Origin: Umbilicaria muhlenbergii
Lineage: Eukaryota > Ascomycota > Lecanoromycetes > Umbilicariales > Umbilicariaceae
Assembly (NCBI GenBank): GCA_000611775.1
Contig: KK106982.1
Coordinates: 6,868,285 to 6,932,284, forward strand
Direction: 5' to 3'
Length of the DNA: 64,000 bases
Within the stretch, counting starts at the first letter, position 1, and each line of letters begins with the position of its first letter. Made by a program: the position numbers and the translations under genes. Positions 1 to 64,000 of the stretch are shown piece after piece. The notes under the pieces were generated by a model. The model did not search any database. It worked only from the letters and a program-made list of their open reading frames with translations, and was not told the origin of the DNA.

Positions 1-874
1 GAAGTGGAAAGTGAAAAGTGCAACTCAGGGCTGGTGCCAAGGCGAGCTTCATTCACTTCCCTTCCTCTGTTTCAGGCTGCAATGAATGCTTTGGACTTGT
101 GACCCGGGCTCTCACGGGTGTCCCGCTTCCGCCCCACATGTTCCAATCAGAAAATCACATCACCCTTCCCCTTTCATCCCTCGGCCGAATCTTCATGTTC
201 GCTAAGATAGCGGCACGAGAGATACAAGTCTCGTGATGTCTTCCCGTGAAGCATCCATGTTATCATTGTGGGAGCACTGGGATGGCACACACTGGAGCCG
301 CGCAGATGCATTGGCATCCTCCCTGATCTCGGAACATGTGCTCGTCTCCCGAGTCCTGGCAGTGAATCTTGAAGGGCGCTGAAATGGTGTGAAACTCGAG
401 GTAGTACCGCTAGGCATCAATGCCTCAGACTTTCTGAATTCGGCTGCAATTGCGGATGGTGTTGAAACATTGCAACGTCACCGTGCGATCGGTGTCGCCG
501 CCGAGTTTCATTCTCTTCATTCACTTCACTTCCTACGGGTCGAGGTGTAACAACTGCTCTTGGGTATCCACGTCTCCCAAGAGAATAAGTACAATCATGT
601 CTCCCACCCGGGCTGGCGAGAGCCAGTCTTTGCTAAGACAAGATACGCAAGTATCCCACGGCAAGTTCTCTGAATCCTCGATGTCACAGCTGTTTCTCTT
701 GGTCTACTGGCCCCGCTGTATCTAATGCTGACACTTGATGCTGTCCAGACTTCGCCATAGGACAGCACCCATATGCACCGCGTAGTGCAAGCTCTCGCCA
801 TCGCAGACGACCAAGGCGTAGGTTTACACGCTGCTCTTGATTCTGCAAATGCCCATAAACAACTTCAGGTCGCG
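1..874. other. Intergenic, no supported gene
   Basis: Only short overlapping open frames on both strands, none with a recognisable domain. It probably contains the 5' leader and promoter of the F-box-like gene that starts at 875. Confidence 0.5.
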
Positions 875-2158
875 ATGCCCTCGACCGAGAACTCGAAAGG
901 GTTTTTCGCCCTTCCAGCTGAGATTCGATATATGGTGTACGAACAATGCCTGCTTGTCAGAAATGTCCGTATCCAAACCATCAACCCGATCTTCGACGAT
1001 AAGCTGGGCTTCTATGCTCCGGATGCCTATCACCAACCTCCTCCTGGAACCTTGCAAGGCGTAAGCCTCTGGAACGTGGAATACAAATTGGAAAGAGCAA
1101 TACTAGCCGTCAACAAAGAAGTATACCGTGAAGCAATCAGCATCTACAAATTGAATGATTGGATCCGCATTTCAGTCAATGTCGACGGTTTCTCGGCTGA
1201 GCTCAAAAGAGCCGGCTTCAAGATCCTGACACCTCGGCACGCCAACGACTTCAGAATTCCTCCCCTCGCCCTCGAGGTCGAGGTAGCATACGATCTGAGA
1301 ACACTTGGTCGGGACAACTTCTTCTGCTCGTCGGTAGATCTTCCGGGGTTGTGCCGCGCACTATCACTAACAACTGATTACGACAACGCTAAGCTCACGC
1401 TCACCATGGGTACCTGTCGAGCGGATGTCACAGTCCAACACCAGGATGCGCGAGAGTGGGAACTCATAGGTCCGTTCACCAAACCATTCGGGAAGCCCGG
1501 AAGGCTAGAGGTCTTTAACATCAAATCAACAAGAATTAAGGAATGGTTCCTGAATTTCGATGGAACGGCCTGGGTGCCAGACGTGGAAGTAAAGAAGGTA
1601 ATATCCGACAAGCTAGACGAATCGAACAGGGCGCTTCAAGAAGAATCCTGGCAAGTGGCGCATGACAAGGCGCTCTCCTGTCTAGGGCTTATTGACGTTA
1701 TCAACAAATACGACACTGCGCGGCTATACATCGGACTTTTGTCTTTCTTGATCTGCAGAAGTGGAGAGTGCCTGTCTAACATGACCCTTGCCAGGTTGAA
1801 ACTCGAAGACTCCGAGGGTGCTGAAAAGAAAAGCCAGCAGATCACGTTGGGCACGTTTTCAGACAGTTCTTTGTCCCACGCTCGCCTGCGTCAAGCCGTG
1901 GTATGCATCGAGCGAAAGAAAAATAGCGACTCCCTTCGGCATTTCACCTGCGCTTATAATTATGCGCCCTCGAATCCACAACTTAGGAAAGAGTTGGAGG
2001 TTTTCGAAAAGCGCCTGCTGCACGATGCCGGTGGAGCCGGGAACCTCCAGCCCCATACCGTTGAGAATATAGTCGCTCTACGGGACGTTCGCAGGTTACT
2101 GGGTGGCTGCAATGCCGCCGGCGATTCGAGTGGATTTGTGTGGGAAAGCGCTCAATGA
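875..2158 (+). CDS. F-box-like/2EXR hypothetical protein with helical C-terminus
   Basis: A single-exon frame of 427 aa. The open frame extends 34 codons further upstream, but I place the start at the ATG at 875 because the conserved N-terminal block (FFALPAEIRYMVYEQCL) follows it within 10 residues, as in related fungal proteins. That block is the F-box-like or 2EXR signature common in Dothideomycetes. Residues from about 260 to the end are helix-rich; a stretch near residue 370 (SLRHFTCAYNYAPSNPQ) resembles a TPR-type helical pair. No catalytic motif is visible. Three other genes here (20731, 38169, 47505) carry the same N-terminal signature but no other obvious similarity. A role as a substrate adaptor for a Skp1-cullin ligase is possible but is inference only; expression is untested. 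Confidence 0.7.
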   Translation: MPSTENSKGFFALPAEIRYMVYEQCLLVRNVRIQTINPIFDDKLGFYAPDAYHQPPPGTLQGVSLWNVEYKLERAILAVNKEVYREAISIYKLNDWIRISVNVDGFSAELKRAGFKILTPRHANDFRIPPLALEVEVAYDLRTLGRDNFFCSSVDLPGLCRALSLTTDYDNAKLTLTMGTCRADVTVQHQDAREWELIGPFTKPFGKPGRLEVFNIKSTRIKEWFLNFDGTAWVPDVEVKKVISDKLDESNRALQEESWQVAHDKALSCLGLIDVINKYDTARLYIGLLSFLICRSGECLSNMTLARLKLEDSEGAEKKSQQITLGTFSDSSLSHARLRQAVVCIERKKNSDSLRHFTCAYNYAPSNPQLRKELEVFEKRLLHDAGGAGNLQPHTVENIVALRDVRRLLGGCNAAGDSSGFVWESAQ

Positions 2159-2471
2159 GTGGCCTGGCAAACATCCGCCTTCCTGTTCATCCGGCCTCAG
2201 CTCTGTTCGTGTCGGAACGCTGTTCGTGTCTGTTGCAGCTATTTCGCCTATCTTCACATGCTGTTTCGGGCATATCAGGCCAAGGAATTTATATAAGACC
2301 ACTGAGCGGTCCTTAAATTGTTCGTTCGCACCAGTCTAGCACAGCAATCAGATCGAAAACCCCAATATGATAAGTGGCACTACAAACCCATTGTCCCCCA
2401 AAAAAACCAGCCCGCCCTCTTCGTATCGTCTCTAACCCCTCATCCTTATTCCCCCTCCCCCCCACTCCCCC
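2159..2471. other. Intergenic with TATA-like site, ending in C-rich tract at the gap
   Basis: A TATATAAG sequence lies at 2291-2298 on the plus strand. From about 2400 the plus strand becomes strongly C-rich (runs of C interrupted by T and A) until the assembly gap begins. This could be the start of a plus-strand gene hidden in the gap. Confidence 0.4.
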
Positions 2472-3356
2472 NNNNNNNNNNNNNNNNNNNNNNNNNNNNN
2501 NNNNNNNNNNNNNNNNNNNNNNNNNNNNNNNNNNNNNNNNNNNNNNNNNNNNNNNNNNNNNNNNNNNNNNNNNNNNNNNNNNNNNNNNNNNNNNNNNNNN
2601 NNNNNNNNNNNNNNNNNNNNNNNNNNNNNNNNNNNNNNNNNNNNNNNNNNNNNNNNNNNNNNNNNNNNNNNNNNNNNNNNNNNNNNNNNNNNNNNNNNNN
2701 NNNNNNNNNNNNNNNNNNNNNNNNNNNNNNNNNNNNNNNNNNNNNNNNNNNNNNNNNNNNNNNNNNNNNNNNNNNNNNNNNNNNNNNNNNNNNNNNNNNN
2801 NNNNNNNNNNNNNNNNNNNNNNNNNNNNNNNNNNNNNNNNNNNNNNNNNNNNNNNNNNNNNNNNNNNNNNNNNNNNNNNNNNNNNNNNNNNNNNNNNNNN
2901 NNNNNNNNNNNNNNNNNNNNNNNNNNNNNNNNNNNNNNNNNNNNNNNNNNNNNNNNNNNNNNNNNNNNNNNNNNNNNNNNNNNNNNNNNNNNNNNNNNNN
3001 NNNNNNNNNNNNNNNNNNNNNNNNNNNNNNNNNNNNNNNNNNNNNNNNNNNNNNNNNNNNNNNNNNNNNNNNNNNNNNNNNNNNNNNNNNNNNNNNNNNN
3101 NNNNNNNNNNNNNNNNNNNNNNNNNNNNNNNNNNNNNNNNNNNNNNNNNNNNNNNNNNNNNNNNNNNNNNNNNNNNNNNNNNNNNNNNNNNNNNNNNNNN
3201 NNNNNNNNNNNNNNNNNNNNNNNNNNNNNNNNNNNNNNNNNNNNNNNNNNNNNNNNNNNNNNNNNNNNNNNNNNNNNNNNNNNNNNNNNNNNNNNNNNNN
3301 NNNNNNNNNNNNNNNNNNNNNNNNNNNNNNNNNNNNNNNNNNNNNNNNNNNNNNNN
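2472..3356. other. Assembly gap (885 N)
   Basis: A continuous run of N. The left flank is C-rich and the right flank is G-rich on the same strand, so the missing sequence includes a switch in strand composition. G-rich DNA of this type is hard to sequence. Open frames drawn across the gap have no meaning. Confidence 0.98.
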
Positions 3357-3805
3357 GGGGGGAGATGAGGGGGGAAGAGAGGGGGGTTTTTCGGAGGGGT
3401 CGGCCATGATGGCGGGTGGTGGTGTTGGTGAGGAGAGTTTGGAGTGTACTGTCGTGGGGTGGTGGTAGAGGGATGTTTGTTGGAGAGTGGTTGGTGGAAG
3501 TTGGAGAGTAGGAGGTGGAAGTCGGTCGGGAAAGTTGGGGTGAGGTTCGTGTGGGTGCCGAGGTTAGCGCGGTGCGCGGGAGACGATCACCGAACGGGCA
3601 GAGACGGGGAACGAAATACGGTTTGGCACGTGTTTACGAGGGTTCACACCCGACATGCGGATGGAACGGCGACTTCTCTGTTATCCTTGTCATTTGAAGC
3701 AGTGCTCATCAACTCGCATATCGTACAGCAGTTGCGATCGACTATCGTAATCACAGCGAGCAGAAGACGTCAAGCTCAAGCGCTCAAGTCCCCATGGTTT
3801 CCTGT
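3357..3805. other. G-rich gap flank and intergenic DNA
   Basis: The first 200 bases are very G-rich on the plus strand. A 151-codon plus frame starts near 3444 but has a biased composition and no recognisable motif, so I do not call it. It may be the 3' end of a gene whose body lies in the gap. Confidence 0.35.
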
Positions 3806-5251
3806 TTACACAGACATGATGATATCCGCAGCTCCCAGGTCCACCCCCTCCTCCGTGACAGACACACCATCCAACACCTCGACCTCTCCCATCTCGTGAT
3901 CCAACCCGTCCATGCCATCGTGACCGGGAAGCTGTACCTCTGATGCCTCTTCCAGAAGCTCATCGTTGAGCTCCTTCCACAATCCCATGTCAAACTCTTC
4001 CCCATCTTCCTCTTGGATCTCGGACTCGCGTTTCGATCTTCTGCTTCTCTGGCTCGACTTCGACGGGCGACGACGACTGGTGATCATACCACGGAAGGCG
4101 CGTCGGACGCTCTCGCGGAAGCCTTTGCTTGCTTGCTCGCCGTCGTTGTTCTCTTTGCTATTTCCATCAAGACTGTACCGCATACGCTGTAACGGCGACC
4201 CATAACCAGAATCACACTCATCTTTATCTTCGCAGACGCCCATATTAACATAGGTCCGCATCCTCTTCCCTTTTGGCTTGTAGAGACCCAACTTGCGTAC
4301 CACAGCGGCGTCGGCGATCGGACGATTGTCGGTGGCGAAGTCGATGTGGGGAACTGGACCGGTGCGGTCTAAGACGTCTTCGAGATTTTGGAAGCAGCGA
4401 TCTTGAAAGGTGGGACGACACCGCTGACAGCACATGTAGGAGCATTTGGGAAGCATCCGAAGCGTAACTTGAATGCCGGGCATGGAGGGTACTGGTGGCA
4501 GCGAGTTTAGCTGAATACTCTTGGCTGGCGGAGATTGCTCGGCTGGAAGAATGTTCTGAGTGTTCTGGTTGTGGACTTCGGCAATGATGGGAAACGGTAA
4601 ATGAAGACTTGCATCGATGGAAGGTGAGGTGGCAGACTCTTGTGATGACGTTGAGGTGTTGCACTGTTCTGGTTCAGAGCTGGTAGGTTCGTTGAGTGTG
4701 GTGGGATGTTGATACTCTTCAAAAGCCTTCTCTGCAGCTGCGATGGTATCTCTGACCTTTTGTCTCTGTGCTTTCAGAACGTAGATGTGCTCCTCGGTGT
4801 AGTGGCCGTCTTCGATAGCCTTCTCCATCCATGGCTTCAACTTCGTTGGCTCCATCTTTTCTTTCTCCTTTGCTTTCGCGTCCTCCTCACTCTGGGCATC
4901 GAAGATGGCCTCCAACGAATTGGTGGTCATTGGCAGCTCTCCGCCATAGTCCTGACTGCATCTGTAGACGAAGCCAAAGTCCGAAGCACGATTGCAATTA
5001 ACACATAGGTGGCTTCCATACATTCGTGTCATTGTGAGATGAGAGCACGCTGCACGGCGCGAAGATAGGATACCGGGTGCCGTGAAAGCTGTGGTTTTCT
5101 GCGGCGGCACAGGGATCGGTGTTGCGATGGGATACATTGGCATGATGGTATTCCACGTGTTGCGAAGCATTGGTACAAGTGCTTCCCAAATGACCTCAAG
5201 TGGATCTTCTCCAAACGTGTAAGGTCGCTGTCCAAGTGGCGTGAGTGCCAT
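3806..5251 (-). CDS. Cysteine-rich hypothetical protein
   Basis: A single-exon frame of 481 aa starting at the ATG at 5249-5251. Two cysteine clusters are visible: one at about residues 68-95 (C-S-H, then C-V-N-C, then Y-R-C) and one at about 270-290 (C-S-Y-M-C-C-Q-R-C followed by D-R-C-F). Their spacing suggests a zinc-binding fold, possibly a treble-clef or RING-like arrangement split by a long disordered segment. A charged E/K-rich helix lies near residues 122-190 and a basic R/S-rich segment (SRRRPSKSSQRSRRSKRE) near 400-418, which could be a nuclear localisation signal. The last 60 residues are acidic. I do not recognise a named family; the composition fits a nuclear regulatory protein, but no function is assigned. 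Confidence 0.75.
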   Translation of the reverse strand: MALTPLGQRPYTFGEDPLEVIWEALVPMLRNTWNTIMPMYPIATPIPVPPQKTTAFTAPGILSSRRAACSHLTMTRMYGSHLCVNCNRASDFGFVYRCSQDYGGELPMTTNSLEAIFDAQSEEDAKAKEKEKMEPTKLKPWMEKAIEDGHYTEEHIYVLKAQRQKVRDTIAAAEKAFEEYQHPTTLNEPTSSEPEQCNTSTSSQESATSPSIDASLHLPFPIIAEVHNQNTQNILPAEQSPPAKSIQLNSLPPVPSMPGIQVTLRMLPKCSYMCCQRCRPTFQDRCFQNLEDVLDRTGPVPHIDFATDNRPIADAAVVRKLGLYKPKGKRMRTYVNMGVCEDKDECDSGYGSPLQRMRYSLDGNSKENNDGEQASKGFRESVRRAFRGMITSRRRPSKSSQRSRRSKRESEIQEEDGEEFDMGLWKELNDELLEEASEVQLPGHDGMDGLDHEMGEVEVLDGVSVTEEGVDLGAADIIMSV

Positions 5252-6493
5252 TGAAGTCGGGTTGTGTCAAAAAGCGAGATGTGAACATGTTAGCTTAGTC
5301 CCGTCCGAGAAACCCTAATTGCCAAGGCTCCCCACACGTTGCAGCCACGTGGAAACCGCCTCGTGGAATACACCTCGTGGCATGGCCCTGTGCAGTTTTC
5401 CAGAAAGAAGCGGTAAAGACGTTAAAGAAGCGGCTGGTAATATCAGATAGAGACAGAAATTCATGTATGCCGTCATATGTCAACTGACAGTTGTTCTGCC
5501 CGTTCATTCATTCATTCATCATCCCTCGCGCGGAATCCTCGTCTCTTTCATGCAGGACCAATGAACTTCAACGTCATTGTGATAATACATGTACGAAATT
5601 TCTCACCTTGAAAGCCTGGCAGGCCAGCGGGGACGTGAGACTCACGTGGGCTCATACTTCAATGCCATGGGCCACGCAAGGGATTAGTCTTTGTTGAGCT
5701 GATTGTTAACCCATCGACATCATTATCGAATGCTCGATTCCGTTCCATGATCTGATAACATTCACTTGCTTGTATTTAGAAGTGACGTTGCAATCTTCGT
5801 CTTCTTGACAGTAACGTTGAAGCCATGTGCTGGCAGTGGTGAGTGGTGTTGTATGGCTCAACCAGAGATTACCGTGGCATAGGCTAAGAATTATCCTTCT
5901 CCGTCTTGTCCAGCGGAGGATGTTAGCAGGGTCAAACGATATCATGTCAATTGAGATGTTAGGTAGCTTTACTCTAACGAAGCCGTTCTTCACTGGCAGG
6001 TGATGAAGACAAGCCATCCCACGCTGCATGATTCATGGCCCCATCCCACGTCGTCGGCCACCGCCGCCAATGGCGCCGACGCGTTTAAGCGAGCGGCCCC
6101 AGTCACTCCAGCTTCCCGGTTCCGAGCCGACCCCCATCCTCTCCGCATCAACATTGTTCTTGTGCTCACCACAACCATCACCGCTTCATTGCGATAAGGC
6201 ATTCCCATTGCAGAAATAGCACTGCTTCGTAAGTCAATCCTCTTCACTGAAGATCCATTCCATGGTGCAAGTGCTTAAACCGGCACCTCTGCCATTTCCC
6301 CTCATCCGGTCGCGCGACGCTACGAGGGCCCAGCCTCGGCGCAAATCACAAACATCAAGCAGCACATTTCATTTGCCTTTGAAGACGCTTGACCTCGACC
6401 TACTATTTGCTAACATATCGGCAGCACAGTCTTCCTTGCTAAGATCGCCGTTTGCTCGTGATCCCCCGAACTATTCCTCGGGATAGGACCAAC
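5252..6493. other. Intergenic region, no supported gene
   Basis: The region between the divergently transcribed cysteine-rich gene and the Mpv17-like gene. A short TTCA tetranucleotide repeat lies at 5503-5518. Open frames here are short and show no domain. The region probably holds both promoters and the 5' leaders. Confidence 0.5.
5503..5518. repeat. TTCA x4 microsatellite
   Basis: Four perfect copies of TTCA read directly on the plus strand, in the intergenic region between two divergent genes. Confidence 0.9.
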
Positions 6494-7383
6494 ATGTCGG
6501 TCAAGTTTGAGAAAGAGACCGTCCGGGACACTCCCATTCCCGGAGGTCGCAGGGAGGATGTCGCGCAGAAGATGGGCCAGGCCTTGACTGGAGGCAAATC
6601 ACAAACGGGGTACCTAGCCGTAAGCATGATCTTCTCGAGGTTCAATCGATGAGCGATGGTGCTGATGGAGCTACGTTATAGACCTACCTCCAACAACTCC
6701 AGTCGAACCCCCTCCGCACAAAGATGCTCACTTCGGGCACTCTCTCCGCACTCCAAGAAGTCCTGGCGTCATGGATCGCGAAGGATGTTACCAAACATGG
6801 TCACTACGTCAGCTCTCGAGTCCCGAAGATGGCTGTCTACGGTGCTTTCGTCAGCGCTCCCCTTGGACACCTCCTGATTAGCATTCTGCAAAGGATGTTC
6901 GCCGGAAGGACTAGCCTGAGGGCGAAGATATTGCAGATACTAGTCAGCAATCTTGTGGTATGTCTCACCCAATCAAATACCGCCACGGCATTAGCCGCAT
7001 GCTGAGAACTTTGTGCAGGTTTCACCCATTCAGAACAGCGTGTACCTCATGTCAATGGCTGTCATCGCAGGTGCGAGGACCTTCCATCAAGTTCGGGCTA
7101 CAGTCAGGGCCGGCTTCATGCCTGTCATGAAGGTCAGCTGGATTACATCGCCGTTGGCTTTGGCGTTTGCCCAGAAGTTCCTGCCCGAGCACACTTGGGT
7201 GCCGTTCTTCAACCTCATCTCGTTCGTGATCGGTACATACATCAACGCACACACGAAGAAGAAGAGGTTGGCTGCTTTGAGGAAGAAGGTATGTAGCGAT
7301 CCCACACACGGAGGTTATCCCTAGACGAACGACTCCTAACACGTGTTCTGTAGCACTACGGTGACGGGAGAAGGGACGACTAG
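6494..7383 (+). CDS. Mpv17/PMP22 family integral membrane protein
   Basis: Four exons: 6494-6619, 6682-6957, 7019-7288 and 7354-7383, joining to a 233-aa protein. All three introns have GT-AG ends and keep the frame. The protein starts with a polar stretch, then shows the family layout: YLQQLQSNPLRTKMLTSG, a hydrophobic helix with the YGAFVSAPLGH segment, a third helix beginning SPIQNSVYLM, and the C-terminal W-P-F-like segment replaced here by HTWVPFFNLISF. Mpv17/PMP22 proteins are four-helix membrane proteins of the peroxisome or inner mitochondrial membrane thought to form channels. The version here resembles the fungal PMP22-like branch; organelle assignment is inference. The final exon encodes only nine residues (HYGDGRRDD). 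It is followed by 514 bp before the next gene. Confidence 0.9.
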
Positions 7384-7897
7384 TCGCATACTGCATACAA
7401 TACCCCTATGCGATGCGGAGGGTTTGGCTTGGCGACTTGGGCTCTAAGGTACTCATAACTGGCAATCTAAGGAAATTTGCAGATGCCACATCACAGTCTT
7501 CATGTTTGTATAAACCCAAGTTCGAGCAGATGCCCCGCTCTCACAGTTGTTTCATCGGTCGTCTTGGTGTGGTGGCTTTGTCAGTGTTTTCCTGGTAGCT
7601 TAATTCAAGTCCAAATATGAGCCAGTTTGATCGTTCCCCTTCGTCGAGTAAGAGTCCTCCAGCGATGCCTGCATTGCAGGTCAAAGTGTTCTGTGCTGCC
7701 ATTGAACGGGTAATAGCGACTGCTCAATCTTGGCAGCGCAGCGTGTTTGTGCTCGGTGTCCAATGCTGGAGATATCGAGTCTCCAAGAACGGCGCGAAAT
7801 CGTTCAAGGGGTATAAAGGCGAGTGCACAACGTCTCGAAACTACCAGACTTTCCAGAGGCTCCTCTTCAGCAACCACTGCGACTGTAACCAAGAAAA
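7384..7897. other. Intergenic region, no supported gene
   Basis: Contains the 3' end of the Mpv17-like transcript and the leader of the next gene. A 149-codon plus frame (7617-8066) overlaps the next gene out of frame and looks non-coding. Confidence 0.5.
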
Positions 7898-8965
7898 ATG
7901 GGTAGGCAACGCGCGAGAAACACCTCCGCATCTCGGAACTCAGACGTCTCCCCGAGTGAGGATCGACAACAAGGAAGCGATGGTCCTGGCGCAGTCAGTC
8001 GAGGAACTCGGAAAACGCGTACAGAGCAAATTGTTGCGCACGAACGAAAAAAAGCGGCCGGCTTAGAGGAAGATGCTAAGAAACCGTCGGCTTTTCAGAG
8101 CGAAGCTGAAGCGGCTATCCGCCACGGACGAGAAATACAGCCTGCTACGCCGAAGAAAGCTAAGCCGAAACCTCTACGGGACAACGCTGCGGCGGAGAGG
8201 CATCGAGCTCAACAGTCTAGAGGCTCTAGCTCTCCGAGGATAGGCCGTACCAGCGGCCATGTCGACAATCGTTCTACTCCGAGTAGTGGCGTCACGCTCC
8301 GTGGTGGTTCTGGCGGGCCACATATTCCGGCGCACGCTAGTTCATCTAGCACATTGTTAAGATTCTGAAGCTCCTATATAGCGACTGCATACTGACTGCG
8401 TAGTAGTGCCGGCACGGGATCCACTATGAGCGCTGAAGCAGACGAGATGGAAATCCATGAGGCCACAGGGATCTACGATAAACTCGACATCGATCGCGAA
8501 CACTGTAGACGCCTCAGGATTACACGTCCTGAGGTGGTATACGCAGCTGTGACTGAGAGGTTGAATGGAGGCCGCATAGATAATATCTCCAACCTGTTGC
8601 ACCTTGCGCATTTGCGCGTCCTATCAGCCCTTGTTGATATGAAGGGCCTTTCGCAGGATGCCTTGACCCAATTTATCCACGTCTCCACGCCTAATCTCAA
8701 GGCCAGCGACCTAGTACCTGTGCTCTGGTACCTGGCTTTTGAAAAATACGGTGACACTGACGTACTCAAGAAGTTGATCCAGGCTCGGTTCGAGGAAAAG
8801 GGCTTGGTTAGCGGTTTGACGCTCTCTGAGGACTTCAGAGCCAATCTGAAGAATGCCCAATTCTCAAGCTTTATGGTCGATCTCGTCTCTGGGGGGCTGG
8901 GTTCGCAGTTGTTCACAGCGAAAGAGAGTATTCTACTTTTCTGGGGTATTGGTACGCTGAACTAA
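7898..8965 (+). CDS. Two-exon hypothetical protein, disordered N-terminus and helical C-terminus
   Basis: Model: exons 7898-8355 and 8404-8965, 339 aa. The ATG at 7898 has an A-rich context. The proposed 48-nt intron (GTTAAG at the 5' end, CTGAC branch-like sequence, TAG at the 3' end) joins two frames that lie in the same register. Without it, two separate small genes would result (7898-8368, 156 aa; 8426-8965, 179 aa). The N-terminal half is basic and low in hydrophobic residues (many S, R, K, P), with a KKAKPKP segment that may be a nuclear signal. The C-terminal half is a helix-rich domain of about 170 residues that I do not recognise. No function is assigned. The main doubt is whether it is one gene or two. 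Confidence 0.45.
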
Positions 8966-9458
8966 GCATGTGATGAGCTGAATGAATGATGACTTCCCTT
9001 CTTTCGCGCCAAAAGCAGACAGGGCTTTTCCGGCAGAAGGACTGAGGTTCCTGGGAAGACTCGCCTACGATCACAAACTGCTACTTCGATCATCCTTTTC
9101 TACAATGTCTGCTTTACTGTCTGTTTCCACATGCTCTAGACTAGGTTTCGCAAATCAATACTGTCATTCCCGCAATCTTTATGGAAGGAAAATGCTCTGG
9201 AGGACTTCGGGATGAGGTGGTGTCCTTGAACAATTGGCTTTTTCGCAAGACGTTGGGCACTTCCGGCAGTTGATGCAAACAGGTTCTTGTACGCCATATA
9301 CCGACGTGTTCGAAGCTCCGATGAACCTGTACTACCATGGAACAAACAACATCTGGACGCTATATAGTCAGACAAAATCTCACTCGTGGATTCTCTCAGT
9401 GTCCTCGTCTCCTAGGAATTACCAATGCAAGTCCTCCGTACTATAGGACATTACAACT
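8966..9458. other. Intergenic region, no supported gene
   Basis: Short frames only on both strands. Probable promoter and leader of the SprT-like gene. Confidence 0.5.
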
Positions 9459-11459
9459 ATGAGCCGGTTCACCACACCGCTGTGGCAACAAACTGTGTTG
9501 CCACAACGCACACAGGGCAGCTGGCTCGATGGGCCCTCCCACCCCGGCCCCACCCAGGGGGACTTAATGGCTCTTCGCAACAGGACTGTAGCCCCTGCCA
9601 AAGGACCACTACGTCTAAGGCCGGAGGTTGCAACTAAGCTTCTGATCACAGGCCTAAGAGACTCTAAGTACCTAAGAGTCAATGTTCAGGCACTTGAACC
9701 AAGGACACAGCACCTGTATAGCTGCTCAGAACTCCCGTTCCAGGTCTTCAACCAGCTTGACAAGGAAATCTTCCGCGGCACGCTCAAGGGCAATGTCCAC
9801 CTCATGATCTCGAGGCTGCCACGTAGCTATTTTGGAGTGACGAGTCGGCACAACCGCCTGGGTCCGAGGATCACAATCCAGCTCTCGCAGGAACTCGTGG
9901 ATCGCGGCTCCCATGCTTGTCTTTTGGCAGCTTTACTCCATCAGATGATCCATGCTTATCTGTTGCAGTGTTGCGGACACCGTAATGTAGGTGTCCGAGC
10001 AGTTGGATATGATCTATCTCATGACTATCATTTCAGCACTCTTCTGTATGCGATCCAGAGACGCTTTGAACTTCCACCAAAGATCAAGTTTCCGTCTCTA
10101 TGGTGCAATGATCGCAGCATGCTGCGGAACTCTAGGCGGGGGACCCAGCTTCCGCAAGAGGCAGGGAGTAGCAACTGCTATATCTATCGACCTCACATCG
10201 GCGAGCAAGAGTGCGAGGGTTGGAAAATTAACGTCATGGATAAAATCTCCATCCCTCCCCCGCAGCTGCCTGGTGCGAGCACTACGACCAACAGGACCAA
10301 CCCAAGGTATGTCATTCGCCCTAATCCATCAGAGACCTAAGACTAACAGTCCAGGCCCATCTCGCAATACCTCCACGTAATCGACCCCGAAGGATCTACC
10401 CCCCGACCCCACCACCGCCGCAACTACCCCCACCACCCCTCCACCTACATCGAACTGCACCACGACTCCCGCGCCTTCCCCATCCCCAAAGCCCGCATCG
10501 CCCTCCTCCCCAGCCTCCAGCACCTCCTCCCCCCCACCGCCCCCCGCACCATTTCCACCCCCACCACCACCTCCGACTCCGCCTTCCGCTCCCTCTACTC
10601 CTTCCTCTGCCGCGGCGACTACGCCCCCACCCTCACCGCCAACGCGTCCCCCGCTGCCGCAACCGACGGCCCCCCTATCATCCTCCCCCCCGGCCCCTCC
10701 GCCCAGACCTCCCTCCTCACCCACCTCCGCGCCTACCGCCTCGCCCGCGCCCTCTCCGTCCCGGAACTCGCCACACACGCCCTCGGCCGCCTGGACCGCA
10801 TGGCTTATACTACGGACGACCCGATCGACGCGCTGGAGGAAATCTACGGCCGCTTTGGCAGTGCGCAGCGGGATGGGAAGATAAGGGAGTGGGTGAGGAG
10901 GTGGCTGGTGGTTGGGATACCGGCGGAGTGGGGGGGAAGGGAGAGGACGAATTTGGAGGTTGTGAGGGGGAGGGAGGGGTGGAGGGGGTTGAGGGAGAGG
11001 GTAAGGGAGAAGGAAGGAGGGGGGGAGTTGGGAAGGGATGTGGGGGATGTGGAGAGGGAGATAAGGGAGAGGGAAGGAGGGGGGGAGTTGGGAAGGGATG
11101 TGGAGGTTGTGGAGAGGGAGATAAGGGAGAGGGAGAGGGGGGAAAGAGAGAGGGCGGACAGGGAGAGGGCGGAGAGGGAAAGAGTGGAAACGGCTGCGAG
11201 GATACCACCACCAGTGGCTGGGGGACTCCAGCCGGGGTATCGATACTGCCAGTACATCCCTGGCACTAACTATTGGATCCCTGTGGAAATCCCCGCGGCG
11301 CAGAATTTACCGCCGGCGATGGCTATGCCTGTTTTTCCGCCTCATGTGGCGGGTTATTACCCGTTCGCGCAGGTTCACGGGCAGGCGGCTGAGTTGCCGC
11401 TGCGACCGGCGGCGTATCAGAGGGGTTTGGGGGGGTTCGGGTGGGAGGAACACAGGTAA
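9459..11459 (+). CDS. SprT-like domain protein with altered active-site motif
   Basis: Two exons, 9459-10306 and 10355-11459 (48-nt GT-AG intron), giving 650 aa. Residues about 95-205 match the fungal SprT-like zinc metalloprotease layout: VFNQLDKEIFRGTLKG, PRITIQLSQEL, then the zinc-site helix and a downstream LSHDYHF block before YAIQRRFEL. In active SprT/Spartan proteins, which cut DNA-protein crosslinks, the helix reads H-E-x-x-H. Here residues 161-165 read HQMIH, so the general-base Glu is replaced by Gln while both His remain. The protein may therefore bind zinc without normal protease activity; this is inference. After the intron comes a segment with an YRLARALSVPEL helix resembling the end of a BTB-type domain, then an E/R-rich coiled coil containing a 20-residue tandem repeat, and an aromatic P-rich tail. 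The sense strand turns from C-rich to G-rich at about 10.85 kb. Confidence 0.75.
11003..11133 (+). repeat. 60-bp in-frame tandem repeat, about two copies
   Basis: Two near-identical 60-bp units differing at a few positions lie end to end within the coiled-coil part of the SprT-like gene. Each encodes 20 residues (GGGELGRDVxxVEREIRERE). Because the period is a multiple of three, copy number changes would keep the frame. Confidence 0.9.
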
Positions 11460-12293
11460 GGTGGGGTTTGCCAGATCGGGGGAGGAGGGTGGTTTATTTG
11501 AATGATGGGGAATCGGGATTGGCGGGTGGAGAGCGCGGTTGAGAAGGAGGGGACTTGGGGAATGGGGTGAGGCATTTGCTGTGCTGGTGAGGGCAGACGA
11601 TTTCTGGGATTTGGGGGTTATGATGAGTTTTTGCGTGCTGGCAATGGGATCGTGTATGCTGTGTCTTTTTGGAATGCGTGTTGTGTTGTGGAGTGTACGG
11701 CTATGGAGTGATCGGAAGGTTGGGTTGTTCGTCAACTGGCCCGAGGGGATCTACCAATGAGCTCTATACAAGGTTGACTGTAGATGTTATATTGTGAAAA
11801 CGAAGGAAATGTATGAGAAGTGGTTTTAGTTGTGCATAATTCTACCCATTCGATGTTGAACTAATCTAGCTTTAACTGAAATTGCCTTTAGCACGGGTGT
11901 GGAGCTCATCCTCGGTCTTCGTAGCTATTCATTCCCCAGTCTGGTCGGCTGCTATGAGGGAAGATGTGAGAAGGAGTTGACGAGGAGGTTCGTTGATCTG
12001 CTCTGTGATAGGTAGCGATGGGCGTCTGGGATTGAGACAGTGGGAAACAATCGCGGGAATTCTCTTAGTTTCAATCACTATTAGATGATAGTAGTACAAT
12101 ACAGTCTCATAGATACTAGCATACATTTTCTCTTCATCGTGGTCTCAAGTAGATACGGCGAAGATACGCCGTATATCCCTACAGCCGTGACAAACACCCA
12201 ACCACAGCCGCCTCAACTTATAAACTCCTAGAAGCACATAGATATAGAACACCGATAATCACACGTCAAAAACGATGAGAACGTCCTTACATC
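11460..12293. other. Intergenic region between convergent genes
   Basis: Holds the 3' ends of the SprT-like gene (plus) and MIP1 (minus). The first 300 bases remain G-rich on the plus strand. Short frames such as the one starting at 11539 lack any motif. Confidence 0.55.
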
Positions 12294-15200
12294 CTACACT
12301 CTACTCACAGGCCTCTGCCTTCCCCACTCCTTTCCACCCCCACTTCCCCAAGACCTCCCCTTTTCCCCCGCGCCCTTACGAAACCACTCGCCATCCCACG
12401 GCTCCACATGCGGCAGAAACACCGCCTGTGGCTGCGCGTGTGGCGGGATAGGAATTTTGCTTTTAAGAGGTCTTTTCGGGAACGCTTTGTTGGATGACGT
12501 TGACGATAGTGGAGATTTGGGGATTTGGTTGGGAGTAGAGCCGGAATTGGAACTGGAAGTGACTCCTTTGATGAGATCGCGCAGTTCTTTCTCATTATTC
12601 GTGATCTGTGCTTTTAGGAATGTCATGTCGACGGATTTTTGTAAGTCTGCCATGACAGGTGTGCGGGGGGTGTAAGTATATTGCTCGACCTGCGGCGGGT
12701 TGGACGGCACGACCGCCGGATCGAGATATGCCTCTTTCCCCTTCTCCAGAAGTTGTGCGATATCCAAACTCTCACCATGGGGAATCTTGTTCGGATGAGA
12801 AGGCGTCACGCAATCCATATCGACCTCTTTCCTGAGCACGTGATCGATATCGACAGCCGAGAAATACGCACACGATTGCGGTAAATCATCAATCCCCATC
12901 TGCTGCGAAAACATCGCGCGTGTCCACACATTTGCGACCTGTAACGCCATGGCACCGCGATACTTGTCTTCCTCGCGGACAAGATAGCGAATCTCGTCGT
13001 GCACAGTGATGGCGAGACGGGCATCCAGGTTGAAGCGCCGGATTAGGTAGTTCATAGATATAATGAGCAGGTGCAGGTAATCGACTCCCGAAGACTGAAT
13101 GGCCCAGTTTATCCTCGAGGTCATGAAGCCGCCTTTATTGATGAAGCGACGCATGAGAGCTTCAGTAATGCCGGCCCCAAGCACAGGTGTTCGTGGACGT
13201 TCTTGCTCGGCGAATTCCTCAAGTTTATTGAAGACGAAAGATTCGGTGCCACCGCGCCAGAAAGAGCGGTCATGAAGCGCTTTTCGGGATGTTTTGGTTC
13301 CTTTGGTTGACTTGTAGAGCTGAGTAGCGATTGTGTGTGTCTCTTTTTCTGTCAAGGAAGGATTGAATTGGCGGAGGAGGGTCGAGGCAAATTTGAGGCC
13401 AGCGCCGTAGATGCGGCCATAATTGAAGACTTTGGCGTCATTGCGAGAAATGCCGAGGATTTTTGCGGTCTTCGAATGTAGATCTGTGCCAGCTGCTTTC
13501 GTGCCTTCGAGAGTCATGAATCCGATGGCGTTGCCGCCATGTAGACCAAATTGGGCGTCGCCGACTAAGCTTGCAATCCATAACTCCTCTGAATCCACGT
13601 CTGCGCCAACGAAGCAATAGCCTGGAGGCGCTTTAATCATCGACTTTAGCTCAGAACCAACACGATTGACCTTAGCGTTGCTTGCGGTAAGCCAGGTATT
13701 TTCCACGGCCCTTCTGGTAATGGTGCCCATGGGAATAACCTGCGGAAGAATGTAGCCCAGATCCTTGGACGACTGTCCGTTAGTCATCCCTACAGCATCG
13801 CCATTATAGACCACCATCTGTGACATGATCCGATCCCGAGCACTGATCCAATAGGAGCATGAAGCGTTCATCTCTAACGCCTCCTTGGCGTAAGAGTACT
13901 CAGACGAGAGAGTCCCGCTTTCGAAGTATTGTAAATATCCTTTGGCTAGCGGACTCGCGCACCTCGCCTGCGGTCCGTCCTTGTGTGGTAACTTGAAATA
14001 TCGGTGTTTGAGATCATCACGAAGGCTCAAGTCCTTCTCATCCGACATATCGCAATCGATTACAGACTTGTCGACGTACATGAAGGCCTCCGCCAGCGGA
14101 ACCCTGAACGTCCAGCCATATTTGTCAGACCACACTAGAGGATACCCGTCCCAAGATAACCGAAGCAGCAGTGGTGCAATTCGTGTCCTCACAGTCAGGG
14201 CAATCGGAGCGCCATTGGTCGCAAATAGGTCTTTATACCACTTCGGCATCCCTGGCATCTTTTGCCGTGCCGCTGGTCTTGGTGGGTCGCCCTTCTTTTT
14301 CCCCTTCACCATTTTGACCTCTTGGCCTGACCAGTCAAGCTGCCGTAGCCAAGGATCTGTCTCGTACCTTGTTGGTTCTTCCTTCATTGCAAGAGCTGTC
14401 TCAGCAAGATCAACCAAACGCTGTTGAACGGCATCGGACAAGCGATGATATGTAGCCTCAGCATTGGCGATGTACGAATCCCAAGACTTGTCTACAGGCA
14501 GAATCACGGAGGACAAGTGCCGTAAGGCCCCAAAGCTGACTGGATGAGGACAGACGTCGATGAAGCCTGGAAAGACCTTCTTGTAGACGCGATGGGTGAT
14601 GGCTACATCGGCAGCGCAATAGTCGAGCAATTCATCGAGCTTTCCTCTGATGCCCTCTCGGTCAAGTTCTCCAAATGAGTCGCGCTGCGCTTTATCGATT
14701 GTGACATCGCAGTGGAATTTGGCAACATCTCGTAAAGAGTTGACGGAACTTCTCCCAACCCACAATTCCTCTTCCTCTTCGCTTAACATTTTGTTCTCCA
14801 GCAGATTTGCCAGTTCAACCGAGTTGGTTTCGCTGGCTATCTTGTCCCGCATGTCTCGATTCTTCTTGTGCTTCATCCAGGTCGGCCGTTGTCGCGAGCA
14901 CATGCCATTGACAGCTACGTGCAACGACATTGTATCAAGGAAAAAGTTCCTAGTTTGTCGAATGTCATATTCTTCTGCTATTCGAGCGCGATCATAACCG
15001 ATGTTATGCCCCACGACTATACGAGCTTCGGTAGGATTGCCCAGAGGAACCAGATGCCTGTCCGATTCGGTTTCCCCTAGTAGCCATGGCGATAACCAAG
15101 CGTACCAAGCGGTTGGGCTGGCGGCGCATGCCATTACTGCAAAGGAGCTCTCCTTCCACATCACTTCAGTATCAAAGGTGAGCATCTCCTCCTGCGGTGC

Positions 15201-15809
15201 TTCCACAGCTTCACTTGTACCGTCAGAGTGGTACTTGGTCCATCCGCTTCTTCTGACCCACCGCCTCGGTGGCTGTGGCAGATTGACTCTCGCATACTCT
15301 TTCGCCTGTCCGAGGTAGGGTTCCGACGCATCTTTGCCCAATTTGTAAAAGTGTTCATCTAACGATTGTCCTTGTAAGGTAGGAAGGTCGAATGCGATAG
15401 GAGGTGTATTTTCGGGATTCTTGCCCAGCAGCTCATGCCTGGTAAGATGATCCTTGCTTAGTTCAATCAAAGCCTTGGATGGCGTAGAAGGGGGGCCGAA
15501 GAAGATCTGTGGGTGAACATGACTGCTGAGCTGCTGGACCCCTAGCTCATTGAATCGTGATGTTGCAGGCACTATGCAGGCAGTGTAAGCTTATAGATCC
15601 GTAGCAATAGAGTCGATGTACGTACGTGAAAGACTGCCAGGTTCTTCTACTATCTCATGTTCCCTCTGGGCGGATGACGCCACTGCATAGGGCCGTCGAG
15701 GAGTGATGCCGACCCAGGGTACTTCGAGCTGGTTGCTGCGGTTGCGAAAAAGCCTGGCTAGACTGACGCGCGCGCTTCCTTTCTTGGGCTTTAACAGAGA
15801 GCAGAGCAT
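12294..15809 (-). CDS. MIP1: Mitochondrial DNA polymerase gamma catalytic subunit
   Basis: Two exons: 15626-15809 and 12294-15571 (54-nt intron with GTACGT donor), 1153 aa. The first exon supplies an Arg-rich amphipathic presequence (MLCSLLKPKKGSARVSLARL) typical of mitochondrial import. The family A layout follows. The exonuclease domain has Exo I D-x-E near residue 195, Exo II GHNIGYDRA near 249 and Exo III YCAADV near 379. The polymerase domain has motif A VGADVDSEEL near 717, motif B with KVFNYGRIYG near 775 and motif C VHDEI near 918. These are the residues needed for proofreading and synthesis, so the enzyme looks active. It replicates and repairs mitochondrial DNA. The C-terminus carries about 160 residues of low-complexity P/S/K-rich extension beyond motif C, as in other fungal Mip1 proteins. 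The gene is convergent with the SprT-like gene and divergent from the RING gene at 15987, with only 177 bp between the two starts. Confidence 0.96.
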
Positions 15810-15986
15810 GCTCGACCATTGAACTCCGGTCACCTCATCATCCAACGTGGAGCGCGCCTAGAGTCGTTCGAAATTGCCATCTACTCAAGCCTCAATCGAT
15901 AAGCTAAGGGTAGTCGCTTGTTCTTTCCACTTCGGAGACAGGTATCGCCGCTCCAGCCAACTAAGCTTTTTTCGCTCAAGTGCGTC

Positions 15987-17395
15987 ATGGACCTCGGCAA
16001 AAACGTCACGAGTGAGGAGCCCCCAGCTCGATTTGATCCTCGTTATCTTCCCACTCGCTGGCATCATTACGACGACCCTGCTACGCGGCGCCTAGAGAGC
16101 TTCGAACGCACCGCAGGAAGATTCTATCCAAATAATTCACTAAGAACCCAGCTTCCCCCACGGTTCTTTTGGCGCTACGCATATCCCACCGGCAGAGGCG
16201 GAGGGGTCTTCCCGGTGTTGGAGATCTGGCCGATGGCAGTTAACACGGCGAGGTTTGATGCGAGGACGTTCGACTACGCCCAGGGTCCTCGAGTCGTTAT
16301 GCCAGAAGACAGAATGGGACAGACATGGAGCGGAACGGCGCAGAATCCTGAACCCCCCACACCTTCGCGGCAGTTGAGTGAGCACGCCGCCGGCTTAAGT
16401 TCACTGGACGATGTCTGGGCCAACACTCAAGCTCCGCGCACGAACGACGACAGCACGAACACGTTCAATGCTTCCTCAAATCAAGTTGCAAATCCTTTTA
16501 CATCCTTCTTGAACGCACCTCAAGTACTGGGCCAGACGATAAACCAACCACTCACCTTTGAAGAACTAGACGAATACAACTTCCTATTGAACGACCAGAC
16601 AGACGGCAGTCCAGATCATCCCGTCACAGACAGCACCACGCATTCCCGTCCGTTCTCTCCGCCTACACGTCCCATTTCCAGTCGCTCCTGGAGCTCCAAC
16701 GAGACTTCTTTGTTCGGCCCAACCACTCAATCCACATACCATCGCAGCGGCGGATTTGTCGACCTTACGGCAGACTCATCACCCCCACTTATGCCTGTTC
16801 ACGTTGGTCAGCGTAGCACGCCGCGTTTACAAGCGTCAAGGGATACCTCAGACTCCCCATCCAACCCTGCGAAGAGGAGAAAGACGGCGACCGGTGCTGT
16901 GAGAGGAGGAGGACCTACGTTAGAGCCTCCACCACGGACTAAGATCGAAGAAGTGGATTTGCGGGATATAGACGATGATAAGGGCCTTTCGCAGCTTCTA
17001 CAAAAACAGCGGGAAAACACCATCAAGGCCCAGCAAGAGCAAGAGGGCAAACCGACGAATTTGGCAAACCTCCAGTGTATCATCTGTATGGAGAACATGG
17101 TCAACATCACAGCCACCCATTGTGGTAAGTCCACACGTTATATGAGTCTCCCCGGTGATTAGAAGCTCATCTAGTCTCTCTAGGACACCTCTTCTGCCAC
17201 ACCTGTCTCATGGAAGCACTCATCGCCGGCGAGCAGCAAGGGGACGGAGGAAAACAGAACTCCAAATGCCCTGTCTGCCGGAAGAAGGTGCAGCGTGATA
17301 AAGACTACAAGGACGTCATACCGCTGGAGATCAAAGGCGTGACGAAAGGCAGTCTGGCGCAATCGAAGGGGAAGGCAAAGGCGGCTGAGGAGTAG
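15987..17395 (+). CDS. RING-finger protein, Slx8-like
   Basis: Two exons, 15987-17124 and 17184-17395 (59-nt GT-AG intron inside the RING), 449 aa. The open frame continues upstream, but the ATG at 15987 (MDLGKNVTSEEP) is the likely start. The first 370 residues are polar and disordered. The C-terminal RING reads C-I-I-C, then ATHCGHLFCHTCL, then C-P-V-C, with the insert ALIAGEQQGDGG between. This arrangement and the ATxCGHLFCHTCLMEAL segment resemble fungal Slx8, the RING subunit of the SUMO-targeted ubiquitin ligase that works on sumoylated proteins in the nucleus during DNA repair. Possible SUMO-interacting stretches include FVDLTADS near residue 258, an aliphatic core followed by acidic residues. 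A KRRKT segment near 298 may be a nuclear signal. The Slx8 assignment is by local similarity only; another nuclear RING protein remains possible. Confidence 0.8.
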
Positions 17396-18108
17396 GAAAT
17401 CTGGTGCGGAGGGTGGTGTTGGGAGCTTTCATGGATGTGGGGTTTCTGGGGCGTTCTGGATTCCATAGCTACCGACTACGTGATACCCCTGGGGGAATGG
17501 CGGCATTGTTTCCATACCGTTGTACTGAGCCTACGGGGGGGCTTCATGTGTACGGTTCGGGCGTTCGAAGCCACTGGTGTGAAGATTACACAACGAGGCT
17601 GCAAGTTGAAGATTCTAGAATTTCTCCACTTTGTTGAAGTCTCTCAAGTTTAAAGGACACGTGCCACGAATTATGCTTGGTATCGGGCTGCTTCGTATGC
17701 TATATGTTGAGGTTGTAGATCTGTTCCTGGCAGGCACTGCTTGATTTAGTGAGCCCTGGCATCCTCGCTCCAGCTATTTCAACATCTGGCACTCGGGAGC
17801 ATCGTAGTTTGTCCTACCTTGCACACCGATAGATTGATGGTATTCAAGAGTAATATTTTCTATCTAGCGTTCTCAATAAATCGGCGATTGAAACCATATT
17901 GCCACGTGTTCTCTGAATATAGCCTGGGCATAGCATAGCCTCTTCCCCTCTTAATCTGTCCTCCATACGCTCTGCTCAATGAGTCATTCTCGCTCTCTTC
18001 CTGTCCTTTTAATACCTCTCTTTATAGTCCCTCGTCCTCTGTTTCTATCTTTCAATTCCCTAACCTCTACCTCTATATATTTTTCTCGATTCTTCCAACC
18101 ACATAAAC
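17396..18108. other. Intergenic region, pyrimidine-rich promoter side
   Basis: The final 150 bases before the CofD-like start are rich in C and T on the plus strand (CTCTCTTCC and similar runs), as in many filamentous-fungal core promoters. No gene is supported. Confidence 0.5.
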
Positions 18109-19796
18109 ATGTTATCAACCCCACAAGGAGGTATCGTGGTTTTCTCAGGAGGCAGTGCCGCAAATAGTCTCGTCGATGTGTTTAATGAGGTAGCGGGAAA
18201 GAAGGATTGTCCGTTGAGCTATGTTATTCCTATTAGTGATAATGGGGGGTCTTCATCGGAGATTATTAGGGTTATTGGGGGACCGGGGATTGGGGATATA
18301 AGGAGTGAGTGGAACTTTCTTTTGAGGGGCCTTTGTGCCTTTGGGCGATTAGAGGTAAAGGGTTAGGATAGACTGTTGTGATGGAGCTGAAGCGCTCAAG
18401 GGGCAAATTCTATGGTCGATGAGGCTCTTAAAAACCCCCATTGGAATACTGTATATCGCTTTCTATTGAAGGGGTTATTAAGGGTCATTGGAAGCCTGCC
18501 AATCCGTTTGGTCTTATGCATGCCAACTATCACCGTCTCTGTTTCTTTCTGTTCCTCTACACTCCATGACGTACATCTACTAACCACTCAACAGGCCGCC
18601 TCGTCCGCCTCATCCCCCCATCCCACACCGCCATCCGCACCCTCTTCAACCACCGCCTTCCCGCCACGTCTTCCCCTGCACACTCAGAATGGCTCTCCAT
18701 AATCGAAGGCACCTCCCCCCTTTGGACCTCCATCGCCCCTCCCCAGCGCCAACTCATCCGCAGCATCCTCAACCACCTGCACCTCGAACTTCTCAAACGT
18801 GCACGCCCTCCCCACTCAACCTTCAACTTCCAGTCAGCTTCCATCGGCAACATGTTCCTCACAGGAGCGAGACTGTTCTCCGGCAGTTTCGAAAGCGCCA
18901 TCTACCTTCTCGGCGTTATCGGTGGCGTCCCAGAGACTACTGCTGTTATTCCCGCTGTCAATACGAACTTCAGTCATCATATCTCTGCCGGCCTTTCAAA
19001 TGGTGCGACTATCACGGGGCAAAACGCTATCAGCCACCCGAGCGAGCCCACTGCGTTGCCGGACCAAACTCAACAGGCCGAGCTCGTTGATGGGGCACAA
19101 TTTGGCGATGATGGGTTGGAAGTGGATACTGGTGTTGAGGACGCCTCCCTTCCTGGGTCACTGCCGACGCTGCGACAGCCTAATATTGCGTTTTCCAAAT
19201 TAGCGGAGGAGCCGCTGCCAGCGCGTATAGAGCGGATCTGGTATATCAACCCTTATGGGCAGGAGATTCGACCGGCTGCGAACCCGAAAGTCGTCGAGAC
19301 GTTGAAAGCGGCGGAGGCGGTGGTATATAGTATCGGCAGCTTATACACTTCTATTGTGCCATCGCTCATTTTGAGAGGAGTAGGCGATGCGCTGGCGAAG
19401 AGTCTGGGGATGAGATACAAGATCCTGATTTTGAACGGCAGTCTAGACCGCGAAACAGGCGCAAGCGCGACTGGGGATGCACCAATGGGAGCGGTGGAGT
19501 TCGTAGAGGCGATCCTCAGAGCTGGAGAGGAGAGCAGAGGTTCACACGAGCGGAATGGAAGCTCTGCGGGACAATATGTGACGCATGTGATTTATTTGGA
19601 GGGAGAAGGAACACCGAAAGTTGATCGTGCGAGGTTGACGGGATTGGGCATCGAATGTGTGAGGTTGTATGGGAGGAAAGGGGAGGGTGGGAAGATGAGG
19701 TATGATGGGAAGGCATTGGGGCAGGCGCTGGAAGCGATCTTGGGGAATAGGGGCATGAGGTTTGATCGGAGTCGGCGGAATACGTTGGAGCATTGA
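18109..19796 (+). CDS. CofD/YvcK-like (UPF0052) protein
   Basis: Two exons, 18109-18304 and 18595-19796, 465 aa. The intron is 290 nt, long for this window; its ends GTGAGT and CAG and the restored IGDIRSRLVRLIP segment support it. The N-terminus has a nucleotide-loop-like IVVFSGGSAANSLVDVFN and then PISDNGGSSSEIIRVIGG, both typical of the CofD family (2-phospho-L-lactate transferase fold, also YvcK). Further on, SIGNMFLTGARLF, INPYGQEIRPAANPKV and VYSIGSLYTSIVPSLI match the family core. Between them, about residues 165-250 form an acidic low-complexity insertion. In bacteria YvcK binds UDP-sugars and controls carbon use; fungal members have no established role, and since most fungi lack F420 a CofD-type reaction is unlikely. 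No targeting signal is clear. Composition turns from C-rich to G-rich at about 19.1 kb. Confidence 0.88.
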
Positions 19797-20730
19797 TTGT
19801 GTGCGAGGAATGCTATGATTAGGATGGTAATAAGGATAAGAAGGGAGGAAGAAGTTTGTTTGTTTAGAGGGTGGCATTTACATGGATGAATGCCGTTTCG
19901 GCTTGGGTGGAGAGGTCCGCTTGAAAGAGAAGGAGAAGAAGGTGCTGATTCAAGATACAAACAGTCGACTCCTAACTGCCGTTCGCCGATGCCATAGATT
20001 AGATTAGAAGGACCGTTATTTTCGAGTAGATCTGTTCAGTCAGTTCAATGGCTTGGATTCTACTGTAGCACCCAAAGGTACCTAGTTTGTGCCGAGGTGA
20101 TGCACTGCTTATGCAGTCAGCCTTAAGACGCTAACTTGAATCAACTTAGTTTTGGACCCAGTGCGGTCAATCTTAGGGCCAGAAAATGCGACAAGCAACG
20201 CGCCGTCTTTTCACCACTACACACAGACGCAGTCGAAAGCAGAGATTTGAAGCTAGTTGATCTAGATGGCCACCTGTTGGGCTACTATATCATTGTTGTT
20301 GCAAAGCTATGAAATTAGATGTTGAAGCGTCCCCGTTGCTGCAGAGCGCTCCAAGGAGTCATCCCCTGAGATTTGCCCTCGCGCCCCAGTACTACTCTGT
20401 GCCAAAGTCCTTGGGTCGGACTGGACAGAGTGAATCCGTACAGTCTGAATTGACCAAGTACAATTACTTTGTCTAAATTACTGCCAACCTTGAAAGAAGT
20501 CTTGGTTTGTTCTTTGTCCACCAGTTCAACGCAGTACCCCTGACAATCTGAACAAACACATTGTTCTTGCTCTTTTCACTCTGTTTACCCCTTGTTTTCA
20601 CTGTACTTTGATCTTTTGTACTTCAGCCCTAGGGTCATCGTCGAACTATAAAAGCAATGCAACCTTGCCTCAGTCTGACATCCTCATCTTCCTCGTCCTC
20701 GACACAGATCATCCCAATCATCCAACAGAC
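19797..20730. other. Intergenic region with TATA box near its right end
   Basis: No supported gene. A good TATA element precedes the next gene and is listed separately. Confidence 0.55.
20647..20654 (+). promoter_or_regulatory. TATA box (TATAAAAG)
   Basis: TATAAAAG, 77 bases upstream of the ATG at 20731, a suitable distance for a short leader. It is followed by a C/T-rich stretch. Confidence 0.6.
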
Positions 20731-21354
20731 ATGGCATCTTCCACCAACACCTCAGCTGCGGCTTCAAAAGACATCTTCCCCTTCTTGTCTCTTCCGGCCG
20801 AGCTTCGCAACATCATCTACGAACACCTTCTCATCGGTGGTTCGGAAGACACAGCCACTCACTACGCTCAGATCCTGCGGACTTGCAGACAGGTCAACCA
20901 GGAAGCGAGTGAGATGCTGTACGCGGAAAACCTCGTCCGGATGTTCATCTCAAGATCAAGCAAAGATGTTCTCATCTTCAAGCGCTCATTGCTTTCCGCC
21001 AGTTTTCCACTTCAACGGGTTCGGAAACTGGAGATCCACATGCGGCTCGGCTTGTCATTCTGGGACTACGACGCGACAGACGCCAGAAAGGTGAAGGAAA
21101 TCGTCGCGGGGCTTTGCCGTCGCTTGGCCGAGCACCATTCACTCACGGAACTGACCCTCAGAGTCAGCTGGTCAGTCCCAGCCGACTTCGGCCCGTTGTA
21201 CACAGAACCCGAATTGGAGGAGGAGATCCTTGCAGTGTTCACCATGCTGCGCAACATTCCGACTGTCAGAATCTTCGCTGGAACAGAACCCGCTTTCAAC
21301 ACGGAATTGGAAGCGTTAATGGGAAGGCACGAAGACCAGGAGGATACAGTCTAG
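20731..21354 (+). CDS. F-box-like/2EXR hypothetical protein
   Basis: Single exon, 207 aa, starting at the ATG at 20731 (MASSTNTSAAASKD); the open frame upstream of it lies beyond the TATA box and is discounted. Residues 18-34 read PFLSLPAELRNIIYEHL, the F-box-like signature, followed by QILRTCRQVNQEASEMLYAEN, the segment that almost always comes next in this fungal family. The rest alternates strands and helices (KLEIHMRLGL, SLTELTLRVSW) and has no catalytic motif. Length is typical for the short members of this family. Function unknown; substrate-adaptor activity is only a possibility. Confidence 0.8.
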   Translation: MASSTNTSAAASKDIFPFLSLPAELRNIIYEHLLIGGSEDTATHYAQILRTCRQVNQEASEMLYAENLVRMFISRSSKDVLIFKRSLLSASFPLQRVRKLEIHMRLGLSFWDYDATDARKVKEIVAGLCRRLAEHHSLTELTLRVSWSVPADFGPLYTEPELEEEILAVFTMLRNIPTVRIFAGTEPAFNTELEALMGRHEDQEDTV

Positions 21355-22306
21355 GACTGTAGCAGCAACAGAATCTCAAACCAGCAAGGATGGAGTTCAA
21401 GGAGCACAAGGTTTCTTGCGTGTCTGGTGAGTCAACTGTTCATCTTCTTTTTGGAGTAGATCAGATAGAAATGAAATGTTAACACCCCCCAATCATTCCG
21501 TAATTGAAAAAGTGCCGTGCATAAATCGTCCACTGTAATTCCTGCTCATGTCAATGAGCTGACAGGTACAAACCATTTGTTCTACCAATTTATATAAAGA
21601 ACCGGTCTCAACTTTCCATTTCCCCTCTTGAATCCCGAAAAAGAATTGTCTCCAATACGGCAAGCTCACAGGTACCTTATCGGATCTCCTACCATTCCCA
21701 CACCACCTTACCACCTCACCACCTACCACTCTCTATCGCCCCCCAATGCCGACAACGGCTTCACCATCAGCAACACAAACATGGACCTCGACGTCGATTG
21801 AAACCCGCTATCCATCTCCGCACCACAACCTCCATAGCGTTGGGGGGATTAGGGGTCGAGGTTTGTCAGAGGAGTTTCCGGGGCGGTGGGTATGGGGCGC
21901 TGGAGGGGTTCGAGCGGATTGCGGGGGCAGGGAGGGCGAGGGGAAGGGGGTGTGCGGGGTGGTTGGAGGGGAGGGGGTTATGATGGTGGTGGTGGTGGAG
22001 GTGGGGGAGGGGGGGGGTTCATGATGTTTGGAGGGGTGCGGAGGTTGGATGACAGGGGTCTGATGGTTTTTGCGATGGACGTGAGGCGGCGGGAAGGTGG
22101 AGTTGTTAGTTGTTCAGCAGAGGATGAGCCATGGTAGCGCTGGTTGGAATATCGACTCTGCTTTTATACAGGACTTCTGGTAGCCTGTAGACTTTTGTTT
22201 ATATTGAATAGTAGCTATTGTTAGCTTCGGGGAACCCTTCCCACGACGGTCCTCTCCCATGGCTTTGTAGCTATTTAGCATGCCACATCTAGCAGCCCAA
22301 ATACGC
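21355..22306. other. Intergenic, TATA-bearing G-rich region with possible small gene
   Basis: TATATAAA at 21591-21598 is followed by short plus-strand frames starting at 21746, 21798 and 21886. The plus strand is C-rich to about 21.83 kb and then G-rich to 22.03 kb, with a GGTGGTGGTGGAGGTGGGGG run. A short Gly-rich protein, perhaps with an intron, is possible, but no single frame or splice model is convincing. Confidence 0.35.
21591..21598 (+). promoter_or_regulatory. TATA-like element (TATATAAA)
   Basis: Matches the consensus and lies 148 bases before the ATG at 21746, whose frame is itself doubtful. Confidence 0.4.
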
Positions 22307-25300
22307 TCATGTATAGCTTTTCGTCGACCTCTGCGTGCCTCGCTTTTCCTCGAACTACGTCAAATTAGTCATCAGCCATATGTTGCAAACGCAATCGACT
22401 CACGTCCAAGAAATTCGTCATTGTCATAAGAAGGACAAAAAACTCCACCAGCTCGTCCAGATCGGCACCTGCATCTCCCGCCAGAACCCCACCGATTTTG
22501 GCCTGCCGCTTGAAGATGGCTACGATGCCGGCGCGGTTTTCAACTAGGAATATCCTGGCTTGGTCGATCGTCTGATCGTTTTGAGGCCCTCGGCTTAGGA
22601 CTATAGAAGTGATAACGCGAACGACGGACAGAAGCAATTCATAGTATTTTTTCAGAGCATCAGGATTATCGATTTCTACTGCAGTTAGCTAGATGTTATT
22701 GATATACCAGGTGCCAACATACCGAGCCCGAGATCCGGATCAACAGCGAACAGCCCAGAAGCACGTACGGCTCGGAAGAGGCCAGCGTTCATAACCTGTG
22801 CCGCACCCAGCTTGCTCTGGGAGATTCTCAAGAGTAATGACAATTTGGCATCATAGTAAGCGAGTAACATTGGCACCTCTGTCCGGAAAGTGTCAGCTCT
22901 GGAAGAGAGTAGCGGGACTTATCACTTGGTGCTTACCTCTTGAACCTGCGTCACGCAACTCCTGCGGAATACTTCGGATGGTCCCTACAAGAACAACGAT
23001 AAAATTCGTTCGTACAAGCGCCTCGATAACGTACTTCGAGCCCTCCTTCTCGGCCATGGCTAGTAGGGCGTCAAGCAGTAACAATGCAGAGATTCTGCAG
23101 GTACCTTCGCCGTTGTAACCGTCGTCAGATATGATATCAATCAGCCTCTCGCCAGCAGCCTTCAGCGTCTGAGTACTATGGCGGCGTAGCGTGGATCCAC
23201 CAGAGGCCTCGGCCATGCCGATTAGATATCTGTAGCATATGCTGTAAAGGGTTTCGCGGAAGGTTGCGTTTCCATTGGCTGCATTTATAGCCCGGAGTGA
23301 AGTCCGGAACACTTGGAAAAGCCTATCGTTGGCGACGTCCCCAGCCCTTCCTTTGTCTAGAGATGACGATTTGAAATCAAGCTGATTCATTAACGCTTGT
23401 ATGAGTCGGGCTATCTCAATAGCCTCATCTGTATCATCAGGAGAGACCCGATCAAGCTTAGGCAGGATAATCTGAAGAGCCTGTAGTATCAAAGCGGTCT
23501 TACTTGGCTGATCAAGTTCGCATGTCTCCATCATGAGGGTCATCAGCTCTACCCAAGCCTTGAGTGCTTCTGACCGAGCAAACAATAGACTCTGCCGGTT
23601 GTTGTCGCCGATATAGTAGAGCAAGATCTCTTGCGCTTCCGTAAGTAGTTGCTGTTCGTCGGCAGGATTCTGTAGTTTGCCTGCCTTCCGCAACTCGTTG
23701 TGTCTCAATGTCAGCAATTCTTGAACAATTTTCAGGTTATGCAGATTTTCTTCTGGTCCCATAGCTGATCCATCACTGATGTTGAAGTCCACTGCAGCAA
23801 AGTAATTGAGATGTCGGTGCTGCAGATAGGTTGGGAGTTCCAACTCGGTAAAGTCTAGAAGATCGAAAACTGTCAAGCTTGTGAGCTGCTCACCGTCGGG
23901 AGTGGTGACTGATCCGAGTAAAGTGGACAAGAGCTTTGCTTTGAGTGATGGCGCTCCCTCCTTGGCAACCAAACGAACCTCCATACAGGCATATTCCAAG
24001 AGTGAACAGCGTCGTCGGAGATACTGCTGCAGTGTAGATGCAGAGTCCGTGAACATGAATTCTGGGTCCACCAAACGGCGGCCATCCCATCGTGTGTTCA
24101 AGTCGAAGGAGTTCTCTGCCAGAAATAGATTGGAGAGGAAGTCCTGGCTTCGTAGTTCGCTCAAGGTGTAAATAGAACTCAGCTGCGAGCGACATAGCGT
24201 CTGCACCACCTGCAGACCCTTTTGCTTGATCTGCACCCCCAATGAGAGTATGGTCTCCGCATCGCCGTCCGGGTATTCAATTGTCAAACGCAGAATTGCG
24301 TGGAATAAAGACATGCCCTTTGCAAACATACCGCCCGGGTCAATGTCGAGACCATAGCTATCGCACGAAAATCCAAGTAACAAGTGCGCTATAGTAGGCC
24401 GGTCTGGGATGGCAGCCAGGCAGCTGATTAAGAAGTCCAGTATAGCTAATTTGACGAAGTAACCAGGAGCCTCTGCACCTTGCGCGAGCTCCCGTGCATC
24501 AACTCGCATCTCTGACACCAGAGACCGTGCTATGCGGTTCACATCATTGTCTTTCTCAATGGCCGCAATCAGCCGATTTCCATTGAGGCGTTGACCAGGT
24601 CCAGTTATAGACTGCGCATTCAGCTTCCTCGAGCCAGAAAGCTTTCCCAACAGTTTCAAAGACGAAATAGCAAGCTCCTGGTGTCCCGCACCTATATACA
24701 GACCAAGATCGACGATGATGGAAAGGTTGGTTGCTACACTGTCCTCAAAGGAAGCTAGGGAAGGGTTCAGTACAGGCTGGCTCCGTCCTGTTGACTGCAG
24801 CTTCAACAGCGGGCGTACAATGTCAAGGTACGTGGACTGTAGATCCATGATGAGATTCATGACATCGATGCTCCGCAGCAGCGCTAGAACAAGTGGAGAA
24901 TCAGCTGTCGCATTGCTGACCTCGGTAATATCCTGATGAGCTGAGGCGAAAAGGGCGGCGAGGACACGCTCATTAAAGGCCCACTCCATCACCCTTGCAA
25001 AGGGGTGAAGACGGGTGTATGCCAGTAGTGAGGAGGTACTCATGGCATTATCAACGGACATTGTTGATTTGTTGGCAATGATAACCAAATCTTCATTAAA
25101 AGTGCTCAAGCAAGTAGCAAGAAAGTCAAGACATCTCCAGCGCAGTATTCTCAGTTGAAACAGATCTTCAACATCTCGTGTCCTCTCAGCAAAAATCTTG
25201 CCAAGTACGAAATTGACATAAGGCTCGATACCAGGCATGCGATAGGCGGATCCCAACTGCTCTGGAAATGGTAGGGCATCATTCAAAGAGGCATTTTCAG

Positions 25301-27530
25301 GAGTAGGAGCTATGAGCGCATTAAGCAGGCCGACAAAAGCATTGCACTCCTCGAATGTGGAACCTATGGTTTTGTACAAAAACTCTTCAGCGCGGGCCGG
25401 CGAGTTCGAAATTTTCACGCCTTTCGATAGACCTTGCGGAGATGAGGATCCAACAGAAACCCATTGGTCAAGGTAAGTCCATATTGTGGTACCGGTCTCG
25501 ACCGTCTTGTCAGTCAACAGCGCTTCCAAGGCCATGAGGACGCAGGCTCTCAACCGGAAGGGTATGCTGCTGCTGCATAGGAAAAACAAGGTCTCCACGA
25601 CTTGGAAGGTCGGGTGCGTTAGAATCCAGGACCTCACAACAGAGCTTTGGCAGCACAAATGCGATGTTAGCCGGAGGTAACATTCAAGCATAAGGGCACT
25701 TTCATGCTCGTCGATCTCATCAATCTTAGGCTTCCCACTATAGTGAGAGGCCGGAAGCGCTGCCACTGGATGGTCGCGAAGCTTTGATGCATAAAACCCT
25801 AGTTCATTGAAGATCTGCGCCCAGTTCAACGAACTTGACCTTCGCAGTCTTGCGGGTGTGGTGGTACCCTCATCTAACAAGAAACGATGTGCTGAGGTTG
25901 CGCATTCCTCACCCTCAGAAATGGTTCTCAGCATATCGCAGAACGCACCTGCGCGGGGAGTGGATTGTCTCCGCGACGCCCACTGCAGAAAGCCATAGAG
26001 GTTGCTGTCAGGGTCAGACCAGAAAGATTGTGCTGCTTCTATACGGTGCTCGAATGCGTAGGATATTATGACAAGGAATCTCTCCAAATGCAAGTCATGT
26101 TCGGAGATGTTGTTTTGCAAGCCGCTATGCACACTTGAGTATATCTTTCTCCGCTGATCGTCTTCCTCGGCTTTGAGCCTTCGAAGAGTGTCGGGCATGT
26201 TGGTAATAAAAGCGTCTGTGAAAGATTGAAATTGCTCCATATTCAAGTCGGCGAAGTATGGTGACGTAAGTGAAATCTCAGGTGCTAGAGTTGGGGCATC
26301 GCGCAGCAGAAGGTGCATCAATTCACTTTTCGCTGGGTCGAACCATGCATCCGGTGTAATCTGTGAGCTTATTGATAGCGTACACTCAAAGGCGCCATCA
26401 GCGAGGGCTCGAATAAAAGACTCTGAACGTTCCTGAGCTTCGACTTCTGGATCGGTTCGTTGTAGGGGTGACCCCACGGGTTGGTCAAGGTACCATCCGC
26501 TGTATTCGGCAATCCACCAACAAGTCATGGCAGCTTGCAGGTTTCGTAGCGGCCATGGCCTCGATTCCCGGTTTTCCATAATCTTTGTATGTAAAGATCT
26601 CGCCTCCTGTAGACTTCCGCCTCCCTCTGGTGAGCCATATTGGGATATGAAGGCCAAGACCGGGGGAACGTAGTGGACTGCAAGGTAATTCCATCTGTCC
26701 AGTTTGGGTAGATGATCGTCCAGGAGCTTATGGAAATCTTCCACACTTGTATAATTCGCCTTGACAAGGTATGTGACAATGGCGGCCAGACTCTCATGCT
26801 GCTTCGCAAGGCTAGTCTGTTCGAAGTCTAATATCTCCTGGTGCTCGGGGGTTGAAGTTTGCTCAAGTATTATCGCACTTTGCACTCGCTCCGCGAGGCC
26901 GAGCAACCATTTCTCCACTGCTTCCATTGCAGACGCACATTTCCTGGTATAAAGGGATCCATTGCGGGCCTGCCCATCCTGGATCTCCAAAATCAGCGCG
27001 ATTAGCTGTCGTAGTACATCTCGAATGCCCTCATCCCGGTCGGGATTGGTGGACTCTTTCAACACTAGACGCAAACACTCGAGGAGGAACTGTCTGTTCT
27101 CATGAAAATGAATTACTCCGGTTGCTAAGACCGAGCGATCGAGATCCTCCGCCTCTTCTTGTGCCCCCAGCAAAATCCGCGCCGATTCGATCTCGTCCAA
27201 GTCGAGAATCTCCGCGAGCTGTACCGTGCTTTCCTTGAACTCGTCGTTGACAGCATATTCCAGGTCGTCGATTGTGATTGTCCCTGTAAAGCCGCCAAGT
27301 AAGTGAGCGAACATGAAATGCATAGACCACTTCTTCAGGAGCATACCAGAGGAGAGCGCCTGTCGACTGGCATCATTCTTGGAGACTTTGTCTAAGAGTC
27401 TTCTAAAGTCCTCAATCCGTGCCTCTAATTCCACCCATAGCCTCTCAACATTGGGTAGGCGATCTTCGGACAGAGCGAGCAGATCTTGATGTATGCCGCG
27501 AAGGCCCTCCAAGCTGTCCAGGGCCGACAT
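22307..27530 (-). CDS. NUP192: Nucleoporin Nup192 (Nup205 family)
   Basis: Four exons: 22937-27530, 22723-22878, 22404-22678 and 22307-22354, 1690 aa. The start is the ATG at 27530, because MSALDSLEGLRGIHQDLLAL and the following RLPNVERL match the N-terminus of fungal Nup192; the open frame upstream is discounted. Family landmarks are LLKKWSMHFMFAHL, MTCWWIAEYSGWYLD near residue 335, KGMSLFHAILRLTIEYP near 1080 and VPMLLAYYDAKLSLLLRI near 1533. The protein is a large all-helical solenoid of the nuclear pore inner ring, which binds Nic96 and supports the central transport channel. Length agrees with Nup192 from other fungi. The last exon adds only 15 residues (FEEKRGT and so on). Its acceptor is the least certain point; the FLD-FEE join keeps frame and matches my recollection of the family C-terminus. 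The gene shares a short upstream region with tel1. Confidence 0.95.
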
Positions 27531-27898
27531 TCCACTTCGCCAGATGCGAGGTTGAGGCGAGAGCTCTGCGAATGGTACGAGTAGATACCTTAGTACTGGT
27601 CGCAAGGAACAAAAGTCGCGTCGTCGGTAAAATAAATCTTAGCGCGCGTGAAGTTACGCCTTATATGCGTATATACCTTGGTGCCTTGCAGACACTGAGG
27701 CGCCGATACTGAGGTAGCAAACTTCATTCAATGTTTAGAAGTCCTCCCTTCCGACGCAGGAATGATGGGAAAGCACTGGACTCCGTTATCCAGTGACGAG
27801 CGATTTCCCTTGATAGCTCGTACGGTGAGAACGGCATGCTCCCGTTCTTCGATTACCTTGACCTTCACCCGATGGTCTGAGGTTCAGCTCACATAATA
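27531..27898. promoter_or_regulatory. Shared NUP192/TEL1 intergenic region
   Basis: 368 bp between two divergent ATGs. It must hold both promoters. I see no clear TATA element. The part nearest NUP192 contains GCGCGC-like and TATGCGTATATAC-like sequences, but no factor site can be named with confidence. Confidence 0.6.
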
Positions 27899-30800
27899 AT
27901 GGGGGAGCTCAGTATCAGTAAAGCCCTTGGTAAGGCCGGACATCGCCATAGCGGCTGGTGTGGTGACTTATAGCCTGCAGAGCGACTTGGATCGGGGGCG
28001 GTTAGAGAGCGTAGTGAGGGTCTCGCTGGTACGTTCCGTCCGTTATGAGTGACTCAGTTCTAAGGAATCTAGATTTGAAACATCTCCTGGTACAAAATAA
28101 AGGAAGCTCAAAGCTGTATGTAATCCTCTCCGTATGTTCCTACCTGTTATGGGGCTAATGGTCGGCTTCAGGGAGGCTCTTACGGACAAGGGATACCACA
28201 AGATCTTCGAAGCGCTATTCAATGTTGTCAGAAGTGAACGATCTAAATACTCAAAAGCTACTACAATAAGCACACAAGATACGCCAGCAAGGCGACTGTC
28301 GGCGTGTGCGGATGTGTTTCGGTTGGCTGTTGTCGCTGGTGTACGCAAGATACGGAGCAAGACTGTAAAGGCCTTGGTGGACCACATCACTCAAACGCTG
28401 CCCAATCCCGCCGGAGGATATTGCGAACCACTCTTGAACGACTACATCAAATCCTTGGGGACCATATTGGAATATCAGGCCCATCCCGAACACCTGAACA
28501 AGGAAGAATGGCACGTTGTCGTAGACTTCTGCATTGAAGGCATCAGTACGTTCAGCAGCACCCTCAATGGTCCCGATTCCAGGGAATCACATGGGCCTGA
28601 GGAATCCAATAGCCGCAGTGGTAATCGCAGCCGAGCTCAAACCCCCAGTACATCTATATCTCTGCTCGGTACGACTCATAAGACCAGCTTCCGCAGTACT
28701 GAAAACGCAACAGTCTCAAATCCAAGGAGTAATGCGGAGGAATTTATCCTGTGTTTACAGCATTTGACTTCCGTTTCAAATGCACCTATCCTTGATAGAG
28801 CACGCTCGATTTTGGAAGTGCTCATTAATCTGCTTCGGACGTCTGCAACTATTGGTCGAGCTCATCAAGCCACCTTCGTGTGTATAAATCATATTATTAA
28901 ACGCACCGTTACAGACGATGTAGCGTTAACTCAACATGCTATCAAGAATGTTATCCCCTTGATACGACGACTGTGGCACCCCAAATCTGGTACCCTCGGA
29001 GATGAGATGTTGAGTAGCTTGATATTAGCAGAGGCTTATCTACCGTGTCTGTTTCGATTCGGAGACTTTGAAGATTGCCAGTCCGAGTTACAGGGTCTCG
29101 TCGAAGTCTTATATGGTGAATACTCTAAGCGTGCGGAGAAAGATCAGCTGCAAATCGATGACTTGGAGTTCTATCTTCCTAAGAAAACCAAGCATAGGCA
29201 AACCCCATTAAGCATCAAAGCCTTCGGACTTCGCCCGGGCATTATCCGCGCTGAGCAGAATTGGGCTTTACTGTACATCGTCTCAAATTTGACTTCTATT
29301 TTGATTGCTCGAGGAAGCCCAGATGCGGAACATCCTTCCATTGAAGACCAGACTGGCTCCAACAAGCGCCGACGGCTGATGCAGCCACTTGATAGCCTCT
29401 TGCAACTGATAAGGCTAGCAACCGCGTCCGAAAAAGTCTGCGCCCTTCAGGCCCTTGCCTTGACCGTGGACATGGTCACTATCCCAGATCCCGACTTGCG
29501 AGTAATCTTGGATACTTTAACACCTTGTCTCTCCGAGGATAACGGAACTTTGAGCTCATGGGCAATGCTGGCCTTATCATGGTGAGCTATTTGCCCAGAA
29601 GCTGTCCCTAATGTGCTAATAGATAATTTACCCAGCTTGTCCTACCAAAAAGCCGCTTGTGTCGCAGGCCTCAAAGAGACGTGGCTACAGGTGTGGCGTA
29701 TTTCGTCAAGGAATGTAACGTCGTCGGTTGCTTGTAGAGCCGCCTGCCATGTGATGGGGATTGTCTTGGATACAGGCCTTGTCGACTTTGCGGATATCAC
29801 TGAATTCGTTGATGGTATGGTCTCTTCTGCCGATATGAACGGCCCTGCAGTGTTTGCGGATTCCTCGGTCACATTGTGGTCCACTATTATATCACTTAAA
29901 GGAAGAGAAAACCATGGGATGATCCACAACGTCATAGAGCGTGTTCTTCGTTGGCTATTCAGGAAATGGTCCCCAGGTAGGTTGCCTCAAGTGGAATACT
30001 AGGGACGTCAAAAAAACTTACCTCTATATGACAGCGAATTTTCAAGATCGGCTGTATGGCCTACATCTTGCCCACCATTGCCAGGCCCACGACATTGTTA
30101 GATTACTAGTCTCATGTCTAGGACTTGCAGTTGGCTCTCAGGAATCGCATCCCTACCTTGTCCTGGGAACGCTGTCGCAAGCACGTCTACGTTGCCAGAG
30201 GGATAGAACGCTGGTCAGCTACCTTACGATGGCAGAGGAAAGCTTATCTGCGGCCATCACAGCAGGAAGACCATCAGCCATCTCCTCTCAGGCGATCATT
30301 ATCCCGGATGTCCGCTTTCAGTTCCTAAGTGCCAGTCTAGTTGATCATTTAATTGCTGAGACGACAGCGCTTCTGCGTGACGACTCCCCCACCAGCCTGG
30401 GCGCGTCTCATATCATCAACCCAGACATTGTACGAGTTTTGAGCTACCTGTGTATTGTCAGCTATGCAGTTTCATCATGTCAGGCCATTCGAGACGCAAG
30501 AAAAATCGATCTTTTGCGCACTAGTACCGCGAAACTCAGGAAACTTCTTATCGATTGCATTGAAAGTCAGAGAGATCGCCAAGGCCTCATCGATGCTCTG
30601 CTCGTATCTATTGGTACAAGCCTCAGTCCGCTTAATGAAAGAGACGAGGAGTTGAGCCTGCATCACAGAGGTGCAATCGCGATGGCTCAAGGTTTCCCGC
30701 AAGACTTTTGGGGGCAGATTTCTCTCACCGATGGTCAATCGGTCGACCTAGAGTACGATATGCTGGATATGGATGAGGATTTCGAGTCCCAGGGAAGCCA

Positions 30801-33800
30801 CGCGAGAGTCGACAAAGCCAACACTGACGTTTCACACAATGAGATCGCCGCTGCGACGGATATCTCAGCTTTTCGACACTCCACGTCAGCAAGAATTTGC
30901 TATATAGCGACCAGGTTGACAGAAGGGGGTGGCAGTGACACAGTACCCTCTTCTTTTATCACATATTTGACGTCGCTGCGGCCGTCTGAGCTTCTCTTAT
31001 GTAGAAATATCCTCAAAGACATGGTTGGGCCTGTTTTGCGCATGTCTCGCGTCGATGCCGGTATTCTACTGGAACATCTAGCCGAAGAACTTCTCAGGTC
31101 ATACGACTTCGAAAGGTGCGAGGTAGCAATGGGTGTCTGCCTCGATGTCATGACGGGTTTGGCAGATATGTGGACCACCGCCGATGCTTGTTTGCTGAGC
31201 GATTGCGGTGCTGCTATGTACGAATGGTTCATCAAAGTTGCCTTGAGCAAGGGTATCGCTTCGCCTCACGTTCATATCTGTATTTCATCGATGCTTCAGC
31301 GAGTGATCAAGGTTCGTCCTGATTATGCCAAGAGTCTTTCCCTACCATCAGCAAGAACAAGTCTCTTCAGCGTCCTCGAAGAAGGTAATATTGCGGTCAA
31401 GTATCATGTGGGACGTAATATCTCGGAGATTTTTGGTCTCTTCGTTCTGAAAGAGCATGATGCCATCCTTGAAGACGTTATTAACAGCCTTCCAAGTGAA
31501 CGAGACTGGTCAGAAGGTATAGCTTTACGACTCTTAGCCTTAGCGCATTTAGCGGCTGCATGGTCAACGCTCCTCCGTCGATGTGTGTATGCTATGTTCG
31601 AGACACCTGGGCATATTCATGAGGCTACCGGTTATGCAAAGCAGTGTTTGAACCATGTATCTAGGTCGCTGGGTCTATCGAATGCTCAACAACTCTTCAG
31701 ACTATTTGCGTCTCAGATAATTTACACCTGGCTCGAAACCCAAGATATAAGATCTATTCCTTATGCAATTTTCGGATACAGCAATCTTGCTCATCTTCTA
31801 CGTGATATACAAGACGAAGTCGTCGGCCAGGTGGTCATGCGTTGCGACGAGACGGAAGCGACTCAGTTGGAAGAAGATCTCGGACAGCCGCTGGAAAAAC
31901 TTCTGGACACATCCTTTGGGAAAGCTGCAGCATATAGCATTGCTCGAGACGTCGCGGTTCCACCCTCACAAGGCGGACAAACATCTGGCGCTGACACTCG
32001 AGTGAGGAAGCTTCTTGGTAAAGTCAGATACGCAGCCTTACTTACCACCAAGTTTCCGGACGTGCTAGTGGTCTTCTTTCAAACAATGGACCAGGAAGAG
32101 CATATTGCGAAAGGCTTTCAAAAGCATCCAAACTATGGAACGGCCTATAAAGCCTACCAAAGGGTCATTTCTGCTGGTGTTTCTACTACCGTTCTACCAG
32201 CGAATCAGCAGCCGTCTTTCAGAGCTGGTTTTGTGTTTGACGAAATCGAGTTCTTGTGTCGTCGTACAAGCTATGACACGGATACTCTGTGGTCACCCGC
32301 CTTGTATGTCTATGTTCTCCGACGATTACTCGACATTATACATCCCGCACTGGGCTCTCTCCATGCCTGCTCCGTCCTTCGCAGGATACGGATCTTAACT
32401 AGCATGGCTGGCACCACTGCTCTACAAGATTATCCTCTAGAGATGGCCCTCCACGCATTGCAGCCTTTTCTGACAGATATACAATGCGCGGATGATGCCA
32501 TAGGACTGGTTCAATACCTTCTGGAGTACGGCAAACCATACCTCGCAAATACCCCATCTTTCCTCGCTGGTGTTGCAGTCTCGACCTTGGCTTCCATGAG
32601 GGCATTTTTAAACTCAACGCAAGAAAGCACTACCCAGGAGAGTCATTTCAAGGCCACTATGACAAAAGCGCGTGCTTTTCACTCCTGGTTTGGTACATTC
32701 TTAGATTGCTATACATCTCCCCAAATGACTGGCGCTTCGGAGCAGTCATTCAAGGCTATAATGAGGGCAGCACTGAACATTCGAACTAACGGTAACGCAA
32801 GGAAAGGGACATACGAGAGTGATTTGTTGATGGGGATTCTCGAAGACAGACACTCTGGTCGCAACCTTCTCAACCGACCCGCACAAGAACTCATCCTTGG
32901 CCTGCTTTGCGCAGCTTTTGAAGTTCCGAGTGACTTCCACGATGACATTCTCGGAGAAGACCAGCAAGCTGCTGCATTCGCGCCTACAGTATGGGAGACT
33001 TGTCAACGACAGAGGTACAGTCAGAGCTACCTTACTTGGACAGCACGGGTTCTCGGCCGAGCTTACGCTTCAACTGGACAGATGGTTGGAGAAATGGTGC
33101 GTGAAATATCATCCCAACTTGTCGAAAACACCCAAATGGAAAACGATACAGTGAAGTATGATAGTTCACGGTCCGCCCTCCTTCGAATACTTCGCGATGC
33201 ACTCCTTACCGATGATAGAGCGCATGTCGGCGTAGCTGAGCGGGCTCTGCAGCTGGTGGTTAGCAAAGCCCAGGGCAGCGAGCTACTTGTGGAGGTTGGC
33301 GAAGTGCTGCCAGATTCTCTTGTGAAAGCTCTTGTCTGGGACCCATACACCTGTCCGCTAGGACTTTGGGGCGCTCCTCAACAATACAGCTTGCAAGAGA
33401 GCGTGGGTTTTGACATGCACATTCCAGCTTCACTTTGGATCCAGCGTGTGTGCATTGCTCTGGCTTCCGGGGCTACGGACGATCCTCTTCTTGGAGGGCT
33501 ACCGCAACTGCTGGCTACTATTTCAGATTTGCCTGAACGAGCGTTCCCGTACATTCTGCATCTCGTCCTACTTCGAGAGACAGAGAGTATTCGAAACGCG
33601 AGGCGCATAATTTCTGAGGCCTGCCAGACTTGGTTTGAGGCATGCGATGAGACCACAACACCCCATGTAAAGATACTACTGAACGCTATACTGTACTTAC
33701 GGAGCCAAACGATCCCTAATGAAAGCAACAAAGCCGACCGTGATCGTTGGCTAGAACTCAACTATACTCAAGCCGGTGCAGCTGCAGCAAAATGTGGCAT

Positions 33801-36800
33801 GTTTAAGACAGCACTCCTCTTCGTTGAGATCAGTAGTTCAGAGACAGCCAGGGCGTCTAGACGATCATCAGCCGTTAAGGTTGACGTGCCGACAGACCTT
33901 CTGCTTCATCTATTCCAGAATATCGACGATCCGGACTCGTTCTATGGCGTTCAACAGCCCTCCAGCATCTCTACTATGATGGATCGATTGGCCTACGAGA
34001 ACGCTGGATTCAAGAGCCTCTCATTTCGAGGTGCCCACTATGATAGTGAAATGCGATACCTTAAGCGCGCCGACAAGTCAGATGAAAAGGGGCTGCTTCG
34101 AGTCCTAGATACTCTAGACCTAAACGGACTCTCCCATTCTTTGCTCACTAACCAGCTCATGGCCGATTCTGGCTTGGACGCCACAGATGCCATGTTGCGA
34201 ACTGCAAGGAAGCTGGAACAGTGGGATATCTCTGTCCCAATGGTTCAGCCCACCCATGCCGGTGCAATCTTTCGTGCTTTTCAAAGCTTGAACAGCACAT
34301 CTGAGTTATCAACAATACGCGCGTCTATCGACGATGGCTTTCTTGGCATAGTGCGACAGCTGCTGAATGGAAGGTCTGTTCGGTCGTCAGTACATGCGAA
34401 TCTCGGGGCTCTAGCCGTTCTAACTGAAATTGACGACGTCCTTGCCTCCACCACCTCTGAGCAGCTAGAGGAGACTTGGATTAGCTTGGAATCACGAAAT
34501 GCCTGGATGTATACTGAGAGGTATGTGCATATCTGTAGGAAACAGCTCGTCTTCGTAAACTAATCTCCATTAGTTTCGACCGCGTCAGCACCATCGTCTC
34601 CTGTCGAGAGACTCTTTTCAGTTCTGTTAGTAGAAGCAAGAACCTCCAAGGGATTCTGAAGGTGTCTCCTCGTGAAGCCCGCGTTATCGAGACTCGAGCA
34701 CTTCTAGCTTCCTCTAAGGTTAGTCGGCACCATGGAGCTCTACAGACCTCTTTAGCGACAGCTATATACCTGGCTCGCCTTGTTGGGCCCTGCGAAGAAG
34801 TTGGTGTGAACATCACTGCAGGTTCGAAATATGAAGAAGCCAACGTCTTGTGGGATCAAGGAGAAATGACAGCGTCCATCAGAATGCTTCAAGATCTGCA
34901 GCACGACATTGGCCTGAGCGGACAAGCCATTCAAGTCGGCAAGCCGGAGCTACTGGCGAAATTAGTAACCCACTCTGCTCCCAACATGCATACATCTTAC
35001 TGAACGTGACGTAGGGTCATCAGATGTCCGAGGCCCGTCTAGAGAAGCCAGATGAGATCATCCGCAATTATCTCGTGCCAGCAATCAAGGAGCTGAAAGG
35101 CAGCACGGAGGGCGATCAAGCAGGCCAAGTCTTCCATGAGTTTGCATCCTTCTGTGACAAGCAACTACAGAACGCAGACAATCTCGAAGACTTTAAGCGC
35201 ATCGAAAAGCTCCGTGAACGGAAAGAAGCCGAAGTCCGAGACCTCGAGAAGATGATTAATTCTGTGAGCTCACAGGCAAGAGAGAAAGACAACCTTAAGA
35301 GCCATCGTGCGAAAGCAAAGCAGTGGTTCGACTTGGATGACCGAGAGTTCCAACGCCTTCGAGACAGTAGGCAGGCTTTCCTTCGTCAAAGCTTAGAGAA
35401 CTACCTGCTGTGTTTGAAAGCTTGCGATAAGTATGACAATGATGCTCTACGATTCTCTGCCCTCTGGCTCGAACATTATAAAAATGAAGTAGCCAATACC
35501 GCCGTCGCCAAGAACATTGGCCGCGTCGGCAGTCGAAAATTCGCATCGTTGATGAATCAATGGTCCTCACGGCTTCTGGACGACACAAGCAGCTTCCAAT
35601 CTCAGCTCTCTTCTTTGGTCCTAAGGATATGCGTTGAACATCCCTACCATGGCATGTACCAGGTCTTTGCTGGGAGCAAAACCAAGGGAGGTAAGGACGA
35701 GACAGCGCTTTCGAGGAATGCTGCCGCTAGTAACATTGTGAATCAACTTAAAAACAACAAACGTGCATCCTCGACGTGGCTGGCTGTCCACAATACCAAC
35801 ATTAACTACGTGAGGTTTGCGATAGAAAAGCTTGACGACGCCAACATCAGGCCTGGATCAAAGGTACCTCTGCGCAAGTCGGCGGCCGGTCAAAAGCTCG
35901 ACCATGACGCTACCACCCAGCGAGTCCCACCTCCAACTATGAAAATCGAGCTACGTGCAGACTGCGACTACAGTAATGTGCCACTCATTACCAAGTTTCA
36001 ACCAGAGTTTACGGTAGCTTCCGGTATTAGTATGCCTAAGATACTGACAGCAATTGCGTCTGATGGCCTCAAATACAAGCAGCTGGCAAGTAAACTGCCT
36101 TTTAGATTATGGATATTAGCTAACGTTACCGCAGTTCAAAGGTGGCAACGATGATCTCCGGCAAGACTCTATAATGGAGCAAGTCTTCGAACAAGTCAGT
36201 AACCTCCTACAAGCTCAACGAGATACGCGGCAACGAAAGTTGGGAATTCGAACATACAAAGTGCTGCCTTTAACTGCGACATCCGGGATCATCGAGTTCG
36301 TCCCGGATACCATACCGTTACACGACTATCTTATGCCCGCCCACTTGAAGCATTTTCCGAAAGACATGAAGCCAAATGTATGCAGAAAACACATTGGTGA
36401 CGCGCAACCAAAGTCAGTGGACATTCGTATCAAAGTCTTCCGCCAAGTCACGGATCATTTCCATCCGGTGCTGCGGTACTTCTTCATGGAGCGATTTGAG
36501 AATCCGGATGATTGGTTCGCGCGGCGTCTAGCATATACGCGCAGCACCGCCGCCATCTCAATTCTAGGCTATGTCCTTGGCTTGGGTGACAGACATGGCC
36601 ACAATATCCTACTTGATGAGCAGACGGGAGAAGTGGTACACATCGATCTCGGGATCGCCTTCGAACAGGGTCGCGTACTAACTGTGCCTGAAGTCGTTCC
36701 TTTTCGTCTGACCCGTGATCTTGTCGATGGGATGGGCATCACCAAGACCGAGGGTGTATTCCGCCGCTGCTGCGAGTTCACCCTCGACGCGCTCCGCAAT

Positions 36801-37121
36801 GAATCTTATAGTATTATGACGATCCTCGATGTCCTCCGCTACGATCCACTGTACAGCTGGTCGCTGTCGCCGTTGAGGTTGAAGAAGATGCAGGATGCGC
36901 AGACTGAGGCGCCGCCTTCTCCGACGAGTGTTAGTGAAGATCAGGTGGCGAACAAGAAGAAGGATAATGAGCCGGGCGAGGCAGATCGAGCGCTCACTGT
37001 GGTGGCGAAGAAGTTGTCGAAGACGCTGAGTGTGACCGCTACGGTTAATGAGTTGATTCAACAGGCGACGGATGAGAGGAATCTGGCTGTTTTATTTGCG
37101 GGTTGGGCAGCATATGCATAG
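27899..37121 (+). CDS. TEL1: DNA-damage checkpoint kinase Tel1 (ATM family)
   Basis: Nine exons: 27899-27929, 27981-28028, 28073-28115, 28172-29581, 29636-29976, 30035-34520, 34574-34964, 35015-36085 and 36135-37121, giving 2935 aa. All joins keep frame. The small first exons rebuild an N-terminus with [17 protein letters not shown], the Tel1 TAN motif region. A long helical-repeat region, a FAT domain (about 1900-2400) and the PI3K-like kinase follow. Kinase landmarks are [12 protein letters not shown] (catalytic Asp near 2759), [11 protein letters not shown] (metal-binding Asp near 2778) and [20 protein letters not shown], the ATM/Tel1-specific activation segment. The FATC end reads [21 protein letters not shown]. 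Tel1 is recruited to double-strand breaks by Mre11-Rad50-Xrs2 and maintains telomeres. The last intron begins GC rather than GT. All motifs needed for activity are intact. Confidence 0.95.
36086..36134 (+). other. GC-AG intron in TEL1
   Basis: A 49-nt intron with GCAAGT at its 5' end and CAG at its 3' end. It joins KYKQL to [11 protein letters not shown], the invariant kinase segment, in phase 0. No GT nearby preserves this frame, so the GC donor is required by conservation. Confidence 0.85.
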
Positions 37122-37865
37122 TAGTCGTCGCGAAGAAAGAGGGAGATGGTCTGTTATTATTTCTCTGATGTTGTGCTTAATTATATCCAATGGCGAAAAT
37201 AGCTTATTCCCCTCAGACACACATCATTTTAGATATTATTTAACACTGTTCATGTTATGCAAGGTGTTTGACAGCTTGATCAATGTCCAGCCTTGCGCCT
37301 TAGAGGAGCCCCTGAGAATACGACCTTATGCCCTTGCATCCATTTACGGCCGAGCGTCCGTACAGTGCGCATTCACGTGACAAGCCCTAAGGGTATGGGC
37401 ACCACATGTTTCATTCTCATCGCCGCGTAGCCTCGCCATAGCCACCCTGATCAATGGCAAATAGTTTCTACGCTCCCGAAAGCTATAGCTCCGATGCATC
37501 GACTCTACCCAAAGGTTTAACATCTCTGTAGTTATTCGATCTTGTCAACAAGTAGCTCTGATCAAGCTGTGGACAGTCTCAGGGCACAGTAACTACAATT
37601 CACCTCTTTCCGGTTAAGTCTGTCAACTAACTTCTCCTAATGATTCGGCTGTGCAACTCCGCAGCCAATTCACCCCCGTCGTGGTTTAGCTCCTTCGAAC
37701 CTCCAGGCAGAGAAACCCTACGGCAATCGACTGCCAAACTCTCGCACCAATAAAAGACAGATTAAGCTTAGTGCGTTGGAAAAATGGGGCGGCGGCGCGC
37801 TTTAAGGTTACGGGAAGGCCCTAAAGACCCCTTTTGCCAAGTGTCACCCGCTCTGCAGGGCTGTG

Positions 37866-37871
37866 CACGTG
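37866..37871. promoter_or_regulatory. E-box (CACGTG)
   Basis: A CACGTG palindrome followed by AC, 37 bases upstream of a TATA box. Basic helix-loop-helix factors of the Cbf1/Pho4 type bind this core. Chance occurrence cannot be excluded. Confidence 0.35.
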
Positions 37872-37907
37872 ACGCAGGCTTGGCTACTGATTGCTAGATA
37901 CCAGCGG

Positions 37908-37915
37908 TATATAAG
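37908..37915 (+). promoter_or_regulatory. TATA box (TATATAAG)
   Basis: Full consensus match 253 bases before the ATG at 38169. The distance implies a leader of about 220 nt or more. Confidence 0.5.
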
Positions 37916-38168
37916 CCAGCTTCCCCCAGCGACTTTTGGAAGAGTAGACACACCGCTCTTCCATTCTTTGTACATTAACTATATACACATTTCAAGCACT
38001 CACAAGCACTATCTCGATATCCACTATTCGATTATTGTACGCTTCTATACGTAGACTATAAATACGCCAACAGTCGGCCAATACTGCTCTGTACTACTGT
38101 CACAATACTTATACACACTACCGTATACACTCGTATATACAAACACCGGAGACCCCGACCATACAATC

Positions 38169-39665
38169 ATGGACGCGCTCTGCCACAGTCTCAGGCAAAC
38201 CGCCATATCCACCACCACCGGGGCCTCCGCCACTCCCTCCTCCAAATCCAGAGTCGGCTTCCTCGACCTATCCGGCGAGATCCGCAACCAGATATACCCC
38301 TACATGTTCACCGACCCCGACCGCCGCGGGCCCACCCCAAGCCGCAAGAAGCTCCAAGCGCAATTCCTCCGCACCTGCCGCCAAATCTACCACGAAGCGG
38401 CGCCGTTCCTATACGCCTGCAACAGCTTCTCCATGCACGTCTTCCCGGACATGATCACATTCCCCAACTCCCCGCGCCTGTGCAAGGACCCCAAACTCGC
38501 GCTCTCTCGAGACTGGTCCATCACCATCAGCCTGCTCGAACCCGGCCAAAACGAAGACGACCACAGAGACTTCATCCCCGCTAACATCCCCAAAGTAAAA
38601 CTCAACCTCCGCAGAATCTGCCTTGCCCTCGCCGCGCAGCCCGGCCCCCAAGAAAACCTCATCATCTGGCTCGCCACAAGCATGACCCTCTCCCCCACCC
38701 TCTCCCACCCCCACCACGGCATCCTCTCCCCCTTCCTCGACATCCACAGCCTGCGCGTGCAAACGCACTTCGCCTTCTCCCTCGGCCCAACCGAAGCCCA
38801 CCACCGCGACGCCGACTACATCAGCGCCTACGTCCACACCACCGAAGAGACCATCCGGCGCTCCCGCCCCCTCAACCGCTGCGCCCAACTCTACCGCGAA
38901 GCCACCGCCTACGCCAGCATGTACTTCGCCGCCCCCTCCCCCTGGGTCAAGGGCATCACCTGGCCCATCGACAACGGCCTCAACGACCTCCCGCAGACGA
39001 TGGATCTCTCCGAACTCCTCACCCAGCGCGCCCCCGTGACCGAACCCTACGACGAATGGATCTGGGAAGAAATCCTCCGCCTCGACCTCCTCCCCGAATT
39101 CGCGCACCGCGTGAAAATCGCCCTCGCCGTGCTGGAAGACCGCTTCGCCATCATCGAACACGAGCGCCGCATCGCCAACTGGTCCCATCTTCCCTCGGTG
39201 GCGGAACTGACCGCCCGCATCGACAGCATCAACAACGCGCACTGCGCCCCCCTCGGCGATGACGTCGACGCGTTCGTCGCCCGCACTAACCGCCTCGACC
39301 AAGCCTTCGGGCTCCTGCCTTACCTCGCCGCCTTCCAGGAACCCATCGCCGGCGAATCCGACCGGGGCAAAGAGAATTTCTACGACGAGTTCGAGCGGCG
39401 GCGACGCATGGCGCACGAGGAGCGGGAAGAGACGTTCCTGCCCGCGTTGTTGGTGGAGCAGTTGAGGGTTGCGTATTGGAATTGCTTGGAGGGGAGGGTG
39501 GAGGCGGAGGAGTTGTTGGATGTGGTGGAGGAGGTTAAAGGGTGGTGCGAGACGAGGTATGCGGAGATGGTGGAGGCGAGGGAGGCGTTTTATATGAGGG
39601 GGTTGTGGAGGGAGTGGATGGGGGGCAGGGCGCCGAATATGGATTGGAAGGATGAGGTGCTATAG
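38169..39665 (+). CDS. F-box-like/2EXR hypothetical protein
   Basis: Single exon, 498 aa, from the ATG at 38169. Residues 31-47 read GFLDLSGEIRNQIYPYM, the F-box-like signature, followed by QFLRTCRQIYHEAAPFLYA, the usual second block. The C-terminal 200 residues are helix-rich and acidic (EERE, VEAEELLDVVEEVKGW), probably a coiled coil. No catalytic motif is visible. Codon use is extreme: C-ending codons dominate to about 39.4 kb and G-rich codons dominate after that, which creates a spurious 335-codon open frame on the opposite strand. Function unknown. Confidence 0.8.
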   Translation: MDALCHSLRQTAISTTTGASATPSSKSRVGFLDLSGEIRNQIYPYMFTDPDRRGPTPSRKKLQAQFLRTCRQIYHEAAPFLYACNSFSMHVFPDMITFPNSPRLCKDPKLALSRDWSITISLLEPGQNEDDHRDFIPANIPKVKLNLRRICLALAAQPGPQENLIIWLATSMTLSPTLSHPHHGILSPFLDIHSLRVQTHFAFSLGPTEAHHRDADYISAYVHTTEETIRRSRPLNRCAQLYREATAYASMYFAAPSPWVKGITWPIDNGLNDLPQTMDLSELLTQRAPVTEPYDEWIWEEILRLDLLPEFAHRVKIALAVLEDRFAIIEHERRIANWSHLPSVAELTARIDSINNAHCAPLGDDVDAFVARTNRLDQAFGLLPYLAAFQEPIAGESDRGKENFYDEFERRRRMAHEEREETFLPALLVEQLRVAYWNCLEGRVEAEELLDVVEEVKGWCETRYAEMVEAREAFYMRGLWREWMGGRAPNMDWKDEVL

Positions 39666-39951
39666 AACGGAAGGGCCTTGGGTTTGGGTGATGGATGGAT
39701 ACGGAAGCGGCTGTGGGGTTTGGATGGGTTGGGGCGTTTGTGGATAAAAAACTTGTTTTGGAATGTTTTTGGTTAGGCTGCGGCGTTTGTGGATAGGAGG
39801 ATGGCGTTGGATTGTTTTGATTTGTGTTTCTGTATTGTACACTAGGATTAGAACAATGAGATATCTTTCATCGCACACAGGAGCGCTCCTTGTTAGCTTA
39901 TACTTGCACAACTTTGACTTGGGGATACCACTGATGCATTGTTAAAGTTAT

Positions 39952-42842
39952 CTATGCTAAATACGTATACGTATTGTTCTCCTCCCGCTCCATGTAGTCC
40001 TTCTCGATCAACCTGTAAGCACACAGTCAGTATGGAATCTTACGAAAAACGGCTGGTTGATCATACTTCTCAATGTTTTTCTTAATGTCTACCGGATCCA
40101 GTACGCCTCTACTCTTCGTCGCCTTGATCACCTCCGCCACCAAGTCCGGATGCGTGATTGTTTTGCGGCTCTTCATGATTCGTACGATGGCAGCTTGCGT
40201 CTCGTAGTGACGGTCTGCTGCTACACGCTCGTGTGTCTCTTTGTTCTCTTCTTTCGTCTCTTTGAGTTGGATGGCATTGATCTTGATCCGGTACTTGGGG
40301 TCCGAGAAGTTTAGATTGACTGTAAATGTATCGGTGTCGTTTACGTCTTTGCCTTTGGGTGATTTGGTCAAGACGCGGTATCTGGCGCACGCAAGTGATT
40401 GTAGCGTTCGCTTGAGCTCGGCAGCAGCTACTGATAGTAAGAGGGGACTGAACAGTGTGAGAATCAGTGGAAGACAAAGTACTCACATAGATTGGTAGCG
40501 GCCTGAATTTCAGTATAGGGCACAGCTTCATTCGGCGCTCTACCGTTGAAAAGTAGGATAACAATGGCCTGGAAGGAACTGACGACAATCTCCTTGTTAC
40601 CCTTGGGGAAGCTCGCCTTGAGCTGGCAATGAGCTAATGCATGTTTCCAAGTCAGCTTTCGCCCCGTATGCTTCGACTTGTAGTGATGTTCGAAATCCAT
40701 GATTGCCTTCGAGATGTCTGGCGGCACTTCCACGGCGACGTCGGGGTAGGTAGGCCAAGCGGAAGCGGACAGTACATTGACATTAAGGTCTACACCTGGC
40801 TGCCTGTGCCGTTCTTCGAGCATGGTCTTGTAGGAAGTGATTTCTTCTCTGGCCAATTCGATATCTTTGAACATTTGTTCCAAGTTGTGAGTAAAGCCCG
40901 CTCCACATTCTACATCTTCATTAGCAATTTCTTAGATATCGCTATAGATGGCTTACCGGACTTAAGCCGAGTGAGCATGCTCTTCTCTGCATCAGCACTT
41001 GCGCTTCGACCCATAAGCAGCCTCCTGGCCAGGTCTCTCTTGTAGAAAGCCTCGAAGACAGCTTTACCATGTACAAAACGGAACATGTCCAGAACTTGGT
41101 CCAATTGTCTGCTGATTTCAGCATCCTCGTCCCCTCCCGCATCTTCCATGTCGTCGTTATCAACATCTTGTACAGCGCCACCAGAAGATGCCAATGCCGT
41201 TGGAATAGCCTTTGCACCACCTCTTAAAATCATATCAACGTATTTTGCAATCATCTCACCCGGCTTGGGATTGTCGGTGCCCCATGTCATGTTACTCTTC
41301 TTTGTTTTGTTGATGAACGACTCGAAAGCTTCCCTTAAGCTGTGACCTAGACCTTCGTGCTTCTGGAACGCAACCCTCCATATTGAATCAAGCTTTCTCT
41401 TAAACTCCAGTAGTCTCACAACCATTTCGGACTCTCGTGCTTCGTCAAAGACGATCGACGAGCCCTCGGTGTTGATGTACGCCTCAAAGGCTGGTCTGAG
41501 CCACTCCGCTAGGCCCTTGCGCTCTAGAAGAGAAAAGAGCTGCCCCAGTGACTTCATTTCACCACGATCAAGAAGTTCAGATACATCTTTGATAGCTACG
41601 AGTCTGGCTTGCGCTTGAGCAACGAGAATTTCCTCGAGATTCGTCACAAGGTCGTTCCTCGTACTCTCGTCAAGACGGTATAGCTCACATCGGGCAATCT
41701 CTCGATCAAAGAGCAGACCACAAGCTTCGACATAGCCTGCTAGGCTTTGTACGGAGACTTCTCGTCGCTTCCAGTTGATTAAGAAAGATTGCGTACTCCC
41801 TATAAATCTCGGTTCAAACTCCTTTGTGTAGACCCCTAGATCATGAAACATCTGGACGGCTTTTCGAAAAACGTCATTATCAACATATTGCTCATCGCCT
41901 TGCCGGTCATACTCGACTAGATCACATGCTCCCAGTAGTATCCCCGGTTTCAACGCAGCGTCGGCAAATATGTGGGTTCGGAATTGAGAGATGCCCATCT
42001 CTTCCAATGATGGCTGCGAAGGCGAATGTAGAAGATAGGAACGATCCATGTAGAAGAAGATAGACCGGATCGTTATCTGTTCATCGTCAACATAATCCTT
42101 AAACCATATGTGGCCGGGGTTGACGTACCAGCTGCGCATTCCACCTTGACCAGGCTTCGACAACAACACGTAACAGATCAGGATTCTGCATGGAGCTAGC
42201 CCCAGCGACCAAAGGCTCTTTCACTGTTGTCGTGACATTATGCTTGCATTTCTCAAGGAGCTTCTGGAACAGTATGGGAGCTCTGTCTTGCCGGCAAAGA
42301 TTCTCGACACCCCGATAAAGCTCCTCCATCGAGTATGGAACCTTCTCATCGCTGAATATCGCTGATAACGCAGCATCTAGCTGGTCCCATATGCGATTGA
42401 AGTATTCCTCTGGGCTAGCTCTTGGTTTCTTCCTAAGGTTCTTGACCACAAGCTTCCTTGCCCCAGTATGCGGCGTGAAGTTTGCCGGCAGCGCAGTGAC
42501 CTTCTTGCATGAACTTGTCGAGTCTGGAGCTCCATTCGTCTTTGGCCTGGTGGCAGGCGAATGGCTATTCATGATCTCTGGCGGGAGCACTTCAACTGGA
42601 ATTGAAGCGACGCTGTCAACAGCGGCTGGGTGGTCGCGCTTTAAGCGTTTGTTCGACGGTGATGTTACGGGATCTTCTGAGCCAAAGGTTCCAGATCCGT
42701 GCTTAGAGCTGGCTAAGAAGCCGGAAATGATCGTCTGTTGCGGCGCGTCGGCGTCGCCAGCCCGCTGCGTTGGCTGAGATTTCCCTTGTCTCTGGCTTTT
42801 AGGCTTGCCCTCACTTCGGTCGTGAGACCTCGGATGCTGCAT
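39952..42842 (-). CDS. CUL4: Cullin-4 scaffold of CRL4 ubiquitin ligase
   Basis: Five exons: 42129-42842, 40957-42076, 40487-40909, 40067-40427 (or 40430) and 39952-40012, 892 or 893 aa depending on a tandem acceptor before exon 4. The N-terminus of about 125 residues is disordered and basic, with an RLKRDH segment. Cullin repeats follow, with WNAQLITIRSIFFYMDRSYLL across the first intron. The cullin homology domain shows the RDLARRLLMGRSAS block and SECGAGFTHNLEQMFKD across the second intron. The winged-helix end has IVRIMKSRK, the neddylation site, and finishes with a Tyr-Leu-Ala tail. Cul4 joins Ddb1-based receptors to the RING protein Rbx1 and in fungi is needed for DNA-damage responses and heterochromatin. 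N-terminal residues 36-43 (QTIISGFL) resemble a PCNA-binding box. All joins keep the frame. Confidence 0.95.
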
Positions 42843-43662
42843 CTATTGCCTCCGTGTACATCCGAGAGCAGTGAAATATTCGCGAAAGTGCGTATAGAGG
42901 GAGCTTGAGAGGTGGCTGAGCAGGTGCTTGCGGGTTAATCAATAGAGCTTCGTCCGACGTGCCATCGCACTGGCACTCGGGCAATGTACGAATAGGTATG
43001 AACTACGATGACGCAAGGCGATTGGCGGAGATAAGCGGAGATAAGCGGATATTGGACGGCCTCACGAAGGGAGGAGTTTGGTGGACTACAGTTATGGAAC
43101 GTTGTTACACTATCAATGGGGCTCTAGGCCTTCTCGAACGTTCAGTTGGCGAAGACCACCATATTCTGCATTGGTCGAGTCCCTAACACTCCGCAGCTGG
43201 TGAAAGCCACCACCTGCATCATCTCGTCCTACGTTTCCACATCGTCCAGAGGCGAGAGGTAACGGAATCCTTTTGCCGGACCATATGAAGCTCCAGCTGT
43301 ACAGAACAGCGTCAAGCGCTCTACTTACCGAGAGAGAGGCGTCATGCCAGTCCAACCTGTGGTCTCCCAGACATCGCTCAAACTCTCTGATGCTCCCAAA
43401 TCCCCTTCAGCGCCTTCAGTGTCGGTTTTGGGCGTCTCGATGAAGAAGTTCTGTTGGTCACCTTGGGCCCCAGCTTCCCATTTGTAACTCTCGAGATCCA
43501 CGACTCAGCCTTGGAATTTTCAAAGACCCAATGAGTCCTAGTCTACCATTTGCAATGACGGATCGAGAACCTGTCAAATGATCGCTTGCCGTCCGTCTCA
43601 AATGTTGTTTTGGCGGCGTTCATAAAACTCACCTCTTATACATCTTCATTCCGTAATTCCTC
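42843..43662. other. Intergenic region with tandem GATA sites
   Basis: Lies upstream of CUL4 and downstream of the Zrg17-like gene. A 10-bp repeat containing AGATAAG is listed separately. No supported gene. Confidence 0.5.
43029..43045 (+). promoter_or_regulatory. Two tandem GATA-factor sites
   Basis: AGATAAG occurs at 43029-43035 and 43039-43045 within a 10-bp direct repeat (AGCGGAGATA unit). HGATAR is the site of fungal GATA factors for nitrogen, light and iron control. It lies about 190 bases upstream of the CUL4 ATG. Confidence 0.4.
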
Positions 43663-45132
43663 TCAGTCTCTTTCGATCGACAGCTGCGTAGATACCTCCC
43701 ATCTCTGCCCCCCACTGCCATAACCTCCGCCGAGCCTGTTCCTGACCAAACTAGTCACTCTTTCCCGTAGCTTTGTCATGGTATCCTCCGTGCCTCTCAC
43801 TCGGAGTTTGAGGTTGGCCATACACAGCCCATAATGAACTTGCCAAAACCTGGCGTCTTCGATTTCTGTGACGCAGGGGTCGGACTCGATATCTCTCATC
43901 ACTTCGGCCACACCGCTACCGGAGTACGACATGAGGAGCATGAAGCCGAGGGTCTTGACAAGGCGGAAGCCGAGAACGCACATCGAGATGGCAATTGTTC
44001 CTGAAAGCGCGCGATCAAGCCAGAGGTACATCTGGATAGATAATAGGGGTAGTAGAAGTAGCATCGAAGAACATGATAATGTTAAGAAATGCGAAGGGTT
44101 GCCGAGGACTGAAGGTAAAGATTCAATGTACGCAAATCGCATTGCCTTGCCTATCCGAGCGTGGTTTCCAAGCCCCAAGGCGGAGATGATTGTAGAGATG
44201 ATGGCAAGCAGTGAAGCCATGTCGATGCTTCCTGGAGAGACTCGTTCGTGGTCGTGCAAATGGTGCGGCTGATGTCCCATACCCTCAAGCACATGCTGTA
44301 AGTTATGAGAGATCAAATCCATGCCCATGAAGAGCAACAAAACAGACATGGCAAAGCCAGCCAATACTTCCGCGCGTTCCAAGCCGAAAGGGTGACGTAT
44401 GCTAGACCGTTTCCAGACCTCAAAGTTCCCGAGGACATCCACGACGACACAAAGCATCGCCCCTAGGGAATCGAAGAGGATGAGATGCGAAAGAGCTGTT
44501 AGAGCCAAAGATCCCTCTGCACTCCACAAGGTGTATGCTGCGACAGCCATGTGACAGATACTCCACCAAAACCTCGTATTCTGCTCTTTCGACATGCTCT
44601 TCCTGCATTCATGTAAAGTGGGTATAGGGAGCGAATTGGGCAACGCAAGGGGAGCTCGTGGAGGAGGCTCGAGGAAGATCTGATGTGAGACACTACTGTG
44701 CTTGTACTTGTGTCCACGCCTCTGGCCAACGCTCTGGAAGCAATCGTCAGCTTTGGAGCACTTGTAGCTTGACAACCTGGACTAGAGACGCACAGATTTA
44801 GTGATGGGTGACTTCGATAGAGACATTGGCTGAAAATTGAAAGGTCCCCTGCCATCTTCCATTGAACCAGTACTCTGGCTCGCACCACTGTCATTCGACC
44901 TTGCGCTGTAAAAGGAGGCAGGGGTTCCAGGGCTCAATGGGTTAGATAACGAGCCATATCGCCCGCCCATGAAATGCTCCCTCATGGGCGATAAGGCATT
45001 AGGGTCAAAGGCGACCTCTGTAGGGGAAGTAATCACACCGTCCAGGCCCAGCCCATCCAAGCCATGGTGTTCATCATCAGGAGGTGGAGTTGGCGTCCTG
45101 GGAGGAGCGGGAATGGGAAGCTCCGAAGCCAT
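43663..45132 (-). CDS. Zrg17-type cation diffusion facilitator subunit
   Basis: Two exons, 44794-45132 and 43663-44733 (60-nt GT-AG intron), 469 aa. The start is the ATG at 45132 (MASELPIPAPPRTPTPPP), giving a long proline/serine-rich cytosolic N-terminus. After the intron comes the conserved SVGQRRGHKYKHSSVSHQ block. About six membrane segments follow; the RHPFGLERAEVLAGFAMSV loop-helix is a CDF hallmark. The metal-binding residues expected in active transporters are degenerate (SHLILFDSL in one helix and only Ser-Ser in the later one), as is known for Zrg17/ZnT6, which act as partners of Msc2/ZnT5-type transporters to load zinc into the endoplasmic reticulum and Golgi. So this is probably the non-catalytic half of a heteromer. 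It is transcribed divergently from an uncharacterised membrane protein. Confidence 0.85.
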
Positions 45133-45588
45133 GATTTCCGAATCTCTGACTGCTCCAACCACCACGACCCTCAATGAGGGTATCTGTCAAGCGGGCGCCG
45201 TAAAGGCTAGATATGGCTGCTGTTCTGCGAGCAGGAAAAGATGTTGGCCATTGAGATGATCGATACCGGTTGACCTTTAGAGTCGCGTTCCGCGTTCTCG
45301 GCCGAGGTCGAGCCGAGAAGGCCGAGGGCGGTTGAACTTTACTTCCACTTCAGACGGCGAGCTACACATCTATCCCCATTCTTATCCCACATTGTTGCCA
45401 TTCTTCTTACCCTCCGCTCAGACTTCAGGCTGGGCAGCGCCGAAGTTGATTCGACATCCATCGGCAGGTCAAGGAAAGGCCTATAGGCTCCGAACCGTAC
45501 TAACAGACAGTAATGGCGATTCGAAAGCGCAGGAGTTCCAGCCAACTTGATCAGTGATAATATGGGCGAATGGGCTACAGGCTAGAAT
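45133..45588. other. Shared intergenic region of two membrane-protein genes
   Basis: 456 bp between divergent starts. A palindromic-looking stretch near 45.29-45.33 kb (CGCGTTCTCGGCCGAG and GCCGAGAAGGCCGAGG) is visible. Nothing else could be assigned. Confidence 0.45.
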
Positions 45589-46716
45589 ATGATGGAAAAT
45601 GGAGATGCCGCTGAAAACGGTAGCGGAGGCGTCCATCGCGAGCAAGATGAGGAGGTTGTGAAGAAGCTCACCAGGGAGAATGGAAACGGAGGCTTCGTGT
45701 CAGCCGGCCACAAGCGGAGCTTATCAGGTAGCATTTTGTCGAAGTTTTCGTTCCTTAGACCGAGCCAAGACCAGAACAAATATGCTATAGAAGCTCCTCA
45801 AACAGAAGGAAGTGCCGATGTCCTGGATATCCCGCAATCGCCGAGAAGTGCAATGGCAGCTGCTGTCTATCAACAGAAGAAGACGAGGAAACGAAAGGGG
45901 TCATTAAGAAAGACTGCACTTCTTGGAACAGGGAAACTACGCCTGGAGGGTCGAGAGCGCCGCGGATCGATCCTAGATCATGTCGATACTGTCCAGAGTG
46001 ACATCAAAGACGACCTTGAAACAAACGGCTACGGTCTCCCATATAGTCCAAAAAGCCCTACGAGAACAGAGAACTTGTCCACTTCTAGGCAATCATCCGC
46101 CACGCATTCTGTTGCGGTATCGAGAGTAGACCATGCGGAACCTGCTCCTGTTTCTAGAATCCATACCCGGAGTCACGAAAACCAGATAGATGCCCTTGTC
46201 ACCAGCCCAACGCTCGGCGATGCTTCAACAACAGACGAAGATGACCCCATTACTCTACCACGCTCGTCACCTACAGCCGCTACTACCCCTGCGCTCAAGA
46301 AAGTGCCATCTTCTAGCTCGGACTCGTACTTCTCCCCACCGACAACCTCAGTTCTGAGAAAGCGTTCCAACAGGGCCAAGTCACCTCTGGCTACACTGCC
46401 AATTGAAACCATTGTCACCCCCGAAGATTGGGATTACTCGGAGACAGAATGGTGGGGCTGGGTTGTGCTAATAGTGACCTGGATTGTCTTTGTGGTTGGA
46501 ATGGGAAGCTGCTTCGGTGTCTGGAGTTGGGCTTGGGATGTCGGCGAAACGCCTTATGCGCCACCAGAGCTAGAAGACGATCCGACACTGCCGATTGTGG
46601 GATATTATCCGGCATTGATCATACTTACGACGGTTATGGCGTGGGTTTGGGTCGTTGTGGCGTGGGTCGGGATGAAGTACTTCAAACACGCCAAGATATC
46701 TGGGGACGATGAATGA
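45589..46716 (+). CDS. Conserved fungal two-pass membrane protein of unknown function
   Basis: Single exon, 375 aa. Two adjacent ATGs (45589 and 45592) are equally possible starts. Residues 1-280 are polar and S/T/K-rich, with basic segments (KKTRKRKGSLRK). The C-terminal 95 residues are very different: DYSETEWWGWVVLIVTWI leads into a first membrane helix, then a loop with ETPYAPPELEDDPTLPIVGY, then a second helix (ALIILTTVMAWVWVVVAWVG). This block looks strongly constrained and I recall similar ends in many filamentous ascomycetes, but not a named function. The topology is likely a long cytosolic tail anchored by a helical hairpin. It shares a promoter region with the Zrg17-like gene, so a role at the endomembrane system is possible but unproven. 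Confidence 0.8.
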   Translation: MMENGDAAENGSGGVHREQDEEVVKKLTRENGNGGFVSAGHKRSLSGSILSKFSFLRPSQDQNKYAIEAPQTEGSADVLDIPQSPRSAMAAAVYQQKKTRKRKGSLRKTALLGTGKLRLEGRERRGSILDHVDTVQSDIKDDLETNGYGLPYSPKSPTRTENLSTSRQSSATHSVAVSRVDHAEPAPVSRIHTRSHENQIDALVTSPTLGDASTTDEDDPITLPRSSPTAATTPALKKVPSSSSDSYFSPPTTSVLRKRSNRAKSPLATLPIETIVTPEDWDYSETEWWGWVVLIVTWIVFVVGMGSCFGVWSWAWDVGETPYAPPELEDDPTLPIVGYYPALIILTTVMAWVWVVVAWVGMKYFKHAKISGDDE

Positions 46717-47504
46717 AATCCGGAGTCTGTTAGATTATATGACCCTCAATGAGCCTCTTGTACGGCAGCAATCAGCAGTATCAATTGGCGACCGAGCGTG
46801 GAGTCTACTATAGAAACACTGTCTCGTTTTCTTCTTTTTTCTCGTTTTGGCACGGGGCTCTGTTTCATCCCAAGCATTCTGCACAAACGGCACAGCCTAA
46901 GCTTTGATCACAAGGTCAGGCCGTCCCTCAATCTCCTTACAAATATAGGGGCAAATACTAGGACACGTGCATCAAATACCTCCTTCGAAACAACGTATTT
47001 GTCGTGGCAAATGCCACCACTTCTAGTACAAAAAAGCGAAGGTGTGAGCGATTTTCCTATCAAGATATCTTCTCAGTCTCTTCCTCTTCTGGTAACTGCT
47101 GTTCCTATACGCAAGTTGGCTCGATGCAAGACTGACTCTACTAGAGCAGCCACGATCTTTATTTCGGTTCCCCCTCTTTTGCTTTATCCTATAACACTTT
47201 GCTATAACACCAAAGATATGGATGAATTGAATCATCAACACATATTTCGACATTTTGTCATCCGCTTATTTATATGTCTAGCTCAGCTCACACATTGCAA
47301 ACGACATTCTTCCACTTTGCGGCAACCACCCAACGTTGTCTATCTACTGCTGTACATGCCTCAGAGTATTCACATTGTGCCTTGACTGGATACTGTCTGC
47401 CCCAGTCGTACGTGCTCTTATTCCGCGATGTCAGTCCCTTCTCATAAAGTCTAATCTGACGGATACTCAGGTAAGAACGAGCACTTCTTGTCAGCGCATC
47501 AGCG
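46717..47504. other. Intergenic region, no supported gene
   Basis: AT-richer than its surroundings. A 195-codon plus frame (46798-47385) has no motif and no start context and is not called. Confidence 0.5.
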
Positions 47505-48287
47505 ATGGCCTCTTTCATGGATCTTCCCGGTGAACTACGGAACAAGATATACGACTTGTGTCTCTACCGGGTAGCCATATACCCTCATGATCGTCCTCAT
47601 AAGACCAGCTCGTACGCCCTCGCTCAACATCCACAACTCCAACAGCTCAAAGACACCAATGCCGTGGGATCTTCCGCCACCGAGGTCGACCAAGAGCCGC
47701 CCAATTTGGCCGTGCTCGGTGTCAGTCGTCAGGTGCGCGCGGAGGCTCTAGCCACCTATCTAGGCCGAAACACCGTCGTCCTATCCACCAGCGAAATGAT
47801 CCTTCAAGACGTCCCCATCGTCATCTCGATGGACATCCACTCCTCTGGTCTGCACACCCTCTTACTCACCGCGGAGAGAATGCCGTATATCAAAACCGTT
47901 AAGATCCATCTCAGTATTCACGACATTAATCAGCAGCTCCGCACTGCCACGACTGTTAAGACTCAGCAATTCTTCAACTACAACGGCGGTTTCGACAGTT
48001 TTACTAGTCTGCAACGGAGAGATCGCGCGCATGAAGATGGGGTTCGCGCCCTCGTTTACCTCTGGACACGAATGTTGCGGTCGATCGGAGGGCTCGTGCT
48101 GGATGAGCTGGTCGTTGACTTGACGTGGTGTTATTGCATGGATGGATGTTGCCGTATCGTCGATCGCATTACTCCGGCTATCTACGAGATGGGGACGTCG
48201 AGGCCGGGAGTTATCACTGTTTTGGGTAGCTTGTCGAAGCTTGAGAAGGATGTTTTTCTGGCGGTATTGGAATGGTTGGAGGACTGA
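47505..48287 (+). CDS. F-box-like/2EXR hypothetical protein
   Basis: Single exon, 260 aa, from the ATG at 47505. The N-terminus MASFMDLPGELRNKIYDLCL is the F-box-like signature, followed further on by LAVLGVSRQVRAEALATYLG, the second block of this family. The middle has alternating strand and helix (YIKTVKIHLSI), and the end has a cysteine-containing WCYCMDGCCR segment near residue 210. No catalytic motif is visible. Function unknown. It is the fourth gene of this type in the window, and the copies are too different to be recent duplicates. Confidence 0.8.
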   Translation: MASFMDLPGELRNKIYDLCLYRVAIYPHDRPHKTSSYALAQHPQLQQLKDTNAVGSSATEVDQEPPNLAVLGVSRQVRAEALATYLGRNTVVLSTSEMILQDVPIVISMDIHSSGLHTLLLTAERMPYIKTVKIHLSIHDINQQLRTATTVKTQQFFNYNGGFDSFTSLQRRDRAHEDGVRALVYLWTRMLRSIGGLVLDELVVDLTWCYCMDGCCRIVDRITPAIYEMGTSRPGVITVLGSLSKLEKDVFLAVLEWLED

Positions 48288-48850
48288 GATTTCTCCCTCA
48301 AGGGGAGAAGATGAACTGGAGTGGAGGCTGCTTGGATAGATGAGTTCGGAGGAGAACGGGTTGGCCGTTTTGGGATCTCTGCTGCACAAGCTTCTAGCAG
48401 AGGTAGGCGGCTTAAGGTTAGAGCCTTTGAATCTGAACATTGAAACGGAGTGTCGCGTCACGCAAGGAGAGAGTCATCATAGTGCTGAAGACACATCTTG
48501 ATTCCATTGAGTCACTAGTACATGGAGCTCGAGTTTGCCCCTGAAATCCTTTCCCATCCTTGTGCACCCAGCGCTTCTGTCGCTGCCTTCAGTCGCCTTC
48601 AGCCATTAAGCAAAGCCTTCCTCCTCACTCTAACCCTCTTATTCTCCTTAGTCAAACTTCGTATACCCGGGCCAAGAACCTATACACCACAACGTCCCTA
48701 TCCCAACGAACCCCCCCCCACATCAACACCGAAACCCTCAATAAGCGCACACTTAAGAACAGATATTTCCACCTTCTCATTCCCAACGCCTATACACACA
48801 CCGCTATGCCGCCCCTAAACAACCCATCATCTCAACTCTTTACCCCCCTC
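48288..48850. other. Intergenic region between convergent genes
   Basis: Contains the 3' ends of the F-box-like gene and of the DscA/Tul1 gene. It becomes C-rich on the plus strand toward 48.7 kb. No gene is supported. Confidence 0.55.
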
Positions 48851-51487
48851 CTACAACGGCGGCAAACTCTCCCTACAAATCGGACACTGTAGTCTATACC
48901 GCATCCAGCCCTCCAAACACGGACTGTGAAATATATGCCGACATGGCGTAACCATATACGTCCTGCGTGCAAACAACCCCGCTCCCAGCGCTTTACCTCC
49001 TTCTCCCAACGCGGTGGCACCGCCGGCAGGTATGACGGGGACTTCGATGTCCTGCATGCAGATCGCGCAGTCGAATGTACGTTTCCCCTTTCCGTTTGCT
49101 TTTTCTTTCGCCTCACTACCAGCATTGCTGGTGCCCGCAGAAGCAGAAGAAGAAGAGGGGGTTCCTTCTATGGGGGTAGTGGTGGTGTTTGTGGCGTCAG
49201 TAAACCCAATCGGCATCGTCGCACCCGCCTCCTCGTCGTCCTCCCGCAGAACGGGATAATAATCATACGCCGGCGGAGCCCAACCCTTCGGCACAAACCA
49301 CCTTGCCCCCACCACTTCCTGGCTGACGAGGACCCACACTTGTATCCAGACCCAGGCCACAAGGATGTAAGCGGTATTCCGGTCCGTTTGGACGAAGAGC
49401 ACATTGTTTTTCACGGTATAGAAATGCCAAAACGGCGTAAGACGGAGCACGCTTTGCCCGACGACGAATTCCCAACGTAGCGCTTTGCGGCAGTTGCGGA
49501 GGACGTTGCGGTGGATTTGCGGGAGCCAGAAGGACAGGTAGAGGAATGTGAGGAGGTCCGTGTAGAGGGTGCGGAGCGTGCTGGGCCAGGATGTGGCGTG
49601 TAGGGAGAGGAATATTATTACGAATAGGAGGACGTAGAAGCGGGTGTAGAGTTGGCCTAGTTCTCGACGAGCGCTGCCGACGGTGGTTTGAGTGGCTGGC
49701 TGAGTGGCGGCAGTGTCGGCTGCGGCTGCGGCATCGAGGTCTTGGTCCGGTGGCAGGATTATGGGTGTCGCGCCCGTGTCCACGGGTCTGCGCGCAGTGA
49801 CGGGTAAAGGAAGTGTGTCTGCGCCCGCCGCGGTGATGACGAGTGGAGGAGAAGGTCCAGCTGTCGCTTGAGGCGGGTTGGCGGCTGCAGCACGTCGTTC
49901 TCTTTCTTGCCGCTCAGGGTATTGCTCGATCCAAATATCCATGAGGAATTTCATGCCGAAGAAGCTGACGCATAGGAAGGCGAGGAAGGCGGTGGTGATC
50001 AAGGCTATGAATGCGGCGTCAATGAACATGCTTACGACTATGAAGCTCATGCACGCGAAGCCGTCGCCCATGGCCATTATGGCGATTGTGTAGAAACTTA
50101 CTCGGCTTCTTGTGGAGGGCGTTGATGTGTCTTTCATCTGTCTTATGAGGAGATAAATCTCCAAGGACAATACCGTAGCGAACATGAGAATCCAATGCCT
50201 TGCGAGGCGCATGTAGGACTCGAGTTTCGGCCCTGTCAGATGCGTACCCTCTTGTGGCGTGTATTCCGGAGGCCCTTTGGATTCCAGAACAAAGCCACAA
50301 TCGGGGGAAAATATCAATGCGTTCATTTCTAGTGCAGGGACCTTTGGCAAAGGGGCCCCGGTTGGGAATCTGAGTTCGTCCTCAATCCAGCTGAGGTGGC
50401 TCGAAGTCTGTTCTGATTCCAGCCATCTACTATCGCTGAGCACGGCAGGGTGTTGCTGAAGGTATACGATATACTCGCAGTGTGGCGTGGGAAATGTCAT
50501 GTCGTTCGGGTTGTTGGGAGATGATGACCAGGGGTATGTGTAACTTGAATATAACGAAGCTTCCTGCTTGTCAACCGAACCCGGGAGTGTCTGGGTAAGC
50601 AGCCGCCGGGCAAGGGAGAACGTATGCTCAGACAGCATCAAGTGAGGCAGTGCGAAGATACCAGAGAATCTAATCAAATGGTCAGCATTTCTGTGCATTC
50701 CCCAAAAGAGGCTGTCAGTTGCATACTTCTCTCCTGTCGTCGACAGTACAATCCCACCAATATCTGGATAATGCACCCCATGCAGCATCATCTCCCACCC
50801 ATCGCCACTAGAACTCTCGTCCTTGATGGTCATTTCGGCGCGTATCTCCCTCACGGAACCGTGCTCAGTGGCAAGAAGCTCGCTATTTTTCTCGTCGAGC
50901 TTGAGGCGCATATCACCCCCATGCCCAGTCACATTCCTATTATATTCGTGCGTCATATAGGGTACCCGAGGTGCCAGTGCTGTAAGGTTGAGTCTGGGAC
51001 GCGCACTGCCATCGTCGATAGCGGAGCGTACCCATTGCCCCCTAACAATGCCCGTAACGTTTTGATAGACTTGGGTTGGGCTCTCTAGCAGCTTGTTACT
51101 CCATGAACCGTTGGTCTGGATATTTGCCTCGGCCAGCGTTCCCTTGATCTTCTCCCGCAGCCTCTCATTAACTCCATCCTCGAGTTTCAAGTATCCTTGC
51201 GGCCCAAGCTGAGTCCACAACTGCTCTCGCGCTCGCTCTTGCACCTTCGGCAAGAGGTCCCACCTGTAGCCATCGTCTTGCCGGAAGCCCGTCAGGTTGA
51301 GCCAGTGTTGGTTCTCAGGGTCAAGGTCCCCATAATGCGATGTGTTGAGCAAGTTGATAGCTTGACGCTCCTCGAGGATAAGTGCGTCGACTTCGCGCTT
51401 TTGTGATGGGGTGGCCGGTTGGGTGTCTGGTGACAAGAACAAGAAGATCAGGAGGAGAATGAGGAGCACGACCCGAGGGGCATCCAT
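48851..51487 (-). CDS. dscA: Transmembrane RING E3 ligase DscA/Tul1
   Basis: Single exon, 878 aa. The ATG at 51487 gives MDAPRVVLLILLLIFLFLS, a signal peptide; the open frame upstream starts without ATG and is discounted. The lumenal part (about residues 25-420) has several N-x-S/T sites, including LLNTSHYGDL and HWLNLTGF. Seven or more membrane helices follow from about 425. The C-terminal RING-H2 reads CAICMQDIEVPV, then TPCRHIFHSPCLEGWM, then CPIC. This is the layout of Tul1/DscA, the ligase of the Golgi Dsc complex, which in fungi activates SREBP sterol-response factors under low oxygen and directs membrane-protein degradation. The RING is interrupted by a G/A-rich insert of about 25 residues before the third pair. 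Sense-strand composition is G-rich at the 3' end. Confidence 0.92.
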   Translation of the reverse strand: MDAPRVVLLILLLIFLFLSPDTQPATPSQKREVDALILEERQAINLLNTSHYGDLDPENQHWLNLTGFRQDDGYRWDLLPKVQERAREQLWTQLGPQGYLKLEDGVNERLREKIKGTLAEANIQTNGSWSNKLLESPTQVYQNVTGIVRGQWVRSAIDDGSARPRLNLTALAPRVPYMTHEYNRNVTGHGGDMRLKLDEKNSELLATEHGSVREIRAEMTIKDESSSGDGWEMMLHGVHYPDIGGIVLSTTGEKYATDSLFWGMHRNADHLIRFSGIFALPHLMLSEHTFSLARRLLTQTLPGSVDKQEASLYSSYTYPWSSSPNNPNDMTFPTPHCEYIVYLQQHPAVLSDSRWLESEQTSSHLSWIEDELRFPTGAPLPKVPALEMNALIFSPDCGFVLESKGPPEYTPQEGTHLTGPKLESYMRLARHWILMFATVLSLEIYLLIRQMKDTSTPSTRSRVSFYTIAIMAMGDGFACMSFIVVSMFIDAAFIALITTAFLAFLCVSFFGMKFLMDIWIEQYPERQERERRAAAANPPQATAGPSPPLVITAAGADTLPLPVTARRPVDTGATPIILPPDQDLDAAAAADTAATQPATQTTVGSARRELGQLYTRFYVLLFVIIFLSLHATSWPSTLRTLYTDLLTFLYLSFWLPQIHRNVLRNCRKALRWEFVVGQSVLRLTPFWHFYTVKNNVLFVQTDRNTAYILVAWVWIQVWVLVSQEVVGARWFVPKGWAPPAYDYYPVLREDDEEAGATMPIGFTDATNTTTTPIEGTPSSSSASAGTSNAGSEAKEKANGKGKRTFDCAICMQDIEVPVIPAGGATALGEGGKALGAGLFARRTYMVTPCRHIFHSPCLEGWMRYRLQCPICRESLPPL

Positions 51488-51896
51488 CGACAACAGCCTC
51501 CCCTATGTATTATCTCTGGCGTCTCACAGAGTTCCATCGAAGTTGCGCGGTGAGAAGGTGGCATGGCGTGAAGCGGAAGATTGCCATCGGACATCGCATA
51601 TCAAGCTACGAGGAGACTACAACTACGCGGGCTGCGCTTACCCGACGGCAATGGCACAACCCTACTGTTTATGGCTTGACTATTGCCTCTGCCTTCGCTT
51701 TGATTGTGTCTCTTGGCTAGTATAGTGGAAACGTTTGTTTTGTAAACTGTCGATTGCTAAGCCTATGCTAATCTGGAGCTACCACTGCTCTATCGTTCCT
51801 GCTTGACGGGACTGTGTACCTTGCAGAGCCTCATGAGCACAACATGTAAAATCCCATCCACAGTCAGAACATTGAGTCAACGGCATCTTTGGTACC
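51488..51896. other. Intergenic region, no supported gene
   Basis: 409 bp between the DscA start and the end of the O-methyltransferase, both on the minus strand. Only short frames are present. Confidence 0.55.
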
Positions 51897-53384
51897 TTAC
51901 CAGTCAACTGGGACAGCCTCGATGACATTGTCGTACTTGTGCTCAGGCCATATCTTGACGATGCGCAGTCCAACATCATGCAGCAGCGCGCGCCAGTGCG
52001 TTTCCTTACGTTGCATGCCACTGACAATCATCATCTGCATATCAAGGAACTGGCCGTACGCTGGACCTTTGCCGCTGACGTTAGCAAGGACTTGATCGAT
52101 GATCAAGATGCGAGAGCGGCCTTTGACCATAGCCGGGATCGTGTTGGCTAAAATCTCCTTGCACTCCGAGTCAGGCCAGTTGTGCATGACGTGACGGAAG
52201 ATGTAGGCGCGTGCTCCTACAAAATCTTAGTTACTCCGGAAAGCACTCATAAGATAATGAATGGACACCCACCAACGATAGGCTGAGGGTCAAAGAAGTT
52301 GTACGGCTTAACCTCGATCCGCTCCGGCGCGTCAAAGTCGGTGAAAGTTGCGGCCAGATCTTCTAAGACAAGGCGGCCTTTAAGGTTAGGCAAATGCTTG
52401 CAAACATCCACAAGGATCTGCCCGCGGCCACCACCAACGTCCACCAATACGACATCATCGTCTCCGATGTCATGCCCAAGCTCTTGTTCATAGGGATAAA
52501 GTGAAGCTAGCCCGGTGGGTTCGCCGGAGCGATACCATGCATTGAGGTTGTCCATGACCTTCTCGAATTCCACCCGAGATTCAGGGTGTTCCTTGGCCCA
52601 CTCGAAGAAATGTAATTTGGTGTTGTGAGCAAACTGGAATAGATTGACAGCGGTCCCGGGTTCACCAGGGTTACGATACTGCGTACTTGTCTCAAGAAAG
52701 GCTGGCAACTTTCCCATCTCTTCTGCAGTGCTTTCCATGCTACGTGAAGCCATAAGAACTTTGTGAGACACCGAGAAATGGACTGAACGGACTACTTACA
52801 CTCCATGCATAAAGCCGTCCATAGGCCATGTGCCAATAGTCTTGGAAAGGCGGTTGTGAACATAGACTTCTTCTTCCGGTTCTTCGAAAACGCCGTGAGT
52901 GATGAGTACTCTGAGGATACGAACTGCATTGTTTGATTAGCGGGAATGCTTGTAACGGTCCCCTGGGGAGTGGTTGTTATTGCCAATCAGGGTGCGGTCT
53001 GCGCCTAATTTGTCCGCGAGGGCTGCCGAGGTCATGGTGCCGCTTGGAGATTCATCCCAGGCTCTATACAGCCCCATGCGATAAGCTGTACGCAAACATG
53101 CATCCACTTTAGCCTAGACGACGTCAGTGACCAAAGTAACAGACGATCTTACGGTAGTCAAATGGGTTGTTTGAAGTAGCAGGACTCACTCCAGATGCAA
53201 GAAGCCATGCTGCCTCATTAGGGTCTTGAAGATTGGCTATGAGGCTCTTCGCAGCGCGGAGGAGCTCAGCCTTCTGACCTTCAGCAACAACATCAGGGTT
53301 GAGCTGTGCATAGTGCTGGATCTCTGGAATCAAAGCAGCAACGCGGGTACTCTTGATGACTAGAGACTTTTCCATTGTGGCCAT
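51897..53384 (-). CDS. Class I SAM-dependent O-methyltransferase
   Basis: Five exons: 53190-53384, 52984-53113, 52800-52923, 52273-52739 and 51897-52216, 411 aa. Three introns are GT-AG; the second (52924-52983) needs a GC donor. The N-terminal half is the dimerisation winged helix (AKVDACLRTAYRMGL, then VRILRVLITHGVF). The Rossmann half has motif I VVLVDVGGGRGQ, motif II LVLEDLAAT and the catalytic region YIFRHVMHNWPD, with the base His of caffeate-type O-methyltransferases. These enzymes methylate phenolic hydroxyls on small molecules, often polyketide or aromatic products. There is no polyketide synthase, NRPS or other tailoring gene nearby, so it stands alone and its substrate is unknown. 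All joins keep frame and the essential motifs are intact. Confidence 0.88.
52924..52983 (-). other. Probable GC-AG intron in the O-methyltransferase gene
   Basis: A 60-nt intron reading GCAATA at its 5' end and GCAG at its 3' end on the minus strand. It joins ADRTL-I to V-RILRVL in phase 1. Reading through gives a quick stop, and no GT fits the conserved frame. The donor is weaker than the one in TEL1. Confidence 0.6.
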
Positions 53385-54329
53385 CGTTGAGATATGGAGA
53401 GTGTTCTTTGTAGGTTATGCGGTTTAGTGAGTTATCGAGGTTTCTGGGAAGATGGCCTCAGTAGATTCCGGGACTTATGTACCCAAACAGGAAATGGCCA
53501 GTGAGGTGGAGCCACTGCCTAGATACCTTAGGCCCATAGGCCGTATACTTCACTGTCATTATGCTGCTGATAGCGACGTCAAGGACGGGTATTGTGGGTC
53601 TGAAGTTTCCTGTGGCTTGATGTGAATGCATCTCTTATCAACGAATTAACAGGGCATTGAAAGTAAAGTGAGAGGCAAATGGGCCAAAACAAGTGCTGCA
53701 GACCTCACAGTTCTGCCAGCCTTTACGTGGATCGAATGGAGAACTCATGCTTGCATGATGTTTTTACAGGCTTAGAGACAATGAAAGAGAGCTCAGAGAA
53801 AGAGGCGGCAGACAAAGCTTGCCGGTATGACTGCACGTTTGAGTGGACCCATTGAAATACTGGTCTTGACAAAAAGGCAGCAGATACGACACAGGTCGTG
53901 GTAATTTCCACGGACTGAGTGTCCCATCTTGGAGACATCCCACAGCATAAGCTGCTTGCCGCTCGCTCGCACTTCCGAGCTCGAGCAGGAGAACTCGACA
54001 ATGTAGCACGTGATGCATTAGTCATCATTGGGGTTCGACGACAGCAAAGACCTAGCAAAATCGAAGACATCAATATCAGAAGTCTCAGATCTCGTGTCTC
54101 TATCGACAGTGGTTCCTTGTAGTTACAAACCCTTGACATGCTCCCTCTCGATACCTCTTGCTTATAGTGACTCAGATTGAAGGGCTGCCGTTATACCACA
54201 CATATGCAATCACAATTCCTCACTTGTTTTTCTGCGCAATTTGTATGCCTATAGGAAGAATTGTTCTTGAAGCTTAGAGTACACTCCACATCATTCAAAT
54301 TTTGTACCTCGAGCGGTTTCTTAATTAAA
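53385..54329. other. Intergenic region, no supported gene
   Basis: Divergent spacing of 945 bp between the O-methyltransferase and the amidotransferase. A 138-codon minus frame at 53723-54139 lacks any domain. Nothing else is visible. Confidence 0.5.
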
Positions 54330-55726
54330 ATGTGCCGCTTTTTGGTAAGGCATCTGGCCCGTTACACACGAAGGCTGGGTTGGGGTACATCTGACACTGC
54401 CCGGCAGGTCTACAAAGGCAAATCCGAGATTCTCCTCTCCAAACTTATTCTTGAACCGCAACATTCAATCCTGACACAATCATACGACTCTCGCCTCCGC
54501 CTCGTTTGTTTCCCCGACCCACTCCTCTCCTCAACCGTCATCCCTTCAATAATGCTTAGGCTACATGAATCCTCCTAACTAAGAATCCATAGGACACGCG
54601 GCGTCCGCACAACGGCGATGGTTTCGGCGTCGGCTACTATACTCCGCCGTCTCTTGGACCCGAACCCTGCATCTTCACATCTACCATCCCCGCCTGGAAC
54701 TGCATCAATCTCGAGCGCCTCGCCGCCAAAACCACTTCATCATTGATATTTGCCCATGTACGTGCCACCACTGAAGGAAGTCTGTCGGACAACAACTGCC
54801 ATCCTTTCCGCCATGGCCGCTTGATGTGGATGCACAACGGCAACGTAGGCGGCTGGAAGTTCGTAAAGCGGCGCTTAGCAGACTCACTAGGAGATCAATG
54901 GTTCATGGGCGTACAAGGCGGAACCGACAGCGAATGGGCATTCGCATTGTTCCTCGATAGTCTGGAGCGAGCTGGCCATGACCCCAACTCGGATCCGGGG
55001 AAAGACGGGTTCGGCCACACGGTGCTGAGGAAGGCGATGTTGCAGACGATCAAGCGCATTAATCAGTTTATCAAGGAGATCCCGGAGCAGTTCAAGGGAG
55101 ATGAGGAGCTCGATACGCGAAGTCTACTGAACTTTGCAGTCACCGATGGCCAGACCGTGGTGTGTACGAGATACGTCAGTAGCACGACGGACGAGGCTGC
55201 AAGTCTTTATTTCTCGTCCGGCACGAATTGGAAGCAAGAGGGCCCAAAGGGAAATTATAAGATGGAGCGCAGAGATAAGGGCGCTGATATCGTTTTGGTG
55301 GCTTCGGAGCCTCTGACGTTCGAACGAGGTATGTATATTCGTTCTCTTCTCAGTCATTCTGTTCCGTTACCGCGATACCTGACCTAAACATTTACGCGCT
55401 GCGCAACTCACTGATTCGGTTTCCCGCTACCAGATAATTGGGTCACCGTCCCTACAAACTCAACCCTCACCATCCACAAACAAACCGTCATGATCTACCC
55501 CATCATCGACGAGTACTACAACCCTAATCCATCCTATAGTCGCTCGTCTGGCTTTGCTGTCTCGAGGGGTTTGGTCAGTAATGCGCCCGGAGCGGCACAG
55601 GCGTTGACGCCGAGGATGAGTGGAGCGGTGACGCCGGCACTTGGGACGGTAGATCGAGATAGCATGGACGACGCGACGGTAAGGTTACCGACGAGCAACG
55701 GCCACGTGGAGGTTGGGCGGGTGTGA
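54330..55726 (+). CDS. DUG3: Class II glutamine amidotransferase, Dug3-like
   Basis: Four exons: 54330-54344, 54408-54503, 54593-55328 and 55434-55726, 379 aa. The first exon is only 15 nt and encodes MCRFL; Cys2, exposed when Met is removed, is the catalytic nucleophile of this N-terminal-nucleophile family. Family landmarks follow: RRPHNGDGFGVGYY, FAHVRATTEG, NCHPFRHGRLMWMHNGN and GGTDSEWAFALFLD. All support an active glutaminase-type fold. In yeast, Dug3 with Dug2 forms the complex that opens glutathione's gamma-glutamyl bond for sulphur recycling. The C-terminal 60 residues are low in complexity and probably dispensable. Intron 2 begins GTTTGT, a weaker donor, but both flanks match the family without loss. 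Confidence 0.92.
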
Positions 55727-56075
55727 AGGCTTTGTTGCATGGTAGCACGCTAGGAGTGTGTGCCAGTGTTGGGCCGCTTGGTGATGCTGGCGCTGGGGGA
55801 CGTGTAATGACAGCTTCCTCGCCAATGCAGCCTCTTCTGTTACCATACAAGGATAGTCGTGCAGGGAATTCTGAGCGACCGGTCCTGCCGGCACCGTGCC
55901 ACAGCATGATTTTTAGAACAAACTTTGTTTAACAAGATATGTTCAAGCCGCACTCTTGGATACCCGAGATGATTCGACAATGCCAATCCCCACCCTCTCC
56001 ACCCCCTTTCCGCGACCATCGTTGAAGACCGTCACACTCACGCCCCCACCCCCAATCCCCTCGCCACTATCCTTT
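55727..56075. other. Intergenic region between convergent genes
   Basis: 3' ends of DUG3 and GCV3. The part near 56.0 kb is very C-rich on the plus strand. No gene. Confidence 0.6.
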
Positions 56076-56903
56076 CTACTTCCCCTCACCCACCTCCTCC
56101 ACAAACTTCCTATACTCCCCACCCCCCATCAACCCCTCCATCTCCTTCCTATCACTCACCTCAATCCTCGCTATCCACCCCTCTCCCTCCGGCCCATTAT
56201 TAATCGTCCCCGGCTTCTCTTCCAGCATAGTATTCCCTTCGATGATCTTCCCTGACACAGGCGTCATGATGTCGGAGGCAGATTTCACGGATTCTACCGC
56301 GCCGATCGTGTCGCCGGCTGAGACGGATAGGGAGGCGGTGGGGAGCTCCACGTAGACTACGTCGCCGAGGGCAGAGGCGGCGTAGGTGGTTATGCCGATG
56401 GTGCCTAAGACGGCGTGGGAGGGGGCGTTAGTGGTGTGGGGTTGTAGGGTGGTGGGGTAGGGTTGGGTTGGGTGTGGAGAATTGGGTCCGGGGAAGGGAT
56501 TGAGAGAGAGGTGGTGGTCTGTAGGAAGACAGAGAATAACGTAGGGAGGCTGGTCAAGGAAGACAGCTTGCAGAGCGCAGAGTCGCATGCGTACCCGTCT
56601 TGCCATCCTCAGACAACTCAATCCATTCGTGATCTTTCGTATACTTCTTCTCTCTTACTGTCAACCCACGCCAATCAGCAAGGTTGCACTTCAGGTGAGA
56701 CTTTACCCACTCCTCATGCAGATGGCATACATACAAGCTGTCGAACTCCCGAACGTCCTCGCGGGCGCGCTGGCTAGTGGGACATTTACCCTTGGTTTGG
56801 GCGATTGGCTCCGAGAGCTCCAGGTTATTCTGAGGGCCGGCCGTGCGGGCGTGGAGAGCACAGACGAGCTCACTGGCAGGCGGAGTCGAGCTATCGCTGC
56901 CAT
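56076..56903 (-). CDS. GCV3: Glycine cleavage system H protein, mitochondrial
   Basis: Three exons: 56735-56903, 56595-56657 and 56076-56404, 186 aa. The first exon is a mitochondrial presequence (MAAIARLRLPVSSSVLSTPA, rich in R, S and A). The mature protein starts with REKKYTKDHEWIELSEDGKTG, continues over a 190-nt intron into GTIGITTYAASALGDVVYVEL, and carries the lipoylation site in ESVKSASD (Lys of SVKSA). The C-terminal helix ends YRKFVEE. H protein shuttles the aminomethyl group between the P, T and L proteins of glycine cleavage and also passes lipoic acid to other enzymes. Length and residues are normal. It is head-to-head with the mitochondrial ribosomal gene at 57123, only 219 bp apart. 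The C-to-G composition switch in the sense direction is also seen here. Confidence 0.94.
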
Positions 56904-57122
56904 TGTTGCGGCCTCCCTCTGTGGTCTTCGTAGGGCTCACGACAGATGCTGCGTGCTGTTGGGACGGGTGTTGCAGGAGTGCTGGATTCGGTTAGCGTTG
57001 GCGGCGGGAAGGGATTGGCGAATTGGAAGCTGGGGCTCTTGGTTAGCGTCACTATTTTTCGACGACAGACAGAAGTGTAAGAGCGTGGGTATCTACTGGA
57101 GAGTGGAATATTGGGCGCGGAG
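56904..57122. promoter_or_regulatory. Shared promoter region of GCV3 and mitochondrial S6
   Basis: 219 bp between two divergent starts, both of genes for mitochondrial proteins. This is short enough for shared control. No named factor site is visible. Confidence 0.65.
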
Positions 57123-57636
57123 ATGCTTTACGAGCTGATAGCTGTGGTAAGACTCGTGTTTGTTCGTCTATGGATAATGGCTGACAGCGATGAAGGTCCG
57201 CCAGGGCAACATCGCCGAAGTCAAAGAGTTCGTCTTCCCCATCCAAACCACCTCTCGCCCTCCCCTCAGCTCCCGCCTTCCCCCTCTCCCCCATCCTCCC
57301 ACCTCATCTGACAATCTACCTAGAATCGCCCTCACAGCCGGGGCCCTCGTTCTCAACTCCGGCGGCGTCGTCCGCGGCATAACCAACTGGGGCGTCTTCC
57401 TGCTCACCGCCCCCACGCGCAAACATCAAGCCCGGCATGAACGTGGTCACCACTTTATCATGCGCTTCGATAGTTCGGTAGAAGGCCAGATTGGTGTCAG
57501 GAAGTTGTTGGCGCTCGATCCGAGGATGGTCCGGTTTAGTGTGGTCAAGTTGGGGACGACGTTGCAGGAGATTAAGGATGTGGGAGGGACGGTGGATTGG
57601 AACAATGGAAGAATGGCGAATACGACTTCGAGGTAG
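57123..57636 (+). CDS. MRP17: Mitochondrial small-subunit ribosomal protein bS6m (Mrp17)
   Basis: Three exons: 57123-57146, 57196-57227 and 57324-57636, 122 aa. The first two exons are tiny (24 and 32 nt). They rebuild MLYELIAVVRQGNIAEVKE, the first strand and helix of the S6 fold; the third gives IALTAGALVLNSGGVVRGI, NWGVFLL and HFIMRFDSS, then DPRMVRFSVVKLG. The S6 fold and the GGVVRGI-x-NWG segment are diagnostic. The protein sits on the platform of the mitochondrial small subunit. Intron 2 has a GTTCGT donor and a very C-rich interior, but the frame demands it. The length is typical of fungal Mrp17. Confidence 0.93.
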
Positions 57637-58359
57637 TGGTAGCGGATGGGAATGGGGCTGGCGTTTTGGGATGGCTGCATGTGTTAGGCGTTGTTGGTGA
57701 GTTGTTTGTGGGCAATTGAGGGGGTGCTTTGCCGGTGTGCTGCCGAGACCTGCTGACTTTGTTCGTTAGGACTCTTGCTCCTGCGTCCAGACACGGCGAA
57801 TTTAATCTAGAACTAGCGATGCTTCCTTACCATTTGCTCCTTTACATGCTCAAATGCACATGTCCCTGGTATATCGATGTGTTATGCCGCCTTTCATGTG
57901 ATGGCTCCACACTTACCACGCTCTTCTCCTGTCTATAAGCCTTTATGTTGCAAATGGCCATCTGACTTCCGCATGTTCTCTACCGCATATTCACTACTGC
58001 ATTTCCTGCCCGCATGAGACAGTGAACAAAGCATTCTTTCTTACCGCGGTCTCGTGAATGACGAGGGCATTTCATGCAAGCCCCAATGAAGCAGAATTCA
58101 CCGGCTGGTATGCCGTGAATAAAGACGAAGTTTGTTTCCAACTATCACTGGGGGGTACATAAACCAGGCTCCATACAGAGGTAAGTAAATCATGTCATAA
58201 TTGCTCTATGTATACCTTCCCCATTATGAGAAACAATCTCTGTCTTCACACCTCTATTCTCCTATGTCCTAACTGAATATGCTTCGCCTGTTCATTCCCT
58301 GGCCTCACATCTTCCAGTCGGCTCTCCTTCCCTGGATCAATTGAAAACAATCCAGCGCG
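57637..58359. other. Intergenic region, start of repeat cluster
   Basis: No supported gene. Beyond 58.36 kb, degenerate coding sequence begins and fills the rest of the window. Confidence 0.5.
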
Positions 58360-59400
58360 CTGAAATGGTTTTTGGAGGCGTACTAAACCAGGCGACAGCG
58401 GACAAAGCTGACCAAGCTGTAAGGATCCACCTGTTTCTCAAGGAGGAACTGTAACAGGTATCTTATTTTTCATACGTACTGACCTCGTAGCTAGGCTGTC
58501 CAGGAGATCATCTGGGGATCGAGCCATGCGCTGGGGCAGTCTCTGACACTAAGGCCTTTGAGCACCCCATTCGGACCGAGATCTACGCTCTTGCCAACGA
58601 GCGATTGAAAAGCGGTGCTACAATCTCCTTGCCTGGCGCTGCTGGCAGAGAGGTTACTGCCGTGGACTGTTAGCACTGTAGCAGACACATCAGACTTGAG
58701 GTGTTCCACAGGATTGACGTAACACGGAGTAATTACCAAGAGCACAGCCAAATTCCCATCGAGGTAGAAGGCAGCATTGACCAATTGGTCCAACCCAAGC
58801 CCTCGAAAGAACTCGTTTACTATTGCATGGCACAGATGCAGATCGACGCTACGGCCGCGGATGAGAAATACATATGGTAAGGACTCCTCCATCCTAAGAC
58901 CTTGAGATTTCTGTCATGGGCTACTGTACGTTGGGCGGGTAAGAGATTTTGAAAGGCAACAGCGGCTACTGGACCCGAAAATCGTTCGTGCAATGGAAAA
59001 CTTTTATTCCAAGTTTCGGAAAAGGGCGGCTGCGGCGGAAGAGACCGATTCCCCAGAAGCGCCGTCACATAGTGGCGACAATTCGCAGTACCATCATGCG
59101 AGATATACCAGCTGCCGCTACATAATGAGCTATGGGTGGCAACTGGAGGCTCTCGGTTCGCACGACCCAGACTGTTTACAAGCAGCTTATGGGCAACCCG
59201 CCATGGACAATTTCGTTGATCGACTGTCAGATCCAGATACCATCAATGCCATGGAGATGCTAGAGACTAAGTGGCTAGCAAACAAGCACCATGACAAAAT
59301 TTTCAGTCCCTGGATTACCCTGGCAGCACTCCCAAATCAAGGATTCCGACCTCGTTCAATCCATCCTCTCAGAAGACAACTCCTCGGCCTTACATAAACC
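58360..59400 (+). pseudogene. Degenerate coding remnant, TET/JBP-like array (first unit)
   Basis: The plus strand carries several coding-like pieces in changing frames: AEMVFGGVLNQATADKADQA near 58.36 kb, HIRLEVFHRIDVTRSNYQEH near 58.69 kb, YYCMAQMQIDATAADEKYIW near 58.82 kb and a 134-codon frame at 58993-59397 with MENFYSKFRKRAAAAEE and DCLQAAYGQPAMDNFVDRL. The AAYGQPA segment resembles the AAYGQPA at about 59.97 kb and the EAYGDD at 60.68 kb in the other units, so I group it with them, though the rest differs. It is broken in several places. Independent origin cannot be excluded. Confidence 0.4.
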
Positions 59401-59559
59401 CCAAGGTCCAGCCTTTGTGGTGACAACATCAAACAAGCCGGATTAGGAAGGGGCTAAGGCCTTAACCAACGCGGAAGGATATACCCTTAAGATGCCTGTC
59501 ATAACATTACCCTTTATGAGCTATCTCTTCCCACAGGAGCTGAAGGACAACAATGACAG

Positions 59560-60318
59560 TGAACTTCCTCCCACTCCCACCTCCCCAAGAGTGAACCTCA
59601 AGTTACTCTGAAATTCAACGCCCCCACTGCCTCTTGTCAGCTCAGGAACATCTGCCTCATCATCTCACTGCTCTGAAGACGCCCATGAGGTTATTGAAAG
59701 AGAGTTTGAAGAAGACACAAGATATAAAAGGACCACCCGTGTACCCTCAGACATTCTACGAGGCCTTCGTGAGAATAGGTAGACGATAAGGGAACTAAGT
59801 GAGAGTTGAGTTCCAATCAGGCAACCTGTTATGATAGGTTCTACCAAAGACGCTGAGATACGGTGGCAACGACACAGTCCGGGGTTATGCGAGACATCCC
59901 TAAAGCCTCTATCCACTGGGCTATGGTCAAGGACTGGGAAGCCTTGTGCTTTCATCATTTAGATGGTCTGTAGGCTGCGTATGGGCAGCCTGCGGGGGAT
60001 AGATTTCATGATGTCGACCTGTACTTCTCGGTCGAGCCACCCCACCTGCCGGATGAGCAACGCCATCCATTTCATGAGGAGATGCTGGAGGCTTACGAAG
60101 AAGTTTCAAAGCAGACAGGGGGTTACTCTGGGGTTGCACATATCGGCCGCTGGCACATGCGGGGCCACGAACGTGCTATTCATCCCAAGCTCCTGAAGAG
60201 TGCCGAGCCTCGGCCAAATACCTCAACGAGGACAGAAGTTTGGGAGAAATCAGAGTATAATCGGAAATGGTATAGAGTTTCCTCTGGGAGTGAAGTCCAT
60301 TTAGTGTTATGTTGACCA
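59560..60318 (+). pseudogene. Degenerate TET/JBP-like unit, second copy
   Basis: A charged N-terminal-like segment (HEVIEREFEEDTRYKRTT) near 59.68 kb is followed by a core near 59.97-60.2 kb: AAYGQPAGDRFHDVDLYFSV, PPHLPDEQRHPFHEEML, GVAHIGRWHMRGHE. These align in order with the third unit (EAYGDD, PPRLPDAQRYPFHAEFL, HIGHWHMTGHDE). The frame is interrupted more than once, and the copy ends before any dioxygenase motif, with the next unit beginning about 60 bp later. Same strand and orientation as the other copies. Confidence 0.55.
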
Positions 60319-60375
60319 ACACCGCGGCATAGTGAAGAATTAATGTGTTACCACCAGCCATCCGGAAGTGTCAAG

Positions 60376-62422
60376 GCTAGACTTGTGTCGTCTGGGCCAC
60401 TATCTGCGCCGAAGCACTCCGCCAGTTGTACAAGGATCCCGCCTTGGGTCCTACACTTGAGCAAGAGTTGAGCCATGGCCAACATTGTCTCAAGCTAAGG
60501 GAATCAGTCAAGCTCTTTAGGTGAAGCTGGAAGGGCGAGAAAATTGACACATACCACCAGAAGAAGAGGGACGACGTCCGTTCAGAGCAGCTACTGGAGG
60601 ACTTACCTGGCGACACCATACTCTGGTTGGTAGACGGCGACGGGAAGGAAATCTGCTGGCTTGATCCGCGCGGCCTGCAAGAGGCCTACGGAGACGATGT
60701 CGTGGATAGGATTACAGAAGACTATATCACAGTCTTCTCGTTAAATCCCCCACGACTTCCGGATGCCCAAAGGTACCCTTTCCACGCGGAATTTCTGGAG
60801 GAAAACCCTCAGTTCCGCGCTCCCGACGGTTGCTCGGGTCTCTCCCACATCGGCCATTGGCACATGACTGGTCATGACGAGTCTGAGATATCTAATAATA
60901 CCTTGAAGACGAAAGACTCATTTGGCCACTCATCAACGTGTGACCAGCTCTTGCACCAGTTCATACACCATGCCAGCGGTCATGTTACACGAGCTGTTGA
61001 CTTGGCGTTTGGTGTCATAGATCCGGAATGCGAGACCATTACAGGGCTGTTTTCGAAAAGAGCCCGGAGTTGGTCAATATGAATACCACAGATAGAGAGC
61101 TCATTTCTCTACGTGCATATCTGTGTAGTGTTCAGACCGAATGACACGTGGATCTCAAAGATTGGAAAGGCGGATATGCCTGGATGACCCCGTTCGGATT
61201 TTATTCAGGTTAGTCCTTTGGGGCTTCTGCATACTTAATACGGCTGGTAGTGAACAATCAGAGAGAATGAGCCTTCAGGTCGGGCAAGACAATCTTGGGG
61301 ATACAAGCGGAGGGAACAGGGGGCATGAGGAAGCCTCCCAGCAATCATGAGCGTTACAGCTGGGAGACGTCAGGGAAGGTGGCAGCAGCTCAAGTGTCAA
61401 GAAAGAGGGACAAGACATGATGTTGAGCATTCGCCAAAGTATTGAAGGGCCAGGATCGAGGATTGAACCTTTACAGGTGGCAGACGACTCTTCAGATGAT
61501 GATCCAGACAATATCTTCAAGAGAGCCCTCCCTCCCGGGCTATTAAACAGCCTTCAAAATCGTCCAAGGCAGACAGAAAATCAGTTCACGGCGATAAACG
61601 CCCCATCTTGAGCCACAAACCAGTCCACAGATACCACCGTTCCAGTCCAAAGCACACCAGTCAGATTACAGCAGCTAGCGATTCAGCCCATGATCGCGCT
61701 TCAGCTGCAGACTCATCCACTGGTGTGGACTCCCCTCGACGCGCTCGAAATGCATTGAAACGAACGACGGAGTCTGATGACATTGATACAGCGTCCAGTG
61801 CTTCTAAGAGGAAAAGGACGTATAAGACCGAGCGGGAGAAAAGAATGGCCAAGCCAGAGATCACCGACCTGGCCCCCCAGGATGAGTGGCGGTCAGTGCG
61901 CGATCAGAGGTAGAGATTAGGTGAATCCTAATCTGTAGTTTGACTTCCATTAATTGGTGAACCGCTAGATACCTCCACCATATCACGGACTGGAAGGGTG
62001 AGTACCGCTATTGCATAGTGCATACAACTCACGAGTCAGTGAGAGCGGAGGTCGGGGAAGGTAAACACGGAAAAGGCCAAGGGGACATGGGTGACGAAGC
62101 AGAAGCTGAGGAACTTGAGGGAGAAGACGAGAACGCCAGTGACGATGTCCGCGGGTCCGAAGATAGCAACGAGGGCGTCACTGAAGGTGAGGAAGAGGAG
62201 GATTGCGCTGATCATGCGGCTGCGATGGAGCCCAGTGAGAGACGAGTTGCGATTCAGGCTTTCGGGGAAGATAGGATGAATCTAGAGAGTATGGAAGGTG
62301 GTGACAACGGAAGAAAAAGGAGCTTCCAGGGCGAAGATCTTTTGGAGGGTAACTCTGCTGGTAGCGGTCGCCAGCGTTTAGAGACTACCCATAATTACCG
62401 AAAAAGAGTGAAACGTTGAAAC
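60376..62422 (+). pseudogene. Best-preserved TET/JBP-like (Tet-like 2OG-Fe(II)) dioxygenase unit
   Basis: Order of blocks: ALRQLYKDPALGPTLEQEL and LKLRESVKLF (60.4-60.5 kb); a 151-codon open stretch (60627-61082) with WLDPRGLQEAYGDD, PPRLPDAQRYPFHAEFL, HIGHWHMTGHDE and LLHQFIHHASGHVTRAVD; then NTTDRELISLRAYL and HVDLKDWKGGYAWMTPFGFY (61.1-61.2 kb); and RYLHHITDWKGEYRYCIVHT (61.97-62.02 kb), running into an acidic tail with a final RKRVKR. HVD gives an HxD iron pair; the distal His (LHHIT) and Arg (EYRYCIV) complete the expected Fe(II)/2-oxoglutarate site. The frame is broken at about three points, and the two halves of the fold are 0.75 kb apart, separated by S/K/R-rich sequence containing SKRKRTYKTEREKR. 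It therefore looks inactive as it stands, unless spliced in a way I cannot see. Confidence 0.55.
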
Positions 62423-62779
62423 TCTATCAAGGGCATTTCGACTGTAGTGACTTGACGACTATGTGATCGATGGATCTGCATCTATTGTTCAACACAGCTC
62501 TTCTAAGGGTCTCTCATCCACGCATCGGAGCATTGTTGGGAGTAAGTCTATATGTAAAAAGTCAAGAGAATCTCAACTAGGAGGGTGGTGAGGCATTTGA
62601 AAGATTAACATAGATACGAAACCCTTAGGCCCTGTGGTTTCAATATATCTGCCGCGCTATACATTCATTTCAGTTTTCGTGATACGCAATCCTCCGTCTC
62701 TTAGTCGAGCCTACCCTTCAGGCCTCTTGAATCGACCACGTCTAAGTCCTTTATAACGGCTATTGACTCCTCAAACCTG
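62423..62779. other. Spacer between array units, no supported gene
   Basis: About 360 bp with stops in all frames and no recognisable motif. Confidence 0.5.
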
Positions 62780-62960
62780 CCGAAGGCATTCCGGCCATTG
62801 GAAAGCTCTACTCCTCTGTGGAACCACCAAGCCTTCCTGGTGCACACAGGCATCCTCTTCATACACAATTCTTCAACAAAACTCTGACTTCAGTAATGAC
62901 GAAAGCTACTCTGGGCTGTCCCTCATTGACCTTAAGCACATCTAGATATATCAGTCATGA
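62780..62960 (+). pseudogene. Short fragment of the TET/JBP-like unit
   Basis: Contains EPPSLPGAHRHPLHTQFF, equal in position to the PPxLPDAxRHPFHxExL block of the other units, followed by SYSGLSLIDLKHI, which resembles CSGLSHIGHWH. The flanking blocks are absent. It is a decayed fragment on the same strand. Confidence 0.5.
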
Positions 62961-63029
62961 CACCCTCAATGCCCGGCAAAGTCGTGGCTTCGACAGCACT
63001 AACGCCTGGGATCGCGCTAGGTAGTCCCT

Positions 63030-64000
63030 ATGCTTCCAGCAACACCACGCCACGAGCGAGTGTCGATGGTTCTAAGCTGGCGCGGTGAAGGGTGGGAAAG
63101 CCCATTGGAGATAGTGGTCAAGGCCAAAGTACTACATTTACCGCTCAACTCAATCGCAACACACAAGATAGCGAAGGCCAAACAATACCCATTGATGATA
63201 CTTTGGCAGCGCCTGCAGCGCGATTACTCGCAGTTGGCACTACACAGCGATGCGCATCACGATCAGCACTTGGAGCTTGAGGGCCAACGATGAGCTGAGG
63301 GAGCAGGTAGAGAGGTGGAAGGTCGCGGCAGAGAGGGAACCGCGTTGACCCATAAATATGACGCCGCGATACAAAGATCATTCCCGGTCGCAGTGATGTA
63401 CCAAGCTCTGCGGAGCGACTCTGACTTTTCTGTGTGGTTGTACGGATACTCTTAAGTTCGCCAGAGGGAGGAAAAGAGTGTGGGAGGTTGCATAGCGCAG
63501 TGGCAAAGCTGGCCCCGCAAGTACAATCGAACCGACCGATACCGCCAGAGAGCCTGAGACGGGGCCGCTGTCCGGAATGAGTTTCTGCAAAGGATGCCGA
63601 AAGCGACATCAATCTGGTCGGTGAACAAAACGAAAAGACGTTTGGATTTCATCATAGTTCGGGCGTGTAAGAGGCCTATGGAAGTGACAGTCTTTAGAGA
63701 ATCAAAGATGACCTTCATACATACTTCTCTGTGAAACCTCCCCAGCTTCCGGACGCACTCCGCCATCCCTTCCACGATGAGCTACTTAGGACTCAACCTC
63801 AACTTGCCAAGAGTCATGGCATTTTCCGCTTGTGCTCACATTGCGCACTAGCACATGACCGGCTATGGAGAGTCGGAAGTGTCTCCGGATGTGATTCGTA
63901 CAAGAGATCTACGCCCGGCTAGCTCTCACGCTGAAAAGCTACTTCATCAGCTTTTGAAGAACGCTTGCGGCCACGTCACGCGAATTGTCGACCACTGGTT
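63030..64000 (+). pseudogene. Degenerate TET/JBP-like unit, runs off the window
   Basis: Begins with a polar, coiled-coil-like segment (ANDELREQVERWKVAAERE near 63.3 kb) and YDAAIQRSFPVAVMYQALR. The conserved core follows: EAYGSDSL near 63.68 kb, YFSVKPPQLPDALRHPFHDE near 63.73 kb, HMTGYGESEVSPDVI near 63.86 kb and LLHQLLKNACGHVTRIVDHW at the window end. The GHVTRxVD block equals that of the 60.4-kb unit. Several interruptions are present. The dioxygenase motifs would lie beyond the window. Confidence 0.55.

What the first reader, a model, noticed from the sequence alone, without database searches (positions are those of the whole stretch)
58360..64000. Tandem array of decayed TET/JBP-like 2OG-Fe(II) dioxygenase genes
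At least four same-strand units share blocks in the same order: EAYG(D/Q), PPxLPDAxRHPFH, HWHMTGHxE and LLHQ...GHVTRxVD. The best unit continues to HVDLKDWKGGYAWMTPFGFY (an HxD pair) and then LHHITDWKGEYRYCIVHT (distal His and Arg). Seen directly: the repeated blocks and the HxD, His and Arg. Known: fungal Tet-like dioxygenases of the TET/JBP family, which modify 5-methylcytosine in DNA, have this order and have spread in some fungi together with KDZ-type DNA transposons. Inference: this is a local expansion that has decayed. Such arrays are mostly reported from basidiomycetes, so an ascomycete cluster would be notable.
Basis: partly seen in the sequence, partly recalled or inferred. Interest (0 to 1): 0.75.

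Follow-up and report, generated by a model that had tools for sequence, protein, structure and literature searches.

The report
Decayed tandem TET-like fungal genes
A stretch of an ascomycete fungal genome holds five broken, side-by-side copies of an old protein-coding gene whose best-preserved copy ends in a stretch resembling the enzymes that oxidise methylated DNA bases; the repeat is real, but the enzyme identity is likely rather than proven.

Summary
Five same-strand units (A 59053-59214, B 59833-60312, C 60525-62419, D ~62806-63000, E ~63507-64000, cut by the window end) share blocks in one order. In five DNA alignments they agree at 67/76/44% of codon positions 1/2/3, so they diverged as protein-coding genes before breaking. 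No RIP signature; nearby frames stay open up to 1581 codons, so assembly error is unlikely.

The TET/JBP reading is partly supported. Of the units in full view only C has the supposed core. Its last part (YLHHITDWKGEYRYCIVHTTHE, joined by a likely 59-nt intron into a 285-codon frame) scores 11.3 bits against a profile of CcTet, NgTet and seven virus Tet_JBP proteins (0 of 5000 shuffles). Against: no Pfam Tet_JBP match at E<=10, HxD not recovered in register and preceded by a stop, only chance PDB matches, useless fold model, no relatives in the collections searched, and a blind window scan is not significant (2 of 20 shuffled windows as good).

No transposase found. The ascomycete transposon TETs I found in print are Pezizomycete and HxE-type. 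Probably a decayed local expansion of an unrecognised ascomycete TET-like family.

The parts
59053..59214 (+). Unit A: partial copy (MRDIPxA block and AAYGQP block, now in two different frames); surrounding open frame 58906-59394 of uncertain extent
   Evidence: blastn to unit B 59844-60007, E 3.4e-4, codon-position identity 0.70/0.79/0.37; tblastn AAYGQP block E 0.001; frames
59833..60312 (+). Unit B: MRDIPKA, AAYGQP, PPHLPDEQRHPFH, HIGRWHMRGH; in-frame stops at 59854 (TGA) and 59971 (TAG); too little room before unit C for a catalytic core
   Evidence: tblastn to unit C E 2.5e-22; stops listed
60525..61082 (+). Unit C, first part: LWLVDGDGKEICWLDPRGLQEAYGDD, PPRLPDAQRYPFH, HIGHWHMTGHDES, LLHQ..GHVTRAVDLAFGVIDPE; 185 codons open after a TGA at 60522
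   Evidence: codon-usage best frame mostly +0
61082..61207 (+). Unit C, HxD segment in another frame: ...CSVQTE-stop-HVDLKDWKGGYAWMTPFGFYSG; HVD at 61145-61153, TGA at 61142-61144
   Evidence: codon-usage best frame +2 at 61020-61080; no in-register profile match
61208..61860 (+). Unit C, long low-complexity, charged stretch (frames +1 then +0) with a basic KRKR-type cluster; lies between HxD and distal His
   Evidence: reading it as a disordered insert is inference
61910..61968 (+). Likely 59-nt intron, phase 2 (GTAGAG...GCTAG); with it removed 61503-62419 reads 285 codons to a stop
   Evidence: no RNA evidence
61969..62419 (+). Unit C, last exon: YLHHITDWKGEYRYCIVHTTHESVR (candidate distal His 61976 or 61979, Arg 62006), then acidic tail and stop
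   Evidence: Tet profile hit, 11.3 bits on the spliced piece, 0 of 5000 shuffles; top hit of 332 and 327 in six frames of the window; highest codon-usage score of 57600-63880
62806..63000 (+). Unit D: PPSLPGAHRHPLH, frame-shifted degenerate SGLSxIxxxH block, ISHDTLNARQS
   Evidence: blastn to C E 1.7e-8 over 62811-62941; tblastn E 5.7e-6
63507..64000 (+). Unit E: QRMPKAT, EAYGSD, PPQLPDALRHPFH, H-stop-HMTGYGESE, LLHQLLKNACGHVTRIVD; frame changes and stops (63555, 63695, 63849); cut by the window end
   Evidence: tblastn to C E 7.4e-17; blastn E 4.5e-11; stops

Best explanation
A local, same-strand tandem expansion of one ancient ascomycete gene, each copy in view now broken by ordinary mutation (not RIP). 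The ancestral protein probably had a conserved N-terminal region (LWxVDxDGKEL..EAYGD..PPxLPDAxRHPFH..HWHMTGHxES..LLHQ..GHVTRxVD), then a double-stranded beta-helix of the Fe(II)/2-oxoglutarate dioxygenase type with HxD, a long charged, probably disordered insert, and a closing strand pair with distal His and Arg (LHHITDWKGEYRYCIVHT). If so, the intact enzyme would bind Fe(II) through HxD and His and 2-oxoglutarate through Arg, and oxidise a methyl group on a DNA base, as CcTet does with 5mC and 6mA. Shown: the repeats, their past as protein-coding genes, the breaks, and the Tet-like match of the H..R piece. Inferred: iron site, insert, base-oxidising activity. The present copies should have no enzymatic activity (E unknown beyond the window).
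For: Copies conserved most at codon position 2 and least at 3: 272/357 and 157/353, with 237/354 at position 1; pooled p=3e-18 over five partly overlapping alignments. Spliced H..R piece of unit C scores 11.3 bits against a profile of nine real sequences (CcTet, NgTet, six phage and one IMG/VR protein; members listed); 0 of 5000 shuffles reach it, best 6.3. Unspliced, the same place is the top hit of 332 and of 327 over six frames of the 64 kb. All seven virus records match PF12851, 3 of 7 over its cut-off. CcTet binds metal by H326, D328, H376 and the 2OG analogue by R385 (PMC11040006, passages): H376 to R385 is 9 residues, as from the second His of LHH to Arg in unit C. The intron joins two frames into 285 open codons. 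Ungapped, HVDLKDWKGGYAWMTPFGFYSG shares H, D and, counted from D, G+7, G+15, Y+17, S+18 with CcTet 326-346 (my reading).
Against: No Pfam family at E<=10 for pieces or joined read-through or at E<=0.1 for six frames of 57700-64000. HxD half not found in register: the only profile match there (3.4 bits, 28 of 5000 shuffles as good) aligns KDWKGGY to another strand. As a blind search of the window the H..R hit is not significant: 2 of 20 shuffled windows reach 5.9 bits; with the full-length profile it is second; against CcTet alone by Smith-Waterman it is third (H..R half) and fourth (whole stretch) among distinct places. PDB sequence searches: chance matches, E>=1.3, or none. Only one of the four units wholly in view carries the catalytic part, and its HVD follows a stop.
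Confidence: 0.57

Rival explanations
1. A decayed tandem array of an uncharacterised ascomycete gene family with no relation to 2OG-Fe(II) oxygenases; HVD and LHH..R are chance resemblances.
For: No curated profile match and only chance PDB matches; HxD out of register; blind scan of the window not significant; the N-terminal blocks, the only part shared by several copies, match nothing in the libraries searched.
Against: The H..R piece beats 5000 of 5000 shuffles against an independent Tet profile, and its place is the top six-frame hit of the window for that half profile.
Confidence: 0.3
2. Cargo of a DNA transposon (KDZ, Helitron, IS3EU or other), amplified with it and now decayed.
For: Published fungal TET/JBP genes are often transposon cargo (PMC12730594, parts 1-5 of 7 read); same-strand clustered copies.
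Against: No Pfam domain in any frame of 57700-64000 at E<=0.1; inverted repeats found are chance-like 20-25 nt pairs; copies only 59-64% identical and confined to one place among housekeeping-type genes.
Confidence: 0.1
3. Intact multi-exon genes misread as decayed: the stops and frame changes are introns.
For: One convincing intron exists in unit C (61910-61968) and opens 285 codons; fungal genes have many short introns.
Against: Stops fall inside conserved blocks (59971 before AAYG; 63849 inside H-x-HM; 61142 directly before HVD); unit B lacks room for a C-terminal half before unit C starts.
Confidence: 0.03

Closest known systems
CcTet (Coprinopsis cinerea TET dioxygenase, PDB 7vpn, 8jkk)
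   Same: LH...GE(Y)RYC..H strand pair; His-to-Arg spacing of 9; ungapped agreement at H, D, G, G, Y, S after HxD (alignment by eye)
   Different: CcTet has 50 residues between H326 and H376; unit C has about 258 codons from HVD to the distal His, intron removed. The N-terminal blocks of the array matched no PDB chain beyond chance.
PE-type TET/JBP of Pezizomycete and Agaricales transposons (Kojima 2025, PMC12730594)
   Same: The only ascomycete TET/JBP genes that I found in print; multicopy
   Different: PE type has HxE where unit C has HVD; in ascomycetes they lie in Helitron or IS3EU transposons, none seen here.
Animal TET proteins (recalled, not tested)
   Same: Long disordered insert between HxD and the distal His
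   Different: No sequence comparison with animal TETs was made here

Membership tests
TET/JBP (Pfam PF12851 Tet_JBP) | Match to the family profile | tested here: not met
   no match for window pieces at E<=10 or six frames at E<=0.1; the same library recognises a typed Tet-like positive control at 2.2e-11. HMMER's filters drop most weak matches.
TET/JBP (Pfam PF12851 Tet_JBP) | HxD iron-binding pair at the start of the core | tested here: inconclusive
   HVD present in unit C after an in-frame stop; the real-sequence profile does not align it in register; my typed composite does, third among window hits, but it was typed after seeing the window
TET/JBP (Pfam PF12851 Tet_JBP) | Distal His and 2OG-binding Arg on the last strand pair | tested here: met
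   LHHITDWKGEYRYC; 11.3 bits against a real-sequence Tet profile, 0 of 5000 shuffles; spacing as in CcTet. One unit only, and not significant as a blind window scan.
TET/JBP (Pfam PF12851 Tet_JBP) | Double-stranded beta-helix fold | tested here: inconclusive
   Only the N-terminal part was folded; mean pLDDT 37.4 and meaningless PDB matches
TET/JBP (Pfam PF12851 Tet_JBP) | Oxidation of a methylated base | not testable with these tools
   needs an intact orthologue and an assay
PE-type transposon TET | HxE in place of HxD | tested here: not met
   unit C reads HVD
TET-carrying DNA transposon (KDZ and others) | Transposase gene and terminal repeats | tested here: not met
   no Pfam domain in 57700-64000 at E<=0.1; no convincing terminal repeats in 57500-64000. 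Beyond 64000 not seen.

The most novel reading that the evidence does not exclude
A previously unrecognised ascomycete TET/JBP family, with HxD, its own N-terminal region and an animal-TET-like disordered insert inside the core, expanded in tandem as host genes without any transposon, stayed under selection for a long time, and then died together at this locus.
Probability: 0.27. Interest if true: 0.65.

Novelty: new variant of a known kind. Interest (0 to 1): 0.42.

Why it matters
Enzymes that oxidise 5-methylcytosine are reported in fungi mainly from basidiomycetes and, in ascomycetes, from Pezizomycete transposons (PMC12730594). A host-gene-like tandem TET family in another ascomycete lineage would mean that base oxidation, and a counterweight to methylation or RIP, was once more widespread in filamentous ascomycetes, and that its loss can be dated and compared with the loss of DNA methyltransferases. 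The class of this fungus is not settled here, so whether it lies outside Pezizomycetes is open.

Tried and rejected
Rejected: RIP as the cause of decay (TA/AT 0.56-0.80 in eight 1-kb bins against 0.70 for the window; C/T-type differences between copies lowest at CpA, 0.26, highest at CpG, 0.46). Assembly error as cause (open frames of 1581, 1541 and 1098 codons nearby). Transposon cargo, for lack of evidence.

Led nowhere: relatives in IMG/VR, GTDB contigs (36, 70), plasmids and phages: none, as expected of collections that are not fungal. AlphaFold of 60525-61079 with five alignment rows from four units (B, C, D, E): pLDDT 37.4, so its Foldseek search means nothing. CcTet stretch sought in IMG/VR: none. 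CcTet scan of the window by Smith-Waterman: H..R place third (half) and fourth (whole stretch) among distinct places. Full-length Tet profile: same place second. HxD half: not recovered. The typed composite puts the H..R place first and the HVD place third, but I do not count this, for the reason below. Own genome not held. A sigma-70 scan has no bearing on a fungus. L008 was fetched but translated off its frame; it is in neither half profile. Half profiles: H..R from CcTet, NgTet, L001-L007; HxD from CcTet, L001-L007.
Full report
Observation. I read 56000-64000 and its frames. Self-comparison confirms a same-strand family of five units between 59053 and the end of the window: A 59053-59214, B 59833-60312, C 60525-62419, D about 62806-63000, E about 63507-64000, cut by the window end. 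Best pairs: C-B E=2.5e-22, C-E 7.4e-17 (tblastn); at DNA level 59-64% identity, E from 4.5e-11 to 3.4e-4 in five alignments. AYG is in A, B, C, E; PPxLPDAxRHPFH in B, C, D, E; HWHMTGH in B, C, E, with a frame-shifted relic in D; LLHQ..GHVTRxVD in C and E. HxD and the distal His/Arg occur in C only; E ends before that point. 58360-59052 shows no similarity to the units beyond chance-like short matches.

Past as genes. In the five DNA alignments, identity at codon positions 1/2/3 is 237/354, 272/357 and 157/353 (pooled chi-square p=3e-18; single alignments p from 2e-7 to 0.012: C-E 0.69/0.76/0.42, B-E 0.61/0.73/0.52, C-D 0.64/0.80/0.49, B-C 0.73/0.77/0.40, A-B 0.70/0.79/0.37). The alignments share units, so the pooled p is not fully independent, but each shows the pattern. 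The copies therefore diverged while coding for protein. They are now broken: stops at 59854 and 59971 (B), 61142 (C, and 60522 just before its open frame), 63555, 63695, 63849 (E), frame changes in A, C, D and E, truncation of A, B, D. Neighbouring frames are open over up to 1581 codons, so poor assembly is an unlikely cause. RIP is not seen.

Unit C. Codon usage trained on ten open frames of the window gives, along unit C, best frames mostly +0 (60480-60960, but a minus frame at 60780), +2 (61020-61080), +1 (61140-61620), +0 (61680-61800), a minus frame at 61860-61920, and +2 (61980-62280). The last change of plus frame is explained by a likely 59-nt phase-2 intron, 61910-61968, which joins ...DEWRSVRDQ/R to YLHHITDWKGEYRYCIVHTTHESVR; with it removed, 61503-62419 reads 285 codons to a stop. 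The change between about 61000 and 61082 and the TGA at 61142, directly before HVD, have no such explanation that I could find and are taken as breaks. About 258 codons (intron removed) separate HVD from the distal His, against 50 in CcTet (326 to 376; PMC11040006, passages); much of this is charged, low-complexity sequence with a basic cluster. Animal TETs have a long insert at a comparable place (recalled, not tested).

Is it TET/JBP? Curated profiles say no or nothing: no Pfam family at E<=10 for the eight inputs and the six window inputs (its seventh, the typed positive control, hit Tet_JBP at 2.2e-11), none at E<=0.1 for six frames of 57700-64000. In one search (E<=1) the six array pieces gave one chance match, E 0.26, to an unrelated viral family; the other two inputs were neighbouring genes. 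PDB sequence searches gave chance matches, E>=1.3, or none. I built a small profile from CcTet, NgTet and phage/IMG-VR members; PF12851 recognises all seven of those virus records at E 1.1e-7 or better, 3 of 7 over its cut-off. Its H..R half puts 61967-62035 first among 332 and 327 hits in six frames of the 64 kb, at 5.3 and 5.9 bits; but 2 of 20 shuffled windows have a hit of 5.9 or more, so a blind search is not significant, and with the full-length profile the place is second. On the spliced 52-residue piece the score is 11.3 bits, E 8.8e-6 as a single test, and 0 of 5000 shuffles reach it. The HxD half is not recovered: 3.4 bits, 28 of 5000 shuffles as good, and the aligned residues are KDWKGGY in another register. 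CcTet alone by Smith-Waterman ranks the H..R place third or fourth. My reading is that the H..R strand pair is probably real and HVD is a plausible but unproven partner.

Context. The window is from a filamentous ascomycete: Nup192 and Tel1 match entries 7mvu and 6sky best (that these are Chaetomium is recalled), and other genes include mitochondrial DNA polymerase, a cullin, PIG-Y, glycine cleavage H protein and ribosomal S6. The class could not be settled. No Pfam transposase was found in the array; the 20 long open frames scanned elsewhere in the window gave none either.

Literature. Kojima 2025 (PMC12730594; parts 1-5 of 7 read, plus passages) reports transposon TET/JBP genes in Pucciniomycetes, Agaricomycetes and, in Ascomycota, Pezizomycetes; those of Pezizomycetes are of a PE type marked by HxE. 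CcTet residues are from passages of PMC11040006. A 2026 review (PMC13297926, passages) repeats that distribution. Iyer et al. 2014 is not held and is known to me by recall and by citation only. The listings of my searches, seen as titles and abstract openings, showed no report of a TET/JBP tandem array in other ascomycetes; that covers the held open-access library only.

Verdict. A real, ancient, decayed tandem gene family; probably, not certainly, TET/JBP-like. Its copies in view are broken; the ancestor most likely oxidised DNA bases (inference). By the rule of membership it is not filed as TET/JBP, since the family profile was tested and not met.

Noticed in passing
59854-59856 and 63555-63557: Units B and E carry a TGA at the same aligned codon, and B-E has the highest third-position identity (0.52) of the five alignments: one may descend from an already broken copy.
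   Followed up: partly
2472-3356: 885 N; this gap accounts for most of the apparent GC dip to 0.307 at 2001-4000.
   Followed up: partly
61503-62419: With the likely intron removed, the C-terminal part of unit C is open for 285 codons, and its acidic tail has the highest codon-usage score of the array: odd for a long-dead pseudogene.
   Followed up: partly
63060-63500: Frame +0 upstream of unit E reads as a possible helical N-terminal region (HKYDAAIQRSFPVAVMYQALRSDSDFSVWLYGY) not recognised in other units; no Pfam match.
   Followed up: partly
28101-37118: A Tel1/ATM-type kinase (TAN, PI3K and FATC domains) spread over several long open frames.
   Followed up: no
aligned units, 59053-63992: C/T-type differences between copies are most frequent at CpG (0.46) and least at CpA (0.26), which would fit past cytosine methylation rather than RIP.
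   Followed up: no
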